Assembly: GCF_003668995.1 (NCBI RefSeq)
Contig: NZ_CP033068.1
Coordinates: 1,116,001-1,180,000 of the forward strand
Reading direction: 5' to 3'
Length of the DNA stretch: 64,000 bases
From: Flavobacterium sp. 140616W15
Lineage (GTDB): Bacteria; Bacteroidota; Bacteroidia; Flavobacteriales; Flavobacteriaceae
Part shown: piece by piece, positions 1 through 64,000 of the stretch
Position numbering within the stretch: position 1 is the first letter of the stretch
Layout of the letters: the number at the start of each line of letters is the position of its first letter
The notes under the pieces: model-generated
The model's database searches: none
Told to the model about the DNA's origin: nothing
Seen by the model: only the letters and a program-made list of their open reading frames with translations
Made by a program: the position numbers and the translations under genes

Positions 1-79
1 ATTGATCTATATTGGCATACTCAAGTTGATGGATTTTTCTCATCCAGTCCAAAATCATTTTACGCTTTTCGTCAGTCAT
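1..79 (-). CDS. Start of an unidentified gene, cut by the window edge
   Basis: On the minus strand an ATG at 79-77 opens a frame that stays open for 26 codons to the window edge (begins MTDEKRKMILDWMRK). The ATG overlaps the TGA stop of the preceding gene in an ATGA arrangement, which suggests translational coupling with the 300-aa gene upstream. Too little is visible to name a family. Confidence 0.55.
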   Translation of the reverse strand, partial: MTDEKRKMILDWMRKIHQLEYANIDQ

Positions 80-978
80 AATAGGTCAATTTGTTTTTTT
101 TCAATTTTATCAAGTAGGTATTTTGGGTCAATATGCATTCTTCGATTGATTTCTGATTCTTTCTGATTTGTCGGACCAACCACGAAAGAACGATCCACCA
201 ATCCATTTTTAGCAGTAAAACAAAAGAATGCTGCAGAAAGACCATCATCGTCAGCAGTACCAGAATTATGATAATTTTCGGCTTTAATCTGATAACTACC
301 TCCGCTCATATAAATCTCGTGACTAATCTGCTTTATATTTACATAAATATCATCGTTTGATGCGGTTGAAGTATGTCGATTAATGTCGCTTAAAGATTTA
401 TTGTAATTTATCGTAAATCTTATATTTGAAGCAGGCACTTTTGATTCTTCAACTAAATACCGATCGTTAATTGTTTTCCCTGTAATAATCCAACTGTGTG
501 CATGGAATGAATGTGTGTGAATAGAGAAATTTTTTGACGCATTCTGGTCAATATATTGGTCCAATGACTTATCCCAAATGTGCAAACGAATAAATTCAAA
601 CTCAGACATCGGCTCAGTTACTTTAAATAAAGGTATTGAGAGGAAACCTTGAGAGCCAATTGACGAAATAGTGTCTTCACTTCTTATTATCCTAATAGAA
701 GAAGAAATATACTTCCATGTTTGCTTAAGATTCAATATCATATCGTCTTCTCTGGATTTTTGAATCATAAAGACGCCTAAAATTCTATAAGCTAAAGATG
801 CTAGATAAACATCATCGGTGTTTTTAGCCAATTCTTCAAGTTTATAAATATCTAGTTTATCGTTTAGAAATAAATCTCCCGGAAAGTTCTTTAAAGTCGG
901 TAGTTTGTTTTGGCAATCAGGAGGATAACAGGTTTTAATACCCTTAATATAAAGTTTAAAATTTTCAATGTTTATCAT
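76..978 (-). CDS. Hypothetical protein, 300 aa
   Basis: I do not recognise this protein. It has no signal peptide or membrane segment. A histidine-rich stretch (SIHTHSFHAHSWIITG) near residue 150 could bind metal but fits no motif I know. The stop codon overlaps the next gene's ATG by four bases (ATGA), so the two are probably co-translated and may act together. It is the last complete gene of a series of same-strand, functionally unrelated genes, and the DNA just upstream of its start carries one of the palindromic inter-gene elements described at 1024-1145. Confidence 0.7.
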   Translation of the reverse strand: MINIENFKLYIKGIKTCYPPDCQNKLPTLKNFPGDLFLNDKLDIYKLEELAKNTDDVYLASLAYRILGVFMIQKSREDDMILNLKQTWKYISSSIRIIRSEDTISSIGSQGFLSIPLFKVTEPMSEFEFIRLHIWDKSLDQYIDQNASKNFSIHTHSFHAHSWIITGKTINDRYLVEESKVPASNIRFTINYNKSLSDINRHTSTASNDDIYVNIKQISHEIYMSGGSYQIKAENYHNSGTADDDGLSAAFFCFTAKNGLVDRSFVVGPTNQKESEINRRMHIDPKYLLDKIEKKQIDLL

Positions 979-1023
979 TTATTGTTATTTTGGATTTTCA
1001 AAATATTACTTCACATTCTGATA

Positions 1024-1145
1024 CTACGGACGATTGGTGATTAAATTAAGCCCTGTTTTGGGATTTGTCAAATCATCCCAAGTATAAAACCAACTTTCCA
1101 TTCAGCGAAACCCAAATTGCTTGTAGTGTGCGTTACGCGTTGTGC
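1024..1145 (-). repeat. Inter-gene palindromic element A (cassette-end-like)
   Basis: About 105 bp here align at roughly three bases in four with element C at 4651-4773, including a shared run close to TAAATTAAGCCC and a shared CCAA-TA-AAAACCAACTT block. The element has matching arms CTACGG / TTGTAG at its ends and GGGATTTG / CAAAT inside. It lies directly after the stop of the 171-aa membrane protein gene, as an integron attC site would follow its gene. No canonical GTTRRRY core is evident, so the attC reading is an inference. Confidence 0.5.
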
Positions 1146-1234
1146 TTATATCTACAAGGTTTCTCATTTCAATTTTAGGTTCAGCAGGCAGTTTTAATTT
1201 TCGCTTTTTGTTATTAAGACAATTTGCTTGTTAT

Positions 1235-1750
1235 TTAAGTAAGTTTTTTACATTTTTGAATTATTTCCTCTATATTTTCTTTTGAACCATTTAGAAAAAA
1301 TAAAGAAATTAGTAGAGGAATAGCTAATATAAATAAGTAAGATAATGAAACAAATAAAAAAGTACCAATGTCATCTGCATCTTGATAATAATAAATAGTA
1401 AACTTAATAATGCCGTAAAATGCTAAAATAGAGGTTGATATGCTTATTAGGAATCTAAATATTAATTCTAAAAAGGATTTTTTTCTTGTTTCTATTTTTG
1501 GCTGTTTTCTTGATGAATGATATGTTTCAGAAGGCTTTGTATTATTTGCATTTTCTTGATTCCTTTGAAGAGAAAAAGTATAAGCAAAAATTATCGTAAA
1601 AAATTGTAAAATCATTAATGGAGATGTATTAACCATACAAATGGTAAATATTATTAGGAGGAAGGAAACAATATTCAAACTTTTAAAACTAATAAATCCT
1701 CCAAAATAAATAATTAAAAAGACGACAATTTGGAATATTAATACTTGCAT
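1235..1750 (-). CDS. Hypothetical membrane protein, 171 aa
   Basis: The protein has about four hydrophobic segments: two close together in residues 1-60, and two in residues 95-155. A charged, Asn- and Lys-rich loop of some 35 residues separates the pairs, and a short lysine-rich tail ends the protein. No family is recognised. It sits alone between two palindromic elements and on the same strand as its neighbours, the arrangement of a one-gene cassette. Its base composition is very AT-rich. Confidence 0.6.
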   Translation of the reverse strand: MQVLIFQIVVFLIIYFGGFISFKSLNIVSFLLIIFTICMVNTSPLMILQFFTIIFAYTFSLQRNQENANNTKPSETYHSSRKQPKIETRKKSFLELIFRFLISISTSILAFYGIIKFTIYYYQDADDIGTFLFVSLSYLFILAIPLLISLFFLNGSKENIEEIIQKCKKLT

Positions 1751-1801
1751 TTTTGCTATTTAAAATTTATTTTAGTTTTCTGATTATTAGTTATTTGTGG
1801 T

Positions 1802-1946
1802 GGATAACGCATAACGTCTTGGCGCTTGATTGAGGAATAAAGAGGCGAGATTTTTCGGTTAAACACAAATTTTCCAAATACAAAACCATCTTTAAGTTCA
1901 TCCTAAAACCCCAATCTCGCCAAAGGGCTGTTGCCGGTTCGTTCTT
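1802..1946 (-). repeat. Inter-gene palindromic element B (cassette-end-like)
   Basis: A perfect 9-bp stem (GGCGAGATT at 1844-1852 and AATCTCGCC at 1913-1921) encloses a loop that holds the block CCAAATACAAAACCA, also present in elements A and C. Outside the stem lie GATAACGCATAACGTC on one side and GTTGCCGGTTCG on the other, which resemble the ends of attC-type sites. It directly follows the stop of the GHKL-nuclease gene. Confidence 0.5.
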
Positions 1947-1968
1947 CTCTTCTGCGACCATGTGCCCA

Positions 1969-4605
1969 TTAGTTAAGTAATTTTGTTTTAAAAACGTCAA
2001 AATTATCTTGACCCCAAATGTTTCTTTGAATTGCAAACTTGTAACGATACTTACTGTATGAACTTAAAAGGGCATCTTCAAATTCAACACTTATTCCAAC
2101 CTCTGGTGCTTCAAATGCTAAAGCTTCCTTTATTTTGTTCGATAGTTTTAATCCAATAGTTTGGTCAAATTTGGCATTATTTAGAAAATAGTTTTGGTCG
2201 ATATGTTCTCCGTTGTTAGGTATAATACAAAGAAAATAATTATCGGGATGAGCATTGGCTTTTTTGGCTTGCTTATGTGTCATGTTTATTTGATTTTCTG
2301 TTGTTCTAATTGATTTTAACTCAATGTAAAAACGTTTATCGTTTGCAGGATTTGTAATAATGAAATCTTCTTCTCCTTCAACTTTTTGAATAATCAGCCT
2401 GTTATCGTTGTTAATTAGCTGATGAAATAATGTCTCAAAAATATCGCCTGTTTCCTTCTTGAATTTAAACTCTTCTTTTTCTTTCCGTAAGTCCGCAAGA
2501 ACTTGTTCACCCAACCTTATTTTAAGCTCCAAATCTGGGTCTTGAAGCAGAGCTATTTTGGTTGCATCAATGTTGGATAAATCTTCAACAGATATTTTTC
2601 CATCACGGTCTTTTTGCAGAAGATCAGTTATGTGTCTTATTTTACTTTCGTTTGCTGTTTTGTATAGTAAAGTTTCCGTTCTAAGTCCTTTAAAATGTTC
2701 TTTCGCTTTATAATGATTGTCATTAAGCCAATTTAGTAACCGAGAAAAAACATCCCTTAATTCATTAGAGGGGTTTTCTTCTTTCAGCAAGTCTTTTATT
2801 GTGTCAGAAATTGTAGTTCCTATTAAGGAAAGTGTTTTCGTTCGTGTTGATGGAAGTTCAAGAAAAATCTTTTTATCTAACATATCGTTACGCCAATCAG
2901 TTACTTTGGATGTTACTTTTGATATGTCTGCAAGAATTATTTTAAGTTCTTGGTCTATTGTGTCATCATCAAGAAATAGCTCATCTTTCTTTTTAAAAGT
3001 TCCAAATTGGTTTGGAAGTATTTGACTATCGGTAATATTTAATAGCGATGCTTCTTCTTTATTTACGAATGCCACAAAGTTATTGAGCCATAACAACGTT
3101 TCATCTTTTGTTTTTGAGAGAGCAATTTGTAAATTTTCAACCGTTTTGTATGATGATATTAGTTTAGTAAATGAGTTAATATTATGCTTTGGACAGTCGT
3201 CCCAAATTACACCATACCAATTGCTTGATTGAACTTTTTGAGGAATTCTATTTGGAAATAGAGCATTCATAAAGTCCCAAAGTTGCAAACGAACATCTTC
3301 TTTTAATTCTGACTGGAAATATACTTTTTGTTCGTTTAGGGAAATTGGTAGGCTCTCTCCATTATCAACATCAACTAATGGAACTTGTTTTATGTAATTC
3401 TTTATAGGTGTTTGAATTTTTTCCTTGAACCAAGTTGAGTTAAAGTCCGCAATAAGTAAACTGTCTTTTAGAGATTTAAACAGCAAATATGTGTCCTGCC
3501 ATTTTTGAGTAGAGGCGTAGTTCGTAATTGATTGAAATAAAGGAACAACTTGTTCTAAAAGGCCTTGATTTGTTTTTCCTTCGATTGTGTCAGCTAACCA
3601 AATCCCATCTCTTTCTTCTTTGGGTAAAAATGAAATACTATTAATGGCTAATGGAAATTTGAAATCATTAGCACCAATTAAAGGAAAGGGGCAAAACAAT
3701 AAAGGTTGATGTTCAATAAATTCCTTTATGTATGTTTTACCATTCAATTCATAAATTTCAACCGCAATATCAACAACACCGTCAGAACATATTATTAAAT
3801 TAATGATTTCCGCTTTGTTTTGTCCATTTTCAAAGGTCTTTTTTTCTATTGCAATTAGCTTGATATTTTCTGTTAGTTGCTTCGTTGTCTCATCAATTTT
3901 GTGATAAGTAATAGTAGAGTTAGAAATTTGATTTAGTATTTCAACTGATTGTATTTTAGGTATAAATGCTAATGCAAAAGGAAGTGAAACATCAAAATCT
4001 AAAATTGACTGTGTTGCTAAATGTAAACTATGAGTGTCTAATTCATATTTAAAAGAAGTTTCAAAATTAGATGAACTGTATTTATAATTCTGAATTTCTG
4101 TGCGTTTTGCTCTAAATTCTTGCCAAGTATTATTTATACTCTCAGCAATTTGAGGTTTGTCAGAACCTGAACGATCAAGAGTAAAATTAAAGTTAAGGGC
4201 TTGATCGTCTTTTAAGTAAATACCCTTTACTTGTGTTTTTTTTGATAGAATATGTGTAGCTAAAAAGCCTGTTCCAAATCGTCCTGATTTGTCTGAATTT
4301 TCTTCGTCTCCTTTGTCTGAATATGGGAATACTAAATTTTTTGCGTCTTGATAGCGAAATGGATTTCCATTGTGCTGAAAATCAATAAATTCTTGTCCAT
4401 TATTTGACCCAATTATTAGTTTAACAGAAACTCTTTCGTCAGGTTTAACAGCATCTTTTGCATTTTGTAATAATTCCCAAAACCATCTTCTTTTTGCAAT
4501 TTCAGGTCGATTACGAACTTTTATTAATTTGTCATTTATGTCCTTTGCTGAAAGTTTGAATACTACTTCAAATAATTCTTTTACTTCTTCTTCGTTATAT
4601 GTCAT
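1969..4605 (-). CDS. GHKL ATPase with C-terminal DUF3883/PD-(D/E)xK-like nuclease domain, 878 aa
   Basis: The N-terminal 130 residues form a GHKL (Hsp90/sacsin-type) ATP-binding fold: the N-box is WELLQNAKDAV, then FQHNGNPF, and the G2 loop is SGRFGTGFLATH. The middle 500 residues match nothing I know. Near residue 750 comes GDIFETLFHQL, then GEEDFIITN and YIELKSIR, the D...ExK spacing of PD-(D/E)xK nucleases as found in DUF3883 (NOV C-terminal) domains. An ATPase of this kind coupled to a nuclease is typical of anti-phage proteins, so a single-gene defence role is plausible, but that is inference. The gene stands alone between two palindromic elements. An alternative is a non-defensive sacsin-like chaperone ATPase. 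Confidence 0.8.
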   Translation of the reverse strand: MTYNEEEVKELFEVVFKLSAKDINDKLIKVRNRPEIAKRRWFWELLQNAKDAVKPDERVSVKLIIGSNNGQEFIDFQHNGNPFRYQDAKNLVFPYSDKGDEENSDKSGRFGTGFLATHILSKKTQVKGIYLKDDQALNFNFTLDRSGSDKPQIAESINNTWQEFRAKRTEIQNYKYSSSNFETSFKYELDTHSLHLATQSILDFDVSLPFALAFIPKIQSVEILNQISNSTITYHKIDETTKQLTENIKLIAIEKKTFENGQNKAEIINLIICSDGVVDIAVEIYELNGKTYIKEFIEHQPLLFCPFPLIGANDFKFPLAINSISFLPKEERDGIWLADTIEGKTNQGLLEQVVPLFQSITNYASTQKWQDTYLLFKSLKDSLLIADFNSTWFKEKIQTPIKNYIKQVPLVDVDNGESLPISLNEQKVYFQSELKEDVRLQLWDFMNALFPNRIPQKVQSSNWYGVIWDDCPKHNINSFTKLISSYKTVENLQIALSKTKDETLLWLNNFVAFVNKEEASLLNITDSQILPNQFGTFKKKDELFLDDDTIDQELKIILADISKVTSKVTDWRNDMLDKKIFLELPSTRTKTLSLIGTTISDTIKDLLKEENPSNELRDVFSRLLNWLNDNHYKAKEHFKGLRTETLLYKTANESKIRHITDLLQKDRDGKISVEDLSNIDATKIALLQDPDLELKIRLGEQVLADLRKEKEEFKFKKETGDIFETLFHQLINNDNRLIIQKVEGEEDFIITNPANDKRFYIELKSIRTTENQINMTHKQAKKANAHPDNYFLCIIPNNGEHIDQNYFLNNAKFDQTIGLKLSNKIKEALAFEAPEVGISVEFEDALLSSYSKYRYKFAIQRNIWGQDNFDVFKTKLLN

Positions 4606-4650
4606 AATTTGTCGTCTTGCTGTTTTTTAGAATGACCGGTAAAGTTCTGG

Positions 4651-4773
4651 TACTACACGGGTTTCGGACTAAATTAAGCCCTTTCTTCGGATTTGCCAAG
4701 TCATCCCAAATACAAAACCAACTTCCCATTAAGCCTATTGCCCAAATCCGTTGTAGCTGTTGCGCAACGTTCT
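4651..4773 (-). repeat. Inter-gene palindromic element C (cassette-end-like)
   Basis: Clear homologue of element A. Nested arms are CTACACGG / CCGTTGTAG (outer) and CGGATTTG / CAAATCCG (inner), with an asymmetric insert beside the inner stem. The end away from the stem reads TTGCGCAACGTTCTAA. It directly follows the stop of the lipoprotein gene, so each of three genes in a row is followed by one such element in the same orientation. Confidence 0.55.
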
Positions 4774-4775
4774 AA

Positions 4776-5420
4776 TCACATATCTGCTAATGATTTATAA
4801 TTTAAAATATTTGAATTTTTAATTAGTGTTGTACTCATATTAATCCATTTATTTGATAATATAATATCGTTAGGCGTTTGTTCCCCTCCACTTTGAAAAA
4901 ATCTAGGTCTTGTAACATCTTTAATGATTTCTTTTCTAACAGATTCATCGTCGATCTGTGGCAAATAAAAATTTTCGGATGCATGATACTCGGTTGGTAT
5001 ATTATCACTCAACCCTGGATTTAATAAATATAAACTAAAAACCTGACCAACTAGTTTTATATCCTTTTTATGGACTCCATTTAGCGAAAGAGAAAATACG
5101 CATTCGCGAACACTTAAATTTAAAAACATTGAATTTCTATATACACCCGAATTCGAAAGTGTATCGGATTTAGCTAAATTAATAATTTTCCCTATAGATT
5201 TATCAACCTTATAATTCATTTTAAATCCATCTTTATCAGTTATATCCTGATTTTGGTTAGCCAGATATTCCTTCAATAGAGCGATATCTACATCATCTTT
5301 TATTAATGAAGTGGAGTTTTCCGTTTCAGTTTCAGGAACAGAGTTTTTCTTTTCCTTACAACATGATAAGAAAATAATAATAATTGTAACGGCTAAAAAA
5401 TGCCTAAAAGAAAATTTCAT
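4776..5420 (-). CDS. Putative lipoprotein, 214 aa
   Basis: The N-terminus (MKFSFRHFLAVTIIIIFLSCC) is a lipoprotein signal with Cys at about residue 20-21. The residues that follow are Lys, Glu, Ser and Thr-rich, then a globular part without recognisable motifs. It is probably anchored to a membrane facing the periplasm. The gene is followed by palindromic element C. A palindrome shared with the cas9 and DISARM-like upstream regions lies about 160 bp upstream of its start. Confidence 0.65.
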   Translation of the reverse strand: MKFSFRHFLAVTIIIIFLSCCKEKKNSVPETETENSTSLIKDDVDIALLKEYLANQNQDITDKDGFKMNYKVDKSIGKIINLAKSDTLSNSGVYRNSMFLNLSVRECVFSLSLNGVHKKDIKLVGQVFSLYLLNPGLSDNIPTEYHASENFYLPQIDDESVRKEIIKDVTRPRFFQSGGEQTPNDIILSNKWINMSTTLIKNSNILNYKSLADM

Positions 5421-5580
5421 ATAATATATATTTAAAGGTTTTGTTTTTCGTTATTTAAAGAATGTTGCCCAACTTACTTATTTCGGTAATAAAATCACTT
5501 CAATAAGTTCTATTTTGGTTGGCTTTATATCATAGTACAAATTTCAAGACTCAAACATACTAAACCAGTTTTGTTTTATT

Positions 5581-5596
5581 TTACGGTTTTCCATAA
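5581..5596. promoter_or_regulatory. Palindrome TTACGGTTTTCCATAA, copy 1
   Basis: Near-palindrome of the form TAYGG-A4/T4-CCRTA. Copies occur at 20183-20196 and 40932-40947. It is about 160 bp upstream of the lipoprotein gene. It may be a binding site for a common regulator; no regulator can be named. Confidence 0.4.
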
Positions 5597-5682
5597 TCAG
5601 TAAAATTATTAAGTTGCAAAATAATTCTTTTAAAAATGAAAAGACTACCGTATATATACCTGTTTTAAATTTTATTGAGCAT

Positions 5683-5710
5683 AAAAAAAGATGCCTTAGC
5701 ATCTTTTTTT
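5683..5710. terminator. Terminator after the XRE gene (bidirectional)
   Basis: Perfect 12-bp stem AAAAAAAGATGC / GCATCTTTTTTT with a CTTA loop. It overlaps the stop codon of the minus-strand XRE gene. Confidence 0.8.
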
Positions 5711-5963
5711 ATGTATTGTCGAATATATCACTATCAAAAAAATCTTTAAGTGTAATTCCTAAAGCTTTACAAACTCTGCCGATAGAATAAATGGTCATTC
5801 CTCTTCCAATCTCCAGTTTTTCCCATGCCTGAAAATTTTGTCTATCTATCTCAACATCTTTCGATAGAGTAGACTTATTTTGGCTTGCTTTTTCTCTTAA
5901 CTCTTTAAGCCTTAATTTAATCTGATCTCGTAAAATTATATCCTCTGGTCTTAAATTTCCCAT
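5709..5963 (-). CDS. XRE-family helix-turn-helix regulator, 84 aa
   Basis: A single small HTH domain. The stretch SQNKSTLSKDVEIDRQNFQAWE has the helix-turn-helix spacing, and GRVCKALGITLKDFF is the usual closing helix of Cro/CI-type domains. There is no extra sensor domain. It is probably a DNA-binding repressor of a nearby gene or of itself: an 18-bp palindrome sits 31 bp upstream of its start. The gene ends in a strong terminator. It is transcribed away from the SusC operon, with 514 bp between them. Confidence 0.85.
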   Translation of the reverse strand: MGNLRPEDIILRDQIKLRLKELREKASQNKSTLSKDVEIDRQNFQAWEKLEIGRGMTIYSIGRVCKALGITLKDFFDSDIFDNT

Positions 5964-5994
5964 ATAGCAATTTCATTTTTTTTATATTTTTCAC

Positions 5995-6012
5995 GTAATG
6001 CATTTGCATTAC
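5995..6012. promoter_or_regulatory. Palindromic operator upstream of the XRE gene
   Basis: GTAATGCATTTGCATTAC: arms GTAATGCA / TGCATTAC around a TT centre. Its position 31 bp upstream of the regulator's start codon fits an autoregulatory operator. Confidence 0.55.
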
Positions 6013-6096
6013 ATATTTTTTTTCTATACTTTTGAATAGAATTATTAAATTTGCGATACTTCATTTGAAAATATTTGAAGCATTCGCTTTGAATCC

Positions 6097-6210
6097 TGCT
6101 CCTAAAAACTGGTAATTTTCGTACGCGCAGGACGATAAGTGTAAATGCTCACGCCTTAAAGGGCGTGGGCTCACTTATTCGCGTACGGGTATACCAGTAC
6201 CTTAGGAGCA
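6097..6210. repeat. 114-bp imperfect hairpin
   Basis: Five consecutive arm pairs fold the whole stretch on itself: TGCTCCTAA/TTAGGAGCA, ACTGGTA/TACCAGT, CGTACGCG/CGCGTACG, ATAAGTG/CACTTAT, and CACGCC/GGGCGTG around a TTAAA-type loop at about 6150-6166. Short bulges separate the pairs. It is more GC-rich than its surroundings. It could be a structured RNA, a small palindromic mobile element (MITE or REP-like) or a recombination site; the sequence alone does not decide. It lies about 270 bp upstream of the SusC gene. Confidence 0.8.
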
Positions 6211-6395
6211 ATAAGCTGAGTACCTGCCCTTTTTATTTTTAAGCAAATCCTTCAGCTTTCATTCATAGCACCAATCTTCATTGTTTTTTTAGGCTCGTAA
6301 AAATTCTAATTAGTTTAATTAACCAAAATTTAGTGCCCATGATTTAACAAAAATGGTAGTCGATACCATAGAACTTTCAACTTACCGCATAAAAA

Positions 6396-6436
6396 ATGAC
6401 CCTCTACTTCGTCTCGCAAACTAGTATAGAGGATCA
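6396..6436 (+). promoter_or_regulatory. Leader hairpin upstream of the SusC gene
   Basis: ATGACCCTCTAC and GTATAGAGGATCAT form an imperfect stem around a 13-base loop, ending about 40 bases before the SusC start. There is no T run, so it is more likely a leader-RNA structure or operator than a terminator. Confidence 0.4.
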
Positions 6437-6477
6437 TAGCTAATTCAACCAATGTTTCAATTAACCAGTCCAATATT

Positions 6478-9400
6478 ATGAATAATTTTTCATTTTACAA
6501 GGATGGGAAAGCTCTTTATTGCCTAATTTTTATAGGGCTTATATTGTCTTTCTCATCTTCTTCAGCACGAAACTCAAATCGGAGTTTCAGTTTTATTTTT
6601 CAACAGCAGCAACTTCAGGGTGTTATTACTGACGGCAATGCTCCACTGCCTGGTGTAACTATTTCAGTCAAGGGCAGAGCAGATGTCAACTCCATGACTG
6701 ATTATACGGGGCATTATTCAATTTCCGCCGGTATTAATGATACTCTTGCGGTTTCGTTTATAGGTTTTAAAACAAAGCTTATTCCAGTTTCGGGACGGTC
6801 GAAAATAGACGTAATCCTTCAATACGATACAACAACGCTTCAGGAAGTGAGGGTAAATGCAGGTTATTATTCTGTTAAAGAAAGCGAGCGTACTGGTAGT
6901 ATAGCGCGGATTACATCCAAAGATATAGAGAATCAACCTGTGACAAATGTTCTAGCAACAATGCAGGGGCGCATGGCGGGAGTAAATATTACCCAGACCA
7001 CAGGTGTTCCCGGTGGAGGTTTTGATATCAAAATCCGTGGACAGAACAGCCTTAGATCTGATGCCAATGCCCCTTTGTACATAATTGATGGCGTACCATA
7101 TGCTTCCGCACCAATCGGTTATAATCAGACCGCTACAACTTATCCTACTACCACAAGTCCCTTAAACAGTATCAATCCTGAGAATATCCAAAGCATTGAA
7201 ATTTTAAAGGATGCTGATGCAACGGCTATTTACGGATCAAGAGGCGCAAATGGCGTGGTGCTGATCACTACAAAAAAAGGGAAGGCAGGTAAAACCGTCT
7301 TCACAGTACAGGCATCCACTGGAATAGGAAATGTGACAAAATTTATGGAACTTATGAATACAGAGCAGTATCTAAGTATGCGCCGCCAAGCTTATAAAAA
7401 CGATAACATAAATACTTACCCAGCGAATGCTTATGATATTAATGGAACATGGGACCAGAACCGATATACCGACTGGCACAAAGAGCTTATTGGAGGCACT
7501 GCCTTAATAAATACATTGACAGGATCCGTTTCAGGTGGTTCTCAAAAAACGCAGTTTATCTTATCTGGGAATTATTACACGGAATCTAGCGTTTTTGCCG
7601 GTGATTCTAGATATAAAAAAGGTGGCAGCCAGTTTAATTTGAACCACCAGTCAGATAATGACAAATTTCGTCTCACGTTTTCGGCAGGATATAATGTACA
7701 GGATAATAAACTGCCAGCTTTTGATTTTACAAGCGATGCACGGACTCTTGCCCCTAATGCACCGGCACTGTACAACGCCGACGGAAGTCTGAACTGGGCA
7801 AACAAGACATGGAACAATCCCCTTCGAAACCTAAATGCGGAATTCAAATCTAAAACAAATGATTTTGTATCCAATGCGGTACTGACTTATGAATTGATTC
7901 CCAATCTTTTTATAAAAAGTAATTTTGGTTTCACAAACCTTTCCACAACAGAAACACGAACATCTCCGTCAACCATATACAACCCCGCAAATAATATCAC
8001 TAGCGCCAGATCGAGCATCTACGTTAATAACACAACGCGTTCATCATGGATTGTAGAGCCACAAGTAAACTATTCGAAGGAAATAGGAAATGGAAATATG
8101 GATGTTTTATTTGGGGCAACTTTCCAAAGCCAAAATTCAGCAAGTTTGTATCAGACAGGTAATGGGTTTGCTTCCAACAGCCTAATATATAATCTTTCAG
8201 CCGCATCCTATATCACAATTCTTCTCGATGATGAAACCCAGTACCATTATCAGGCTCTTTTTGGGCGAATCAACTACAACTGGCAGCAGAAGTATATACT
8301 GAACCTCACCGCCAGGCGCGACGGCTCAAGCCGCTTTGGTCCGGGGAACCAATTTGCGTTGTTTGGGGCTGTCGGTGCAGCCTGGCTCTTTTCAAAAGAA
8401 AATTTCTTAAAGAACAGTTCGTGGATCAGTTTTGGAAAAGTTCGTTCAAGCTATGGAACCACAGGAAACGATCAGATAGGGGATTATCAGTATTCTGATA
8501 GCTATACAGTCTCTGCAGTCGCTTATAACGGTACGGCAGGACTGCAGCCTACAAGATTGTTCAACAAAGATTTTGGCTGGGAAATAAATAAAAAATTTGA
8601 AGCTGCCCTGGAACTTGGTTTTCTGCAGGACAGGATTTTTACAACTGCGTCATCGTATCAGAACCGTTCATCCAACCAGCTTACCGGAATGCCAATTGCC
8701 GCTACTACAGGATTTACTGTCCTGCAGGGTAACTTGGATGCGGTGGTTGAAAACAAAGGACTGGAACTAACCCTTAGGACAGTTAATATAAATTCAGGCA
8801 GTTTCAACTGGACAACAAGCGTTAATCTCACATTTGCGAAAAATAAATTAATTCGTTTTCCAGGTTTAGAGAGTTCTTCCTACAGCCAGCAGTACAGGAT
8901 TGGAGAACCTTTAAATATAAGGCTGCTTTACCAGTATAATGGCATTGACCCTCAGACCGGCATTTATCAATTTGAAGACCTCAACGGAGACGGCAAAATA
9001 TCTTTTCCTGATGACCAGCAGATTACCGCCGATCTTAACCCAAAATATTACGGAGGACTTCAGAACCAGTTTTCCTACAAACAGTGGAAACTCGACTTTC
9101 TATTTCAGTTTGTAAACCAGAAAAACAGGGCTTATTTAAATGGCATTCCGGGACAGTTGCTCAATCAGCCCTCAAGAATGGCAGACAGCTGGACGGACAT
9201 TAATGGCCAGGCACAGTATCAGCTCTTCTCTACGGGCACTAATAGTGCCGTGGTAAATTCGAGTTACTATTACTCCAGAAGCACGGCAAGTGTGGAAGAT
9301 GCTTCCTATATACGCCTTAAAAATATTGCGCTCACTTATGATCTTCCCCTCCTTGTAAAAGATATGCAGTGCAGGTTTATGGTGCAGGGACAGAATCTGT

Positions 9401-9501
9401 TCACTTTTACAAAATTCAAAGATGGAGATCCTGAATTTACAACCTCCGGATATCTGCCTCCCTTAAGAATAATAACAGCCGGCATACAGCTGACATTTTA
9501 A
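6478..9501 (+). CDS. SusC/RagA-family TonB-dependent outer-membrane transporter, 1007 aa
   Basis: After a signal sequence (hydrophobic residues 13-30) comes a carboxypeptidase-regulatory-like domain (about residues 44-120, LQGVITDGNAPLPGVTISVKG). A TonB plug follows (about 125-265) with VNITQTTGVPGGGFDIKIRG, LYIIDGVPY, SIEILKDADATAIYGSRGANG and VVLITTKKG, the standard SusC signature. The rest is the beta-barrel, ending in an aromatic-rich LRIITAGIQLTF. It imports a large substrate across the outer membrane with its SusD partner, which starts 11 bases downstream. The third operon member is a peptidase and no glycosidase is present, so peptides are a likelier substrate than glycans. Confidence 0.95.
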   Translation: MNNFSFYKDGKALYCLIFIGLILSFSSSSARNSNRSFSFIFQQQQLQGVITDGNAPLPGVTISVKGRADVNSMTDYTGHYSISAGINDTLAVSFIGFKTKLIPVSGRSKIDVILQYDTTTLQEVRVNAGYYSVKESERTGSIARITSKDIENQPVTNVLATMQGRMAGVNITQTTGVPGGGFDIKIRGQNSLRSDANAPLYIIDGVPYASAPIGYNQTATTYPTTTSPLNSINPENIQSIEILKDADATAIYGSRGANGVVLITTKKGKAGKTVFTVQASTGIGNVTKFMELMNTEQYLSMRRQAYKNDNINTYPANAYDINGTWDQNRYTDWHKELIGGTALINTLTGSVSGGSQKTQFILSGNYYTESSVFAGDSRYKKGGSQFNLNHQSDNDKFRLTFSAGYNVQDNKLPAFDFTSDARTLAPNAPALYNADGSLNWANKTWNNPLRNLNAEFKSKTNDFVSNAVLTYELIPNLFIKSNFGFTNLSTTETRTSPSTIYNPANNITSARSSIYVNNTTRSSWIVEPQVNYSKEIGNGNMDVLFGATFQSQNSASLYQTGNGFASNSLIYNLSAASYITILLDDETQYHYQALFGRINYNWQQKYILNLTARRDGSSRFGPGNQFALFGAVGAAWLFSKENFLKNSSWISFGKVRSSYGTTGNDQIGDYQYSDSYTVSAVAYNGTAGLQPTRLFNKDFGWEINKKFEAALELGFLQDRIFTTASSYQNRSSNQLTGMPIAATTGFTVLQGNLDAVVENKGLELTLRTVNINSGSFNWTTSVNLTFAKNKLIRFPGLESSSYSQQYRIGEPLNIRLLYQYNGIDPQTGIYQFEDLNGDGKISFPDDQQITADLNPKYYGGLQNQFSYKQWKLDFLFQFVNQKNRAYLNGIPGQLLNQPSRMADSWTDINGQAQYQLFSTGTNSAVVNSSYYYSRSTASVEDASYIRLKNIALTYDLPLLVKDMQCRFMVQGQNLFTFTKFKDGDPEFTTSGYLPPLRIITAGIQLTF

Positions 9502-9512
9502 ATCCGAACAAA

Positions 9513-10901
9513 ATGAAAATAAATCTTATAACATCCACAATACTTCTGTCTTCAATGCTATCCATTATGATGCTTTCATGCGATTCGTTTACAGAGGTAA
9601 ATCTTCCCAAATCACAGATGACTAGTGAAGGAGTGTTTAATGACTACGCAACTGCGGATGCGGCGCTAACCGATATTTACTCAAAAATGCGAGATACAGG
9701 CATCCTGACAGGATCCAGCTCAGGTATATCCATTCAGCTCGGTAATTATACAGACGAACTTGTTGCATTTGGAACTCCCACAAGTACTACAGTAAGTTTT
9801 TTTAATAATGCAGTCCTTCCATCAAATTCCAATATATCTGATTACTGGAATTCATCCTATAACGAGATTTATGCCGCCAATGCTGTATTGGAAGGTACAG
9901 AGGCCAGCACTGTCATTTCAGCAGAAAATAAGGCAAAGCTTCAGGGAGAATCACTATTTATCAGGGCTTTTGTCCATTTCTATCTGGTAAATCTTTTTGG
10001 AGACGTACCGTATATTAAAACAACTGATTACGCCGCTAATAGCTTCCCTGCTCGCCAAACTGCAGAGGATGTGTATAAAAATATCACCGCTGATCTGCTC
10101 AGTGCCGCAGAGCTGCTGCCGGATGCTTACACCAATACAGAGAGAATCCGTCCAAACAGATTCACTGTAAGGGCTTTTCTTGCAAGAGTTTATCTCTACA
10201 GGGGACTATTCGCCGAAGCCTCGAACGAATCCTCTGCAGTATTAAATCAAAATGCCCTTTATAGCTTAAATCCGAACTTAAATCAGGTGTTTTTAATTGG
10301 ATCAAAAGAAACAATATGGCAATTAAAGCCTGCTGTTGCCGGGCAGAATACCAAAGAAGGAATAACATTTATATTTCTTTCAGGCCCTCCTGGCCTAACA
10401 TCTGTAAGCGCAGAATTGTACAATTCTTTTGCCTCCGCAGACCTTCGAAAAACCAATTGGATTAAAGAGGTAAAGAACGGAAATGATTCATGGTATCATT
10501 CCTCTAAATACAAAGAACAGAATTTTACTGCTGTATCCAAAGAATACTCCATCATTTTTAGAACTGCTGAACAGTATCTAATAAGAGCAGAGGCCCGTGC
10601 ACAGCAGGGCGATTTAATAGGAGCAAAAGAAGACCTCAACAAAATAAGACAGCGTGCGGGAATTCAAAACACGCCAGCTCTTACTAAAGAAGAAATCCTT
10701 TTGGCAGTCCTACAAGAAAGAAAATGGGAATTTTTTACCGAAAATGCACACCGTTTCTTTGATTTAAAGAGATCTAACAGCATTGACGCTGTACTTTCAG
10801 TTGTCAAGCCGGGCTGGAACAGAACAGACAGTCTGCTTCCTATCCCTCAGAGCGAACTTAGTGCAAACCCAAACCTGCGTCCTCAAAACGCAGGTTATTA
10901 A
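9513..10901 (+). CDS. SusD/RagB-family surface lipoprotein, 462 aa
   Basis: The signal MKINLITSTILLSSMLSIMMLSC gives a lipobox with Cys at residue 23. The SusD pattern is present: N-terminal AALTDIYSKM, the helical stretch GESLFIRAFVHFYLVNLFGDVPY, and the C-terminal EYSIIFRTAEQYLIRAEARAQQGD, GAKEDLNKIRQRAG and ERKWEFFTENAHRFFDLKR. It caps the SusC barrel on the cell surface and binds the substrate. It lies 11 bases after the SusC gene and its stop is immediately followed by the ATG of the S9 peptidase, so the three are one operon. Confidence 0.95.
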   Translation: MKINLITSTILLSSMLSIMMLSCDSFTEVNLPKSQMTSEGVFNDYATADAALTDIYSKMRDTGILTGSSSGISIQLGNYTDELVAFGTPTSTTVSFFNNAVLPSNSNISDYWNSSYNEIYAANAVLEGTEASTVISAENKAKLQGESLFIRAFVHFYLVNLFGDVPYIKTTDYAANSFPARQTAEDVYKNITADLLSAAELLPDAYTNTERIRPNRFTVRAFLARVYLYRGLFAEASNESSAVLNQNALYSLNPNLNQVFLIGSKETIWQLKPAVAGQNTKEGITFIFLSGPPGLTSVSAELYNSFASADLRKTNWIKEVKNGNDSWYHSSKYKEQNFTAVSKEYSIIFRTAEQYLIRAEARAQQGDLIGAKEDLNKIRQRAGIQNTPALTKEEILLAVLQERKWEFFTENAHRFFDLKRSNSIDAVLSVVKPGWNRTDSLLPIPQSELSANPNLRPQNAGY

Positions 10902-13556
10902 ATGAATATTATGATCATTAATTACGATATTACTGCTTTTTACAATAGCATTCGGAAGACTCTGCTGGAGACTGTTTTTTTATTTATTTTGCCATTAGTA
11001 GTCTGTCCCTTATGGGGGCAGACGGGGCAAAAAAGAAAGCTGTTTCCTGAGGATTACAATAAATGGGGACGTATGCTTTTGGAAAAAGTGTCACCTGATG
11101 AAAAATGGGTTAGTTATAAAATGTATTACGAAAGCGGTTCAGACACTCTCTTTGTCCGAAACATAGAAAACGGCAAAACCTACAGCTTTGCAAATGGAAA
11201 AAAATCTGTATTCACAGCAGATGGATTTATCTGCATGAGCGGCAAAAAACTGCAGCTTTTGGATTTCAAAAAAGCATGTACTGAAATTATACCCTCGGTA
11301 AGTCAGTACACTTACCTAAAAAATGCTGATGTTTTAGTCGCCAGAGTATCTGATGCCAGCAAAAAATATTCTTTGGTAATCAGAAAACCTAATGGGAAAA
11401 TTATTGAATCCATTCCCAATGTGCTGAATTTTTCTTCCAGTCCTGATGAAAAGCAATTGATTTACATTATTCTCGACAATAACTCAAAAGTCTTAAAACT
11501 GATGGACTTAAAAAAGGGATCCGAAAAGAAAACTATCATCGAAAGTTCTGCAGGATTTAGCAATCTTACCTGGAGTAAAAACAGCAAAGCATTCGTCTTT
11601 AATACTGAATCTAAAAAAGAAGCTGAAAGTGCACTGCATTATTTGCTTATAGATGACAACAGGCTTTTTACAATCAAAGCTGATAAACTGCAGCTAGGTG
11701 AAACAGCTTATTTTACCAATAACCAAGTCAATACGATTTTGATTTCCGATGATGCAGGAAGGGTCTTTTTTAAATATAAATCCGACAATAAGGATAAGAT
11801 TCCAAACAGTTCAGAAGTTGAAATATGGAATGGAAATGATAGGCTATTGTATTTGGAGAAAAAAGTGATGGGAAAATTTTTGGCACCGGCTATGACTGCA
11901 GTCTGGAATCCCTTCTCCAATAATGTTCTTCCCTTAACCACGGCCGAGCTCCCTACAATAGCAATAAATGGGGATCGCAAACATGCACTGCTCTATAATC
12001 CACAGGCCTACGAACCGCAATGGGAGATAAACAGCCCCATAGACCTATATGTAATCAATACGGAAACAGGTGAAAAAAAACTCTGCATTGAGAAACATTC
12101 TGCAGAACTAGGAAATACAGTTGTCTCACCTATGGGAAAATTTATAGCCTATTTTAAAAACCTTCAGTGGTGGATATATAATATAGAAAAGGATACGCAT
12201 ACCTGTATTACCTCTAAAATAAATGTAAATATAGCCGGAAAGGTTCATTCTTTAGTCCCATCAAGCGCGTATGGTATTGCCGGATGGAGCCTGCAGGATA
12301 ATGAGGTATTGATCTATGATCAATTCGATATCTGGGCTGTTAGCTGTGACGGTTCTTCCAGCAGAAGGTTGACAAAAGGCAGGGAAAAAAAGATCCGATT
12401 TACAATACCGGAGTTACTGAATAATCCACATGAAAATTATAATAGTCATACTTTTAAAACCTATAACTACGACATAAACAGAGAGCTGATATTGAAAGCT
12501 GAAGGTAATGACGGCATGACCGGCTGGTATAAATTGAGCAAAACTAAAGAAGAGAAGCCAATTGTTTATGAAAATAGGTTTCTGGACCAGCTTTTTTATA
12601 ATGCAAGAAGTCAGAAACTCATTTTTAGCGAACAGGATTTCAATCTTTCTCCACGCCTGGTCATAAAATCAAAGACTGGAATTGAACAGGCATTTTTTCA
12701 GAGCAATCCACAGCAGTCAGATTTCTATTGGGGATATTCAGAAATGGTTTACTACCAAAATTCAAAAGGCAGAGAACTGAAGGGCGCACTGTTTTATCCA
12801 GCCGATTATAATCCGGAGAAAAAATATCCCATGATTGTCAATATTTACGAAATTCTACATGACAAAACCCATAAATATCTTAATCCTACATTATTGGAAA
12901 GCACCGGCTTTAACCGAACAGTAGCATCAATAGAGGGATATTTTGTATTTCTTCCTGATATTGTTGCCGAACCTGGAAATCCAGGCTCAACCATCACCGA
13001 CTGTATTAACGCTGCCGTGAAAAAAGTAATCGAAAAAAATGTAATCGATCCTAAAAAAATTGGGGTTATTGGACACTCTTTCGGCGGTTATGAATCTTCG
13101 TTCCTAATAACCCAGACCGATCTCTTTGCAGCCGCAGTTGCAGGAAATGGAATTTCAGATCTGGCAAGTATGTATTTAACGGTAAGCAGAGCCTCAGGAA
13201 AGTCAGATATGTGGCGATTTGGGAAAGAAAACTGGATGATTGGAAAAACGCTCATGGAAGCTCCGCATCTTTATCAAGTTAATTCTGCGGTCTACAATGC
13301 GGAAAAAGTTAAAACTCCACTGCTTTTGTGGGCAGGAAGAGAGGACAGACAGGTTGATATGAGGCAGAGTATGGAGTACTATCTGGCTTTGCGAAGACTC
13401 GGCAAAAAAGCTATTATGCTGCTGTATCCTGAAGAAGATCATGTTCTTTTTAAGAATGAAAATCAGAAAGATTTAAGCAGACGGATAATGCAGTGGTTTG
13501 ATTTCAACTTAAAGGATGACACTACTGTTGAATGGATAAAAGAAGGTTTGAATTAA
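10902..13556 (+). CDS. Prolyl-oligopeptidase-family (S9) serine peptidase, 884 aa
   Basis: An N-terminal hydrophobic segment (residues about 22-38, ending in WGQ) suggests export. A long beta-propeller-like region follows. The C-terminal alpha/beta-hydrolase domain carries GVIGHSFGGYESSF (nucleophile Ser about residue 726), AGREDRQVD (Asp) and EEDHVL (His). It most likely cleaves oligopeptides brought in by the SusC/SusD pair whose operon it shares; the start codon directly abuts the SusD stop. A terminator hairpin follows at 13569-13596. Confidence 0.9.
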   Translation: MNIMIINYDITAFYNSIRKTLLETVFLFILPLVVCPLWGQTGQKRKLFPEDYNKWGRMLLEKVSPDEKWVSYKMYYESGSDTLFVRNIENGKTYSFANGKKSVFTADGFICMSGKKLQLLDFKKACTEIIPSVSQYTYLKNADVLVARVSDASKKYSLVIRKPNGKIIESIPNVLNFSSSPDEKQLIYIILDNNSKVLKLMDLKKGSEKKTIIESSAGFSNLTWSKNSKAFVFNTESKKEAESALHYLLIDDNRLFTIKADKLQLGETAYFTNNQVNTILISDDAGRVFFKYKSDNKDKIPNSSEVEIWNGNDRLLYLEKKVMGKFLAPAMTAVWNPFSNNVLPLTTAELPTIAINGDRKHALLYNPQAYEPQWEINSPIDLYVINTETGEKKLCIEKHSAELGNTVVSPMGKFIAYFKNLQWWIYNIEKDTHTCITSKINVNIAGKVHSLVPSSAYGIAGWSLQDNEVLIYDQFDIWAVSCDGSSSRRLTKGREKKIRFTIPELLNNPHENYNSHTFKTYNYDINRELILKAEGNDGMTGWYKLSKTKEEKPIVYENRFLDQLFYNARSQKLIFSEQDFNLSPRLVIKSKTGIEQAFFQSNPQQSDFYWGYSEMVYYQNSKGRELKGALFYPADYNPEKKYPMIVNIYEILHDKTHKYLNPTLLESTGFNRTVASIEGYFVFLPDIVAEPGNPGSTITDCINAAVKKVIEKNVIDPKKIGVIGHSFGGYESSFLITQTDLFAAAVAGNGISDLASMYLTVSRASGKSDMWRFGKENWMIGKTLMEAPHLYQVNSAVYNAEKVKTPLLLWAGREDRQVDMRQSMEYYLALRRLGKKAIMLLYPEEDHVLFKNENQKDLSRRIMQWFDFNLKDDTTVEWIKEGLN

Positions 13557-13568
13557 TTCGCAAAAAAA

Positions 13569-13596
13569 CAATGCAGTTCAAAGAAGAACTGCATTG
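13569..13596. terminator. Terminator between convergent operons
   Basis: Stem CAATGCAGTTC / GAACTGCATTG with an AAAGAA loop, followed by CTCTTTT. It serves the S9 peptidase gene and possibly the opposing small gene. Confidence 0.75.
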
Positions 13597-13616
13597 CTCT
13601 TTTAAAAGGTTAAAAT

Positions 13617-13886
13617 TTAATTCAGTGGCTGATATAGGGTTACGTTACAGTTTTCCTGCGCATCCCAACCAAAGGCCGTTTGTCCATCACTGTGTTTACA
13701 GATTGTAGTGGGGTTTGTGTCACATTTAACCTCAACATTACAGATGTCATTCTCATCAAGAACATATCCAGGTTGCGGTCCGGCAGCGCTGGTCGCTTTC
13801 TGCATTGAAGTGGTGGCAAATGCCCCTGCGGTACCCAAAACAGCAATTGCAATGGGAACCATGTTTTTCAAAAAATTATTTTTCAT
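13617..13886 (-). CDS. Small exported Cys-containing protein (DUF6520-like), 89 aa
   Basis: Start chosen at MKNNFLKNMVPIAIAVLG; a start three codons earlier (13895) is also possible. A typical signal peptide ends near AFA, and the mature part of about 65 residues holds four Cys (ICNVEVKC, TICKH, ENCNV). The N-terminus and size match the DUF6520 family of flavobacteria, whose function is unknown. It is downstream of, and on the same strand as, the MauE/DoxX gene, a redox-type membrane protein that might act on its cysteines; that link is an inference. Confidence 0.75.
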   Translation of the reverse strand: MKNNFLKNMVPIAIAVLGTAGAFATTSMQKATSAAGPQPGYVLDENDICNVEVKCDTNPTTICKHSDGQTAFGWDAQENCNVTLYQPLN

Positions 13887-13975
13887 GATTTTCAATATTA
13901 AGTTAAATATCTGACTTACTTTTTTCTACAGGTTTTCAGTCTTCGTCCCTGATAGTGGCCACTATTTCTTAACTG

Positions 13976-15508
13976 TCATTTTTTCTTTGATTTGACAGAG
14001 TTTATTTCATTTCTTAAAAGATCACGGAGTCTGTAAACTCCCAGTTCATTGTCCATTATAGCGTACAGATAATCTTGAGTTACATAAAAGGAATTCAATC
14101 TTTTATCCTCTATTTTGTATAGGGCAAAGCTCATGAGATACGCTTTGCGTTCTAGATCATAGACATCAATTATATAGGCCTGCTCCCACAATTTTTCGCT
14201 TTCAAAACGCCCCGAAACTTTTGAATTGACAAACAATAGGTTCTCACAAATCGCGGTATGGGGATTCACAGTAAGAGCTGGTGCGGATAACTTTCTTTCT
14301 GTATTATTTTTAAGATGGGCCACTTTTATTTTTGCCTTTGAAATAGTATCGATAGTATGTCCAGTGAATTTTAAATTTGCATTATTATCAATAACTATAT
14401 ATTCATTGCGATAGTAATAGACATAAACTGCCCTTGCTGTTTTCGCGTCAAATACAAGAGTTCCATCGGTATCAAAAATACCGTCAATCTGTTTTTTTAA
14501 AAGACCTGAGTTATATTTTACTTTTGGGTTATCTGCTTCATTGAATGTCCCTAAAGAATGTTCGGAATTTCTTCCGTTACTTGACCTGAGAATAACTTTT
14601 GTGCGATCAGCAGGCTCTGCTAAAGTAAAGTATGGAAGTCCTTTCAATTCTTTCTTAACATCCCAGTCTAAGGTTGAACCTGAATACACCGCAGGTACAG
14701 TTCCGTCCATTAAATAAAATGATGAATCTATGACCTTTACCCTTACCGAAGAAAAGCGGATTCCTCTCGAATCAAGCTTTATTTTAAATGTATTTTTTAC
14801 TTTAGTTCTCTTGTCGAAAGTCGTAATATGAAGAGGACTGCTATAATTTCCCAAATAGATTTTCTGGTGGTCAGCACCCGCAAAATAATAAGAGTTGAAC
14901 GTAAGGTTGATAACCGTATCTTGCACTATCGGATGCTTAGGGAAACGTCTTATAAATGGATTTTTGTAATGCATGATTTGTTCTGAGGAGAGAAACAAAA
15001 CAACGATTGTAAACACGCTGAAAATAATATTTAATGAAACATACCATCTAAGCTTTCTTTCATTAGATTCTTTTTTATTTCCGGTTCTATAATGTTTCTG
15101 GAATAACAAAGCCAGAAACGCAAGCACGACGAAAAACAGATTAAAAACAAGATGGATCTTCCATGTCATTTTTTCAAGAATTCCCCCGCAGGAACATGGC
15201 ACGAAAGAACTGAAATTCAGAATGATGATAATATAGACACTAAACATTGTCATCAAACTTAAAGAAGCATATAATCCAGTGATCCGAAATTTGGGAATTA
15301 TCAGAAGGATAACAATTAATAATTCAATCACTGGCACCAGATAAGAAACCCACACCGCATACGAGCTCAATAATGGCGACTGGCCAAGCTGAACTTGAAA
15401 ATTTTCGAAGTCCAATAATTTACTTACAGCGGCATAAACGAATAGCAGCACATAAAGTAGACAGATAATTTCAATTATGATATTTCTTATTTCGGCTCTG
15501 AGTTTCAT
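13976..15508 (-). CDS. MauE/DoxX-like membrane protein with long periplasmic domain, 510 aa
   Basis: The first 150 residues have four membrane segments with the DoxX/MauE pattern (FVYAAVSKLLDFENF, then a conserved CSCGG at about residue 103-107). A fifth membrane segment lies near residue 165. The remaining 330 residues are predicted outside the cytoplasm and look beta-rich, possibly propeller-like. MauE proteins are tied to disulfide or thiol chemistry in the periplasm, and the CSCGG motif fits. The small Cys-containing exported protein is encoded 90 bp downstream on the same strand. Confidence 0.8.
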   Translation of the reverse strand: MKLRAEIRNIIIEIICLLYVLLFVYAAVSKLLDFENFQVQLGQSPLLSSYAVWVSYLVPVIELLIVILLIIPKFRITGLYASLSLMTMFSVYIIIILNFSSFVPCSCGGILEKMTWKIHLVFNLFFVVLAFLALLFQKHYRTGNKKESNERKLRWYVSLNIIFSVFTIVVLFLSSEQIMHYKNPFIRRFPKHPIVQDTVINLTFNSYYFAGADHQKIYLGNYSSPLHITTFDKRTKVKNTFKIKLDSRGIRFSSVRVKVIDSSFYLMDGTVPAVYSGSTLDWDVKKELKGLPYFTLAEPADRTKVILRSSNGRNSEHSLGTFNEADNPKVKYNSGLLKKQIDGIFDTDGTLVFDAKTARAVYVYYYRNEYIVIDNNANLKFTGHTIDTISKAKIKVAHLKNNTERKLSAPALTVNPHTAICENLLFVNSKVSGRFESEKLWEQAYIIDVYDLERKAYLMSFALYKIEDKRLNSFYVTQDYLYAIMDNELGVYRLRDLLRNEINSVKSKKK

Positions 15509-15682
15509 AGCATCTCTAATTAAGTTTTTGTAATCTTAAATGTTTTTTTTTGGAGATTATTATTACAAAATTAGATATGTTTCACAAAGTGATTGTTACC
15601 AAAAACAGGCTAGTATTTTTTAATACCATTCAATCTTAGTTAAATGTTTGTATTTTTCCTAAAATGATTCTGTATAAATAAA

Positions 15683-15722
15683 AAAGACACCCTTATATAA
15701 AATATTTGCTGGGTGTCTTTTC
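15683..15722. terminator. Bidirectional terminator
   Basis: AAAAGACACCC at 15682-15692 pairs with GGGTGTCTTTT at 15711-15721, with an 18-base loop. It stands downstream of the minus-strand 99-aa gene and upstream of the MauE gene's promoter region. Confidence 0.65.
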
Positions 15723-15741
15723 ATTTCAATTTGATGGATTG

Positions 15742-16041
15742 CTATTTGCCTGATTCGTTAAAGATTTTTAATTTTTCATACAAATCATTAAGACCTGCTT
15801 TCTGCAGGCATTCATCTCCAAGCAGTTTTAATTCCTTAAGGCTCTCAACAGGAATGCTACTTAAAAATATGGATTTGGACTCATCGTCAGATGCCGATCC
15901 GCGTTCAATAATACTGTTTAAAAGCAGTACATTTTTTCGTGAAATCTTAAGGTCAATTTTCACTGTTTCATTCATGCCAGGGATACTTAAAATAGTATCA
16001 AAAACTTTGGCTACATCATTTTCTGTCATCATCATTTTCAC
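15742..16041 (-). CDS. Small hypothetical protein, 99 aa
   Basis: A helical, acidic small protein (VFDTILSIPGMNETVKIDLKISRKNVLLLNSII near the start). The true start may be the fifth codon (MTENDVAKVF). No known family. It sits at the edge of the mobilization block, is read away from it, and has a terminator behind its stop. A perfect 11-bp-arm palindrome lies 53 bp upstream of its start. The codon usage and small size fit a gene that belongs to the mobile element. Confidence 0.6.
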   Translation of the reverse strand: MKMMMTENDVAKVFDTILSIPGMNETVKIDLKISRKNVLLLNSIIERGSASDDESKSIFLSSIPVESLKELKLLGDECLQKAGLNDLYEKLKIFNESGK

Positions 16042-16093
16042 GTATTAGATTAATAATTAATTCTTGTAAAGATATAAAGCACCTTTGAAAATG

Positions 16094-16116
16094 TCATGGA
16101 CATAATATGTCCATGA
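16094..16116. promoter_or_regulatory. 23-bp perfect palindrome upstream of the mobilization genes
   Basis: TCATGGACATA / TATGTCCATGA with a single A between the arms. It lies 53 bp upstream of the minus-strand 99-aa gene. It could be an operator for that gene or part of the oriT region. Confidence 0.5.
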
Positions 16117-16282
16117 TAGGTGAAATCAAGATGTCTTGCTTATTTTCGTTGTACTGAAATAAAATGCGACTCTAATTTTAAAAGAGTGAGTGATGATATT
16201 ATATATTTAAAGCCTGATTTTAAGAGGTAGAAGTACTGAGTAGCTTTCAAAAAGCAGTAAGATTGCCACGTTCCTGCAATCG

Positions 16283-16317
16283 GCCAGATGTCCGGTTGTT
16301 TAACAACCGAATCTGGC
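16283..16317. other. Inverted repeat, candidate oriT hairpin
   Basis: Nested arms GCCAGAT/ATCTGGC and CGGTTGTT/AACAACCG surround a single T. It lies 77 bp before the relaxosome gene. In Bacteroidetes mobilizable elements the oriT usually sits just upstream of the mobilization genes, and relaxases nick beside such inverted repeats. The absence of a T run argues against a terminator. Function inferred from position. Confidence 0.45.
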
Positions 16318-16393
16318 TGCTCTTTACTCGGAACTCGTGAGCAGTGAAACTGAAAGAAGAAAAAGATTTTGAAATTAATGAAAATGAGAGAAG

Positions 16394-16783
16394 ATGGAAA
16401 AGAAAAATTCAAACAGAACGCGTATTGTAGGTCTGCGTTTTACGCCTGCAGAATATACAAGAATTGAACGTAAATGGAAGGCTACAACCTGTCGCAAATT
16501 AAGTGAATATATTCGTAAATATTTGTTTGATAAACCCATCACAACCAATTACCGCAATCAGTCCCTGGATGAATTTATGTTCGAGATTATCAGACTCAGA
16601 ACTGAACTTAAAGCCTTGGGAAACAACTTTAATCAGACAGTAAAAAAGCTGCATACACTGCAGCAGATTCCGGAATTTAAAACCTGGGTTATCAATCATG
16701 AACTGGAGCGAAGGATACTTTTTAATAAGGTAGAGGAGATAAATAGATATATTGAGAAAATCTCCCGAAAATGGTTGCAGTAA
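16394..16783 (+). CDS. Mobilization relaxosome accessory protein, 129 aa
   Basis: The N-terminus TRIVGLRFTPAEYTRIERKW followed by KLSEYIRKYLF is the ribbon-helix-helix pattern of MobC-type plasmid mobilization proteins, which bind oriT and help the relaxase. The middle LRTELKALGNNFNQTVKKLH is also characteristic of that family. It overlaps the relaxase gene by 13 bases, which shows co-translation. Confidence 0.85.
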   Translation: MEKKNSNRTRIVGLRFTPAEYTRIERKWKATTCRKLSEYIRKYLFDKPITTNYRNQSLDEFMFEIIRLRTELKALGNNFNQTVKKLHTLQQIPEFKTWVINHELERRILFNKVEEINRYIEKISRKWLQ

Positions 16784-18063
16784 TTAAGACTGGAACTTCA
16801 CTGCACAACATTTTCAACTATAATGAAAATAAGGTAAAACAAGGTGCAGCGGAGTGCATAGGCGAGGGGAATTATCCTCTTGAAGTGGATAAAATGAGCA
16901 TCACAATGAAACTCAGCAGACTGCTCAATCAAAATACTTTAAATGAGAATGTAAAGCGCAATAGCGTGCATATTTCCCTGAATTTTGATCCCTCTGAAAC
17001 CTCATTAACCAACGAAAAATTAATGCAGATCGCAGATGCCTATATGCAGAAAATTGGTTTTGGCGCGCAGCCTTATCTGGTATACCGCCACCATGATGCT
17101 GGACACCCACACATTCATCTGGTGTCTATAAAGGTAAAGCAGGATGGTAGCAGGATCGACATGCACAATATTGGCAGGAACCAGTCTGAAACAGCCCGTA
17201 AAGAAATAGAGAAGATGTTCTCTTTAGTGGCCGCACAGGGCCGTAAAAACAATATTGATAAGGTTCTTAAGCCTATCAATGTTCAGAAGGTTTCATACGG
17301 AAAGATGCAGTCAAAAAAAGCGATTGCAGCAGTGCTTAACGGAGTGCTTTCAACCTATAAATATTCAAGTCTTTCTGAACTCAATGCAGTGCTGCAACTC
17401 TACAATGTTTTTGCTGACAGAGGATCTGAAGACTCAAGGATTTTTAAGGCAGAAGGATTAGTGTACCGAATACTTGATAGTGATGGAAAACCTATCGGGG
17501 TTCCTATTAAAGCCAGTGACTTTTATAATAAACCGACTCTTAAATTTTTAGAGCAAAAATTTATATCCGCCGGTAGTGGAAGTGTATCGATGAAAAACAG
17601 GATAAAGAATGCCGTGGACCTGGCGCTTCTTAATAAAAGCATTTCATTTTCCGAGCTGGGAAAATTGCTGGAAAAAGAAGGGATTAATATTATTTCAAGA
17701 AAAAGTGCTGCCGGGATGATTTACGGCATCACCTATGTGGATCATACTACAAAATGTGTATTTAATGGAAGCGTTTTAGGCAGGCAGTACAGCGCAAAGG
17801 CAGTACAGGAACGTTGTAATTTAATGAGTAAAACTCTGCAGGGTTCCGATAAGGACATAAACATAAAATACAAACCTGAATTAATGGGAAGTATATCGAA
17901 TAAAGATTTATTTGAAATTAGTAAAACTGATGGTTTTGATACTGCTCTGGCTAAAGTTTTGGATGTATTGACCCGGATGGAATCCGCGCAGGCTTACCTG
18001 CCCAATCAGCTTAAAGCAAAACGCAGGAAGAAAAAAAGAAAAGGGCAGTCAGATAATCAATAA
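16771..18063 (+). CDS. Relaxase / mobilization nuclease, 430 aa
   Basis: The relaxase domain fills the first 200 residues. The motif YRHHDAGHPHIHLVSIKV (about residues 105-122) is the metal-binding histidine cluster of relaxases of the mobilization-nuclease family. The catalytic Tyr is probably in the N-terminal part (FNYNENKVKQG near residue 15-25). It nicks oriT and leads the strand into the recipient. The lysine-rich tail (KRRKKKRKG) fits DNA binding. It follows its accessory protein with overlap and precedes the coupling protein by 12 bases. Confidence 0.9.
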   Translation: MVAVIKTGTSLHNIFNYNENKVKQGAAECIGEGNYPLEVDKMSITMKLSRLLNQNTLNENVKRNSVHISLNFDPSETSLTNEKLMQIADAYMQKIGFGAQPYLVYRHHDAGHPHIHLVSIKVKQDGSRIDMHNIGRNQSETARKEIEKMFSLVAAQGRKNNIDKVLKPINVQKVSYGKMQSKKAIAAVLNGVLSTYKYSSLSELNAVLQLYNVFADRGSEDSRIFKAEGLVYRILDSDGKPIGVPIKASDFYNKPTLKFLEQKFISAGSGSVSMKNRIKNAVDLALLNKSISFSELGKLLEKEGINIISRKSAAGMIYGITYVDHTTKCVFNGSVLGRQYSAKAVQERCNLMSKTLQGSDKDINIKYKPELMGSISNKDLFEISKTDGFDTALAKVLDVLTRMESAQAYLPNQLKAKRRKKKRKGQSDNQ

Positions 18064-18075
18064 AAAATTAATATC

Positions 18076-20058
18076 ATGGGAATGCAGACAGGAGAAAATG
18101 AACAGGCACTGAGAAAGATATTGGATATGACAAGGCTCATAGGGATTATCATTCTGGTAATTCACTTTTACTATTATTGTTATTCAGCCTTCAAGCAGTG
18201 GCAGCTGGTAAGTGAGTTTACCGATAAAATTTTAGGCGGTATTTATCGTGCGGGGCTATTTGATAATTTTCATAAATCGAAATTTTTTGCCCTGGGATTT
18301 CTCGTGATTTCGCTTCTTGGTGCAAAGGGTAGAAAAAATGAAAAGATCAGTTACAAAGCTGCTTTTGCTTATTGTATTTCTGGAATGCTCATTTATTTTA
18401 TAAGTTATTTTGCGCTTTTGTTATTTTCATTCCAGACACATAAAGCAATAGTTTATATTGTAATTACTTCGACTGGATTTCTTATGATGCTTTCCGGCGG
18501 GACAATGTTTTCTCGGATTATAAAAAACACGCTGAACAGCAAGGACATTTTCAATAAGCTCAATGAGACTTTTCCACAGGAAGAAAGACTGTTGGAGAAT
18601 GAATATTCTATTAACCTTCCCGCCAGATATTATCTAAAAGATAAACTGCGAAACAGCTGGATAAATATTATAAATCCATTTCGGGCGCTGATGGTTCTGG
18701 GCACTCCGGGATCGGGTAAATCTTATTTTGTGATCCGCCACGTTATTACCCAGCATATAAAAAAAGGCTTCAGTATGTTTGTCTATGATTTTAAATATGA
18801 TGACCTCTCAAAAATTGTCTATAATACATTTGAAAATAATAAACTGGCTTATAAAATCCTGCCCAAATGTTACTTTATAAATTTTGATAATATTATGCAC
18901 AGGTGTAATCCGCTTGATCCTCAGAGCATGGAAGATATAACCGATGCTTCAGAATCAGCCAGGACTATTCTGATGGGGCTTAACAGGGAGTGGATAAAAA
19001 GACAGGGAGACTTTTTTGTAGAGTCTCCAATCAATTTTTTATCGGCCGTAATCTGGTATCTAAGAAAGTATAAAGATGGGGAATTCTGTACACTACCTCA
19101 TGTAATAGAACTTATGCAGATGGATTACGATAGTCTCTTTACGCTGCTTCGGACAGAAAAAGAAATTGAAGTCCTGATAAATCCATTTATTAATGCTTAT
19201 CTCCAGGAAGCCACAGACCAGCTTGAGGGGCAGATTGCTACGGCGAAAATCGCCATGGCCCGGCTTTCCTCCCCGCAGTTATACTATGTCTTATCAGGAA
19301 ATGATTTCACTTTGGATATCAACAATCCCGAGGAACCTAAAATTGTATGCATGGGAAACAACCCGCAGAAAATACAAATATACGGGGCCGTATTATCCCT
19401 CTATGTAAACAGGCTTGTTAAGCTGGTAAATAAAAAAGGAAAAATGAAATCAAGTCTGGTATTTGATGAATTCCCTACTATATATCTCAATAATATGGAC
19501 AGTTTAATTGCTACAGCAAGAAGCAATAAAGTGGCAACCTGTCTGGGCATTCAGGACTTTACCCAGCTCCGCAAGGACTATGGGCGGGAACAGGCAGATG
19601 TTATTATGAATATTGTTGGAAATATAATAAGCGGACAGGTTACAGGAGATACTTCCAAACAATTATCAGAGCGATTCGGAAAAATTATGCAAGACAGGGA
19701 AAGCCTTTCGATCAACAGCGCCGACACTTCAATCAGCCGTTCAAAACAATTGGAATCTGCAGTCCCGCCCTCGAAAATCTCAGGGCTTAGTTCAGGGGAA
19801 TTTGTGGGCATGGTGGCTGATGATCCGGATTGTAAAATTGAACTCAAAACCTTTCATAACGAAATTATAAATGACCATGAAGCGCTGAGAAAAGAGATGG
19901 GAAATTATAAGGAAATACCCCCTGTCCGAAAACTTGATAATGCAATGATTCAGCGCAATTACCTTCAGATAAAACAGGATGTTCAGGATATAATTCATTC
20001 CGAAATGGAACGCCTGCTGAATGATCCCGCGCTGGCGTATTTGGTGTTAAAAAAGTAA
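18076..20058 (+). CDS. VirD4/TraG-like coupling protein, 660 aa
   Basis: Three to four membrane segments lie in the first 170 residues (HFYYYCYSAF near residue 35 matches the N-terminal YWFCY-type domain of Bacteroidetes coupling proteins). Walker A is GTPGSGKSY (about residues 209-217); Walker B-like SSLVFDEFPTIYL follows near 455-467, then a late GIQDFTQLRKDYG motif. It links the relaxase-DNA complex to a type IV secretion channel. No tra genes for the channel itself are present, so the element is mobilizable rather than self-transmissible, unless those genes lie outside the window. Confidence 0.9.
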   Translation: MGMQTGENEQALRKILDMTRLIGIIILVIHFYYYCYSAFKQWQLVSEFTDKILGGIYRAGLFDNFHKSKFFALGFLVISLLGAKGRKNEKISYKAAFAYCISGMLIYFISYFALLLFSFQTHKAIVYIVITSTGFLMMLSGGTMFSRIIKNTLNSKDIFNKLNETFPQEERLLENEYSINLPARYYLKDKLRNSWINIINPFRALMVLGTPGSGKSYFVIRHVITQHIKKGFSMFVYDFKYDDLSKIVYNTFENNKLAYKILPKCYFINFDNIMHRCNPLDPQSMEDITDASESARTILMGLNREWIKRQGDFFVESPINFLSAVIWYLRKYKDGEFCTLPHVIELMQMDYDSLFTLLRTEKEIEVLINPFINAYLQEATDQLEGQIATAKIAMARLSSPQLYYVLSGNDFTLDINNPEEPKIVCMGNNPQKIQIYGAVLSLYVNRLVKLVNKKGKMKSSLVFDEFPTIYLNNMDSLIATARSNKVATCLGIQDFTQLRKDYGREQADVIMNIVGNIISGQVTGDTSKQLSERFGKIMQDRESLSINSADTSISRSKQLESAVPPSKISGLSSGEFVGMVADDPDCKIELKTFHNEIINDHEALRKEMGNYKEIPPVRKLDNAMIQRNYLQIKQDVQDIIHSEMERLLNDPALAYLVLKK

Positions 20059-20412
20059 TTTCATAAGAAAAGATTTTATTCACTTCCAAATAAAGCTTTT
20101 TCATTTCGATGTCGGTTTTATTAATTCAATTATCAATATATTCTAATGAAAAATAAGTTTTTCCAATTTAATTTTTTGATAGTACGGAAAACCGTAAAGT
20201 GATTAAGAAGACAATACATATTTTTGTTATAAATATTGTTAATAATGTGTTCAGCATATCAAGATTAAAGAACATGTTTTATTTAAATTTGTTAATTATC
20301 AAAATTGTTTGTGTAAGAAAAATTAAACTGCGGGATTTTATTAGCATTTAAATCATTGACATAGCAATCTTCTATTACATATTATTTACGTACGACTCAA
20401 AAAGAATATAAA
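20059..20412. other. AT-rich gap between mobilization genes and DISARM-like operon
   Basis: No gene is evident. It contains one copy of the shared palindrome at 20183-20196 and presumably the promoter of the methyltransferase operon. No clear TAnnTTTG element could be fixed. Confidence 0.5.
20183..20196. promoter_or_regulatory. Palindrome TACGGAAAACCGTA, copy 2
   Basis: Arms TACGG / CCGTA around AAAA. It is the best-formed of three copies and lies about 230 bp upstream of the methyltransferase gene that opens the DISARM-like operon. Confidence 0.45.
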
Positions 20413-22144
20413 TTGAATAAAAAAATATTAAAAAAATAGAGAATAAATTATCAGTAGTAGATTTCTTCTGTGGAGGTGGAGGTTTTTCAGAGGGATTCAG
20501 GCAGATGGGATTTAATATTCTGTATGGTTATGATCACTGGAGACCTGCTACGGAAACATTTAATCACAATTTTGGCTTGGAGTGCGAGGTTAAAAATATT
20601 CTGGATTTTAAAGAGTCGACAAATGAAATTGATAATATACCAGATACAGATATTATTATAGGCAGTCCGCCATGTGTTAGCTTTTCAAGTTCCAATAAAT
20701 CTGGTAAAGGTGATAAATCACTAGGACTTGAGTTAACAGAAGTTTTTCTGAAAATTGTTGCTGTAAAAAAGCACCAGCCAAATTCTATATTGAAAGGCTG
20801 GTTTATGGAAAATGTGGTAAACTCTAAAAGGTATCTGCAGCCATCCTATACATTTAAAGATTTAGGTCTTACACAGTGGGCAAAAGAAAATAGAATTGGC
20901 CCTAATAAAATAGCAATTGATTTATTGGAAAACAGCACAATAATTAATTCGGCAGACTATGGATCAATACAATCGCGGAAAAGGGTTATTTCAGGTGAAA
21001 TTATAAAAAGAAAAAATTAATAATTCCCCCTGTCAGCCATCAAAAGAAACATTCAAATTTTAATCTGCCTCTTTATAATTCTATAAGGGTAATGAAAGAA
21101 AATTTTCCATCCCCCTTCAGTAAAAAAAGAGATGGAATTATTAAAGATGTACAGTATTCTATCGAAGTAAAACAAGATGAAATCACGGATCATTTCTATG
21201 ACACAGGAATTTATGAAGTAGAATGGAAACCTTCCCGATATTTTAAAACGAACCATCCTTTTATGGGAAAGATGTCGTTTCCTGAAAATGAATATAATCC
21301 CAGCAGGACTATAACAGCTACAAAAATAGCCAACTCCCGTGAATCAATTATTTATAAATCTGAGTTTGAAAGAGTGGGAGACGGTGAATATAGACTTCCT
21401 ACGGTCAGAGAAGCATCTATAATCATGGGCTTTCCCCTGACATATCAATTTCTGGGTTCGGAAGGCGCAAAATGGAGGTTAGTTGGAAATGCAGTATGCT
21501 GTTCGGTAAGTAGGGCATTTGCAAAAATTGTATTAGATGAAGTAGGGATTAAGCATAATGGTAAACTTAATATTGCTGAGCGTCCAAATTTGAAAGGGGT
21601 AAATAATTTAAATAATTATATGCTTAAATCATTTAATAATCCTCCCATTAAAAAGGATAACTGCAGATTTAGAAGGCATCCGATTAAAGATGGTAACTTA
21701 ACGGTGACTCTTTCTAATTATGATATTGGTAAAAAATCCAAACCGACAGGCACATGGTTAACATCAATACAATATGGAACAGGAGAAGGATTCCCAATCC
21801 AAAATATTGATGATGGTTATTATAGGGAATTGGAATCTTTAATTGTAAATTTTAAGAGTGGTAAAAAATTCATTGAAATCATAAATAATGGTTTTTCTGA
21901 AAAAATTGGCAGTGCAGCTCAGCTTCAGAAAATGTTTGAAATTCAAAAGTCGCAGGATAGTTTTCTAGAACCAACTGAACTGGTTGAAGAGGTTAGAAGG
22001 ATAATTAATAAAGTAGAAATCGAAGAAACTAACATTACGCAAGGCGAAAATATTATTTTTCAAAATAAAAATATTGTACCATTAAAACAATTATTAGCCT
22101 TATATGCAATAAATAAGATTTCAACAACCGCTAACTCATACTAA
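20413..22144 (+). pseudogene. C5-cytosine DNA methyltransferase (DrmMII-like), broken by A-run frameshifts
   Basis: All landmarks of a C5 methyltransferase are present, split over two frames: motif I DFFCGGGGFSEGF, motif IV GSPPCVSFSS with the catalytic Cys, motif VI MENV and motif VIII QSRKRVI in frame one (to 21020); then motif X-type LVGNAVCCSVSRAFAKI in frame two (from about 21020 on). One extra A in the A runs at 21005-21016 joins the frames, giving KRKKLIIPPVSHQKK without a gap. Motif I itself has no ATG, GTG or TTG upstream in frame; one extra A in the A7 run at 20430-20436 would connect it to a TTG at 20413. So two one-base deletions, sequencing errors or phase-variable slips are likely. 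It would protect host DNA from the defence operon it heads. Confidence 0.85.
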
Positions 22145-22148
22145 AAAC

Positions 22149-23816
22149 ATGCCTATTCACTTTATTGATAACTATGCCAAGCAGAATTTGGAAAGTATAA
22201 TAATAAATCAGGAAGGAAAAACTCTTTTTGGTGAATTATGGATATATAAGCAGTTTCTAGCATTTCATGAGGATAGTTTTTTAACTGATGAAGTGTGGTA
22301 TTTAAAGCACAATTATAATCTGTCATCGCATCCTTCCAGTAAAAGAAAGGTTGAAGGTCAGATTGATTTTATTGTGCTTTCCAAATATGGATTATTGATT
22401 ATTGAAGTTAAGGGCGGGGGACTAAGAGTTGATGAGAATGATTGTTATTTTTCATATAATAAAGATGGAGAGTATGAAAGTCAGAACCCTTTTACACAAG
22501 TTAAAGAGTATTTACACACCTTAAAAAATTATATAGACTCCTCTGTTTTTGTTTACAGGGCTGTAGTACTTCCTCATGAAACAGGTTTCGTTTTATCAGG
22601 GCCACAGTTATCAGGATATAAGGATTCTTTCTTTTCTAAGGCTGATGTAGAAGGATTGGACGAAAGAGGCATTCAAAATGTTTTTTTTAAATTCATACAA
22701 GATTGTGGTAGAAAAGCCAGATTTAAAATGATTAAAGAACTTAATCCATCTTTTAGGGGCGATGAAATTGCTATTAAAGCTTTTGAACGTTATCCATTAT
22801 TAAATTCAAAAGAAATAAAAAGGTTAAAATCCGAGTTATTTCCTGTGCAGACGACTTACGGATATAATCCAGATCGAATAAGTTCAGAGATTATATTTAA
22901 AGAAAATTATGAAATATTGAAGGGACTGCGCAGAAATAGATGTGTAATCGTTCAGGGCGCACCCGGTACTGGAAAAACAGTTTTAGCGGTCAAGTTTCTA
23001 GCTGAGAACTTATTGAAACAGCAGAAAGGTATTTTTTATAGTGCCAATAAACTTATAAAAGCAAAACTTGAACACATAATTCTTTTTGATTATAAATTAA
23101 ATCCTAATAATATTTCATTTAAGGTTTTTTCTCAAAACCTAACTGATGAGACGGTACCAGATGATGTAGACTTTTTAATTTTTGATGAAGCACATGAGTA
23201 TTTCGATAGAGGTCTATATGATTTTATAGAGAAATTAAATGCTAAACTAAAAAAGCCTAAAATTCTTCTTCTTTACGATCCTGACCAGGCGATTGTTTCA
23301 ACTTTTAAAGAGCTTTCGTGGTATACAGATTTCTTTATCGAAATAGGTTACACTCATTTTTATTTCGACGAAAATTATAGATGCGGTCAAAATAAAAATA
23401 TAGCTGAGATTGCTTATTTTCTTCTTGCAGGAGAATACAGAAAAGTAAAAGCCAAATATGAAAATCTCTTAACGACAGTAGAAAGTCTGAAATCCAAAAT
23501 AGAAAAGGTAAAAGAAATTATAAATGAAAATAAGTTTACCGTTTCTGAAAAAATTATATTAGTTGAAAGCCAATTAATAGATGAGTTTGCAGAAATTATA
23601 AGTGATTATTTTAAGGTAGATATTGAGGAGTTAACAGAGTCTAATATAAATGTTCTGTCAGGAAAAATAAAATTTACAACCCCTATAAAATACAGAGGTC
23701 TGGAGAATGAATCAGTATATCTTATAACTAAAGACTTAAATGAAAGCTCAAAAATTCAAAATTATGTTGGAGCAACAAGAGCTATGAACGCACTCAATAT
23801 TGTTTTATGGAAATAA
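22149..23816 (+). CDS. NERD nuclease-related domain fused to SF1-type helicase (DUF2075-like), 555 aa
   Basis: The N-terminal 120 residues match a NERD domain: GELWIYKQFL, then GQIDFIVLSKYGLLIIEVKGG, the D...ExK arrangement of a restriction-like nuclease fold. A helicase follows: Walker A QGAPGTGKTVLA (about residue 270), Walker B FLIFDEAHEYF, and the C-terminal UvrD-like YRGLENESVYLI and YVGATRAMNALNIV. It starts 4 bases after the methyltransferase stop and overlaps the next gene by 10 bases. It is not part of canonical DISARM and may replace its usual nuclease (DrmC) or helicase (DrmD); that is inference. Confidence 0.85.
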   Translation: MPIHFIDNYAKQNLESIIINQEGKTLFGELWIYKQFLAFHEDSFLTDEVWYLKHNYNLSSHPSSKRKVEGQIDFIVLSKYGLLIIEVKGGGLRVDENDCYFSYNKDGEYESQNPFTQVKEYLHTLKNYIDSSVFVYRAVVLPHETGFVLSGPQLSGYKDSFFSKADVEGLDERGIQNVFFKFIQDCGRKARFKMIKELNPSFRGDEIAIKAFERYPLLNSKEIKRLKSELFPVQTTYGYNPDRISSEIIFKENYEILKGLRRNRCVIVQGAPGTGKTVLAVKFLAENLLKQQKGIFYSANKLIKAKLEHIILFDYKLNPNNISFKVFSQNLTDETVPDDVDFLIFDEAHEYFDRGLYDFIEKLNAKLKKPKILLLYDPDQAIVSTFKELSWYTDFFIEIGYTHFYFDENYRCGQNKNIAEIAYFLLAGEYRKVKAKYENLLTTVESLKSKIEKVKEIINENKFTVSEKIILVESQLIDEFAEIISDYFKVDIEELTESNINVLSGKIKFTTPIKYRGLENESVYLITKDLNESSKIQNYVGATRAMNALNIVLWK

Positions 23817-26161
23817 CATTTGAAAATATACATGAAACAGTTCTCTTAACACTAGATCTTCAGGAGAAAAATTTGAGTTATTTACCAGTATTAGGCAAAT
23901 GGTATTTTGATTTTTTAGAATCATCAGAAGAAAAACTTTCACTTCATGTACCCGATTATGATCAAGAATCAATCAATCTAGTTTATAATTACATCAGACT
24001 GCTGTCTTTGACTTACAGATTATTTCAAAAATCAGAATTGACAAGCTTTAAGGATACCTGCCTTTTCAATGTTTTTGATTTTAATAGAAAGAGAAATAAT
24101 TTTAACGACTTTGAACCGGTATTTGATTTTGAAACCCAAAAGGGAGAGTATCTAATATGGTCAAAAAAAATTATAACTTCAAAAAACCGATTCGTACCTG
24201 TATTTTTGAAAAAACAGATAGAAAATTTAAATTGGATTAATACCTATACTGCATTTAGGTTATTTCAGATTATTGAAAACAGAGGTTTAATAAAATATCC
24301 TATTCTAATAGATGTTGAAAAAGATTTATGTCTTTCATTAACTACGGGAGAAGATTTTAGGCCTGAGGGATTTATTTTATTTGAGACTGCTAATTGGGAT
24401 TCAAAAAAGATGACAGTGATAGACGCCATAGAATATGAGGAATATTTGTACAGTATGGATTTATCGCATCAAATCACGATGAAATACCCATACCATAAAA
24501 ATATACACACTCATTTTTGTAATATTGGAAAGAAGAGTTTGGAATTAATTTTTAATTCTAGATTTTATTATCAGAATATAGCAGCGGATGATATAATTTT
24601 ATTACCGGAAGAGTTGTATCAGAAAACTTTAACGAGTTATGACCTCTCTTCCAAATTTATGATTTTTGACACAAATCACAGTTTAGAATTATATAACTTG
24701 CTAAGTGATTTTAAGTCGGCTTGGAATGGATATGAATTCAATAGATTTACCACACCTTTCCCCAAATATTGGTTTATGTTTATTAATCAAAGCATACCAA
24801 AAAATGAATGGTTTGAAATGTTTAAAGGTGATTATCCCGAGCTGGAAGAAAAAGCAATTATCCGCCAAATTAAAACAATTATAGATTTATTATATGATCT
24901 TGATTGGAGCAGAAAACTTGTAAATGAATTTAAAAAACCTGTTTTTTTGCTTCCGGAAATTAAAGGAATAGGAAAGAAGCGACTGGAAAAGGCGTTACAT
25001 TCATTTAAGAATTATTTGTCTGTAAATAATCCAGATGCAATTTTTATTGGAAATGATAACAACATCGATGTTAAAATAAATAAAACAGTTCTATTGTTAG
25101 ATGGATTCAATATCATAAATACAGCTAATATACTTCAGCATCACGAAAATCTAAAAATCCTAATCCCGGATTTTCTGTTTTTTGGATATCAGCCTTGGAT
25201 AAATTATCATTTATTAAATTACCAATATGATTCGCTCTTAAGTCCCAAAAGGGCATCACTTGACGATAATTTTAGTTTAAATAGGAATGTATTTGTAGAA
25301 GAGAAGAAGAAAATAATTGAAAATATAAAAACTGAGGTTATAAAATATAAAAAGAAGTATAAACTAGAAGAGACTGATATTGAAAAGGAAGAAATGTCAG
25401 TTTACAGCCAAGACATTGTTTTTACTAATGAAGAGGAGTTTGAACCAAATTTCAATGCAAAAGAAAAAATTAATGATAAAGAACTGGTCATAGTTACAAC
25501 AAGAAATCAGGAATATAAATTTAAAGCCAGCAGTCAGGTCCTCCTTCGAATGAATTCAATTATATCATGCAGTGCATCCCAATTGAAAGTGTCCGATGCA
25601 TTTATTCCAGTTGCTGAGATCCGAAATACGATTGATAGAGATTATGTTATCAATAAATTAAGCAGAATTCCTGAGTCAGTAATTAGTTTTCAAGCAGAAT
25701 TGAGTAAGTCTGCCAATGTATACAATATTTTGAAAAATTTTGGACTAGAGTATACCAATGAAAAGTATTTTAATGATAAATATGTGCTAAAAGAGGAGAC
25801 AATCGCTAAAGATAGATTTATACTTCCGAAAAGGAAAAATAATTGGAAAATTATATGTGAGTATCTCGGAATAAATACAAGCGATATGTATCAGGCTTGG
25901 ATTTCCTATTATGGCAGCAAGGATATAAATGAAATTAAAAATATCTATATGTATATTTTAAATTTATGTATGGAAAATGATTCCTTAAAGGAAATAGAAA
26001 ATCCTAAATTTTTAAATATGATAGCCGCGTATCTGGAAACTAAAAAAAGTGTCTTTGAGGATGATGAAGAAACCAACCCCGCGGATTTAGCTAAATCAAT
26101 TATCTCATCTATAGTAAATGAGATTTCATTTCATGAAATCAAAGAAATCAAAACAGTTTAA
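23807..26161 (+). CDS. Large protein of unknown function in DISARM-like operon (possibly DrmE-like), 784 aa
   Basis: I see no catalytic motif. It has no signal peptide or membrane segment. The central part contains FLLPEIKGIGKKRLEKALHSF and LLLDGFNIINTANIL, loosely like a helicase core that lost its Walker motifs. It ends in an acidic tail (FEDDEETNP). DISARM class 2 carries an accessory gene of similar size, drmE, near drmA; the position directly before the DrmA-like gene suggests an equivalent, but I cannot confirm it from motifs. It overlaps the NERD-helicase gene and precedes the DrmA-like gene by 2 bases. Confidence 0.75.
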   Translation: MEITFENIHETVLLTLDLQEKNLSYLPVLGKWYFDFLESSEEKLSLHVPDYDQESINLVYNYIRLLSLTYRLFQKSELTSFKDTCLFNVFDFNRKRNNFNDFEPVFDFETQKGEYLIWSKKIITSKNRFVPVFLKKQIENLNWINTYTAFRLFQIIENRGLIKYPILIDVEKDLCLSLTTGEDFRPEGFILFETANWDSKKMTVIDAIEYEEYLYSMDLSHQITMKYPYHKNIHTHFCNIGKKSLELIFNSRFYYQNIAADDIILLPEELYQKTLTSYDLSSKFMIFDTNHSLELYNLLSDFKSAWNGYEFNRFTTPFPKYWFMFINQSIPKNEWFEMFKGDYPELEEKAIIRQIKTIIDLLYDLDWSRKLVNEFKKPVFLLPEIKGIGKKRLEKALHSFKNYLSVNNPDAIFIGNDNNIDVKINKTVLLLDGFNIINTANILQHHENLKILIPDFLFFGYQPWINYHLLNYQYDSLLSPKRASLDDNFSLNRNVFVEEKKKIIENIKTEVIKYKKKYKLEETDIEKEEMSVYSQDIVFTNEEEFEPNFNAKEKINDKELVIVTTRNQEYKFKASSQVLLRMNSIISCSASQLKVSDAFIPVAEIRNTIDRDYVINKLSRIPESVISFQAELSKSANVYNILKNFGLEYTNEKYFNDKYVLKEETIAKDRFILPKRKNNWKIICEYLGINTSDMYQAWISYYGSKDINEIKNIYMYILNLCMENDSLKEIENPKFLNMIAAYLETKKSVFEDDEETNPADLAKSIISSIVNEISFHEIKEIKTV

Positions 26162-26163
26162 TT

Positions 26164-29100
26164 ATGAGCAATTTTAAAAAGAAAAGGGAAAGTCTTGAAA
26201 TATTTGTTAAAGAGCAGATAATAGGACCAGGTGCTTTTAATAAACGTTATTTCTTTATTGATAAATGGGATAAAAATGAGTTTAGTGGTGTAGACTTTAA
26301 GTCAAGTCCTGTTAATGCAATTGATAATAAGAGCGAAGTACTGACCGAAGTTCCTGCATATCAGTACAGCTCTGCTATTCTATTTCCTGAAACTAGAGTT
26401 CCTAAAGAGACAACTATAGAAAAAGACGAATCAATGCTGGATAACCCGGAGGCAAATGAGCCAGATTTAGAGGATTTTAATGCTGGCGCAGATGATGATA
26501 ATATAAAGGATGATTCTGCAGAAAGTTTAGTAAGCAAACAGCAAAACTATCCTAATTCTTTTGGACTGTCTTTTGTTATAGATGAGAATTTTGACATTCA
26601 AAATGATTTAAAGGTAGGCATTTCTTTTAGGAAATATATAAATATCAGTAAAAATGAATGTTGCAACAGAAAATTATCCTGTTTGGTGACAGAATACGAA
26701 AATGAAATTGAAACTGCGGTTGCTCTGTATTTCAGCCCATTATTTGCTGCTGTTCGTAAAAGCGGCAATCTATTTATTCTTGCTCACCAGGAAATAAGTA
26801 AAAATAATATTTATGACATTGATTACATACATTTAAATAATTATTTGAAGAACGGCCTATTAAAAACCATAAAAAATATTTTTGGTGAAAGTTTAGTGGT
26901 GCTGAATAAAAAAAAGGATGTGACATATTACGGAATAAAGAATGATTATGATTTACAGTTTTATTCTGTAACAGATTTTATTGCTTATTCGGGTAATGAA
27001 TATGAAAATGTAGCTTCCTTGTTTGATAATACCTTAGTTAGTTTTTTAAAAACAGAACTTAAAAGTGATACAGCTAACTATTCCAAATATAAAAAATTGA
27101 TTAATGAATTAGAGATTTACAATCAATTAAGGAGTTATGTGACAGATTTGAAATCAGTTTACAAGCCAAAAAATGCATCGCCTGTCTGGGAATGTACTTC
27201 CTACGATAATATTGATGTTGTGCTTCCTGGTTTTGAAGGAAATTCTAACATATACAGATCCAGGGAGTTGGCGGTTAATAAGGATATTAAAGAAATTACA
27301 GATTTAAAATACTGTGTTCAATATGTCAGAAAGGATGGTGAGATATTTATCAAAATAATTCTTCTGAATAAAGCTATTGTAATTTTAAAAGAAAATGAAC
27401 CTCCTCAATTAAACAAAAAAAATGAAGCAAATGCAAAAGCTTTTTTTGGAGTAAAATTAAGGGCAGAAGAAAAAAATGAAAATGTTCTTAAGCAATACAA
27501 TCCTCCTCACTTACTGGATTTTGATGAGGAAGATAACTTTAATAAATTAATATACAGAAATTATCATGATTTTGGTGAAGGATATAATACTTCAGTAAAC
27601 TGGGGAAAAACGGATGACGATTTAAGATACATCTGCACAGAATTTCTGCCGGAACAGGAAACTCCCAATGTTGATTTTAAACCGAGCAGAATCGATCAAA
27701 ATGGTAGTGTTGTATCGCGTCTACAAAACGATGCCATTCTATCGATGCGAAATCTTTCAACATTGTCTGAGACTAAAGATAATGAAATATTGGATGGTTT
27801 GAATGATTTCATTGATGAATATAAAGCCTGGATTGATGAAAAGAAGAATGAACTTAGTCAGGACAATTCTCTTAAAATTGACCAGATTGAATTATTATCA
27901 AAGCAAATGCTTAGCTGTGAAAATGACGTTAAAAGACTAAAGAGAAATATTAGTCTTTTAAAATCCGATTCAAAGGCAATGGCTGCTTTTCGAACTATGA
28001 ATACTGCTTTATTTATGCAGTTGCATCACAGTATTTTAAAAAAGGAAAAAAACATAGATTTAAGTCATCAGATAACGGAAGAGTATTATAAGGATTCTGA
28101 AAAATTTGATGATAATGGTAATAAAATTGAATACAAGTGGCGCTCTTTTCAAATTGCTTTTATTCTCTTGAATGTTGATGCTTTTGTGCAGCCTGATGCT
28201 GCAGATAAAACAGTAGAAAAAGTTTTTTCTGAAGGATGGCCCGAAAGAAATGAAATTGCTGATCTTGTTTGGTTTCCAACAGGAGGTGGAAAGACTGAAG
28301 CTTATTTAGGAATTATAGCCTTTGCAATAGCATACAGAAGGTTTACAAAAGAAAGCAAATCGGGGGGGACAACTGTATTGATGAGATATACCTTGCGTTT
28401 ATTAACACTTCAGCAGTTTCAAAGAGCAACTATGCTTATTTGTGCGCTTGAAGTAATAAGGAAAGACAATTTTAATATTCCCCATTCCTGCAGTCTCGGG
28501 GATGAAAGAATAACCATAGGATTATTTGTTGGATCTGGTTCTTTACCAAATCAATGGAAGGGAGTCGGAAATAGTAATGATTCCAGTATGATTCAGGAGC
28601 TTGCGAAAATTTCATCAGCTTTAGAAAGCGGAAATATTATTTCGACGAGCCTGCCTTTTACCGACTGCCCATGGTGTGGAACTAGTTTATTCTTCAATAA
28701 AGAATTAAGTAATGTCTCCCACAAGGCAGGAGGAGAGAACTATGGAATGAATGATCAGCTAAGCATATGCTGTAATAACTCTTCCTGTACTTATAAAGGT
28801 TATGGTAGAAATAGACCTACAAATGATTACAGTCTGCCTTTTAGATTATTTGATGAAGATATTTATAAATTTCCGCCAACATTATTATTTGGTACAGTAG
28901 ATAAATTTGCAGCTTTAGCAAACAAAGTATCTAGCAATCATTCGGAAAGAAACAATGACTCCAGACGTTTGTTTGGCGGACACAGCAATGCTGCTTTGCC
29001 ACCTGAGTTAATAATTCAAGATGAGTTACATTTATTGCTTGGTCCACTTGGTTCTGCTGTTGGCTTATTTGAAAAAAGTATTGATTATTTATGCACATAT

Positions 29101-30471
29101 CAGCACAATGGATTGAAAGTTAAGCCTAAAATAGTTACATCTACTGCAACTACTAGAAATACAGACAAGCAAATATTTGCATTATTTAACAGGAGGTCAG
29201 AAATATTCCCTAAACAGGGTATACTGGCCGATGATTCTTTTTTTGCGTATTATGAAAGAGACAAAATTAAAGTTGACCATTATGTTGCAAACAGAAAATA
29301 TGTAGGTATTCTTCCTGTTGGTAAAACTCAGGTTTGGATGCAGTTAAGAATTGCATCTATCTGTTTGACGCACAGGTTGAAATATATTAAAGAGTGTTAT
29401 ACAAATGATATTATATTTGAAAACCCTTCAGCACTAAATGAATATAGAGATGTATTTGATTTTTATCATACAGTTCTGTCTTATTTTAATAGTCTTAAGG
29501 ATGTTGGGAAAACGCAATCGCAGCTAAATCATTATTTGCCTGGAGATATTAATTTTATAACTAAAAATACAATACCATGGAGCATTATAGACAAACTTTT
29601 ACGAAGTGAGACTACAGTTGATTATTCTGAATTGACTGGACGATTAAGCGGAGAACAAGTTAAGTCAAATTTATCAAATATTGAAAAAAAATGGACTTTG
29701 ATCTCGAATGATGTTGATAAGCACATACTTAATTCTAATACTCCGCCTGCATATGTGATATCTACTAATATGATTTCTGTTGGAATTGACGTTTCTAGAT
29801 TCAATACTATGATTATTAGTTCTATGCCGAGAAATATTGCAGAATACATTCAGGCGTCAAGCCGTGTAGCAAGAAGTAAAGAAGGTATTGTATTTACAGT
29901 GCATCATCCTTTTAGATCAAGGGATATTTCCCATTATCAAAGATTTAAAGAGTTTCATGAAAAATTTTATAGTTATGTCGAACCTATATCGGTAACACCT
30001 TTCGCAAGTAAGGCCTTGGAAAGGTATCTTGCCATGTTTGTTTCTGTAATTGTACGCCACACTAATCAACTAGAGCTTACAAATAATGCTGACGCAGGAG
30101 CAATTGATGAAAAGAAAACTCAACAAATAAAGAAAATTATAGGCGACGAAATTAATGAAATAGCTAATAATGCATCTAAATTGGATTCGTATCTACAGAC
30201 AAGAAAAGCAGGAGTTAAATCAAGTGTAGACGGGATTATTTCTGATGAAGAATTGATGGATTTAAATAACAAGCTTAGTAAATTGTTAGATTATTGGATT
30301 GATAGATTGCAATTTATTGATTCTCTTTCTGGTCTGGAGTATAGAGCAAAGACTAAATTAAATTCACTGTTTATTTCTTCCAGTGATAATGATTTTCCAT
30401 CTCACTGGAAAGTTGGGTATTCGTTGAGAGAAATTGATTCTTCAGTAGTAATAAAAACCGTTCAGCAGTAA
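26164..30471 (+). CDS. DrmA-like helicase of a DISARM-type system, 1435 aa
   Basis: An SF2 helicase core sits in the C-terminal half: Walker A WFPTGGGKTEAYL (about residues 702-714), a DELH box in IIQDELHLLLGPLGSA (about 950), VTSTATTRN (motif III-like), and the motif V-VI stretch NMISVGIDVSRFN and YIQASSRVARSKEG. Cys pairs in TDCPWCG and CCNNSSC may bind zinc. The N-terminal 650 residues are unassigned, with an acidic segment near residue 90-125. The layout and its tight coupling to a DUF1998 gene match DrmA, the DISARM helicase. It is far from simple restriction helicases in length. Confidence 0.85.
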   Translation: MSNFKKKRESLEIFVKEQIIGPGAFNKRYFFIDKWDKNEFSGVDFKSSPVNAIDNKSEVLTEVPAYQYSSAILFPETRVPKETTIEKDESMLDNPEANEPDLEDFNAGADDDNIKDDSAESLVSKQQNYPNSFGLSFVIDENFDIQNDLKVGISFRKYINISKNECCNRKLSCLVTEYENEIETAVALYFSPLFAAVRKSGNLFILAHQEISKNNIYDIDYIHLNNYLKNGLLKTIKNIFGESLVVLNKKKDVTYYGIKNDYDLQFYSVTDFIAYSGNEYENVASLFDNTLVSFLKTELKSDTANYSKYKKLINELEIYNQLRSYVTDLKSVYKPKNASPVWECTSYDNIDVVLPGFEGNSNIYRSRELAVNKDIKEITDLKYCVQYVRKDGEIFIKIILLNKAIVILKENEPPQLNKKNEANAKAFFGVKLRAEEKNENVLKQYNPPHLLDFDEEDNFNKLIYRNYHDFGEGYNTSVNWGKTDDDLRYICTEFLPEQETPNVDFKPSRIDQNGSVVSRLQNDAILSMRNLSTLSETKDNEILDGLNDFIDEYKAWIDEKKNELSQDNSLKIDQIELLSKQMLSCENDVKRLKRNISLLKSDSKAMAAFRTMNTALFMQLHHSILKKEKNIDLSHQITEEYYKDSEKFDDNGNKIEYKWRSFQIAFILLNVDAFVQPDAADKTVEKVFSEGWPERNEIADLVWFPTGGGKTEAYLGIIAFAIAYRRFTKESKSGGTTVLMRYTLRLLTLQQFQRATMLICALEVIRKDNFNIPHSCSLGDERITIGLFVGSGSLPNQWKGVGNSNDSSMIQELAKISSALESGNIISTSLPFTDCPWCGTSLFFNKELSNVSHKAGGENYGMNDQLSICCNNSSCTYKGYGRNRPTNDYSLPFRLFDEDIYKFPPTLLFGTVDKFAALANKVSSNHSERNNDSRRLFGGHSNAALPPELIIQDELHLLLGPLGSAVGLFEKSIDYLCTYQHNGLKVKPKIVTSTATTRNTDKQIFALFNRRSEIFPKQGILADDSFFAYYERDKIKVDHYVANRKYVGILPVGKTQVWMQLRIASICLTHRLKYIKECYTNDIIFENPSALNEYRDVFDFYHTVLSYFNSLKDVGKTQSQLNHYLPGDINFITKNTIPWSIIDKLLRSETTVDYSELTGRLSGEQVKSNLSNIEKKWTLISNDVDKHILNSNTPPAYVISTNMISVGIDVSRFNTMIISSMPRNIAEYIQASSRVARSKEGIVFTVHHPFRSRDISHYQRFKEFHEKFYSYVEPISVTPFASKALERYLAMFVSVIVRHTNQLELTNNADAGAIDEKKTQQIKKIIGDEINEIANNASKLDSYLQTRKAGVKSSVDGIISDEELMDLNNKLSKLLDYWIDRLQFIDSLSGLEYRAKTKLNSLFISSSDNDFPSHWKVGYSLREIDSSVVIKTVQQ

Positions 30472-30475
30472 TATT

Positions 30476-32566
30476 ATGGCAGTAAAACAATATTTCGAAA
30501 ATAATCAGGCAAATGAGTCGATAGGAAAATTTAAACTTTTATCTGCTTATGGAGGCCCGGGCTCAATAGTGCATACTCAATATGGAAGCATCATTATTTC
30601 TTGTATCGAAGAGTGGGGCTTTCTCAAAAGAATACTAGACATACAGAAAGATGCGGTAGAAATCGGAAAAAAAGACAAGGAGATTAAAGGATATGTGGAA
30701 GAACAGGCCAAATTGGCAAGTAATGGAAATATTGGACTCTCTAATGACACCCGACTTTTAAATTCATTGAAAGACCAAAAACAAATATCTCAACTTAAAT
30801 ATTTGGTACTAATTCCTAATATTGAATTAAGTGATTTTTCAAATAAAATTAAGTCAGATGGTCAGGAATTAGCTATAAACAGCACATTTATGCCTAAAGT
30901 TTTTTTTGATAGAGGTAAGCATTACAAAACTTATAAAGAGTGGTATAAGGAGTGGACATTAAAAAATAAAGGGACTGACAAATATGGTAAGGAATTTTTT
31001 CCTCCTAAGTATATTTCGGGTAATGAGATAATTGATCTCACTCAGGACAATATAGTGCTAATATGTGATCATGGTCATATAAGTGATTTTCCTTGGTCCA
31101 AATATTTACGATGGAGGACTGAGTCCCCTATGGAGATTAATTCCGAAAAACCAATTGATTTGTTTAATTCTCAATCCTGTTGCGGCAGTGATGATGCAAC
31201 TAATGCTGAAATTAAGATAACATCTAGCACTGCTAATGCATCTGGTTTTGATGGGAAATGGCTTAAATGTGAAAATTGCGGCAGACAGACGTCACTAAAA
31301 GGATTGATGAGTGTCAAAATTAAATGTCCCGGTCATAAACCATGGGAAGCTGAAACTTCACATGACGGAAACTTAAAATATTATTCAGGAAGTCCGCTTT
31401 CTAGAAATCAAATGCCTCCTTCTGAAAAATGCATGTCAAGCAAGCCAATGAAAGTTGCATTAACTACTGGAAACAATCTCTATTATTCAAACATGCTTAC
31501 TAGTATTTATATGCCTGATGAATTGTTTCTAAATGAGGTTATACTAAGGAAAAAGAAACTTGAAAAAGAAAAAGAGTTGGCTAAGGATGAAGATAGAATT
31601 GATGATCTAATTCAAATTGTCAGTGAAATAAAATTAATTGAAAATGAATTAGTAAATCAGCCTAACGAAGAAATCCCAGATTTAGAAAAGCCTATTTTAT
31701 ACCGCTTCGAAGAATTTAAAGCATTAGCAGGGAAAAATGAAGAAGAGATTAATGTCGATAAAGAAAATGAGCATTTAAAAGTTAAAGATGTTACAGAGAA
31801 CATTAAAGGTTCTCCGCTTGATAAATATTTTTCAAGAATTCTTAGAATTGATAATATGAAAATAACTTCTGCTCAACTTGATTTTTCCCGAGTAGTTCCG
31901 GTTGATTCTGATTCTGGCAGTGTAGTTACTAAAAATATCTTCAGCAGTAAAAATTTGGAAAAAGTGGAAGCCTATCCAGTTGTTGAAAATTATGGCGAAG
32001 GCATCTTCTTTTCTTTCAAAGATGAACAGTTGGAATTATTTTCTAATGTAGTTTCATCATCCATAATAGAAAAGCTCATAAAATTGGATAAAAACAGTGA
32101 TACCTTTTCTGAAAAAGCCATAAAATATGGAATACAAAATAATTGGCAGCTGTATTTAGTTCATTCATTTTCTCATCTTATCATGAGGGAATTAGAATTT
32201 AGATGCGGTTATCCGACAGCATCCCTGCAAGAAAGGATTTACGTTTCGAATAATCCAAAATATAAAATGTATGGATGTATGATTTATACTGCTGAGGGTG
32301 CTGAAGGCAGCATGGGGGGAGTAATTGCTCAAACCAGAACAAATAACTTATTAAATCTAATTACAAGTGCCTTGAAAAGAGCTACTGTGTGTAATAGCGA
32401 TCCTCTTTGTTGGGAATCAGACGGTCAGGGATTATTTGACTTAAATTTTGCTTCTTGCTTTTCTTGCAGTCTTGTTAGTGAGACATCTTGCGAACACAGA
32501 AATATTTATCTAGACAGGAGAATTTTGGTGGATGAAAATAATGGTTTTTTTAAAGATATATTATAA
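30476..32566 (+). CDS. DrmB-like protein with DUF1998 zinc domain, 696 aa
   Basis: The N-terminus SIGKFKLLSAYGGPGSIVHTQYGS is the typical opening of DrmB. Cys/His clusters near residue 235-285 (CCGS, CENCGRQ, KCPGH) look zinc-binding. The DUF1998 domain is at the C-terminus: LVHSFSHLIMREL, YGCMIYTAEGAEGSMGGV, then CNSDPLCWE, SCFSCSLVSETSCEHRN. DrmA and DrmB form the DNA-binding core of DISARM. It starts 4 bases after the DrmA-like stop and its own stop overlaps the next start (TAATG). Confidence 0.87.
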   Translation: MAVKQYFENNQANESIGKFKLLSAYGGPGSIVHTQYGSIIISCIEEWGFLKRILDIQKDAVEIGKKDKEIKGYVEEQAKLASNGNIGLSNDTRLLNSLKDQKQISQLKYLVLIPNIELSDFSNKIKSDGQELAINSTFMPKVFFDRGKHYKTYKEWYKEWTLKNKGTDKYGKEFFPPKYISGNEIIDLTQDNIVLICDHGHISDFPWSKYLRWRTESPMEINSEKPIDLFNSQSCCGSDDATNAEIKITSSTANASGFDGKWLKCENCGRQTSLKGLMSVKIKCPGHKPWEAETSHDGNLKYYSGSPLSRNQMPPSEKCMSSKPMKVALTTGNNLYYSNMLTSIYMPDELFLNEVILRKKKLEKEKELAKDEDRIDDLIQIVSEIKLIENELVNQPNEEIPDLEKPILYRFEEFKALAGKNEEEINVDKENEHLKVKDVTENIKGSPLDKYFSRILRIDNMKITSAQLDFSRVVPVDSDSGSVVTKNIFSSKNLEKVEAYPVVENYGEGIFFSFKDEQLELFSNVVSSSIIEKLIKLDKNSDTFSEKAIKYGIQNNWQLYLVHSFSHLIMRELEFRCGYPTASLQERIYVSNNPKYKMYGCMIYTAEGAEGSMGGVIAQTRTNNLLNLITSALKRATVCNSDPLCWESDGQGLFDLNFASCFSCSLVSETSCEHRNIYLDRRILVDENNGFFKDIL

Positions 32567-33707
32567 TGGGGTATTTTTCTTCAAATGAAAATTTTATAAA
32601 AATTAAGTTCCATAGTGAGATGAAAACATTGTCACTGGAAGAAAAGATCAAGCATTATAATTATAATTTAAAGTCTGAAACACTGAGAAGAACAAAAGCT
32701 TATTTTGAAAAACTAGATTCCCAGTTTTTGATGATTAGCGATCTTAACCAAGGAATTGGATTAATTACCTCCGAAGATTTTGGATTGGAAACAAAAACAA
32801 AAGCTTATGAAGAAATTATTCAGCTGCTGAGAGATTATGAATACCAATTAATTATCTATTCCATTTATTTTGAAGATTATGGCGATAAAATATTTTTTAA
32901 TTTATCTCATTTATTGCTTGATAGTGGTGCTTCGAATTTTCAAGATGATTATTTAATAAATAGCTTTATTAGCAAATATGCTTCAAATCAAACCTTAATC
33001 CATAAATCTATATTGACAGATAAATTAGGTTTATCAGAGAGAGACTGGGAAGATGAAGATAATCAAAGGAATCCAATAGTGGGAGGATTGATGTCTTGGT
33101 TAGAGAAAAAATTGGTGTCAAAAAATACGGATTCAGAAATCAAATTAGTACTGTTTCATTATTCTAAACTATGGAATCTTAATTATTCAAAACCATATAA
33201 TGAAAATAAGGGAATTCTGCTTTTAAACAGTTTAATAGTAACCTTAAAAAAGTATTGCCTGATTTAAAAGTTGATTTCGATTCTATTTTATTTGAATTAA
33301 ATTTAATTTTTAATTCTTTATTTTCCACTATAACCTTGCCTCCCTATCTTGAGTGTGATGATACTTTAGCTAGTAATTCCAGAACTGCAATATCATCTGG
33401 ATATAAATTAAAGAAGAATGAATTTAATTCTTTACGGAAAGAGTCTGTTACATATCTGAATTTCGAAAAGTTCTCAATTCAGGAGCTTATAAAAACATAT
33501 TTTTTGTCTAATGAAGGTTTGCAGAAAATTATATATGATAAAATAACTAAATCAATAAACGAAGGATATTTTATTACCAGATCTGATATTGAATTTTTTA
33601 CAGAATTGCAAAATGCTGACATATTATTAACAACACATGATACGCAGAAACTCACGGAGTACTTTTATAAAACGAACTATTTATTTGGCAAATTAATTTT
33701 GAAATAG
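32566..33707 (+). pseudogene. Last gene of the DISARM-like operon, split by an A-run frameshift (about 380 aa if repaired)
   Basis: Two adjoining open frames, 32566-33267 and one reaching 33707, become one continuous protein if a single A is added to the A6 run at 33246-33251: the join then reads IVTLKKVLPDLKVDFDSILFELN. I do not recognise the product. In particular there is no HxKxxxxD motif, so it is not the phospholipase D-like DrmC usually found here. It is helical and lacks a signal peptide. As in the methyltransferase gene, a missing A in a short A run could be an assembly error, a real mutation or a phase switch. Confidence 0.7.
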
Positions 33708-33892
33708 AATTTATAAAGAAGATTTTGCCAATCTCTCCTGTACGGCATAAGGGTTTTACTTTCCTAGAACCTTATTTTTTTTCTAATCTATAAGTTGCAA
33801 TGTTGTTTAAAATTACAATTTTCATAATTACATTGTGCAAATATTTTATTATTTAAGTATAATGCAGAATGCATTTCAAGGAAGTTAATTGG

Positions 33893-34675
33893 TTATAAGT
33901 TAAATAATTCTATTGCAATAATACTTTTTAGATTCGACTCGTCAGTTATGTTGAATTTCCTGTCTTCTCGAAAATCTATGTGGGTCTTTTCTAAATTGTA
34001 GCTGAATACCTTGCTATGTATATTCTTGAAGAACAGCTCCAGCGAACTGATATCATTATTTGTTTTGTCAGCGTAATTATAAGACATATATCCCGCAGCA
34101 TCCCGCTGAAAACTTATGCCGCTTTTTCTCAGATGATATGAGGATTTTATGCCCGTAATTGTCTCAGGTAAATTTTGAAAAGTATCATGATCAAATTTCT
34201 GATAGCTACCCGGATGCTTATAATTGTGGAAATAGTCATCCAGTTTGGAAGCGCTTGATGCATTGTATATAAATAAATGTTTCTCGGTTCTGTAATCAAG
34301 AATCTGGGAAACAGAAGCAAAATATTTTATAATTTCATGAAAAGCTGTTTTGCTGTTTACTGTGGTCTTTACTTCTATTACTGCCAACACAGATTTGCTG
34401 GGAACAACAACTATATCATTTACCCTGTATAATGGTGAATACAACTGATTATCGTAGATGATGATATCGATTTGCCTTGAGAGATTGCTTTTTTCATCTA
34501 TTACGAAACCCTGCTCGACTGCAATCCCCTTATGAAGATAAGTGGCAAGAAAGCGCCTTAATATTTCTTCAGTCAGAACTCCTATGGTCGGATTATGTTT
34601 CTTTATAAAAGTTTTTACCTGCAGGATCTCATTGAGCAGTTCTTCGGTTTTCAATCTAAAAAATTCGTTAGTCAT
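33893..34675 (-). CDS. DUF6602-like putative nuclease, 260 aa
   Basis: The centre carries RQIDIIIYDNQLYSPL, then VPSKSVLAVIEVKTTV: the D...ExK pattern of PD-(D/E)xK nucleases with the spacing seen in DUF6602 proteins. An N-terminal helical segment (LKTEELLNEILQVKTFIKKH) and GILTEEILRRFL-like stretch precede it. It is the last of three same-strand genes, all nuclease-like, 36 bp after the HNH gene. It lies tail-to-tail with the DISARM-like operon. A defence role is inferred from the fold and the neighbours. Confidence 0.7.
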   Translation of the reverse strand: MTNEFFRLKTEELLNEILQVKTFIKKHNPTIGVLTEEILRRFLATYLHKGIAVEQGFVIDEKSNLSRQIDIIIYDNQLYSPLYRVNDIVVVPSKSVLAVIEVKTTVNSKTAFHEIIKYFASVSQILDYRTEKHLFIYNASSASKLDDYFHNYKHPGSYQKFDHDTFQNLPETITGIKSSYHLRKSGISFQRDAAGYMSYNYADKTNNDISSLELFFKNIHSKVFSYNLEKTHIDFREDRKFNITDESNLKSIIAIELFNL

Positions 34676-34711
34676 AGGATCAGGTTTATGGATTGCTGAT
34701 AGTATCTGGCG

Positions 34712-35536
34712 CTAATACCATCTTTCATATTTTATTGAAGTAGGTATATTTTGCGCCTGTTTTGTTTTATTGCAGTTTTCGCAGAGGAGCTGAATGTTGG
34801 TAACATCATTAATGCCTCCAATTGCTAGAGGTATGATATGATCAAAATTATTTATGCTTCCTACGCTGATAAGACCTGTTAAATCTTTATGACAGCTTAC
34901 GCACATGCCTCTATCTCTATGGATAACTGCACGCATTACCCATTTTGGTATCGAAACTCTTTTCAGCATGCCGTCTTTTTTAAAGAAAGACAGGTCTTCC
35001 ATTTCAATTTCCTCAATTGTTTTTTCTTGAATTTGATGTGAAATCAATTCATTAAATCGTTGCAGGGTCTTCCTGTTTAGGAAAAGGACGAAAAAAATTT
35101 CATCCGACATCGTTTCCAGCAGCTCTTCATAGGGACCGTAAAAACTTAAATATCTAAAATAGTCCGCAATGTCATCATCAATTATTTCAGCTCTTATCTT
35201 TTTATTTTCTTTCAGCCACTTGTCAAAACTGTCGAATTTGAAATCATAGTGTCCCATTGCAATTTCAACCCAGAGTTTTCTTCTTCCTCTTTTAAATGAT
35301 TCATTTTCGGATTCTGATAAATCATCATAATTTATGCTGTCGATTATGAATATGATAAAAGAATGGAGAGCTGAAATTTTTGGGAATGGACTTAAAAAAC
35401 TTCTATAATTCTCATCGCCGAAAAAATCATTCAGCGGGCGGATATAGGAAAAGGGATCACGCAGTATATTATTAATCATATTGGCGAAATAATAGGTCTC
35501 AATATATTTAATCTCTGAAATTTGCGGTTTTCCCAT
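34712..35536 (-). CDS. HNH endonuclease, 274 aa
   Basis: The C-terminal 65 residues form an HNH domain: CVSCHKDLTGL, NFDHIIPLAIGGINDVTNIQLLCENCNKTKQ, with paired Cys for structural zinc and the DH...N...C...C pattern. The N-terminal 200 residues are helical and unassigned and may give target or partner recognition. It is the middle gene of the three-gene minus-strand cluster. Whether it cuts phage, plasmid or its own DNA cannot be told from the sequence. Confidence 0.85.
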   Translation of the reverse strand: MGKPQISEIKYIETYYFANMINNILRDPFSYIRPLNDFFGDENYRSFLSPFPKISALHSFIIFIIDSINYDDLSESENESFKRGRRKLWVEIAMGHYDFKFDSFDKWLKENKKIRAEIIDDDIADYFRYLSFYGPYEELLETMSDEIFFVLFLNRKTLQRFNELISHQIQEKTIEEIEMEDLSFFKKDGMLKRVSIPKWVMRAVIHRDRGMCVSCHKDLTGLISVGSINNFDHIIPLAIGGINDVTNIQLLCENCNKTKQAQNIPTSIKYERWY

Positions 35537-35775
35537 ATTGCTTTATTGATTTTAGGTTTTAAGTCTGGTGATTTTTCTACTGCTAATATAGAAGTATTAT
35601 CATTGTCCTCAGCCCACTTTTACATTATTAAAATGCTGATGACATTCTCTGTTTAATTCTCAGTTATCAATATTTTTTTTTCAATAGTTTCAATTTTTGC
35701 TGTTTTATAGCATAGGCTGTAAATTAAGGAATTTTTCAATGATCCATCGCTTGCCTTACCCTCAGAATCATGAAA

Positions 35776-36582
35776 TCAATGTTCCGAGACAGAAGATGAA
35801 ATTATACTTTTTTCCAGTTGCTTTAATTTCTGGATTTCAATAATCACGCCGTAGGCATAAAATGTGCTGTAGGCCTCTTCGCCGTAATCAAAGCCGTCTG
35901 TTATATTACGGCTTTCCGCAGCAGAAAGATTTATATCTTCTGTCTGCACTTTAAAGCCGATGCCGGGATTTTTGAATTCAGCAAATTCTACTTCTAATCT
36001 ATCGATGCAGGCGCTTTGCGATTCCATCAGACTTTCCTTTTTCTGTATCTTGTTAAGATTGTTATGGTGCATTATAAAAACAATGAAACCGCTTTTTAGC
36101 GAATTTTCAAAATTTGGGATTTCAGCGGCAAGGAACTGCTGTATCCTCTGGAAATCCTTTTTTAGTTCTCCCATGTCTGGATTTATCGCTTTGGCCTCAA
36201 AGATGTATTCTGAAATGTTCTCCGAGTTGCAGATTCTCGATAAGGCAATATCGACCTTTCCGCTTCGTATTGCATCATAGTTTTGACTGTATTCTTTAGA
36301 CTGGCTGGCAAAGATGGTGGGCGACCAGATATCTTCCCTAAGTTGTTTGTAATTCTCAAAACAGTTTTTGTATAAGGTCTGGGTGTTTTTTTCTGCTTCG
36401 ATTTTATAATTATAACCATCTTTTTCATTCCATTTCAGAAGCGCTTTGCAAAGGTTCACGGTAATGAAATATTCTGTCATTTTGGTGACGTTCTGATCAA
36501 ATGAGAGTTTCAGTACCTGGCACTCTCCATATGATTTTCGAAGGGCGGCGAATGTTGCCGCTTTAAAAGGATTGTCTGTCAT
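35776..36582 (-). CDS. Putative PD-(D/E)xK-type protein, 268 aa
   Basis: SGKVDIALSRICNSENISEYIFEAKAIN (near residues 108-135) shows the D...ExK arrangement expected of a restriction-like nuclease. The following GELKKDFQRIQQFLAAE is helical. No family is recognised. It is the first gene of the minus-strand cluster with the HNH and DUF6602-like genes. A restriction or abortive-defence role is possible but unproven. Confidence 0.6.
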   Translation of the reverse strand: MTDNPFKAATFAALRKSYGECQVLKLSFDQNVTKMTEYFITVNLCKALLKWNEKDGYNYKIEAEKNTQTLYKNCFENYKQLREDIWSPTIFASQSKEYSQNYDAIRSGKVDIALSRICNSENISEYIFEAKAINPDMGELKKDFQRIQQFLAAEIPNFENSLKSGFIVFIMHHNNLNKIQKKESLMESQSACIDRLEVEFAEFKNPGIGFKVQTEDINLSAAESRNITDGFDYGEEAYSTFYAYGVIIEIQKLKQLEKSIISSSVSEH

Positions 36583-37009
36583 AATTTTTAGTAACTGATA
36601 TAAAGTGTTATAAATATAGTATCATTTTTTACTCGTAAAGTTGAGCTTTTTTTTAAAATAATGCCGTCTAAATGATTCAAGACTGCAATCTGTATGAGAT
36701 GTCGCTGTAGATTTTTTCTTCCTTTTTGTTTTTCCTCTTAGCTATCGGTTGCTTGTACATTTTTGACGATGCATCAATGAAAGTTTAAGTAAGGGTGTCT
36801 TCAATTCGAAACGGATAAAAAGGCAGCCAAGATAGTGTGCGCCGGATCCTGCAGGCGCATAACGGCCCTGCCGCCCTTCGGGACTTATAGCCCTCCGCAT
36901 CCTTAAGCGCCCACTTGATTCTTGCTTTCTTTTTTTCCGTTTTTTCTTTTGAAAACATTTTTTGCGGAGCAGGCGGGAAGAAGCAGTAATAATCTAAAAC
37001 TTTTAAATC
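36583..37009. other. Non-coding gap with a GC-rich block, upstream of the SSB gene
   Basis: No gene is evident. Positions 36820-36910 are clearly more GC-rich than all neighbours and contain several short inverted repeats (GCCGGATCCTGCAGGCGC and CCGCCCTTCGGGAC among them), suggesting a structured RNA or a replication/transfer site. The last 20 bases before the SSB start (AATCTAAAACTTTTAAATC) are almost the same as those before the RadC-like gene at 39774. Confidence 0.45.
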
Positions 37010-37399
37010 ATGGAAATTACAGGACGCTTAACCAGAGATGCTGTTGTTGCCAAAACAGCAAAAGACAGACAGGTTGTTAACTTCTGCATTGCAGTTAATG
37101 ACACCTACAAAAACAAAGACAGGAATGAGGTAAAAAAAATAGTCACTTTTATTGACTGCTCGTACTGGCTCAGTGCAGGTATAGCCCAGTGGCTTAAAAA
37201 AGGCACAATGGTGGAACTATTCGGAAGAATCGGTGTGAACGCTTATCTCAGCAGTGAGGGTAAAGCAATAGGCAGTCTCACTTTTCACACCAATAATATT
37301 AAAATACTGATTTTCAAATCAGACACTCAGCCTGTTCAGTCGGGAAATTTTTCTGCCAAGAAAAGTAAAAAAGAAGAACCCGATGATCTGCCTTTTTAA
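37010..37399 (+). CDS. ssb: Single-stranded DNA-binding protein (plasmid/ICE type), 129 aa
   Basis: A single OB fold: MEITGRLTRDAVV, VVNFCIAVNDTYKNKD, TFIDCSYWLSAGIAQWLKKGTMVELFGRIG. The C-terminus ends in the acidic tip DDLPF, which recruits partner proteins. The spelling of the N-terminus (MEITGRLT) is typical of SSB copies on Bacteroidetes mobile elements. It protects single-stranded DNA during transfer or replication of the element. It opens a plus-strand run of four genes. Confidence 0.9.
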   Translation: MEITGRLTRDAVVAKTAKDRQVVNFCIAVNDTYKNKDRNEVKKIVTFIDCSYWLSAGIAQWLKKGTMVELFGRIGVNAYLSSEGKAIGSLTFHTNNIKILIFKSDTQPVQSGNFSAKKSKKEEPDDLPF

Positions 37400-37438
37400 T
37401 GTTCGGATGATAAATGTATAAGCCTAAAGAAATGAGTT

Positions 37439-37798
37439 ATGAAAGCCTTAGAAAAATCAATATACGCCGATTATGATGTACGCCTTGCGTTCAATAAAAT
37501 TATTCTTTCCGATTTGGAATCGTATGACGGAACTAAAAAAGTAAAGCTTAAATCTTTCCTTGAAGACCTGCAGAGAATCGGGTGCATCAGCGGTATGATT
37601 TCCGAATTTATTTATCATGCCGATTGTAAAAAATTCTATATCCAGCATCTTGATGATTTAGAAGACATCAGGGAAGAAATCGAAGATTCGCTTGGCGAAG
37701 CTGTAAAAAACAGACACCGCCTGCCTCACTACACTTTTATGTGCTGGCTGTGTTTCGAAGAATACTGTTTTGACATATACAGAAGCAGTTTTGAATAA
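37439..37798 (+). CDS. Hypothetical protein of the mobile element, 119 aa
   Basis: An acidic, helical small protein (LDDLEDIREEIEDSLGEAV near residue 75-95). No motif is recognised. Its place between the SSB and PcfJ-like genes indicates element maintenance or transfer accessory function. Confidence 0.65.
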   Translation: MKALEKSIYADYDVRLAFNKIILSDLESYDGTKKVKLKSFLEDLQRIGCISGMISEFIYHADCKKFYIQHLDDLEDIREEIEDSLGEAVKNRHRLPHYTFMCWLCFEEYCFDIYRSSFE

Positions 37799-37828
37799 CA
37801 GTTACTGTTCAATCTTAAATCAACTTTT

Positions 37829-38209
37829 ATGAAAGCTTCAGACCAATTTAAAACCGTTATAGAAAATTATCTGAGTGAAACTGCGCAGAGCGACACCGTC
37901 TTTGCGCAGGACTTCAGTAAAGCATGCAAAAACTTGGAAAGCTGTTTCAATTACATTTTTGCCGAGGTAAAAAAAACGGGACTGTGCGCCTTTGATAATC
38001 AGGAAATATTTGACATGGCTGTTAAATATTATACCGATGACACTATTGCCGAGCCTCAGCCTATAAAATGCAGGGTTGTGGTAAATCAGCCTGAAAAACC
38101 TGATTTGTTTACCTCCTCATCCGAAGTTCCTCAAAACAGCATCGTTTTAAAAACGCAAGTGCCTGCTTATAAAACCGCACCAAAAACCTTAACACTCTTT
38201 GACCTATGA
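37829..38209 (+). CDS. Cas9-inhibitor-like size but unassigned: Hypothetical element protein, 126 aa
   Basis: The first 75 residues are helical (DQFKTVIENYLSE, CKNLESCFNYIFAEVKK). The rest is Pro-rich and linker-like (IVLKTQVPAYKTAPKTLTLFDL), ending in a short motif TLFDL that could be a docking peptide. PcfK-like proteins precede PcfJ genes on mobile elements, and the ATGA overlap with the PcfJ-like gene fits that, so PcfK-like is my best guess. Despite the small size I see nothing that marks it as an anti-CRISPR. Confidence 0.65.
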   Translation: MKASDQFKTVIENYLSETAQSDTVFAQDFSKACKNLESCFNYIFAEVKKTGLCAFDNQEIFDMAVKYYTDDTIAEPQPIKCRVVVNQPEKPDLFTSSSEVPQNSIVLKTQVPAYKTAPKTLTLFDL

Positions 38210-39534
38210 TACCTAAAACCATCATCGAAAAGCAGATTACAGAACTGAGTGTCTCCCTTAAACCTGTAACGGAAAAAATGCAGGGGAGAGCGGAAAAAGA
38301 CATTTTTCTTAAATGGGCTGTCCTGTCAAGGGGAAAATTTCATTGTTTGGAATGCACCTGCACTTGGAAGCCTGATGCGCAGAAAGCATCCTGCACAAAT
38401 TATATAAACTGCACAGCTTGTAGGGGGAAACTCAAAATACAGCAGTACAATCAGGTGCATTTCAAAGAAATAGAGTACTGGGCAGTTTTGAATATATGCG
38501 CAGGATTTCAGGTGGTGCGTATTATCTGCTCGCATAAAAATATGAAAAAGAATTTTATGCCGTCTTACTTTCACAAAGAAGCCATGCAGCACTGGATAAA
38601 TTCAAAAGGGGAGGTGCGTACACTCTCGCTCGGCACCAACGTTTTTTCAAATACCTATGATGCCTGGAAATATTACTCGCCCCTTGAAATCCGCCCCAAA
38701 AATTTTGAGGATTCTCCCAAATACCGCATTAATCCTTATAAGGTTTATGCAGGAGGGCAGGTGCTTGATGTCCTTAAAAGAAACGGTTTCAAAGGCAGTT
38801 TTTACACCATTGCACCGCAGGTGCTTTTTACGGCTCTTTTGAAAGATTCCCATGCCGAGACGCTCCTTAAAACGGGACAGACAGATTTTTTGAAGCATTA
38901 TCTGCTGTCGCGCGCGCAGTATATCAGGGAAAACTGGCAGGCGGTTAAAACGTGTTTTAAAAACAATTTTAAGGTGTCAAATTTTACGCTTTGGGAAGAT
39001 TACATCTCACTGCTGAGATGGTTTAAAATGGATTTGAATATTCCCCAGAATGTCTGTCCTGAAAACTTAGCTGAACAGCATGACAGGCTTGTCGAGCGCA
39101 AACGCAGAATTCAGAGACGTCTTAAAATAAAGGAACTCCGCTCGGAAATCCAGCAGGCGCAGATGATCTATGAGGAGCAGAAAAAACAGTTTTTCGGACT
39201 GGAGTTCACAGAGGAAAATCTCAGCATTAGTGTCATGGAAAGCGTGCAGGATTTTCTCGAAGAGGGCGACGTGCTCCGACACTGCGTATTTACCAACGAA
39301 TACTATAAAAAGAATAACTCCCTTATTCTTTCAGCTAAATTTGAAAACAAGCCTGTAGAGACCATAGAGGTGGCACTCCCGTCACTTGAAATTGTGCAGT
39401 GCAGGGGAGACAAAAACAAGGTTTCCCCGCACCACAAACAGATTCTAAAACTTTTGAATCAGAACCTGTATCAGATTAAAAAGCGGATAAAAAAGCGGAT
39501 AAAAAACAAAAAAGCAGTCCGAGCCGAAATTTAG
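38206..39534 (+). CDS. PcfJ-like protein, 442 aa
   Basis: The C-terminal 100 residues match the PcfJ domain: SVMESVQDFLEEGDVLRHCVFTNEYYKKNNSLILSA, then VETIEVALPSLEIVQCRGDKNK. Near residues 45-75 lies a Cys cluster (CLECTCTW, CTNYINCTACRGK) that may bind zinc. PcfJ proteins are found on conjugative plasmids and integrative elements, with a role that is not settled. It overlaps the previous gene by four bases (ATGA) and ends in a terminator. Confidence 0.85.
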   Translation: MIPKTIIEKQITELSVSLKPVTEKMQGRAEKDIFLKWAVLSRGKFHCLECTCTWKPDAQKASCTNYINCTACRGKLKIQQYNQVHFKEIEYWAVLNICAGFQVVRIICSHKNMKKNFMPSYFHKEAMQHWINSKGEVRTLSLGTNVFSNTYDAWKYYSPLEIRPKNFEDSPKYRINPYKVYAGGQVLDVLKRNGFKGSFYTIAPQVLFTALLKDSHAETLLKTGQTDFLKHYLLSRAQYIRENWQAVKTCFKNNFKVSNFTLWEDYISLLRWFKMDLNIPQNVCPENLAEQHDRLVERKRRIQRRLKIKELRSEIQQAQMIYEEQKKQFFGLEFTEENLSISVMESVQDFLEEGDVLRHCVFTNEYYKKNNSLILSAKFENKPVETIEVALPSLEIVQCRGDKNKVSPHHKQILKLLNQNLYQIKKRIKKRIKNKKAVRAEI

Positions 39535-39551
39535 TTTTCGGCTTTTTTTTT
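39522..39551 (+). terminator. Terminator of the SSB-PcfJ operon
   Basis: AGCCGAAA / TTTTCGGCT with a short loop, then nine T. The stem spans the PcfJ-like stop codon. Confidence 0.8.
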
Positions 39552-39773
39552 AACAAAATGTTAAATTGCGGCGCCCAGACACTTAAAGGCTGGGGTATTG
39601 TCTCAAGGGGTTCAGGCTTAATTCTAAAACAAAGTTCGGGAAGGAAAGGCGGTTCGCCGAAAAAAATTCCCCCATAAATGCAGGTGAAAAACCTGCTTTA
39701 TTGCGTTGCTTTTTTCGCTCGCTTTCTCATTCCCGGCTGAGGTTCCATAATTAATCTTAAAACTTTAGAAATC

Positions 39774-40244
39774 ATGGAAACTTCAAAGACACTTCAGAAC
39801 TGGAATCAGGTAGCAGAAATTCAGTTGGTTTACAAAACAAAAGTGAAAGCATCAGAAAGACCTTTCATAAATTCTTCCAAAACGGCTTACCAGCTGGCGC
39901 TCCAGTCCTGGAATCCCGATACAATAGAATTTTTCGAGCAGTTTAAAATCCTTCTTCTCAATCAATCCAATAAGGTACTTGGAATCTATGAAGTTTCATC
40001 TGGAGGTATTTCCGGCACCATAGTTGACCTCAGACTGATTTTTGCAGCGGCACTTAAAGCTAATGCCGTATCGCTGATTATGATTCATAATCATCCTTCG
40101 GGACAAATCAGACCTTCCGAGGCTGATAAACAGATAACCAGAAAAGTCAAAGAGGCCGGTAGCATTCTCAATATTACACTGCTGGATCATCTCATCATTA
40201 CCCCTGAAACCTACTATTCCTTTGCAGATGAAGGAGCTTTTTAG
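39774..40244 (+). CDS. RadC-like JAB-domain protein, 156 aa
   Basis: The JAMM metal motif is intact: MIHNHPSGQIRPSEADKQITR (His-x-His, then Ser-x-x-Asp). The stretch LNQSNKVLGIYEVSSGG is also typical. It lacks the N-terminal helix-hairpin-helix part of chromosomal RadC, as is usual for copies on plasmids and integrative elements, where they are common near SSB and anti-restriction genes. Its real function is unknown. The upstream 238 bp hold only short hairpins. Confidence 0.88.
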   Translation: METSKTLQNWNQVAEIQLVYKTKVKASERPFINSSKTAYQLALQSWNPDTIEFFEQFKILLLNQSNKVLGIYEVSSGGISGTIVDLRLIFAAALKANAVSLIMIHNHPSGQIRPSEADKQITRKVKEAGSILNITLLDHLIITPETYYSFADEGAF

Positions 40245-40819
40245 CTCCTACATTTTTTAATAATTGGAACGTAGGTATTTAATAAATTGACCTACTAATT
40301 ATTTTTATAAAGAAGCTTTATCTCAAATTATGTAGAGATTTCTTTGATTTGCTATTAATAGGAAACATGTCTAGACATTTTAATTAGTTACATAAATTTA
40401 CGGAAACGCTAATCTTTCGGATAAATCAATAGGTAAATATTAGTAACAATTAATTATGAATAAACAGTATAAATCGTACAGACAATATATTTTTACTCAG
40501 CTAATGATAATTTTCAATTTCAGATGTTACAATATATACCTAACTAGCATTATTTTGCTTATTGTAGTTGTCAAATCGATAAGCTTATCAATAGCTCGTG
40601 AATCAACACGCAGCTTTTAAGTTTTTTAAATTATATAATAAGCATCTGCGATATTTCTACTGAATCTGTACTAAGTTGTAAATAGTATAACATCTGTACC
40701 TTGCTTAAACTCCTTAAGATTTGTGAATGATTTTTGCGATGCCGGCCTATTGAAATTTTTTAGTAGAATAGTCAAAATAATTTCTCAACAAATATTATAA
40801 TGCCTAAAATAATAAGTAT
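40245..40819. other. AT-rich gap before the CRISPR-Cas locus
   Basis: No gene, repeat or clear promoter is seen in these 575 bp. It probably marks the boundary between the mobilizable element and the CRISPR-Cas locus, but no direct repeat or attachment site could be recognised by eye. Confidence 0.45.
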
Positions 40820-40911
40820 AAAAAAAGCGACCCTTGTGAGGCCGCTTTGAATGTTTTCACAACGGAATAATCCTTATTGTGAATTGCTTCAAAATTGTAT
40901 TGCAATAATAC
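40820..40911 (-). ncRNA. tracrRNA of the type II-C system
   Basis: Read on the minus strand. Positions 40901-40877 are the anti-repeat, matching 25 of 26 bases of the repeat (one T missing). Downstream come a hairpin region (CAATAAGGATTATTCCGTTG) and a strong GC-rich terminator stem (AGCGGCC / GGGTCGCT) followed by T7 at 40826-40820. This order (anti-repeat, nexus-like hairpin, terminator hairpin) is that of known tracrRNAs. It is divergent from cas9, with about 85 bp between them. The 5' end is not fixed by the sequence; a longer form is possible. Confidence 0.85.
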
Positions 40912-40931
40912 AAAAAAATCTCTATCCTTAA

Positions 40932-40947
40932 TTATGGTTTTCCGTAA
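40932..40947. promoter_or_regulatory. Palindrome TTATGGTTTTCCGTAA, copy 3, between tracrRNA and cas9
   Basis: Third copy of the TAYGG-A4/T4-CCRTA motif. It lies 48 bp upstream of cas9 and just upstream of the divergent tracrRNA, so it could affect both. A weak TATCTTTT element at 40958-40965 would place the -33 box of a cas9 promoter inside this palindrome. Confidence 0.4.
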
Positions 40948-40994
40948 ATCAATTAATTATCTTTTACTTAATTTTAAAAATTAATTTTTTAGAG

Positions 40995-43900
40995 ATGAAA
41001 AAAATATTAGGATTAGATTTAGGGACAACTTCTATTGGTTGGGCATATATCCATGAAGCAGAAAATAATGATGAGACATCATCAATAATAAATTCAGGTG
41101 TACGTATTGTGCCTCTTACTACTGATGAAGAAGCCGACTTCAAAAAAGGAAATACTATTTCCATAAATGCAGACAGAACATTAAAGCGTGGAGCAAGACG
41201 AGGCCTGCAGCGTTTTAAACAAAGAAGAGATGCTTTATTAGAGACCTTCAATAAAATAAAATTTATTTCTACTGGTTTTGTTTATGCTGAAACAGGAAAA
41301 GAAACTACTTTCTCTTCATACCAATTAAGAGCTAAAGCAGCAATTGAACCAGTTTCTAAAGAAGAGCTAGTTCAAGTTTTATTGATGCTTAATAAAAAAA
41401 GAGGTTACAAAAGCAGCCGAAAAGCAAAGACTGCTGAAGAGGGAGATGCAATTGATGGAATGAAAATTGCCAAAGAAATTTTTGAAAATAATTTAACACC
41501 TGGACAATGGGTTTATAATTCATTATCAAAAGGAAGTAGATTTATTCCTGATTTCTATCGTTCAGATTTACAGAAGGAATTAGATAAAATTGTGCGTTTT
41601 CAAAATCAATTCTATCCAGAACAATTAAACAACAAACTTCTAGAAGATATTCAAGGAAAATCAAGAACACAAACTTCTCAACATTTTTCAAGAACATTAA
41701 AAATTGAACTTGCAGAAAACAAAGGAACCAGAGAAGAAACCAAATTACAGCATTATAAATGGAGAAATGATGCTTTGACAAACGAACTTGATTTAAAAAT
41801 TTTAGCATTTATTCTTACTGAAATAAACAACCAAATTAATCAATCCAGTGGCTACCTTGGTGCAATTAGCGACAGAAGCAAAGAATTATATTTCAATCAA
41901 CAAACTGTTGGTCAATTTCAATACAAGCAACTCGAGAAAGATCCACATGCCAAACTGAAAAATCAAGTATTCTATCGTCAGGATTATTTAGATGAGTTTG
42001 AAAAAATTTGGGAAACACAAAGGCAATTTCATAGCGAATTAAACGACCTGCTAAAAACAGAGGTTCGTGATGTCACAATTTTTTATCAACGAAAATTAAA
42101 GTCCCAGAAGCATCTTGTAAGTTTCTGCGAATTTGAAAAAGGACATAAAGCAATTCCGAAATCATCTCCTTTGTTTCAGGAATTTAGAGTTTGGCAGAAC
42201 TTAAATAATATTGTTGTCAAAAATGAGACTACAAAAGAACCTTTTGTTTTGGATGAAGACCTAAAAAAAATTCTTGCACAACAATTATTGTTTAAGGACA
42301 GTATTACTGACTCTCAATTATTATCTTTTTGTGAGCTAAAAAAGGGGACTCATACTGCAAATTTCAAAAAAATTGAAGGAAACAGAACTAATACTGAGAT
42401 TTATAAAGCTTTTGAAAAAATTCTGGTTTTAGAAGGCTATGATGAATTAGACCTTACTAAATTAGATGCTTTTGAAATAAATAAAATAATCAAATCTGCA
42501 TTTTCTGATTTAGAAATTAATACTGATATTCTTGATTTCGATACAAATATTCAAGGGAATGATTTTGACAAACAGCCCTACTATCAGTTTTGGCATTTAT
42601 TATTTTCTGCGGAAGATGATGATTTTTTAAAAAAAAGTCTGATGAGTAAATTTGGCTTTAGAGAAAATCACATTCCATTTCTTTTGAATGTAATCTTACA
42701 AGCTGATTATGGTAGTCTGAGCGCTAAAGCAATTAAAAAAATCCTCCCTCATTTAATTGACGGACATATTTATGACAAGGCATGTACATTAGTTGGCTAT
42801 AATCATTCATCATCCCTAACAGCAGAACAAAATAATAATAGAGTTATCAAAGATACTTTGGAACTACTTAAAAAAAATAGCTTAAGGAACCCCGTTGTAG
42901 AAAAGATACTTAATCAAATGATTAACGTTATTAATGCTATTTTAAAGGACCCGACATTAGGAAAGCCAGATGAAATTCGTGTAGAATTAGCCCGTGAATT
43001 GAAAAACAATAATGAGCAACGCAGTGAAATGACAAAAGCTATTAATAAGAGTACTGTAGAACACGAGCAAATCAGGAAATTATTACATCACGAATTTGGA
43101 ATTCATCGTGTAACCAGAAATGATGTTATACGCTATAAGCTTTGGAAAGAGTGCGACGGTATTTCTTTATACACAGGAAAACCAATAGAACCATCAAAAT
43201 TGTTTACAAAAGATTACGACATTGAGCATATTATTCCAAAATCACGTTTATTTGACGATAGTTTTTCGAACAAAACCATTTGTGAACGTCAATTAAATAT
43301 TGATAAAAGCAATAAAACAGCTTACTCTTTTTTACAAGAAAAATTATCTGCTGAAGAGTTTGATCAATTCGAAAAAAGAGTAAAAAGCTTGTTTGGAAAA
43401 ATTAGCCGAACAAAACAGAACAAACTCTTAATGGCTGATAATGAAATTCCAGAAGGTTTTATTGAACGCCAATTAAGAGAAACACAATATATTGCAAAAA
43501 AAGCCAAAGAAATTTTACTGGAAGTTTCCAGAAATGTAACTTCAACTATTGGAAGTGTAACTGATAAACTTCGCGAAGATTGGGAACTGGTTGATGTGAT
43601 GAAAGAACTCAATTGGGACAAATATGATAAATTAGGTTTAACTCATATAGAGGAAGGTAAGAACGGAGAGCGTTTGTACAAAATTAAAGATTGGACAAAA
43701 CGAAATGACCATCGTCATCATGCGATGGATGCTATAACAGTTGCTTTTACAAAGCCAGCATACATTCAATATTTGAACAATTTAAATGCAAAAACGCAAG
43801 GCGATAAAAAAGCAGATTCTATTTTTGGAATTGAAACTAAATATTTAAAAAGAGATAAGAATAATAAGCTTCGATTCATCGAACCAATGCCTAACTTTAG

Positions 43901-45041
43901 GGAAGAAGCAAAAAAGCAACTCGAAAGCATATTAATATCCTACAAAGCAAAAAATAAAGTAGTTACCAAAAATAAGAATATAACTAAAAAAGGCGGAGGA
44001 ACAAATCAGAAAACACAGCTCACTCCACGTGGACAATTGCATAAAGAAACAGTTTATGGTAAGTTACAACAATATGGTACAAAAGAAGAAAAAGTAGGTG
44101 TTAATTTTACAGCTGAATTAATTAATAAGGTTGCGAAAAAACAGTATAGAGAAGCTTTATTAAATCGTTTGTCAGAAAACAAAAATGATCCTAAAAAAGC
44201 TTTTTCAGGGAAAAATACATTATCTAAAAATCCAATATATCTAGATGTCAACAAAACTATTGAATTACCAGAAAAGGTAAAATTAGTTTGGCTAGAATCC
44301 GATTATACTATCAGAAAAGATATTACTCCAGATTTAAAAATTGATAAAGTAATAGATATTGGCTTAAAATCTATTCTTCAAAGCCGTTTAAATGAATTTG
44401 GTGGAGATCCTAAAAAAGCTTTTATCAATTTAGACGAAAATCCAATTTGGCAGAACAAAGAAAAAGGAATTGCCATAAAACGAGTAACCATTAGTGGAGT
44501 AAGTAATGCTCAGGCTTTACACGTTAAGAGAGATCACTTCGGGACTGAAATTTTAGATGATAACGGAACTTCGATTCCGGTTGATTTTGTTAGTACAGGT
44601 AATAATCATCATGTAGCTATTTACAGAGATGCAAAGGGAAATTTACAGGAAAAAATTGTTTCTTTCTATGAGGCCGTAACTCAAATTAGTTTAGGATTGT
44701 CAATTATTGATAAGGATTATAGAAAATCTGAAGGTTGGGGATTTGTATTCACATTGAAGCAAAATGAATATTTTATATTTCCTTCTGAAGGATTTAATCC
44801 ACAAGAAATTGATCTTCTAAATCCTAGTAATTATTCTTTGATTAGTCCTAATCTGTTTAGGGTACAAAAATTAGGAACAAAAGATTATAATTTTAGACAT
44901 CATTTAGAAACTCAATTATTGGACAATAGTAAATTGAATAACATCGCTTATAAAAGAATTAGAAGTCCAAAAGAATTATCAACTATCGTCAAGGTTAGGA
45001 TTAATCATTTGGGTCAATTTGTGCAATTAGGAGAATATTAG
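40995..45041 (+). CDS. cas9: Cas9 endonuclease, type II-C, 1348 aa
   Basis: RuvC-I is LGLDLGTTSIGWAYI (Asp8), the arginine-rich bridge helix is NADRTLKRGARRGLQRFKQRR, the HNH centre is YDIEHIIPKSRLFDDSFSNKT (His about residue 745), and RuvC-III is DHRHHAMDAITVAF (His about 909, Asp about 912). All catalytic residues are present, so the nuclease should be active. The length is a little below the 1400 or so usual for Bacteroidetes II-C Cas9. Cas1 starts 2 bases after its stop; no cas4 or csn2 is present, which defines subtype II-C. It pairs with the tracrRNA encoded divergently. Confidence 0.97.
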   Translation: MKKILGLDLGTTSIGWAYIHEAENNDETSSIINSGVRIVPLTTDEEADFKKGNTISINADRTLKRGARRGLQRFKQRRDALLETFNKIKFISTGFVYAETGKETTFSSYQLRAKAAIEPVSKEELVQVLLMLNKKRGYKSSRKAKTAEEGDAIDGMKIAKEIFENNLTPGQWVYNSLSKGSRFIPDFYRSDLQKELDKIVRFQNQFYPEQLNNKLLEDIQGKSRTQTSQHFSRTLKIELAENKGTREETKLQHYKWRNDALTNELDLKILAFILTEINNQINQSSGYLGAISDRSKELYFNQQTVGQFQYKQLEKDPHAKLKNQVFYRQDYLDEFEKIWETQRQFHSELNDLLKTEVRDVTIFYQRKLKSQKHLVSFCEFEKGHKAIPKSSPLFQEFRVWQNLNNIVVKNETTKEPFVLDEDLKKILAQQLLFKDSITDSQLLSFCELKKGTHTANFKKIEGNRTNTEIYKAFEKILVLEGYDELDLTKLDAFEINKIIKSAFSDLEINTDILDFDTNIQGNDFDKQPYYQFWHLLFSAEDDDFLKKSLMSKFGFRENHIPFLLNVILQADYGSLSAKAIKKILPHLIDGHIYDKACTLVGYNHSSSLTAEQNNNRVIKDTLELLKKNSLRNPVVEKILNQMINVINAILKDPTLGKPDEIRVELARELKNNNEQRSEMTKAINKSTVEHEQIRKLLHHEFGIHRVTRNDVIRYKLWKECDGISLYTGKPIEPSKLFTKDYDIEHIIPKSRLFDDSFSNKTICERQLNIDKSNKTAYSFLQEKLSAEEFDQFEKRVKSLFGKISRTKQNKLLMADNEIPEGFIERQLRETQYIAKKAKEILLEVSRNVTSTIGSVTDKLREDWELVDVMKELNWDKYDKLGLTHIEEGKNGERLYKIKDWTKRNDHRHHAMDAITVAFTKPAYIQYLNNLNAKTQGDKKADSIFGIETKYLKRDKNNKLRFIEPMPNFREEAKKQLESILISYKAKNKVVTKNKNITKKGGGTNQKTQLTPRGQLHKETVYGKLQQYGTKEEKVGVNFTAELINKVAKKQYREALLNRLSENKNDPKKAFSGKNTLSKNPIYLDVNKTIELPEKVKLVWLESDYTIRKDITPDLKIDKVIDIGLKSILQSRLNEFGGDPKKAFINLDENPIWQNKEKGIAIKRVTISGVSNAQALHVKRDHFGTEILDDNGTSIPVDFVSTGNNHHVAIYRDAKGNLQEKIVSFYEAVTQISLGLSIIDKDYRKSEGWGFVFTLKQNEYFIFPSEGFNPQEIDLLNPSNYSLISPNLFRVQKLGTKDYNFRHHLETQLLDNSKLNNIAYKRIRSPKELSTIVKVRINHLGQFVQLGEY

Positions 45042-45043
45042 TT

Positions 45044-45940
45044 ATGATAAAACGGACACTTTTCTTTGGTACCCCAGCTTATTTAAGTACTAAAAATGAG
45101 CAAATTATAATATCTTATCCCGACAAGGATCAGGAGACTAAAAGCGTTTCTATTGAGGATATTGGGGTAATTGTTTTAGAAAATCAACAAATTACTATAA
45201 CTAATGGATTATTAGAAAAACTAACCCAAAATAATGTTGCTTTAATTAATTGCGACCAACAACATTTGCCAATAGGCTTGTTAATGCCGCTAAACGGGCA
45301 CACAGAACAAACAGAACGTTTTAAAAATCAAATTAATGCTTCTGTTCCACTAAAAAAGAATCTGTGGCAACAGACTATAAGCTCTAAAATTACGAATCAG
45401 GCTGGCCTATTAAAAGAAAAGGGAATTCCAATGCGTAAAATGGAATTATGGGCAAAGGAAGTAACCTCTGGAGACTCTTTAAATCACGAAGCACGGGCTG
45501 CAGTATACTATTGGCAAAGCCTGATAAAAGTGGAGAATTTTACAAGGGGTCAAAAAGGAATACCTCCTAATAATTTACTCAATTACGGCTATGCCATTTT
45601 AAGAGCCATCACGGCAAGAGCCTTAGTAAGTTCGGGAATGCTGCCTACATTAGGAATCTTTCATCGCAATAAATATAATGCCTACTGCCTTGCTGACGAC
45701 ATTATGGAACCTTATCGACCATATGTGGATTTGATTGTATGCCATATTATGGAAACAGCTGATTCTTATGAAGAATTAACTGTTGAAATAAAAAAACAAT
45801 TATTGAATATTGCAACAATAGATGTAAACATTGATGGTAAAAATAGCCCTTTGATGGTAGCTATGAGTAGAACAACCAATTCTTTACATGAGTGTTTTGA
45901 AGGAAGTTCCAGAAGAATTTTATACCCAATTTATGTATGA
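45044..45940 (+). CDS. cas1: Cas1 spacer integrase, type II-C, 298 aa
   Basis: Type II Cas1: [18 protein letters not shown] at the start, [14 protein letters not shown] with the catalytic Glu, and the C-terminal [26 protein letters not shown] with catalytic His and Asp. It integrates new spacers together with Cas2. It overlaps cas2 by 8 bases. Length is normal for the family. Confidence 0.96.
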
Positions 45941-46280
45941 CGAGCATTATACACGTTTAAATCAATATAGGAGTTTGTGGATATTAGTATTTTTTGATCT
46001 GCCCACCGAAACGCGTAAAGAGCGTAAAGTTGCTAGTGCTTTTCGTAAGAAATTATTAGACGATGGCTTTTCTATGTTCCAATTTTCGATATATATGCGT
46101 TTTTGTGCTAGTAGGGAAAATGCAGAGGTACATGCTAAGAGAATAAAAAATAGCTTGCCTGAGCATGGAAAAATTGGCGTGATGCAAATCACAGATAAAC
46201 AATTTGGAATGATGGAACTGTTTTATGGAAAAAAACCTGTTGAAACAGAAAAACCATCTCAACAATTAGAACTTTTCTAA
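45933..46280 (+). CDS. cas2: Cas2, type II-C, 115 aa
   Basis: The start chosen is ATG at 45933, inside the end of cas1 (sequence ATGTATGA), giving [24 protein letters not shown], the beta1 strand of Cas2. An earlier in-frame ATG at 45888 would add 15 residues lying inside cas1 and is less likely. The ferredoxin-like fold continues in [22 protein letters not shown]. It is the structural partner of Cas1. Its stop is 116 bp before the array. Confidence 0.94.
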
Positions 46281-46396
46281 TAATTAGGATAAAAAAAATA
46301 CCTAAACAGCTCTGGTTCAGGTCTTAAATTAAGCAACTTTTTAATTCCTAAGAAAATACATAATTGCCAACATATCAAACGATTAACTCGCGGTAT
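46281..46396. promoter_or_regulatory. CRISPR leader region
   Basis: AT-rich 116 bp between cas2 and the first repeat. The cas2-proximal repeat is perfect while the far repeat is truncated, so new spacers are probably added at this end. No coding sequence is seen. Since crRNAs appear to be made from the opposite strand, this end is also where the transcripts of the array run out. Confidence 0.6.
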
Positions 46397-49300
46397 GTTG
46401 GGAATTATAAGTAAAAATACAATTTTGAAAGCAATTCACAACACATAATGCAACGGTTCAAAAGTATAATGGTTGGGAATTATAAGTAAAAATACAATTT
46501 TGAAAGCAATTCACAACAACCCAACGGTTGGCGGTTCTCTTTACCTCGTTGGGAATTATAAGTAAAAATACAATTTTGAAAGCAATTCACAACGCGTTTC
46601 TGATGCATACAGACAGTTAATAGGTTGGGAATTATAAGTAAAAATACAATTTTGAAAGCAATTCACAACACGACGTCGGCGACTCCCATTTTTGAAAACG
46701 TTGGGAATTATAAGTAAAAATACAATTTTGAAAGCAATTCACAACTACGATATAAATGTAGAGGGCTTAGCAACCGTTGGGAATTATAAGTAAAAATACA
46801 ATTTTGAAAGCAATTCACAACAATAATTAAACACAAATAAACATGAACTCGGTTGGGAATTATAAGTAAAAATACAATTTTGAAAGCAATTCACAACTGG
46901 AGTTTAAATAAAGTAGAGAAACAGTCAGTTGGGAATTATAAGTAAAAATACAATTTTGAAAGCAATTCACAACAACGAGGTCTACTATTCAAGAGCTTGC
47001 TGGTTGGGAATTATAAGTAAAAATACAATTTTGAAAGCAATTCACAACTATGGGTAAGAACCAATCCTTCAAAACCTGTTGGGAATTATAAGTAAAAATA
47101 CAATTTTGAAAGCAATTCACAACCGATACAATGCAATGGTATCAAGATAGTATGTTGGGAATTATAAGTAAAAATACAATTTTGAAAGCAATTCACAACT
47201 GATACAGTTATTGAAAAATTAAAAAAAGGTTGGGAATTATAAGTAAAAATACAATTTTGAAAGCAATTCACAACACACGGTACTGCTGATTTACTAGCAG
47301 AAGCGTTGGGAATTATAAGTAAAAATACAATTTTGAAAGCAATTCACAACATGAATTATCGCAATCTGCATCACACGGTTGTTGGGAATTATAAGTAAAA
47401 ATACAATTTTGAAAGCAATTCACAACATCATAGGAGCCGCTTTTTTAAAATAATAAGTTGGGAATTATAAGTAAAAATACAATTTTGAAAGCAATTCACA
47501 ACGTATTTGGCCCTGTAATTAAACTTTCTACAGTTGGGAATTATAAGTAAAAATACAATTTTGAAAGCAATTCACAACTCATTTAAGGTTTCTCTAAGTT
47601 TCTTTAATGTTGGGAATTATAAGTAAAAATACAATTTTGAAAGCAATTCACAACAATATTCTTCTATGTATGTGATAATGCTTAGTTGGGAATTATAAGT
47701 AAAAATACAATTTTGAAAGCAATTCACAACTGAACCGTTAGCGGTTTGTCCTTGCATTGCGTTGGGAATTATAAGTAAAAATACAATTTTGAAAGCAATT
47801 CACAACTAATAAGATAATAGCCCGTAACAGGCAAGTGTTGGGAATTATAAGTAAAAATACAATTTTGAAAGCAATTCACAACTAACGTGCAGGACATGAG
47901 CGCGGTCGTTCAGTTGGGAATTATAAGTAAAAATACAATTTTGAAAGCAATTCACAACAGAAGCAGTAAGTACTGCATAACCGTCTGAGTTGGGAATTAT
48001 AAGTAAAAATACAATTTTGAAAGCAATTCACAACTATTTCGGAAGAGATGCCATTAGAACTTTTGTTGGGAATTATAAGTAAAAATACAATTTTGAAAGC
48101 AATTCACAACTATATTACATATCCAAAAGATATTAATGAAGTTGGGAATTATAAGTAAAAATACAATTTTGAAAGCAATTCACAACACATTTCGCTGTCT
48201 TTAGTAATGAATTTTAGTTGGGAATTATAAGTAAAAATACAATTTTGAAAGCAATTCACAACTTGACTTGTGAAGCGTTAGCATTGTTCTCTGTTGGGAA
48301 TTATAAGTAAAAATACAATTTTGAAAGCAATTCACAACAGTACAAGCAATTAGTAAGCATCGAACTTGTTGGGAATTATAAGTAAAAATACAATTTTGAA
48401 AGCAATTCACAACCACATACTTGTTGAATTATTTGTCCTTTAGGTTGGGAATTATAAGTAAAAATACAATTTTGAAAGCAATTCACAACATAGACTATAT
48501 TACAATTTCGAGTTCATTGTTGGGAATTATAAGTAAAAATACAATTTTGAAAGCAATTCACAACGATGACAAAGGAAATGAGCAAAAAGGAACTGTTGGG
48601 AATTATAAGTAAAAATACAATTTTGAAAGCAATTCACAACATAGACTATATTACAATTTCGAGTTCATTGGTTGGGAATTATAAGTAAAAATACAATTTT
48701 GAAAGCAATTCACAACGAATTTCCTCCAGTAAAATTTTGATAAATAGTTGGGAATTATAAGTAAAAATACAATTTTGAAAGCAATTCACAACCTATTAGT
48801 TACATGCTTACTGTCTTTTGCTGTTGGGAATTATAAGTAAAAATACAATTTTGAAAGCAATTCACAACAGCTATTTGTTTCATTACATCTATTAAACGGT
48901 TGGGAATTATAAGTAAAAATACAATTTTGAAAGCAATTCACAACCAGTTAGAGTTCATTACTTACACCCTCTAAGTTGGGAATTATAAGTAAAAATACAA
49001 TTTTGAAAGCAATTCACAACTATGAATCTACTAAATCTTTCTGTATTCCAGTTGGGAATTATAAGTAAAAATACAATTTTGAAAGCAATTCACAACATTA
49101 GAACAGCAACCTTATAAGAAAGGCCTGTTGGGAATTATAAGTAAAAATACAATTTTGAAAGCAATTCACAACTGAAATATCTGTGCTAATTGTCGAAGGA
49201 AGTTGGGAATTATAAGTAAAAATACAATTTTGAAAGCAATTCACAACAAGGACAATTAGATAATTCTGATGATTTTGGTTGGGAATTATAAGTAAAAATA

Positions 49301-50146
49301 CAATTTTGAAAGCAATTCACAACAAACGACAGTAAAACAGTTTTAAATATTAAGTTGGGAATTATAAGTAAAAATACAATTTTGAAAGCAATTCACAACT
49401 AAATGTAATCGCATTTTCGGCCACCTCTAGTTGGGAATTATAAGTAAAAATACAATTTTGAAAGCAATTCACAACGATTACGTAATATTTAAAACCAAGT
49501 TTTTCGTTGGGAATTATAAGTAAAAATACAATTTTGAAAGCAATTCACAACTCGTAACCTGTATGTAATTGAACTCCGTTAGTTGGGAATTATAAGTAAA
49601 AATACAATTTTGAAAGCAATTCACAACGGGAAGAGTAATCTAATTAGGATTTTGGAAGTTGGGAATTATAAGTAAAAATACAATTTTGAAAGCAATTCAC
49701 AACAGTCATTAAGATTAAGCATTACTAAAAAAGGTTGGGAATTATAAGTAAAAATACAATTTTGAAAGCAATTCACAACAGGTTGTTTGGAAACTTAGCG
49801 ATTCCATAAGTTGGGAATTATAAGTAAAAATACAATTTTGAAAGCAATTCACAACATGATAGTTAAAACTAAATCGAATTTACAAGTTGGGAATTATAAG
49901 TAAAAATACAATTTTGAAAGCAATTCACAACTAACAAGGTTTTGCAAGTAAATGACAACGGGTTGGGAATTATAAGTAAAAATACAATTTTGAAAGCAAT
50001 TCACAACGGATTAGCTACAATCAATATAAAATTTACTGTTGGGAATTATAAGTAAAAATACAATTTTGAAAGCAATTCACAACTTTGATGCTTTAATACT
50101 CATAAGACAAAAGGTTGGGAATTATAAGTAAAAATACAATTTTGAA
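46397..50146 (-). CRISPR. Type II-C CRISPR array, 50 repeats (the last truncated), 49 spacers
   Basis: The repeat is 46 bp and on the plus strand begins GTTGGGAATTATAAG and ends GCAATTCACAAC. All 49 full copies look identical by eye. Period is 76 bp (30-bp spacers, 42 times) or 75 bp (29-bp spacers, 7 times). The final repeat, at 50114-50146, keeps only its first 33 bases. The spacers at 48490-48518 and 48641-48670 are the same sequence. The tracrRNA anti-repeat pairs with the minus-strand start of the repeat (GTTGTGAATTGC), so mature crRNAs are read on the minus strand. Read that way, each repeat holds TTG at 2-4 and TATTTTTA at 24-31, close to a Bacteroidetes promoter. Confidence 0.98.
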
Positions 50147-50402
50147 CTATTTTATTTTGACAGAAAGTAAAATTATCTCTAAAAATCCTTTTTGGTTTTG
50201 GAAAGTAACCAAAATAGACTTTAATTCAATTACAAGTATATCCATATTACACCCTCCAAAGACAGCAATTTCATTAGAAATTAAAATGGAGAATGCAACA
50301 AAACTTATACCTGTATCTAGTTTAAGAGATCATACTTGGAAAGAATTGAAAAAGCATCTGATTAAAGAAAATATTGTGTTGTATGATAAAGTGGGTTTTT
50401 AG
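50147..50402 (+). pseudogene. C-terminal remnant of a gene cut by the array end
   Basis: The frame runs from the truncated repeat into a stretch that looks like a real C-terminus: NPFWFWKVTKIDFNSITSISIL, then SLEIKMENATKLIPVSSLRDHTWKELKKHL. This resembles a small PH-like membrane-associated domain. It has no start codon of its own; the apparent start lies inside the repeat. The N-terminal part is missing, so the array, or an event that carried it in, probably displaced the 5' end. Confidence 0.5.
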
Positions 50403-50954
50403 TAAGGAATTTTTTCTTGCTAAAAATATAAAATTAAATTTTACAAGAGATTAAAAATAGGAGTTAGAGTTTCCCATTTAAGGATTAAGGATAGTTTCTT
50501 TCTAACTAAAGGAACTTAGTTTATTCAGAAACTAAGCCTGTCAAATAAAATTTTAAATGATTGGCTTTCAGAAAAGAAATATGTTATTTTGTGAAATAAA
50601 ATAGTTACTTTGTTCCATATTTGTACCATTGTATTGTAATGTATTGATAATCAGTTACTGTTATTTTTGAAGAAGTCAAATAATTCTTCTTTAAACAATA
50701 ATGAAAAACCGAGTCAGAAATGACTCGGTTTTTTTTTGCTAATTTTTAAAGGATTATCGGCCTCGGTTTTCAGTCCAGAACTTGAAACCAGAAACAAAAT
50801 ATAACAGTCAGATAAGATGTTTTTGATAGATGTTAATTCTCTGTTTGGTAGGTTTTTATGGAGTGTTAGCATTTTTTGTTCTATTTATTTTCAGATATTA
50901 AAAACCAAATAGGATGTTATGTCGTAAATGCTTTTATAACTAAAAAATTAAGTC
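50403..50954. other. Intergenic gap downstream of the array
   Basis: No gene. Contains a terminator at 50707-50737. A possible promoter for the fasciclin gene (TTG at 50823, TAGGTTTT at 50849-50856) is weak. Confidence 0.4.
50707..50737 (+). terminator. Terminator after the gene remnant
   Basis: AACCGAGTCA / TGACTCGGTT with a GAAA loop and a T9 run. Confidence 0.85.
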
Positions 50955-51509
50955 ATGAAAACTAAAAACATTTTAACAGCAGTAATTTTTACATTAGTAT
51001 TTGGAGCAACTTCTTTCGCTCAAAAATCAGTTATGGTTGGTGGAGCAGCAATGTATCCTAACAAAAACATTATTGAGAATGCAGTCAACTCAAAAGACCA
51101 TACTACATTAGTAGCTGCGGTTAAAGCTGCGGGCTTAGTAGAAACTTTAGAAGGTAAAGGGCCATTTACTGTTTTTGCGCCAACAAATGAGGCATTTAAT
51201 AAATTGCCAAAAGGTACAGTTGAAACATTGTTGAAACCAGAAAATATTAAAAAATTACAAACCATTTTAACTTACCATGTTATAGCTGGTAAAATGAATG
51301 CATCCGATATCGCAAAAGCTATAAAAATGGGTGGTGGTAAAGCTTCGCTTAAAACAGTAAGTGGAGGAACGATAACAGCCTGGATGAAAGGAAAAGATTT
51401 GTACATAAGTGACGAAAGCGGAAATAAAGCAAACGTTACTATTGCAGATGTGAATCAATCTAATGGTGTAATTCATGTAATTAATACAGTGTTGTTGCCT
51501 AAAAGTTAA
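50955..51509 (+). CDS. Fasciclin (FAS1)-domain secreted protein, 184 aa
   Basis: A signal peptide (MKTKNILTAVIFTLVFGATSFAQ) is followed by one FAS1 domain: TLVAAVKAAGLVETLEGKGPFTVFAPTNEAFNKLPKGTV, then LQTILTYHVIAGKM and the H2-type ending NGVIHVINTVLLPK. Such domains mediate adhesion or surface interactions. It stands alone, with a terminator on each side. Confidence 0.93.
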   Translation: MKTKNILTAVIFTLVFGATSFAQKSVMVGGAAMYPNKNIIENAVNSKDHTTLVAAVKAAGLVETLEGKGPFTVFAPTNEAFNKLPKGTVETLLKPENIKKLQTILTYHVIAGKMNASDIAKAIKMGGGKASLKTVSGGTITAWMKGKDLYISDESGNKANVTIADVNQSNGVIHVINTVLLPKS

Positions 51510-51536
51510 TATTTAGACCCGATTGCTCCAATAATC

Positions 51537-51570
51537 AAAAAAAGCCCTGTATGTTGTACAGGACTTTTTT
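51537..51570. terminator. Terminator after the fasciclin gene
   Basis: AGCCCTGTA / TGTACAGGACT with a small mismatch, A run before and T6 after; works in both directions. Confidence 0.75.
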
Positions 51571-51591
51571 GTGTTTAATGAATAATGTATG

Positions 51592-51732
51592 TTATCCTAA
51601 AGCGCGTGCTGTAACAAAATAGCGGTAACCAATAATAGCCATTTGCCATTTCTTTGCTTTTGTTATATCAAGTCCTTGTTTGGTAAAACTGGGTAGAATA
51701 AGTTTATTTATCTGAGCTAGAATTTTATACAT
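51592..51732 (-). CDS. Small conserved flavobacterial protein, 46 aa
   Basis: Begins MYKILAQINKLILPSFTKQG and ends GYRYFVTARALG. This short pattern is conserved in many flavobacteria, where it is often labelled an SsrA-binding protein, a name that is probably wrong because true SmpB is about 150 residues. A start 17 codons earlier (51783) is possible but adds residues unlike the family. The function is unknown. It stands between the fasciclin gene and the serine hydrolase gene. Confidence 0.6.
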   Translation of the reverse strand: MYKILAQINKLILPSFTKQGLDITKAKKWQMAIIGYRYFVTARALG

Positions 51733-51819
51733 AAGAGTAGGATTTTTTTCAAAGATATAAAAAAAGACTTTGTAGTGATACAAAGCCCTTTTTATTGAAT
51801 TTTAAATAAGTTTTAAATA

Positions 51820-53268
51820 CTATTTTGCAAGTAGTTTATCTATTTTAGCCAACATTTCTTTGGCGTTTGCATTTTCTGGCGAAAGCTCCAGTGCTTTTTG
51901 ATACGCCTGTTTAGAGATTTCAATCTGACCGTTATTAAAGTAACTTTCGGCTAGACTATCAAATGCATTTCCTGATTTAGGATTCTCTTTTGTATTTAAT
52001 TCAAAAACTTTTATGGCATCATTTACTCTTTCGTAATTCATCAATGTATAGCCAATAGCGTTTAATCTGTCTTCAAACTTCCATTCAGGATGATTCTTTT
52101 TCAAGGCAAGATAGTTTTGCTCCGCTTTTGTAAAGTCTAATTTCAAAAAATCCTGTGTTATCTTTTCGTCAGCTAGTAAGTAATCATCGATTAAGGTTTT
52201 ATCTACAATTCCTGCTACATGATTTACTACTTGAGACTGTACAGATAAATTGCCATATTTGTGACCATTAGATAAAAAAATGATAGTTAAATCGTTTTTA
52301 GTAAACTTTCTAAAAGCAGTTTCATTTCCGCCTGTAAAACCATACGAGATGATTTTGTTTACAGGGTAAAAATCCCAACCATATCCAAAATTTTGAGTAC
52401 TATTAGTGTATTTAAATGGCTCCCACATTGGATACTTTGTTTCTTTTTTTAAGAAAGTATTTTTATCTAAATTTTCATTCCAACGAATAAATTCTTGCAG
52501 AGTAATATTTAGACCATTTGCCGAATGGAGATCAGCGCCACTATTTGAGGTTTGTTTTACATACTCCTTTGTTTTATTATTGTAATTATATCTAAATGCA
52601 CTGTTAGGCACCGATTCACCAAAATTAGAGGAGAAATAAACTCCAGATTTAACTCCTGGGAATTGATTTTGCATGATGTATTCTTCAAACGACAAACCTG
52701 TTATTTTTTCTATTATCTTGGTAAGGAACAAATAATTTGTTTGATTGTAATTGTATTCACTTCCAGTTGCAAACTCCATTGGTTTCTTTGATAGTATTGC
52801 AATTTTTTCATTATAGGATAATGTAATCGGAATATCTTCAAACATTACGATGTTTGGTAAGCCTGATGAATGAGTTAATAAATTCTTCACTTTTATACTT
52901 TGCCATTCTTTTGGGAGATTATCAAGATATTTAGAAATTGGGTCTTCCAGAGATAATTTTCCTTTCTCGATAAGTTGAAAAATTCCAACATTTGTTATCA
53001 GTTTTGTTGTAGAGAAAATCTTAAAAGCAGTGTTTTTATCTACTGGTTTATTATCCTCAAAAGAAGCTTTTCCAAAGTATTTTTCGTAGATAACTTTTCC
53101 GTCTTTGATAACAGCTAGTGCAACTCCAGGGATTTCATTTATTTTGATTACTTCATTAATATAGCTATCGATTTTTTGTTTTATTTCGTTTTGATTAACA
53201 GCTGCTTTTTGACCAAAACAGCTGTTGAAGATGAGTAGAAATACTGAAATTAAAAATGCTTCTTTCAT
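51820..53268 (-). CDS. Serine hydrolase (class C beta-lactamase family) with C-terminal TPRs, 482 aa
   Basis: The signal MKEAFLISVFLLIFNSCFG looks like a lipoprotein signal (start at 53268; an ATG eight codons earlier is also possible). The SxxK motif is STTK in AFKIFSTTKLITNV, the YxN motif is in YNYNQTNYLF, and YGFTGGNE is near the KTG-equivalent position. The last 130 residues are TPR-like (NAIGYTLMNYERVNDAIKVFELN, SLAESYFNNGQIEISKQAYQKALEL). It is 75 bp downstream of the second M56 gene and on its strand, so it may be the output gene of the duplicated BlaI/BlaR-like switch. It could be a peptidase or esterase rather than a beta-lactamase. Confidence 0.87.
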   Translation of the reverse strand: MKEAFLISVFLLIFNSCFGQKAAVNQNEIKQKIDSYINEVIKINEIPGVALAVIKDGKVIYEKYFGKASFEDNKPVDKNTAFKIFSTTKLITNVGIFQLIEKGKLSLEDPISKYLDNLPKEWQSIKVKNLLTHSSGLPNIVMFEDIPITLSYNEKIAILSKKPMEFATGSEYNYNQTNYLFLTKIIEKITGLSFEEYIMQNQFPGVKSGVYFSSNFGESVPNSAFRYNYNNKTKEYVKQTSNSGADLHSANGLNITLQEFIRWNENLDKNTFLKKETKYPMWEPFKYTNSTQNFGYGWDFYPVNKIISYGFTGGNETAFRKFTKNDLTIIFLSNGHKYGNLSVQSQVVNHVAGIVDKTLIDDYLLADEKITQDFLKLDFTKAEQNYLALKKNHPEWKFEDRLNAIGYTLMNYERVNDAIKVFELNTKENPKSGNAFDSLAESYFNNGQIEISKQAYQKALELSPENANAKEMLAKIDKLLAK

Positions 53269-53343
53269 AGTAACAATTAAGGAATAATGCATGTGTGTGT
53301 ATGATTTTTCATCACAGATTAAAGAAAGATAGTTTCTTTTTTC

Positions 53344-55029
53344 TTATTTTGATTTGCTTTCTTTTTGAAATTTTCGCATGTCCTTGTCAAATTTTGCCAT
53401 TTCGACATTGAATTTTTTCATGTCTAGATCAAATTGCTTCATTTCTAAATCAAATTCTTTCATTTCAATGTCGAATTTGGCCATTTCTTTTTCATAAATC
53501 GCTTCACGCTTTGCCATTACAGCTTCTACTTCTTTTTCGTAAGCAGACATATTTGGTTTAAAAGCTTCCATCTTTTTATTAAATTCAGCCATTTCTTTGT
53601 TGAATTTTTGCATAGCTTTTGCATCATTTATATCTTTTGGATGTACAGGAGGTTTTGGCATTTTAGACATGTCAATATTCGCAACAGGCATTGGTCCTTC
53701 AGGAAATTCAGGAGTATCCGGAGGTGTTGGTGGCGTTGGAGGTATAGGAAAATCTTCATTGGTATTATAACTTTCATCTTCTTCTGAGCTTTCACTCATA
53801 GTTACAGGCTGATGGATATCTTTACCAGTTTGTAAATTAATAGATTCGGTACCATCTTCGTTTTTTATTATAACAACACCAAAAGGTTTTATGGCTTCAT
53901 TGCCACTAGTTTGCATAATTTGCGATTTACCATTTTTTCTTTTTATGTCAACACGTATTCCAGTTAATTCATTAGTCGAATTTCTTGTTATATCGCTGAA
54001 TGCAATGATTACTTCATGATTTGTTTTTAATTTTTGTACAATTTCATCTAATTCTTTATCTGTTGTATTCTTCTTAATTTTGTATACAAATACATTTTTA
54101 GGATCAGATTTTGTATTAACAATAATATCTTCTTTTACTTCCTTTTGTTCTTTTTCCTGTGCAATAACTTTTACTTGAAATAGGAATACAAATGCTCCTA
54201 ATGCGGGAAGTATTAAGGCATACTTTAAGTAATTTTTCTTTTTTGATTGATTTTTGTTTAACATGACGATTCGTTTTTTGATTAATGATTGATAAAAGTG
54301 ATTGGTGATTGCAACACAGTTTTCGTGTGTTGTTATTTTTAAAAGTGTGTATTGATAGGCCCTTTTATCGGCTATTTTTTTCAAGGCTTCAGCATCGGCA
54401 ATGAATTCCAGATTTTGCATGATGGCTTTTTTATAAAGCCAAACAATTGGGTTAAACCAGAATACAATACAGAATATCCTTGATATCAATACATCTGAGG
54501 TGTGATTTTGTTCGCTGTGAATTTTTTCGTGCTCAAGAATGTTTTCTAGTTCAGTAGAATTGTACAGTGATGAGTTGTACACAATATAACTGAAGAATGA
54601 AAATGGAGCAATATTTTCTGAAACATCTACAAACTTAAAATCGGATTGATTTAGAATGGTTTGTCCTTTAATAACTCTTTTTAAGCTATAAAAGTCGAAA
54701 GCAAACTTTAATAATAATATAGAGATGATTGAAACATACAATAGTACCAAGCACAAATTTAAATGAATATCAAACCAACTCTGTTCGACAGGAATTGTTT
54801 GTATAACATTATTATTTATAGGTAAAGTAAAATTTGTACGAACAGGGGCAACCCAAACTATTTTGGTATAAACTACAAGAGGCAATACAATCGAGGTGAT
54901 TAATCCCGATAATAAAAACCATCTATTGCTATTAAAAAAAGTTTCTTTTCGCAATAAGAAGTAATACGCTAAATAAAACAAGGTGATTAGTCCGCTAGTT
55001 TTAAGAATATAGATGAAAATTGCCTCCAT
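53344..55029 (-). CDS. BlaR1/M56-family membrane metallopeptidase, copy 2, 561 aa
   Basis: Four membrane segments (LITLFYLAYYFLL, ITSIVLPLVV, LCLVLLYVSIISILL, YLKYALILPALGAFVFLF) flank the zinc motif HEKIHSEQNH in an FSFFSYIVYNSSLY context. The last 260 residues are periplasmic and end in an unusual charged run of seven-residue repeats (KEFDLEM, KQFDLDM, KKFNVEM, AKFDKDM). A Pro-rich stretch (PIPPTPPTPPDTPEFPEGP) comes before it. It is the sensor partner of the BlaI gene 6 bp upstream. Its N-terminal 250 residues are clearly homologous to copy 1; the tails differ. Confidence 0.88.
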   Translation of the reverse strand: MEAIFIYILKTSGLITLFYLAYYFLLRKETFFNSNRWFLLSGLITSIVLPLVVYTKIVWVAPVRTNFTLPINNNVIQTIPVEQSWFDIHLNLCLVLLYVSIISILLLKFAFDFYSLKRVIKGQTILNQSDFKFVDVSENIAPFSFFSYIVYNSSLYNSTELENILEHEKIHSEQNHTSDVLISRIFCIVFWFNPIVWLYKKAIMQNLEFIADAEALKKIADKRAYQYTLLKITTHENCVAITNHFYQSLIKKRIVMLNKNQSKKKNYLKYALILPALGAFVFLFQVKVIAQEKEQKEVKEDIIVNTKSDPKNVFVYKIKKNTTDKELDEIVQKLKTNHEVIIAFSDITRNSTNELTGIRVDIKRKNGKSQIMQTSGNEAIKPFGVVIIKNEDGTESINLQTGKDIHQPVTMSESSEEDESYNTNEDFPIPPTPPTPPDTPEFPEGPMPVANIDMSKMPKPPVHPKDINDAKAMQKFNKEMAEFNKKMEAFKPNMSAYEKEVEAVMAKREAIYEKEMAKFDIEMKEFDLEMKQFDLDMKKFNVEMAKFDKDMRKFQKESKSK

Positions 55030-55035
55030 AAATTA

Positions 55036-55395
55036 TTATTTTTTGTTTTCTATCATATCTAAGATTTCACGTAATTCATCGGCCGAAATTTTTTCTTCTT
55101 TGGCAAAAAAAGAAACCATATTCTTGTACGAACTATTAAAATAATTATCAATTGCTGTATTCATAAAGCGCTTGCTATATTCTTTTAAAGTTACTACAGG
55201 ATAGTATTGATGCGTGTTCCCAAAAGGAGTGTGTGCTACAAAGCCTTTTTCTTCCAAGTTTCGTACAATAGTCGATAGGGTGTTGTAATGCGGTTGATCC
55301 TCAGTAATTTCTGCTTGGATTTCTTTTACGAATGCTTTGTTTAGCTTCCATAAAATATGCATTATTTCTTCTTCTTTGTTAGTTAACTTTTGCAT
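55036..55395 (-). CDS. BlaI/MecI/CopY-family repressor, copy 2, 119 aa
   Basis: The winged helix (LTNKEEEIMHILWKLNKAFVKEI, HYNTLSTIVRNLEEKGFVAH) is followed by a helical dimerisation part. It differs from copy 1 in one residue only (Asp/Glu at residue 115), while the DNA has many silent differences. It sits 34 bp downstream of the first M56 gene, without its own operator, so it is probably in the same operon. Confidence 0.92.
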   Translation of the reverse strand: MQKLTNKEEEIMHILWKLNKAFVKEIQAEITEDQPHYNTLSTIVRNLEEKGFVAHTPFGNTHQYYPVVTLKEYSKRFMNTAIDNYFNSSYKNMVSFFAKEEKISADELREILDMIENKK

Positions 55396-55429
55396 GTTTT
55401 TAGTTTTATTTTAGATGCAATCTGGAATG

Positions 55430-57109
55430 TTATTTTTTGGTTACAATTTCAATTACACCATTTTCTCCCTGAGTTCCGTATTTAGCTATTGCATCAGGTC
55501 CTTTAAATACGCTCATTGATTTGATATTTTTCGAATCAAGTTCATCTAGACTTATATCAGAAACTATAATACCATCTATAATTATTAATTGTTCGGATTT
55601 TTTTGAGCTTCCTTTTTTTGGAGAAGATATTTTGATTGTAGTTTCATTTTTTGTGTCATTTTTTGTGTCAGTGTTTGCCTTAGTTGAATTAGCGTTTTTA
55701 TTAATTTTAATACTCGTAAAACTGCTACTGTTAGCATTTTTATCATTTTTTAATTGAATAGCTATATCATGAGCATCTTTATCATCGTTATTAATAGTAA
55801 TGGCAACATTGTTATCACTAGTGGTAGTTGAAGTAGTAGTAAAGACACTTGAGCTTTTATTATTTTTAGGCTCATTCTTAAGTTCTTTAGCTCTTTTTTT
55901 ATCTTCAACTTTTTTATCAGTAGTAAAGGCAACTTTTTTAGAGCCGTTTTTGTATGTCGTTACGATAATTCCGCAGTTTTTAATTGCTTTACTTTCATTC
56001 AAGAGAAAGGTTTGGTTTAATTCAGAGCCTCTTTTTACCTCTATTCTAATAGCTTTTAACAGATTTTCGGAATTGCGTTCTAAATCTGAGAAAACAGCAT
56101 CTATATTGTGATTTTGTTTTAGTTTTTCGGCCATTACTTTTAATTCCTGATCTGTTGCACTATTTTTAATTTTGTAAATATCTACATCAGTTATTTCTTC
56201 TATTGGATCTGTTTTCAGGGTTTCATTCTTGATGGATTCCTTTTCTTTTGCTATAATTTCAACTTGAAATAAAAGTACAAAAGCTACAAGTGCTGGAATT
56301 ACAACGTAGTATTTCCATGAATTTCTCTTTTTTGATTGATTTTTGTTTAACATAATGATTCGTTTTTTGATTAATGATTGAAAAAAATGATTGGTGATTG
56401 CAACACAATTCTCATGTGTTGTTATTTTTAAAAGCGTGTATTGGTATGCTTTTTTGTCGGATATTTTTTGTGCAGCTTCGCTATCTGCTATGAATTCAAG
56501 ATTTTGTAGAATAGATTTTTTATAAAGCCAAACAATGGGATTGAACCAAAATAATATGCAAAAGATTCTTGATACCAGAACATCTATTGTATGATTTTGC
56601 TCACTATGTACTTTTTCATGCTCAATAATACTTTCTAGTTCTAAATCGCTATACAATGATGAGTTGTACACGATATAATCAAAGTAAGAAAAAGGAGCGA
56701 TATTTTCTTTTATGTCAATGAATTTAAAATCAGCTTGTTGTTTTATTTTTTGGCCCTTTAAAACAGAATTTAAACTATAGAAATCAAAAGCAAATTTTAT
56801 TAATAGAGCCAAGAATCCAATACCATAAATAGCAATTAAAGCAAAATTCCAATCAACAAGTGATACATCCGGATTATTTTGGGGAGTATAAATTTGATAA
56901 TTATTGATATATGAAGTTGGAGTAGAAGCAATCCAAACTGTTTTAGTATAAACTATAAAAGGCAATACAACCGAGGTGATTAATCCCGTTAATAAAAACC
57001 ATCTATTGCTATTAAAAAAAGTTTCTTTTCGCAATAAAAAATAATACGCCAAATAAAATAGGGTGATTAGTCCACTAGTTTTAAGAATATAGATGAAAAT
57101 TGCTTCCAT
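55430..57109 (-). CDS. BlaR1/M56-family membrane metallopeptidase, copy 1, with TonB-plug-like C-terminus, 559 aa
   Basis: Same membrane layout and zinc motif as copy 2 (HEKVHSEQNH). The last 60 residues read LIIIDGIIVSDISLDELDSKNIKSMSVFKGPDAIAKYGTQGENGVIEIVTKK, the pattern of a TonB-dependent receptor plug domain, here on the periplasmic side. A Lys/Asn/Ser/Thr-rich linker precedes it. It starts 6 bp after the BlaI gene, so they form one signalling unit: the M56 sensor cleaves itself and releases BlaI on a signal that is not known here. Confidence 0.88.
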   Translation of the reverse strand: MEAIFIYILKTSGLITLFYLAYYFLLRKETFFNSNRWFLLTGLITSVVLPFIVYTKTVWIASTPTSYINNYQIYTPQNNPDVSLVDWNFALIAIYGIGFLALLIKFAFDFYSLNSVLKGQKIKQQADFKFIDIKENIAPFSYFDYIVYNSSLYSDLELESIIEHEKVHSEQNHTIDVLVSRIFCILFWFNPIVWLYKKSILQNLEFIADSEAAQKISDKKAYQYTLLKITTHENCVAITNHFFQSLIKKRIIMLNKNQSKKRNSWKYYVVIPALVAFVLLFQVEIIAKEKESIKNETLKTDPIEEITDVDIYKIKNSATDQELKVMAEKLKQNHNIDAVFSDLERNSENLLKAIRIEVKRGSELNQTFLLNESKAIKNCGIIVTTYKNGSKKVAFTTDKKVEDKKRAKELKNEPKNNKSSSVFTTTSTTTSDNNVAITINNDDKDAHDIAIQLKNDKNANSSSFTSIKINKNANSTKANTDTKNDTKNETTIKISSPKKGSSKKSEQLIIIDGIIVSDISLDELDSKNIKSMSVFKGPDAIAKYGTQGENGVIEIVTKK

Positions 57110-57115
57110 AAATTA

Positions 57116-57475
57116 TTATTTTTTGTTTTCGATCATTTCTAGAATTTCACGTAATTCGTCTGCAGAAATTTTTTCTTCTTTGGCAAAAAAGGAAACCATA
57201 TTTTTATACGAGCTATTAAAATAATTGTCAATTGCCGTATTCATAAAACGTTTGCTATACTCTTTTAAAGTTACTACAGGATAATATTGATGTGTGTTTC
57301 CAAATGGAGTATGAGCCACAAAACCTTTTTCTTCTAAGTTTCGTACAATAGTCGATAGCGTGTTGTAATGCGGTTGGTCCTCAGTAATTTCAGCCTGAAT
57401 TTCTTTTACAAATGCTTTATTTAGCTTCCATAAAATGTGCATTATCTCTTCTTCTTTGTTGGTTAACTTTTGCAT
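57116..57475 (-). CDS. BlaI/MecI/CopY-family repressor, copy 1, 119 aa
   Basis: Winged-helix repressor: LTNKEEEIMHILWKLNKAF and YNTLSTIVRNLEEKGFVAH, ending in MIENKK. It opens the run BlaI - M56 - BlaI - M56 - serine hydrolase on the minus strand. Three operator copies overlap its promoter (57501-57556), which strongly suggests autorepression of the whole run. Confidence 0.93.
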   Translation of the reverse strand: MQKLTNKEEEIMHILWKLNKAFVKEIQAEITEDQPHYNTLSTIVRNLEEKGFVAHTPFGNTHQYYPVVTLKEYSKRFMNTAIDNYFNSSYKNMVSFFAKEEKISADELREILEMIENKK

Positions 57476-57491
57476 ATTTCTAATTTTAAAT

Positions 57492-57522
57492 CAAACGTAC
57501 AACTATTTTTATAGTTACACAA
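57492..57522 (-). promoter_or_regulatory. Promoter of the BlaI-M56 operon
   Basis: Read on the minus strand: -33 TTG (57522-57520), 20 bases, then TACGTTTG (57499-57492), an exact Bacteroidetes -7 element TAnnTTTG. The start codon follows 16 bases later. The first operator fills the space between the two boxes. Confidence 0.75.
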
Positions 57523-57556
57523 CTAAAAAAGCAGTTATTAAACTATTTTTTTAGTT
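57501..57556. promoter_or_regulatory. Three phased operators AACTA-N6-TAGTT
   Basis: Copies at 57501-57516 and 57541-57556 are exact; the copy at 57521-57536 ends CAGTT, one base off. They are spaced exactly 20 bp apart, close to two turns of the helix. They overlap the BlaI promoter, so BlaI is the likely binder. Confidence 0.7.
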
Positions 57557-57611
57557 AAGGTCTATTCTAAAGAAGTCGTATTAGAAACGTGTTTCTAGTT
57601 TAAAATATTGT

Positions 57612-58874
57612 TTAACAGGTTTTTAGTTTGCTTTTAAAATCTTTTTTGTGTAGTTGTAAAATGCTGTTTTCTTTTTGTAATTCTTTCTGAATCCAAAAAC
57701 AACATATGGTTGCAGCTAGTCCAATAGTTCCCATTATGAACCAATTATATTGATATCCTAATCGGGTAATAAATTCAAAACCTACTTTGGAGCTAATAAT
57801 ATGTGCCAAGCTAAAACTCATGGTATATAAAGCCATATAGCGTCCTTCTTGACCTCGTGGCGCTCTGCTTAAAGCAAAAGCATTAGAAAAAGGGAAGGCT
57901 AATATTTCGCCAAGAGAAACTATAATCATTGCAAATACAAGTATTCCAGCCCAAACATTAATTAATAATAAATAGAAGCTTGAAGCCATTAATATAGTAC
58001 CATAGATAATTATCTTTATTTTATGAATAGCATTTCGCTCTAAGTAGCTCACAATTGGCATTTCGAGTGAAAATATCATAAGTCCGTTTAGTGTCATTAA
58101 TAATCCTGTTTGCAATTCGCTTAAGCCAAATTTTTCATTGTGATATAATGGTAGCGTTGTAAAAAGCTGAAAGAAAATTATAGCAGTTGCAAAACTTACA
58201 AATAAAAACGCCCAAAATATTTTGTCCTTAAACACCGATTTAGGTTCGCTTATTATATCGTGACTACTGTCATGAACTGGTTTTTTCTTTTCTTTTACCA
58301 GTAATGCAAAAATTGAAATTGCTACAATACAAGAAGCACCATCCACCCAAAATAATCCTTTATAACCAATTCCCATAATAATTAAACCTCCTAATGCAGG
58401 ACCAGCAGCAAAACCGAGATTTACTGCAAGTCGTACCAATGTTAAGGCGCGAGTTCTGTTTTCGGGTTTGGCATAAGCACTTAACGAAACATACATTGCA
58501 GGACGAAACATATCGGCGATGACCATAATACTAAACATTGCAAAGCACAATGCCCAGAAAGTCGTTATGTATTGTAAAAAGAATAAAGAGATCCCGCTGG
58601 TAAATAAACTAAATACCATTATTTTGTAAAAGCCTATTTTATCTGATAGCTTACCACCAAGCCAAGAACCCAACATAGAACCTAATCCAAAAGCGACCAT
58701 AATCCAGCCCACTTCATTGTATGAAAATTGAAGGTCTTCTTTTAAGTATTTCGATAAAAACGGTAGAACCATTGTTCCAGCACGATTAATAAACGTGACA
58801 AGTGTAAGTATCCAAATTTCTCTAGAAAATCCTCTAAAATTGTTTATATAGCGTTGAAAGGCGTTGATTAGCAT
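57612..58874 (-). CDS. MFS transporter, 420 aa
   Basis: About twelve membrane segments. Motif A GSWLGGKLSDKIGFYKI is in the loop after the second segment, and ENRTRALTLVRLAVNLGFAAGPALGG follows. The family exports drugs or metabolites; the substrate cannot be told. A possible -7 element TAACTTTG for this gene lies at 58901-58894. The BlaI operon begins 136 bp downstream on the same strand. Confidence 0.9.
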   Translation of the reverse strand: MLINAFQRYINNFRGFSREIWILTLVTFINRAGTMVLPFLSKYLKEDLQFSYNEVGWIMVAFGLGSMLGSWLGGKLSDKIGFYKIMVFSLFTSGISLFFLQYITTFWALCFAMFSIMVIADMFRPAMYVSLSAYAKPENRTRALTLVRLAVNLGFAAGPALGGLIIMGIGYKGLFWVDGASCIVAISIFALLVKEKKKPVHDSSHDIISEPKSVFKDKIFWAFLFVSFATAIIFFQLFTTLPLYHNEKFGLSELQTGLLMTLNGLMIFSLEMPIVSYLERNAIHKIKIIIYGTILMASSFYLLLINVWAGILVFAMIIVSLGEILAFPFSNAFALSRAPRGQEGRYMALYTMSFSLAHIISSKVGFEFITRLGYQYNWFIMGTIGLAATICCFWIQKELQKENSILQLHKKDFKSKLKTC

Positions 58875-58924
58875 TATAAATGGGTTATATGTGCAAAGTT
58901 ATAAAACTTTGTAACTTACAGTCT

Positions 58925-58955
58925 TTGTTGCTTTGTTACTTTTAAACTATTTTTG
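58925..58955 (+). promoter_or_regulatory. Promoter of the DUF1684 gene
   Basis: TTG at 58925-58927 (N20) or 58928-58930 (N17), then TATTTTTG at 58948-58955, an exact TAnnTTTG. The ATG is 14 bases after it. Confidence 0.6.
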
Positions 58956-58969
58956 CTAAAATTTATAAG

Positions 58970-59572
58970 ATGAAAAACCTAATTCTGTTTTTAGCCCTTT
59001 TAGTATTTAACTTTGGCTTTGCTCAAGAAAAATTTGATCGTGTTGCTGCCGAAAATTTTCAAAAGACAATTAATAGCGAATATGCAGATGCAAAAACAAG
59101 TCCGTTGCTTCCTGAAGATTTAAAAACTTTCCAGACATTAGATTTTTATCCAATAAATGAAAAATATGCTGTCGTGGCTAAATTTGTAAAAGCCAAAAAA
59201 GAGAAACCGTTTGAGATGAAAACCTCTACAGCAAGAAAGCCAATGTATATAAAATATGGAATGGTATATTTTATTATTGATGGAGTTGATTTACAATTAA
59301 ATGTATATCGAAATATTGACCTTTCTAAAAAAGAAGAATACAAAGATCATCTATTTTTACCTTTTTCGGATTTAACTTCTGGAAAAGAAACTTATATAGG
59401 AGGAAGGTACATTGATTTAAAAATCCCAAAAGGAAATACAATTGTAATTGATTTTAACCAGGCATATAATCCGTATTGCGCTTATAACCATAAATATTCT
59501 TGCCCAATTGTACCTTTAGAGAATGATTTAAATGTGGCAATAGAAGCAGGTGTTAAAAAGTTTCATGATTAA
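58970..59572 (+). CDS. DUF1684 protein, 200 aa
   Basis: Signal peptide MKNLILFLALLVFNFGFAQ. The C-terminal motif is IVIDFNQAYNPYCAYNHKYSCPIVPLENDL, typical of DUF1684, which has conserved Cys and Tyr and no settled function. It is exported and probably periplasmic. Its stop overlaps the ATG of the TatD-like gene (TAATG), so they are co-translated; a shared role is not known. Confidence 0.9.
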   Translation: MKNLILFLALLVFNFGFAQEKFDRVAAENFQKTINSEYADAKTSPLLPEDLKTFQTLDFYPINEKYAVVAKFVKAKKEKPFEMKTSTARKPMYIKYGMVYFIIDGVDLQLNVYRNIDLSKKEEYKDHLFLPFSDLTSGKETYIGGRYIDLKIPKGNTIVIDFNQAYNPYCAYNHKYSCPIVPLENDLNVAIEAGVKKFHD

Positions 59573-60219
59573 TGCAATTTTTAAATTTCCATACACATAA
59601 ATCAGCAAAACGTCCAGATGTTTTGGATATAGTCAATCAATATCCTAATGAGTTTGACGAAAGCGTAGCTTTTTACTCTATCGGAATTCACCCTTGGTAT
59701 ATTGTAAAGGAACGAATTGAAGCTGATCTGGAAATTATAAATCAAAAAATGACTGCCGAAAATTGTTTGGCTCTTGGCGAATGTGGCTTAGACAAGCGAA
59801 CAGAAGTTCCGTTTGAATTACAAGTAGCTGTTTTTGAAAGGCAATTACTTTTGGCAGAAAAACACCAAAAACCTGTTGTGGTACATTGTGTAGCAGCATT
59901 TCAGGAAGTGATTGCTTTGAAGAAAAGATTAGGAATTACAGTTCCTATGATTATTCATGGTTTTTCTAAAAATGAGCAAGTAGCGAAACAACTTTTAGAC
60001 AATGGATTTTATCTTTCTTTTGGAAAACATTTAATCAGGAATCCTCATTTAGAAACTATTTTTAAAAGTATTCCTAATAACCGTTTTTTTTTAGAAACGG
60101 ATACAGTCGATGAATCTATAGCTATAGTGTATGCGATAGCAGCAAAATATAAAAATAGTACAGTTGATGAATTACAGCAATTACTTGCTAGTAATTATAA
60201 AACAGTATTTAATAAATAA
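59572..60219 (+). CDS. TatD-family hydrolase, 215 aa
   Basis: A metal-dependent (beta/alpha)8 hydrolase: the opening HTHKS, then IGIHPWYI, ALGECGLDKR, VVVHCVAAFQE, MIIHGFS and the C-terminal FLETDT hold the metal ligands of TatD-type DNases. It is shorter than most TatD proteins (about 260 residues), as in other flavobacterial copies. The one-base overlap with the DUF1684 gene shows coupling. Confidence 0.88.
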   Translation: MQFLNFHTHKSAKRPDVLDIVNQYPNEFDESVAFYSIGIHPWYIVKERIEADLEIINQKMTAENCLALGECGLDKRTEVPFELQVAVFERQLLLAEKHQKPVVVHCVAAFQEVIALKKRLGITVPMIIHGFSKNEQVAKQLLDNGFYLSFGKHLIRNPHLETIFKSIPNNRFFLETDTVDESIAIVYAIAAKYKNSTVDELQQLLASNYKTVFNK

Positions 60220-60272
60220 AAAAGGTTCAGATTTTTAAAACCTTAATAACATTAAACTTTAAACAAAATTAT

Positions 60273-60986
60273 ATGGCAGAGTGGACTGAAAGAGCCGAAT
60301 TATTATTTAAAAAAGAAGGATTAGATAATCTTAAAAATTCACATGTTCTTGTTGTTGGATTAGGTGGAGTAGGATCTTTTGCTGCCGAGTTTTTGGCAAG
60401 AGCAGGAGTAGGAACTATGACAATTGTAGATGGAGATGTAGTAGATATTACCAATATAAACAGACAATTACCAGCTTTACACTCGACTGTTGGACAGCCA
60501 AAAGTTACAATCGTAGGCGATCGTTTGATGGATATTAATCCAGAATTAAAATTAATACGTGTTCAGGAGTTTCTTTCACCAGAGCGTGCATTTGAGATTG
60601 TTACAGAAGAGTTTGATTATGTTTTGGACTGTATCGATAGTGTTACTCCAAAATTAAATTTGATTATTGCAGCTAAGCGTAAGCATATTAAAATAATTAG
60701 TAGCATGGGAGCTGGAGGAAAAATGGAAGCTGCAAAAGTAAAAGTTACTGATATATCTAATACTGTAAATTGCTATTTTGCTAAAACAATTCGTAAAAGG
60801 TTAAAAGAAGCTAAAATAGATAAACTAAAAGTGGTTTTTTCTTCAGAGATTCAGGATGAGGCAAGTTTAAAAATGACTGATGGATCTAATTTTAAGAAAT
60901 CATTTTATGGAACAAATAGCTATATGCCAGGATTATTTGGTTTATACGCTGCCGAAACGGTAATTCGTTATCTGCTAAAGAAATAG
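60273..60986 (+). CDS. tcdA: tRNA threonylcarbamoyladenosine dehydratase TcdA, 237 aa
   Basis: E1-like (ThiF/MoeB) fold with an ATP-binding VVGLGGVGSFAAEFLARAGVG, then VDGDVVDITNINRQ and the helix LDCIDSVTPKLNLI. TcdA converts t6A37 of tRNAs to its cyclic form. It lacks the CxxC zinc site of ThiF and MoeB, in line with TcdA. Confidence 0.9.
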   Translation: MAEWTERAELLFKKEGLDNLKNSHVLVVGLGGVGSFAAEFLARAGVGTMTIVDGDVVDITNINRQLPALHSTVGQPKVTIVGDRLMDINPELKLIRVQEFLSPERAFEIVTEEFDYVLDCIDSVTPKLNLIIAAKRKHIKIISSMGAGGKMEAAKVKVTDISNTVNCYFAKTIRKRLKEAKIDKLKVVFSSEIQDEASLKMTDGSNFKKSFYGTNSYMPGLFGLYAAETVIRYLLKK

Positions 60987-61070
60987 TATTCAGTCACCGT
61001 TTAGAGTACCAGTATTAAGAATGCGTATAGTATATAATCTAAATACAAAGTATTTCACAATATAAAAAAA

Positions 61071-61115
61071 ACTTAGAACCTTTGCCTCTTAGAGCCTCAG
61101 AATCTTAGTACCTTA
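61071..61115. repeat. Quasi-periodic CTTAG-type element
   Basis: A short run of repeats of the type CTTAGAACC, CTCTTAGAGC, CTCAGAATC, CTTAGTACC lies directly before the HAD gene. Similar low-complexity stretches are dispersed in flavobacterial genomes. It ends 11 bases before the start codon, so it could form part of the leader RNA. Confidence 0.45.
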
Positions 61116-61126
61116 AAAAGAAAGAA

Positions 61127-61798
61127 ATGATTAAAACAGTAATTTTTGATATGGACGGTGTAATTGTAGATACAGAACCCGTGCATTATTATGCATATCA
61201 CAAACAATTTTCGGAATTAGGTATTCATGTAACCGATGAGGTTTATGCATCGTTTACTGGATTTTCGACACGGAATACTTTTCAAACTCTAAAGAATATT
61301 TTTCCAACTATAGAGCAAGATGTAGAAGATTTGATTCAGAGAAAAAGAACTATTTTTAATGATGCTTTTGATACTAAAGAAGATTTATTGTTGCTAGAAG
61401 GTGTTGAGGATTTAATTAAGGATTTATATGCCAATGGCATGCAATTAATTTTAGCCTCGTCAGCTTCAAAAGTGACTATTGAGCGTGTTTTTACACGTTT
61501 TAATTTGCATCAATATTTTACTGATATTGTTAGCGGTGAAGACTTTCCTCAATCTAAGCCTAATCCAGCTATATTCTTGCATGCAGCTTCATTGTCTAAA
61601 GCACCAAAAGAGGATTGTATTATAATAGAAGATAGTACCAATGGTGTCAAAGCAGCAAAAGCTGCGGGAATATTTTGTGTGGGATACAATAGCGAACATT
61701 CAAAAATGCAGGACTTATCAGATGCTGATATTGTTATTAATCATTTTGATGAGTTAAACTTTGAGAAAATAGTGCAAATTAAGGCTCCTATTAGGTAA
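61127..61798 (+). CDS. HAD-superfamily phosphatase / beta-phosphoglucomutase-like, 223 aa
   Basis: HAD motif I is FDMDGVIVDTEP, motif II is LASSAS, motif III/IV is SKPNPAIFLHAA and IIIEDSTNGVKAAKAAG. The helical cap follows motif I. Sugar phosphates or phosphoglycolate-type compounds are likely substrates; the exact one is not clear. Confidence 0.9.
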   Translation: MIKTVIFDMDGVIVDTEPVHYYAYHKQFSELGIHVTDEVYASFTGFSTRNTFQTLKNIFPTIEQDVEDLIQRKRTIFNDAFDTKEDLLLLEGVEDLIKDLYANGMQLILASSASKVTIERVFTRFNLHQYFTDIVSGEDFPQSKPNPAIFLHAASLSKAPKEDCIIIEDSTNGVKAAKAAGIFCVGYNSEHSKMQDLSDADIVINHFDELNFEKIVQIKAPIR

Positions 61799-61827
61799 TT
61801 ATTAACATTTTGAATTGAACGAATTCG

Positions 61828-61835
61828 TAATTTTG
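61828..61835 (+). promoter_or_regulatory. -7 promoter element of the DUF2911 gene
   Basis: TAATTTTG, an exact TAnnTTTG, 25 bases before the ATG. The nearest TTG is 15 bases upstream, a little close for a -33 box. Confidence 0.45.
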
Positions 61836-61858
61836 GGAAAACAAAAAAACTATAAATA

Positions 61859-62704
61859 ATGAAAAAAGTACTTATTGCCTTAGCAATTGTTATTGCTCCA
61901 TTTGTTGCAGAAGCACAAATAAAAACTCCTCAAGCGAGTCCAAAAGCGGTTGTAAACCAGATTGTTGGTTTAACAGATGTAGAAGTTACTTACTCAAGAC
62001 CAGGCGCTAGAGGTAGAGCAGTATTTGGAAATTTGGTTCCGTTTGGTAAATTATGGAGAACGGGAGCAAACGAAAATTCAGTAATATCATTTAGCGATGA
62101 TGTTGTAATTGATGGTAAAACGTTGAAAAAAGGGAAATATGCTATCTTTACTGTTCCAAGAATTGAAAGCTGGGATGTTATTTTCTATTCAAAAACAGAC
62201 AACTGGGGATTACCAGAAAATTGGAATGATGCTGATGTAGCTTTAAAAACTACTGTAAAAGAAGATGCTTTAAATAAAGCAGTTCAAACATTCACAATTG
62301 GAATTAATAATTTAGACTTTAATTCAGGTACTCTTGATATTGCTTGGGAAAATTCTTCTGTATCAGTAAAGTTTGAAGTTCCTACAGATAAATTAGCTTC
62401 AGAAAGTATCAAAAAAGTATTGGCTGGACCATCATCAAATGATTATTTTGCAGCTGCACAATACACTTTTCAAGCAAAAGGTGGGGATATTGCTAAAGCA
62501 AGAGAATATGTTGATAAAGCAATTGAATTAAGTGCTGATAAACCTTTCTACTTCTACAGACTTAAATCATTAATCCAAGCAAAACAAGGAGACAAAAAAG
62601 GAGCTATCGAAACAGCTAAAATTTCGCTTGTTGCTTCAGAAGCTGCTAAAAATCAGGATTACGTAAAAATGAATAAAGACAGTATTTCTGAATGGAGTAA
62701 ATAA
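61859..62704 (+). CDS. DUF2911 exported protein, 281 aa
   Basis: Signal peptide MKKVLIALAIVIAPFVAEAQ, then the DUF2911 core: VTYSRPGARGRAVFGNLVPFGKLWRTGANENS, and KKGKYAIFTVPRIESWDVIFY. The last 80 residues are TPR-like (AREYVDKAIELSADKPFYFYRLKSLIQAK). Function unknown; probably periplasmic. A strong terminator follows. Confidence 0.9.
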   Translation: MKKVLIALAIVIAPFVAEAQIKTPQASPKAVVNQIVGLTDVEVTYSRPGARGRAVFGNLVPFGKLWRTGANENSVISFSDDVVIDGKTLKKGKYAIFTVPRIESWDVIFYSKTDNWGLPENWNDADVALKTTVKEDALNKAVQTFTIGINNLDFNSGTLDIAWENSSVSVKFEVPTDKLASESIKKVLAGPSSNDYFAAAQYTFQAKGGDIAKAREYVDKAIELSADKPFYFYRLKSLIQAKQGDKKGAIETAKISLVASEAAKNQDYVKMNKDSISEWSK

Positions 62705-62721
62705 TATTTTATTCGATTACT

Positions 62722-62761
62722 AAAAAAACCATTTTGATACTATTTCAAAATGGTTTTTTTT
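62722..62761 (+). terminator. Terminator of the DUF2911 gene
   Basis: AAAAACCATTTTGA / TTTCAAAATGGTTTTTTTT hairpin with a T8 run. Confidence 0.85.
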
Positions 62762-63064
62762 ATGTCTTATTCAGAGCCTAACAATCTTTTAATTCTATTT
62801 TAAGCTTCTAAGTGGCATATGTAAAAATGGTATTCAACGTATATAAAAACATTTAATATTGATAATCAGAAAAGGAATCCAAAAAAATATATCATATAGC
62901 CTTATATGATTTATTTTATGCTAAACGTCTTTTTTAGATATTGGTTAACTATGTTTCTGTGTCAGAAAATAATTGTACTTAAGTAGTTAATGTTATTCTA
63001 AATAGAATTTATTAATAATGGTTATTTCTGCTCTTTTGTATGTTTAGTTTATAATGATGAAAAT
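62762..63064. other. Gap without recognisable features
   Basis: AT-rich; no gene, repeat or clear promoter seen. Confidence 0.4.
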
Positions 63065-63100
63065 AAAAAAACGCTGTAAAACTTATGTCTTACAGCGTTT
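63065..63100 (-). terminator. Terminator of the symporter gene
   Basis: On the minus strand CGCTGTAAG / TTTACAGCG with a T run after it. Confidence 0.75.
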
Positions 63101-63118
63101 GTAGTAATTTGATATTTG

Positions 63119-64000
63119 TTAAGCTACTATTCCTTTTTGTTTTCTGAAGATAGTAAGCTGCATTAGCGTGGATAAGAAAATGGTTAACATAGCACCAATA
63201 AAGTTAAGCCATAAATAACCTAGTTTTTCTTGGCCACTTGGGTAAATCCAGATGGCATAATAAAAAATTATAAAAATGGTAATCTGGCTAATAAGTGCAC
63301 TATAGAACACTGCTTTTGATTGCACACGTCTGATATAAAAACCAACCAGAAATATCCCTAAAACAGTTCCGTAAAATATAGAACCAATAATGTTTACCAG
63401 TTGAATTAAATTTTCGAATAAAGTTCCTATACATGCAAATAGGATAGCAATTATTCCCCAGAATAAAGTAAAAAATTTAGTTGCATAGAGGTAATGCTTG
63501 TCTGATTTTTCGGTTTTAAGATTACGCTTGTAAATATCGATTGCTGTTGTCGATGCCAAAGCATTTAGTCCCGAAGCGGTAGACGACATGGCTGCCGAAA
63601 GTATTACTGCTAATAACAATCCGATTAATCCTTTTGGTAAATAGTTTAGAATAAAATGGAAGAAAACATAATCTTTATCATTTGTTTCGCTATTGCTGTC
63701 GGCTTTTAAGATGATTTCTTTCGCTCTTTCGCGTAAGTCTCTTTCTTTATTGGAAAGTGTTACTAATTCTTTTCGTAGAATTGGATTGTCGTAATCTTGA
63801 TTTAACTGATCGATGTATAATAAGTTAATCACTTTTTTATCTTCAGAAAGAACAGTAAGCTTTTTTTCTAAAGATTGGTATTCGTCTTTGTACGCAGATT
63901 TTTCGATTATAGCTTTGTTGTTCGGATTAAAATTTAATGGAACTGGGTTAAACTGAAAGAATACAAAAACCATTATTCCAGTAAGTAGAATGAAAAATTG
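63119..64000 (-). CDS. Sodium:solute symporter (SSS family), C-terminal part, cut by the window edge
   Basis: The frame stays open to the window edge (FFILLTGIMVFVFFQFN before the first inner Met at 63973), so the N-terminus lies outside. Visible are several membrane segments: LIGLLLAVILSAAMSSTASGLNALASTTAIDIYKR is the SSS family signature (residues near the sodium site), followed by FTLFWGIIAILFACIGTLFENLIQLVNIIGSIFYG. It imports an organic solute with sodium. An insert of about 60 charged residues lies before the signature. The family is usually 500 residues or more, so about half is missing. Confidence 0.85.
   Translation of the reverse strand, partial: QFFILLTGIMVFVFFQFNPVPLNFNPNNKAIIEKSAYKDEYQSLEKKLTVLSEDKKVINLLYIDQLNQDYDNPILRKELVTLSNKERDLRERAKEIILKADSNSETNDKDYVFFHFILNYLPKGLIGLLLAVILSAAMSSTASGLNALASTTAIDIYKRNLKTEKSDKHYLYATKFFTLFWGIIAILFACIGTLFENLIQLVNIIGSIFYGTVLGIFLVGFYIRRVQSKAVFYSALISQITIFIIFYYAIWIYPSGQEKLGYLWLNFIGAMLTIFLSTLMQLTIFRKQKGIVA

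Follow-up and report, generated by a model that had tools for sequence, protein, structure and literature searches.

Which enzyme cuts DNA in a DISARM-type operon that has no DrmC? The question is raised by an operon of Flavobacterium sp. 140616W15, whose genome is one contig of 4.94 Mb. We analysed a stretch of 64,000 nt of it (hereafter the window), in which the operon runs on the + strand from about 20442 to 33707 and encodes, in this order, a C5 cytosine methyltransferase, a NERD-SF1 helicase, a protein of 784 aa that we call X784, DrmA, DrmB and a protein that we call Y.

A DISARM-type core pair on a probable conjugative element

The original prediction saw a DrmA-like helicase and a DrmB-like DUF1998 protein at the heart of this operon, and PADLOC, NCBIfam and the solved Serratia pair all agree. 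DrmA (26164..30471, + strand; 1435 aa), an SF2 helicase, matches PADLOC DrmA at E 1e-185 and NCBIfam DrmAS with 733.7 bits, which is below the cut-off of 950; its residues 453-1325 match chain 7s9v_A of the Serratia DrmAB structure in the PDB (E 1e-119), and it carries the Walker A motif PTGGGKT (aa 705-711) and QDELHL (aa 952-957). DrmB (30476..32566, + strand; 696 aa), with an MZB/DUF1998 zinc domain, matches PADLOC DrmB at E 2e-58, NCBIfam DrmB_fam with 273.5 bits (above the cut-off of 240) and, over residues 449-686, chain 7s9v_B (E 4e-38). Judged by homology, the two are a genuine DISARM-type pair with a divergent DrmA. When profiles of DrmA, DrmB, DrmE, DrmC and NERD were searched, as had been proposed, those of DrmA, DrmB and NERD gave significant matches, and neither core protein fell outside the DrmA/DrmB clades. 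The tight spacing that had been noted is likewise confirmed: from 21092 onward neighbouring ORFs overlap or sit 2-4 bases apart.

NikA/MobC, relaxase and TraG-type (YWFCY) genes occupy the upstream flank (16394-20058), and SSB, PcfK and PcfJ genes the downstream flank (37010-39534). With conjugation-type genes on both sides, it is probable that a conjugative element carries the operon as cargo. This setting lends some colour to the idea that the operon mainly guards its element against competing plasmids or other elements and not against phages, and class 1 DISARM has an anti-conjugation effect. Anti-phage systems commonly sit on mobile elements too, however, and the evidence in the window does not separate an anti-phage from an anti-plasmid role; we consider a mainly anti-plasmid role improbable.

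The same region holds a small defence cluster between the operon and the SSB/PcfK/PcfJ genes. It adjoins the operon on the - strand (33893-36582) and consists of genes for a DUF6602/NucC-like PD-DExK protein (PADLOC, 7e-29), an HNH protein with a Pfam match at 1e-9, and a Tin-like protein (PADLOC, 7e-21). An ORF of 1348 aa lies downstream of the conjugation genes, at 40995-45041.

Two broken genes

A methyltransferase had been predicted ahead of the core pair; a C5 methyltransferase is indeed present (20442..22144, + strand), but not as one intact gene. Its relatives are encoded by a single ORF of 565-592 aa, and tblastn with these intact relatives places the window gene in two frames, 20442-21014 and 21005-22138, the pieces matching Pfam DNA_methylase at 1e-14 and 6e-8. 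The first piece carries what we take to be motifs I, IV, VI and VIII, and the second what we take to be motifs IX and X; a search for ATG, GTG and TTG in frame before motif I found none. The enzyme scores higher with PADLOC MTase_II (6e-16) than with DrmMII (2e-7).

Gene Y (32566..33707, + strand) also spans two frames, with ORFs at 32566-33267 (233 aa) and 33255-33707, and its relatives have a single ORF of 343-383 aa. Tblastn with intact relatives covers 32566-33252 in one frame and 33237-33686 in another, and the two pieces share 61-68% identity with the intact relatives P0094 and P0096. The last protein of the operon had been taken for an unknown one: its family is indeed without a known match, but what looked like two ORFs at the end of the operon are fragments of a single gene. 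The intact Y proteins of two relatives (L002 and L009) have no PADLOC match either, and a model of the L002 protein (pLDDT 85.5) is all-helical, with no PDB fold standing out among those compared. We regard Y as a putative accessory protein, predicted to be all-helical and matching no known family.

The frame breaks fall in A-rich stretches and may be assembly errors or real losses, so that the window copy may be partly inactive. That this copy is in decay and has lost its defence function, irrespective of the family's role in other genomes, is a serious possibility, which we put somewhat short of even: the methyltransferase has a frame break and no usable start, and Y is split. Yet the NERD-helicase, X784, DrmA and DrmB are all full-length, the breaks may be artefacts of assembly, and the methyltransferase may itself be dispensable, because it is not found upstream in two of nine relatives.

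Recurrence of the gene order

These relatives come from a genome scan with the X784 family, which yielded nine loci. In all nine, the NERD-helicase, X784, DrmA and DrmB genes are followed by an ORF of 343-383 aa, in this order, and recurrence in other genomes, by which the original prediction was to be judged, thus extends to five genes in every locus. The fifth was detected as Y by BLAST in eight loci and by its position in L006. The methyltransferase lies directly upstream in seven loci, the exceptions being L006, where another ORF takes its upstream place, and L008, where the opposite strand carries a methyltransferase-like ORF further downstream. Because the same order recurs in nine of nine loci, it is not due to chance. 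The X784 family is rare: within the taxonomic family of the window's genome it was found in 1 of 397 genomes, and within the genus in 5 of 299, that genome included.

X784, a probable divergent DrmE

X784 (23807..26161, + strand) had been described as a large unknown protein. This stands in so far as no curated profile matches it, but a remote likeness to DrmE was found. Searches with PADLOC, NCBIfam DrmE_fam and Pfam DrmE_C gave no match to DrmE. At E 1e-3, at least 78 proteins of the collection searched belong to the X784 family, and no relatives were found in viral contigs or in plasmids. Compared end to end with a DrmE-like family, X784 scored 40.9, and 60 shuffles reached at most 26.9; the likeness runs through intermediate sequences. 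Direct comparison with the DrmE family of L050 gave no signal (P 0.21 and 0.32), and the results with L069 and L070 (P 0.15 each) and with L045/L046 (P 0.006) were negative or weak. The C-terminal parts scored 23.5 against DrmE (P 0.014; ten shuffles 13.0-18.1, reversed profile 17.3), and DrmE against the intermediates gave P 8e-4, a value without a shuffle control, and P 0.12 against L069 alone. X784 is probably a very divergent DrmE.

Its predicted fold is SF2-like, with two RecA domains and without Walker A, and DE-x-[HDQ] strings occur in 3 of 31 X784 and 4 of 22 DrmE sequences. X784 is probably a catalytically dead SF2-like scaffold in the place of DrmE, and the analysis suggests that DrmE itself may be an SF2-like fold without ATPase motifs. 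X784 also contains an intein-like beta module at about aa 557-600 (about 25475-25606), which Pfam Intein_splicing matches in 4 of 31 family members.

The NERD-helicase and its relatives

The predicted nuclease-helicase fusion (22149..23816, + strand; 555 aa) is borne out by Pfam, where both the NERD domain (1e-12) and the SF1-helicase domain (SLFN-g3_helicase, 6e-13) are significant; its best PADLOC match is RTasNERD-Hel (2e-15). All 13 aligned NERD proteins agree at E29, D73, E86 and K88, the catalytic E, D and E-x-K of the NERD domain, and the helicase part of the window protein has a Walker A motif (aa 270-277) and FDEAHE (aa 345-350).

NERD-helicases at E 1e-15 or better are present in 16 of 298 Flavobacterium genomes. 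Five are of the X784 type (52-100% identical), and the other 11, about 30% identical, lie away from DrmA: the 12.5-20 kb regions inspected around them contain neither DrmA nor DrmB. A plasmid search at E 1e-8 found no close relatives of the window protein. Five standalone NERD-helicases (L107, L109, L110, L111 and L112) stand beside repeated ORFs of about 910-925, 410-425, 510 and 381 aa, all four without a PADLOC match in L107, and this repeated set is possibly an undescribed cluster.

DrmC and NERD among 53 DrmA loci

The operon had been said to contain no phospholipase D gene, and motif scan and profile searches concur: HxKxxxxD is absent from its ORFs, broken pieces included, neither PADLOC nor NCBIfam finds DrmC in it, and Y is predicted to be all-helical. 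We then compared 53 DrmA loci, namely the window, the nine found via X784, 18 from a phylum search and 25 plasmid records. The phylum search with the DrmAS model matched 44 of 395 genomes at E 1e-3, many of them weakly, and of the 19 further genomes in which DrmA matched strongly all but one, G752, were taken in; the plasmid loci were hand-picked from tblastn lists of 85 and 62. A NERD model built from 13 proteins and a DrmC model built from two were applied over a 9 kb range on the DrmA strand. NERD was present in 27 loci (one doubtful), DrmC in 7, both in none and neither in 19 (Fisher p 0.004, relatedness not corrected). The reduced set of 42 loci omits the ten X784-family loci and L061, whose DrmA is identical to that of L060, and counts as absent the weak NERD hit of L087, to an annotated pentapeptide repeat protein; here NERD was present in 15, DrmC in 7, both in none and neither in 20 (p 0.03, relatedness again not corrected).

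Some loci needed a decision. L056, with helicase and DUF1998 in one frame, which may not be DISARM, and the partial L059 were kept among the 53. L047 was counted without NERD because its contig ends; another contig of its genome carries, at its end, a NERD-helicase gene that contains a stop. L082 was counted without DrmC; a protein annotated as phospholipase D family precedes its DrmA and matches neither the DrmC model nor PADLOC. HxKxxxxD was also found in four ORFs of L002, L004, L005 and L010, in each case outside the operon. The ORF of L010, which encodes 271 aa on the same strand some 2 kb ahead of the methyltransferase, matches neither the DrmC model nor PADLOC.

NERD with DrmAB and without DrmC spans Bacteroidota, Pseudomonadota, Actinomycetota and Deinococcota, the NERD-bearing loci including those of Rhizobium, Azospirillum and Shinella (Pseudomonadota), of Rhodococcus (Actinomycetota), of Deinococcus and of many members of the Bacteroidota. 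The NERD gene comes immediately after DrmB, at the position of DrmC in class 1, in Azospirillum and the two Rhizobium plasmids; its place in L050 is between the genes for DrmE and DrmA. No locus of the 53 combines NERD with DrmMI or DrmD, which mark class 1. Among the neighbours of the DrmA loci, we observed a gene for a short prokaryotic Argonaute (L053, 14434-16506, - strand; PADLOC 1e-248) that immediately precedes those for a DrmE-like protein, DrmA and DrmB, and genes for a C5 methyltransferase, a hypothetical protein and DUF2357 (McrC-like) beside NERD-DrmAB in a Rhizobium and a Deinococcus plasmid (L065, 1401-6262; L072, 1-3971).

In L067 (7652-9028) and L081 (12961-14046), a helicase directly after DrmB matches the helicase part of PADLOC 'NERD+UvrD', with no NERD domain recognisable in either protein. 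Because of these two helicases and of the 19 loci with neither NERD nor DrmC, the helicase may matter more than the nuclease, and L067 and L081 speak against a general need for the nuclease. The same loci favour a different role for the NERD-helicase, as a mere accessory, for example in DNA-end processing or repair, with DrmAB loading blocking replication with or without host nucleases. The standalone NERD-helicases of the genus point the same way, and, in the accessible part of PMC9142583, DrmC is reported to be dispensable, with a proposal that other nucleases are brought in. An accessory role nevertheless seems unlikely to us, since the NERD-helicase gene is inside the operon in nine of nine relatives, overlapping X784, and the NERD catalytic residues are kept in 13 of 13 proteins.

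History of NERD in DrmAB operons

A DrmA tree was made by a quick search from 51 of the 53 loci (L059 and L061 dropped), many rows having unusual composition. One starred clade unites the window with L002-L010 and L047, and L045 and L046 join it on a long starred branch; the seven DrmC loci form another starred clade with four class 1 loci without DrmC. The exclusion between NERD and DrmC is thus also an exclusion between lineages, DrmC being confined to one DrmA clade. The NERD label requires eight changes on this tree. Among 21 DrmAB-linked NERD proteins, six multi-row groups of the DrmA tree each form one branch, and DrmA and NERD distances correlate with r 0.93 over 16 loci and r 0.88 over 11 (both p 1e-4).

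That NERD entered DISARM only once, in an ancient event, was considered and abandoned: the first NERD tree fitted the DrmA clades, but once standalone proteins were added the window clade grouped with those. In this second tree, with 6 of the 11 standalone Flavobacterium NERD-helicases, the standalones, the window clade and L045/L046 lie on one side of a starred branch and the other DrmAB-linked NERD proteins on the opposite side. The simplest reading suggests at least two recruitments of NERD, followed by shared descent.

A proposed mechanism

The content and order of the operon, its intact NERD and helicase motifs and its lack of DrmC are what we observe; from sequence we infer a defence function, a nuclease role and the formation of a complex. 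Our preferred reading, which we hold to be more likely than not, is a DrmC-less DISARM-type defence operon on a conjugative element, whose NERD-SF1 helicase most likely cuts DNA exposed by DrmAB. By homology with the Serratia complex, DrmA and DrmB would act together as a helicase complex that loads onto DNA and engages foreign molecules lacking modification. Where its gene is intact, the C5 methyltransferase would mark and protect self DNA, and X784 would serve as a scaffold in the place of DrmE. The NERD-SF1 helicase would then move along the DNA exposed by DrmAB and cut it, most likely supplying the nuclease step. In the available text of PMC9142583, class 1 DrmAB is held back by a trigger loop, and its preferred substrate is DNA that is unmodified and has a 5' overhang; class 1 DrmC does not co-purify with the complex and is often missing, and the degradation of DNA in DISARM is called a mystery, for which borrowed PLD nucleases are suggested.

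A NERD-helicase that is encoded in the operon and never occurs with DrmC in 53 loci is a direct candidate for the enzyme with which DISARM cuts phage DNA. One might speculate further that NERD nuclease-helicases are the missing nuclease of DISARM outside class 1, recruited at least twice in place of DrmC, and working with DrmE as a dead SF2-like scaffold. The two recruited forms would be an SLFN-g3-like one in the Bacteroidota lineage of the window and a UvrD_C_2-like one in the others. This combined proposal is tentative, and we doubt it more than we trust it.

Comparison with known systems

A literature search that was thin on subscription papers, the original DISARM paper included, gave no description that we recognised of NERD within DISARM. 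The only paper found with NERD and DISARM in a defence setting, PMC12458937, links NERD, in its accessible part, with TALON. According to the same partial source, TALON shares with the window a YprA-family helicase with a NERD nuclease, but its helicase is ARMADA-like and accompanied by TBP and TPR-CSD genes; the ORFs scanned in the window gave no match to either of these, and DrmA and DrmB are split there as in DISARM. More generally, that text has the OB-CON-DUF1998 region of ARMADA, Druantia, Dpd, BRIGADE and TALON normally fused to the YprA-like helicase, whereas DrmA and DrmB are separate genes in the window. RTasNERD-Hel of DRT (PADLOC PDLC03813) is the best match of the NERD-helicase, whose partners here are DrmA and DrmB; no reverse transcriptase was matched by Pfam in the 19 ORFs scanned from 13976 to 39534, shorter ORFs lying outside the scan.

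The NERD-DrmAB plasmid loci of Rhizobium, Azospirillum, Shinella, Rhodococcus and Deinococcus (L064, L065, L073, L083, L085 and L072) share with the window DrmA, DrmB, an adjacent NERD gene and the absence of DrmC, but their NERD proteins belong to another branch and no X784 relative is present there. With DISARM type I (DrmA, DrmB, DrmC, DrmD and DrmMI), the window shares a DrmA/DrmB pair homologous to the Serratia complex 7s9v. It differs in lacking DrmC, DrmD and DrmMI and in having its DrmA in a distant clade; no operon protein matched DrmD or DrmMI in PADLOC, nor did models of the L063 DrmD and the L049 DrmMI find any near the window DrmA. With DISARM type II (in PADLOC, DrmA, DrmB, DrmC, DrmE and DrmMII), it has in common the separate DrmA and DrmB, a C5 methyltransferase, broken here, and, in the gene ahead of DrmA, what is probably a remote DrmE. 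In contrast to type II, the operon is without DrmC, its probable DrmE goes unrecognised by curated profiles, and it adds a NERD-SF1 helicase and the predicted helical Y. The DISARM core itself, a DrmA helicase and a separate DUF1998 DrmB in adjacent genes, is present. As the PADLOC definitions, so far as given in the available text of PMC9252829, require DrmC in both types, the window lineage is DISARM by its DrmA/DrmB core and lies outside both published types by its gene content.
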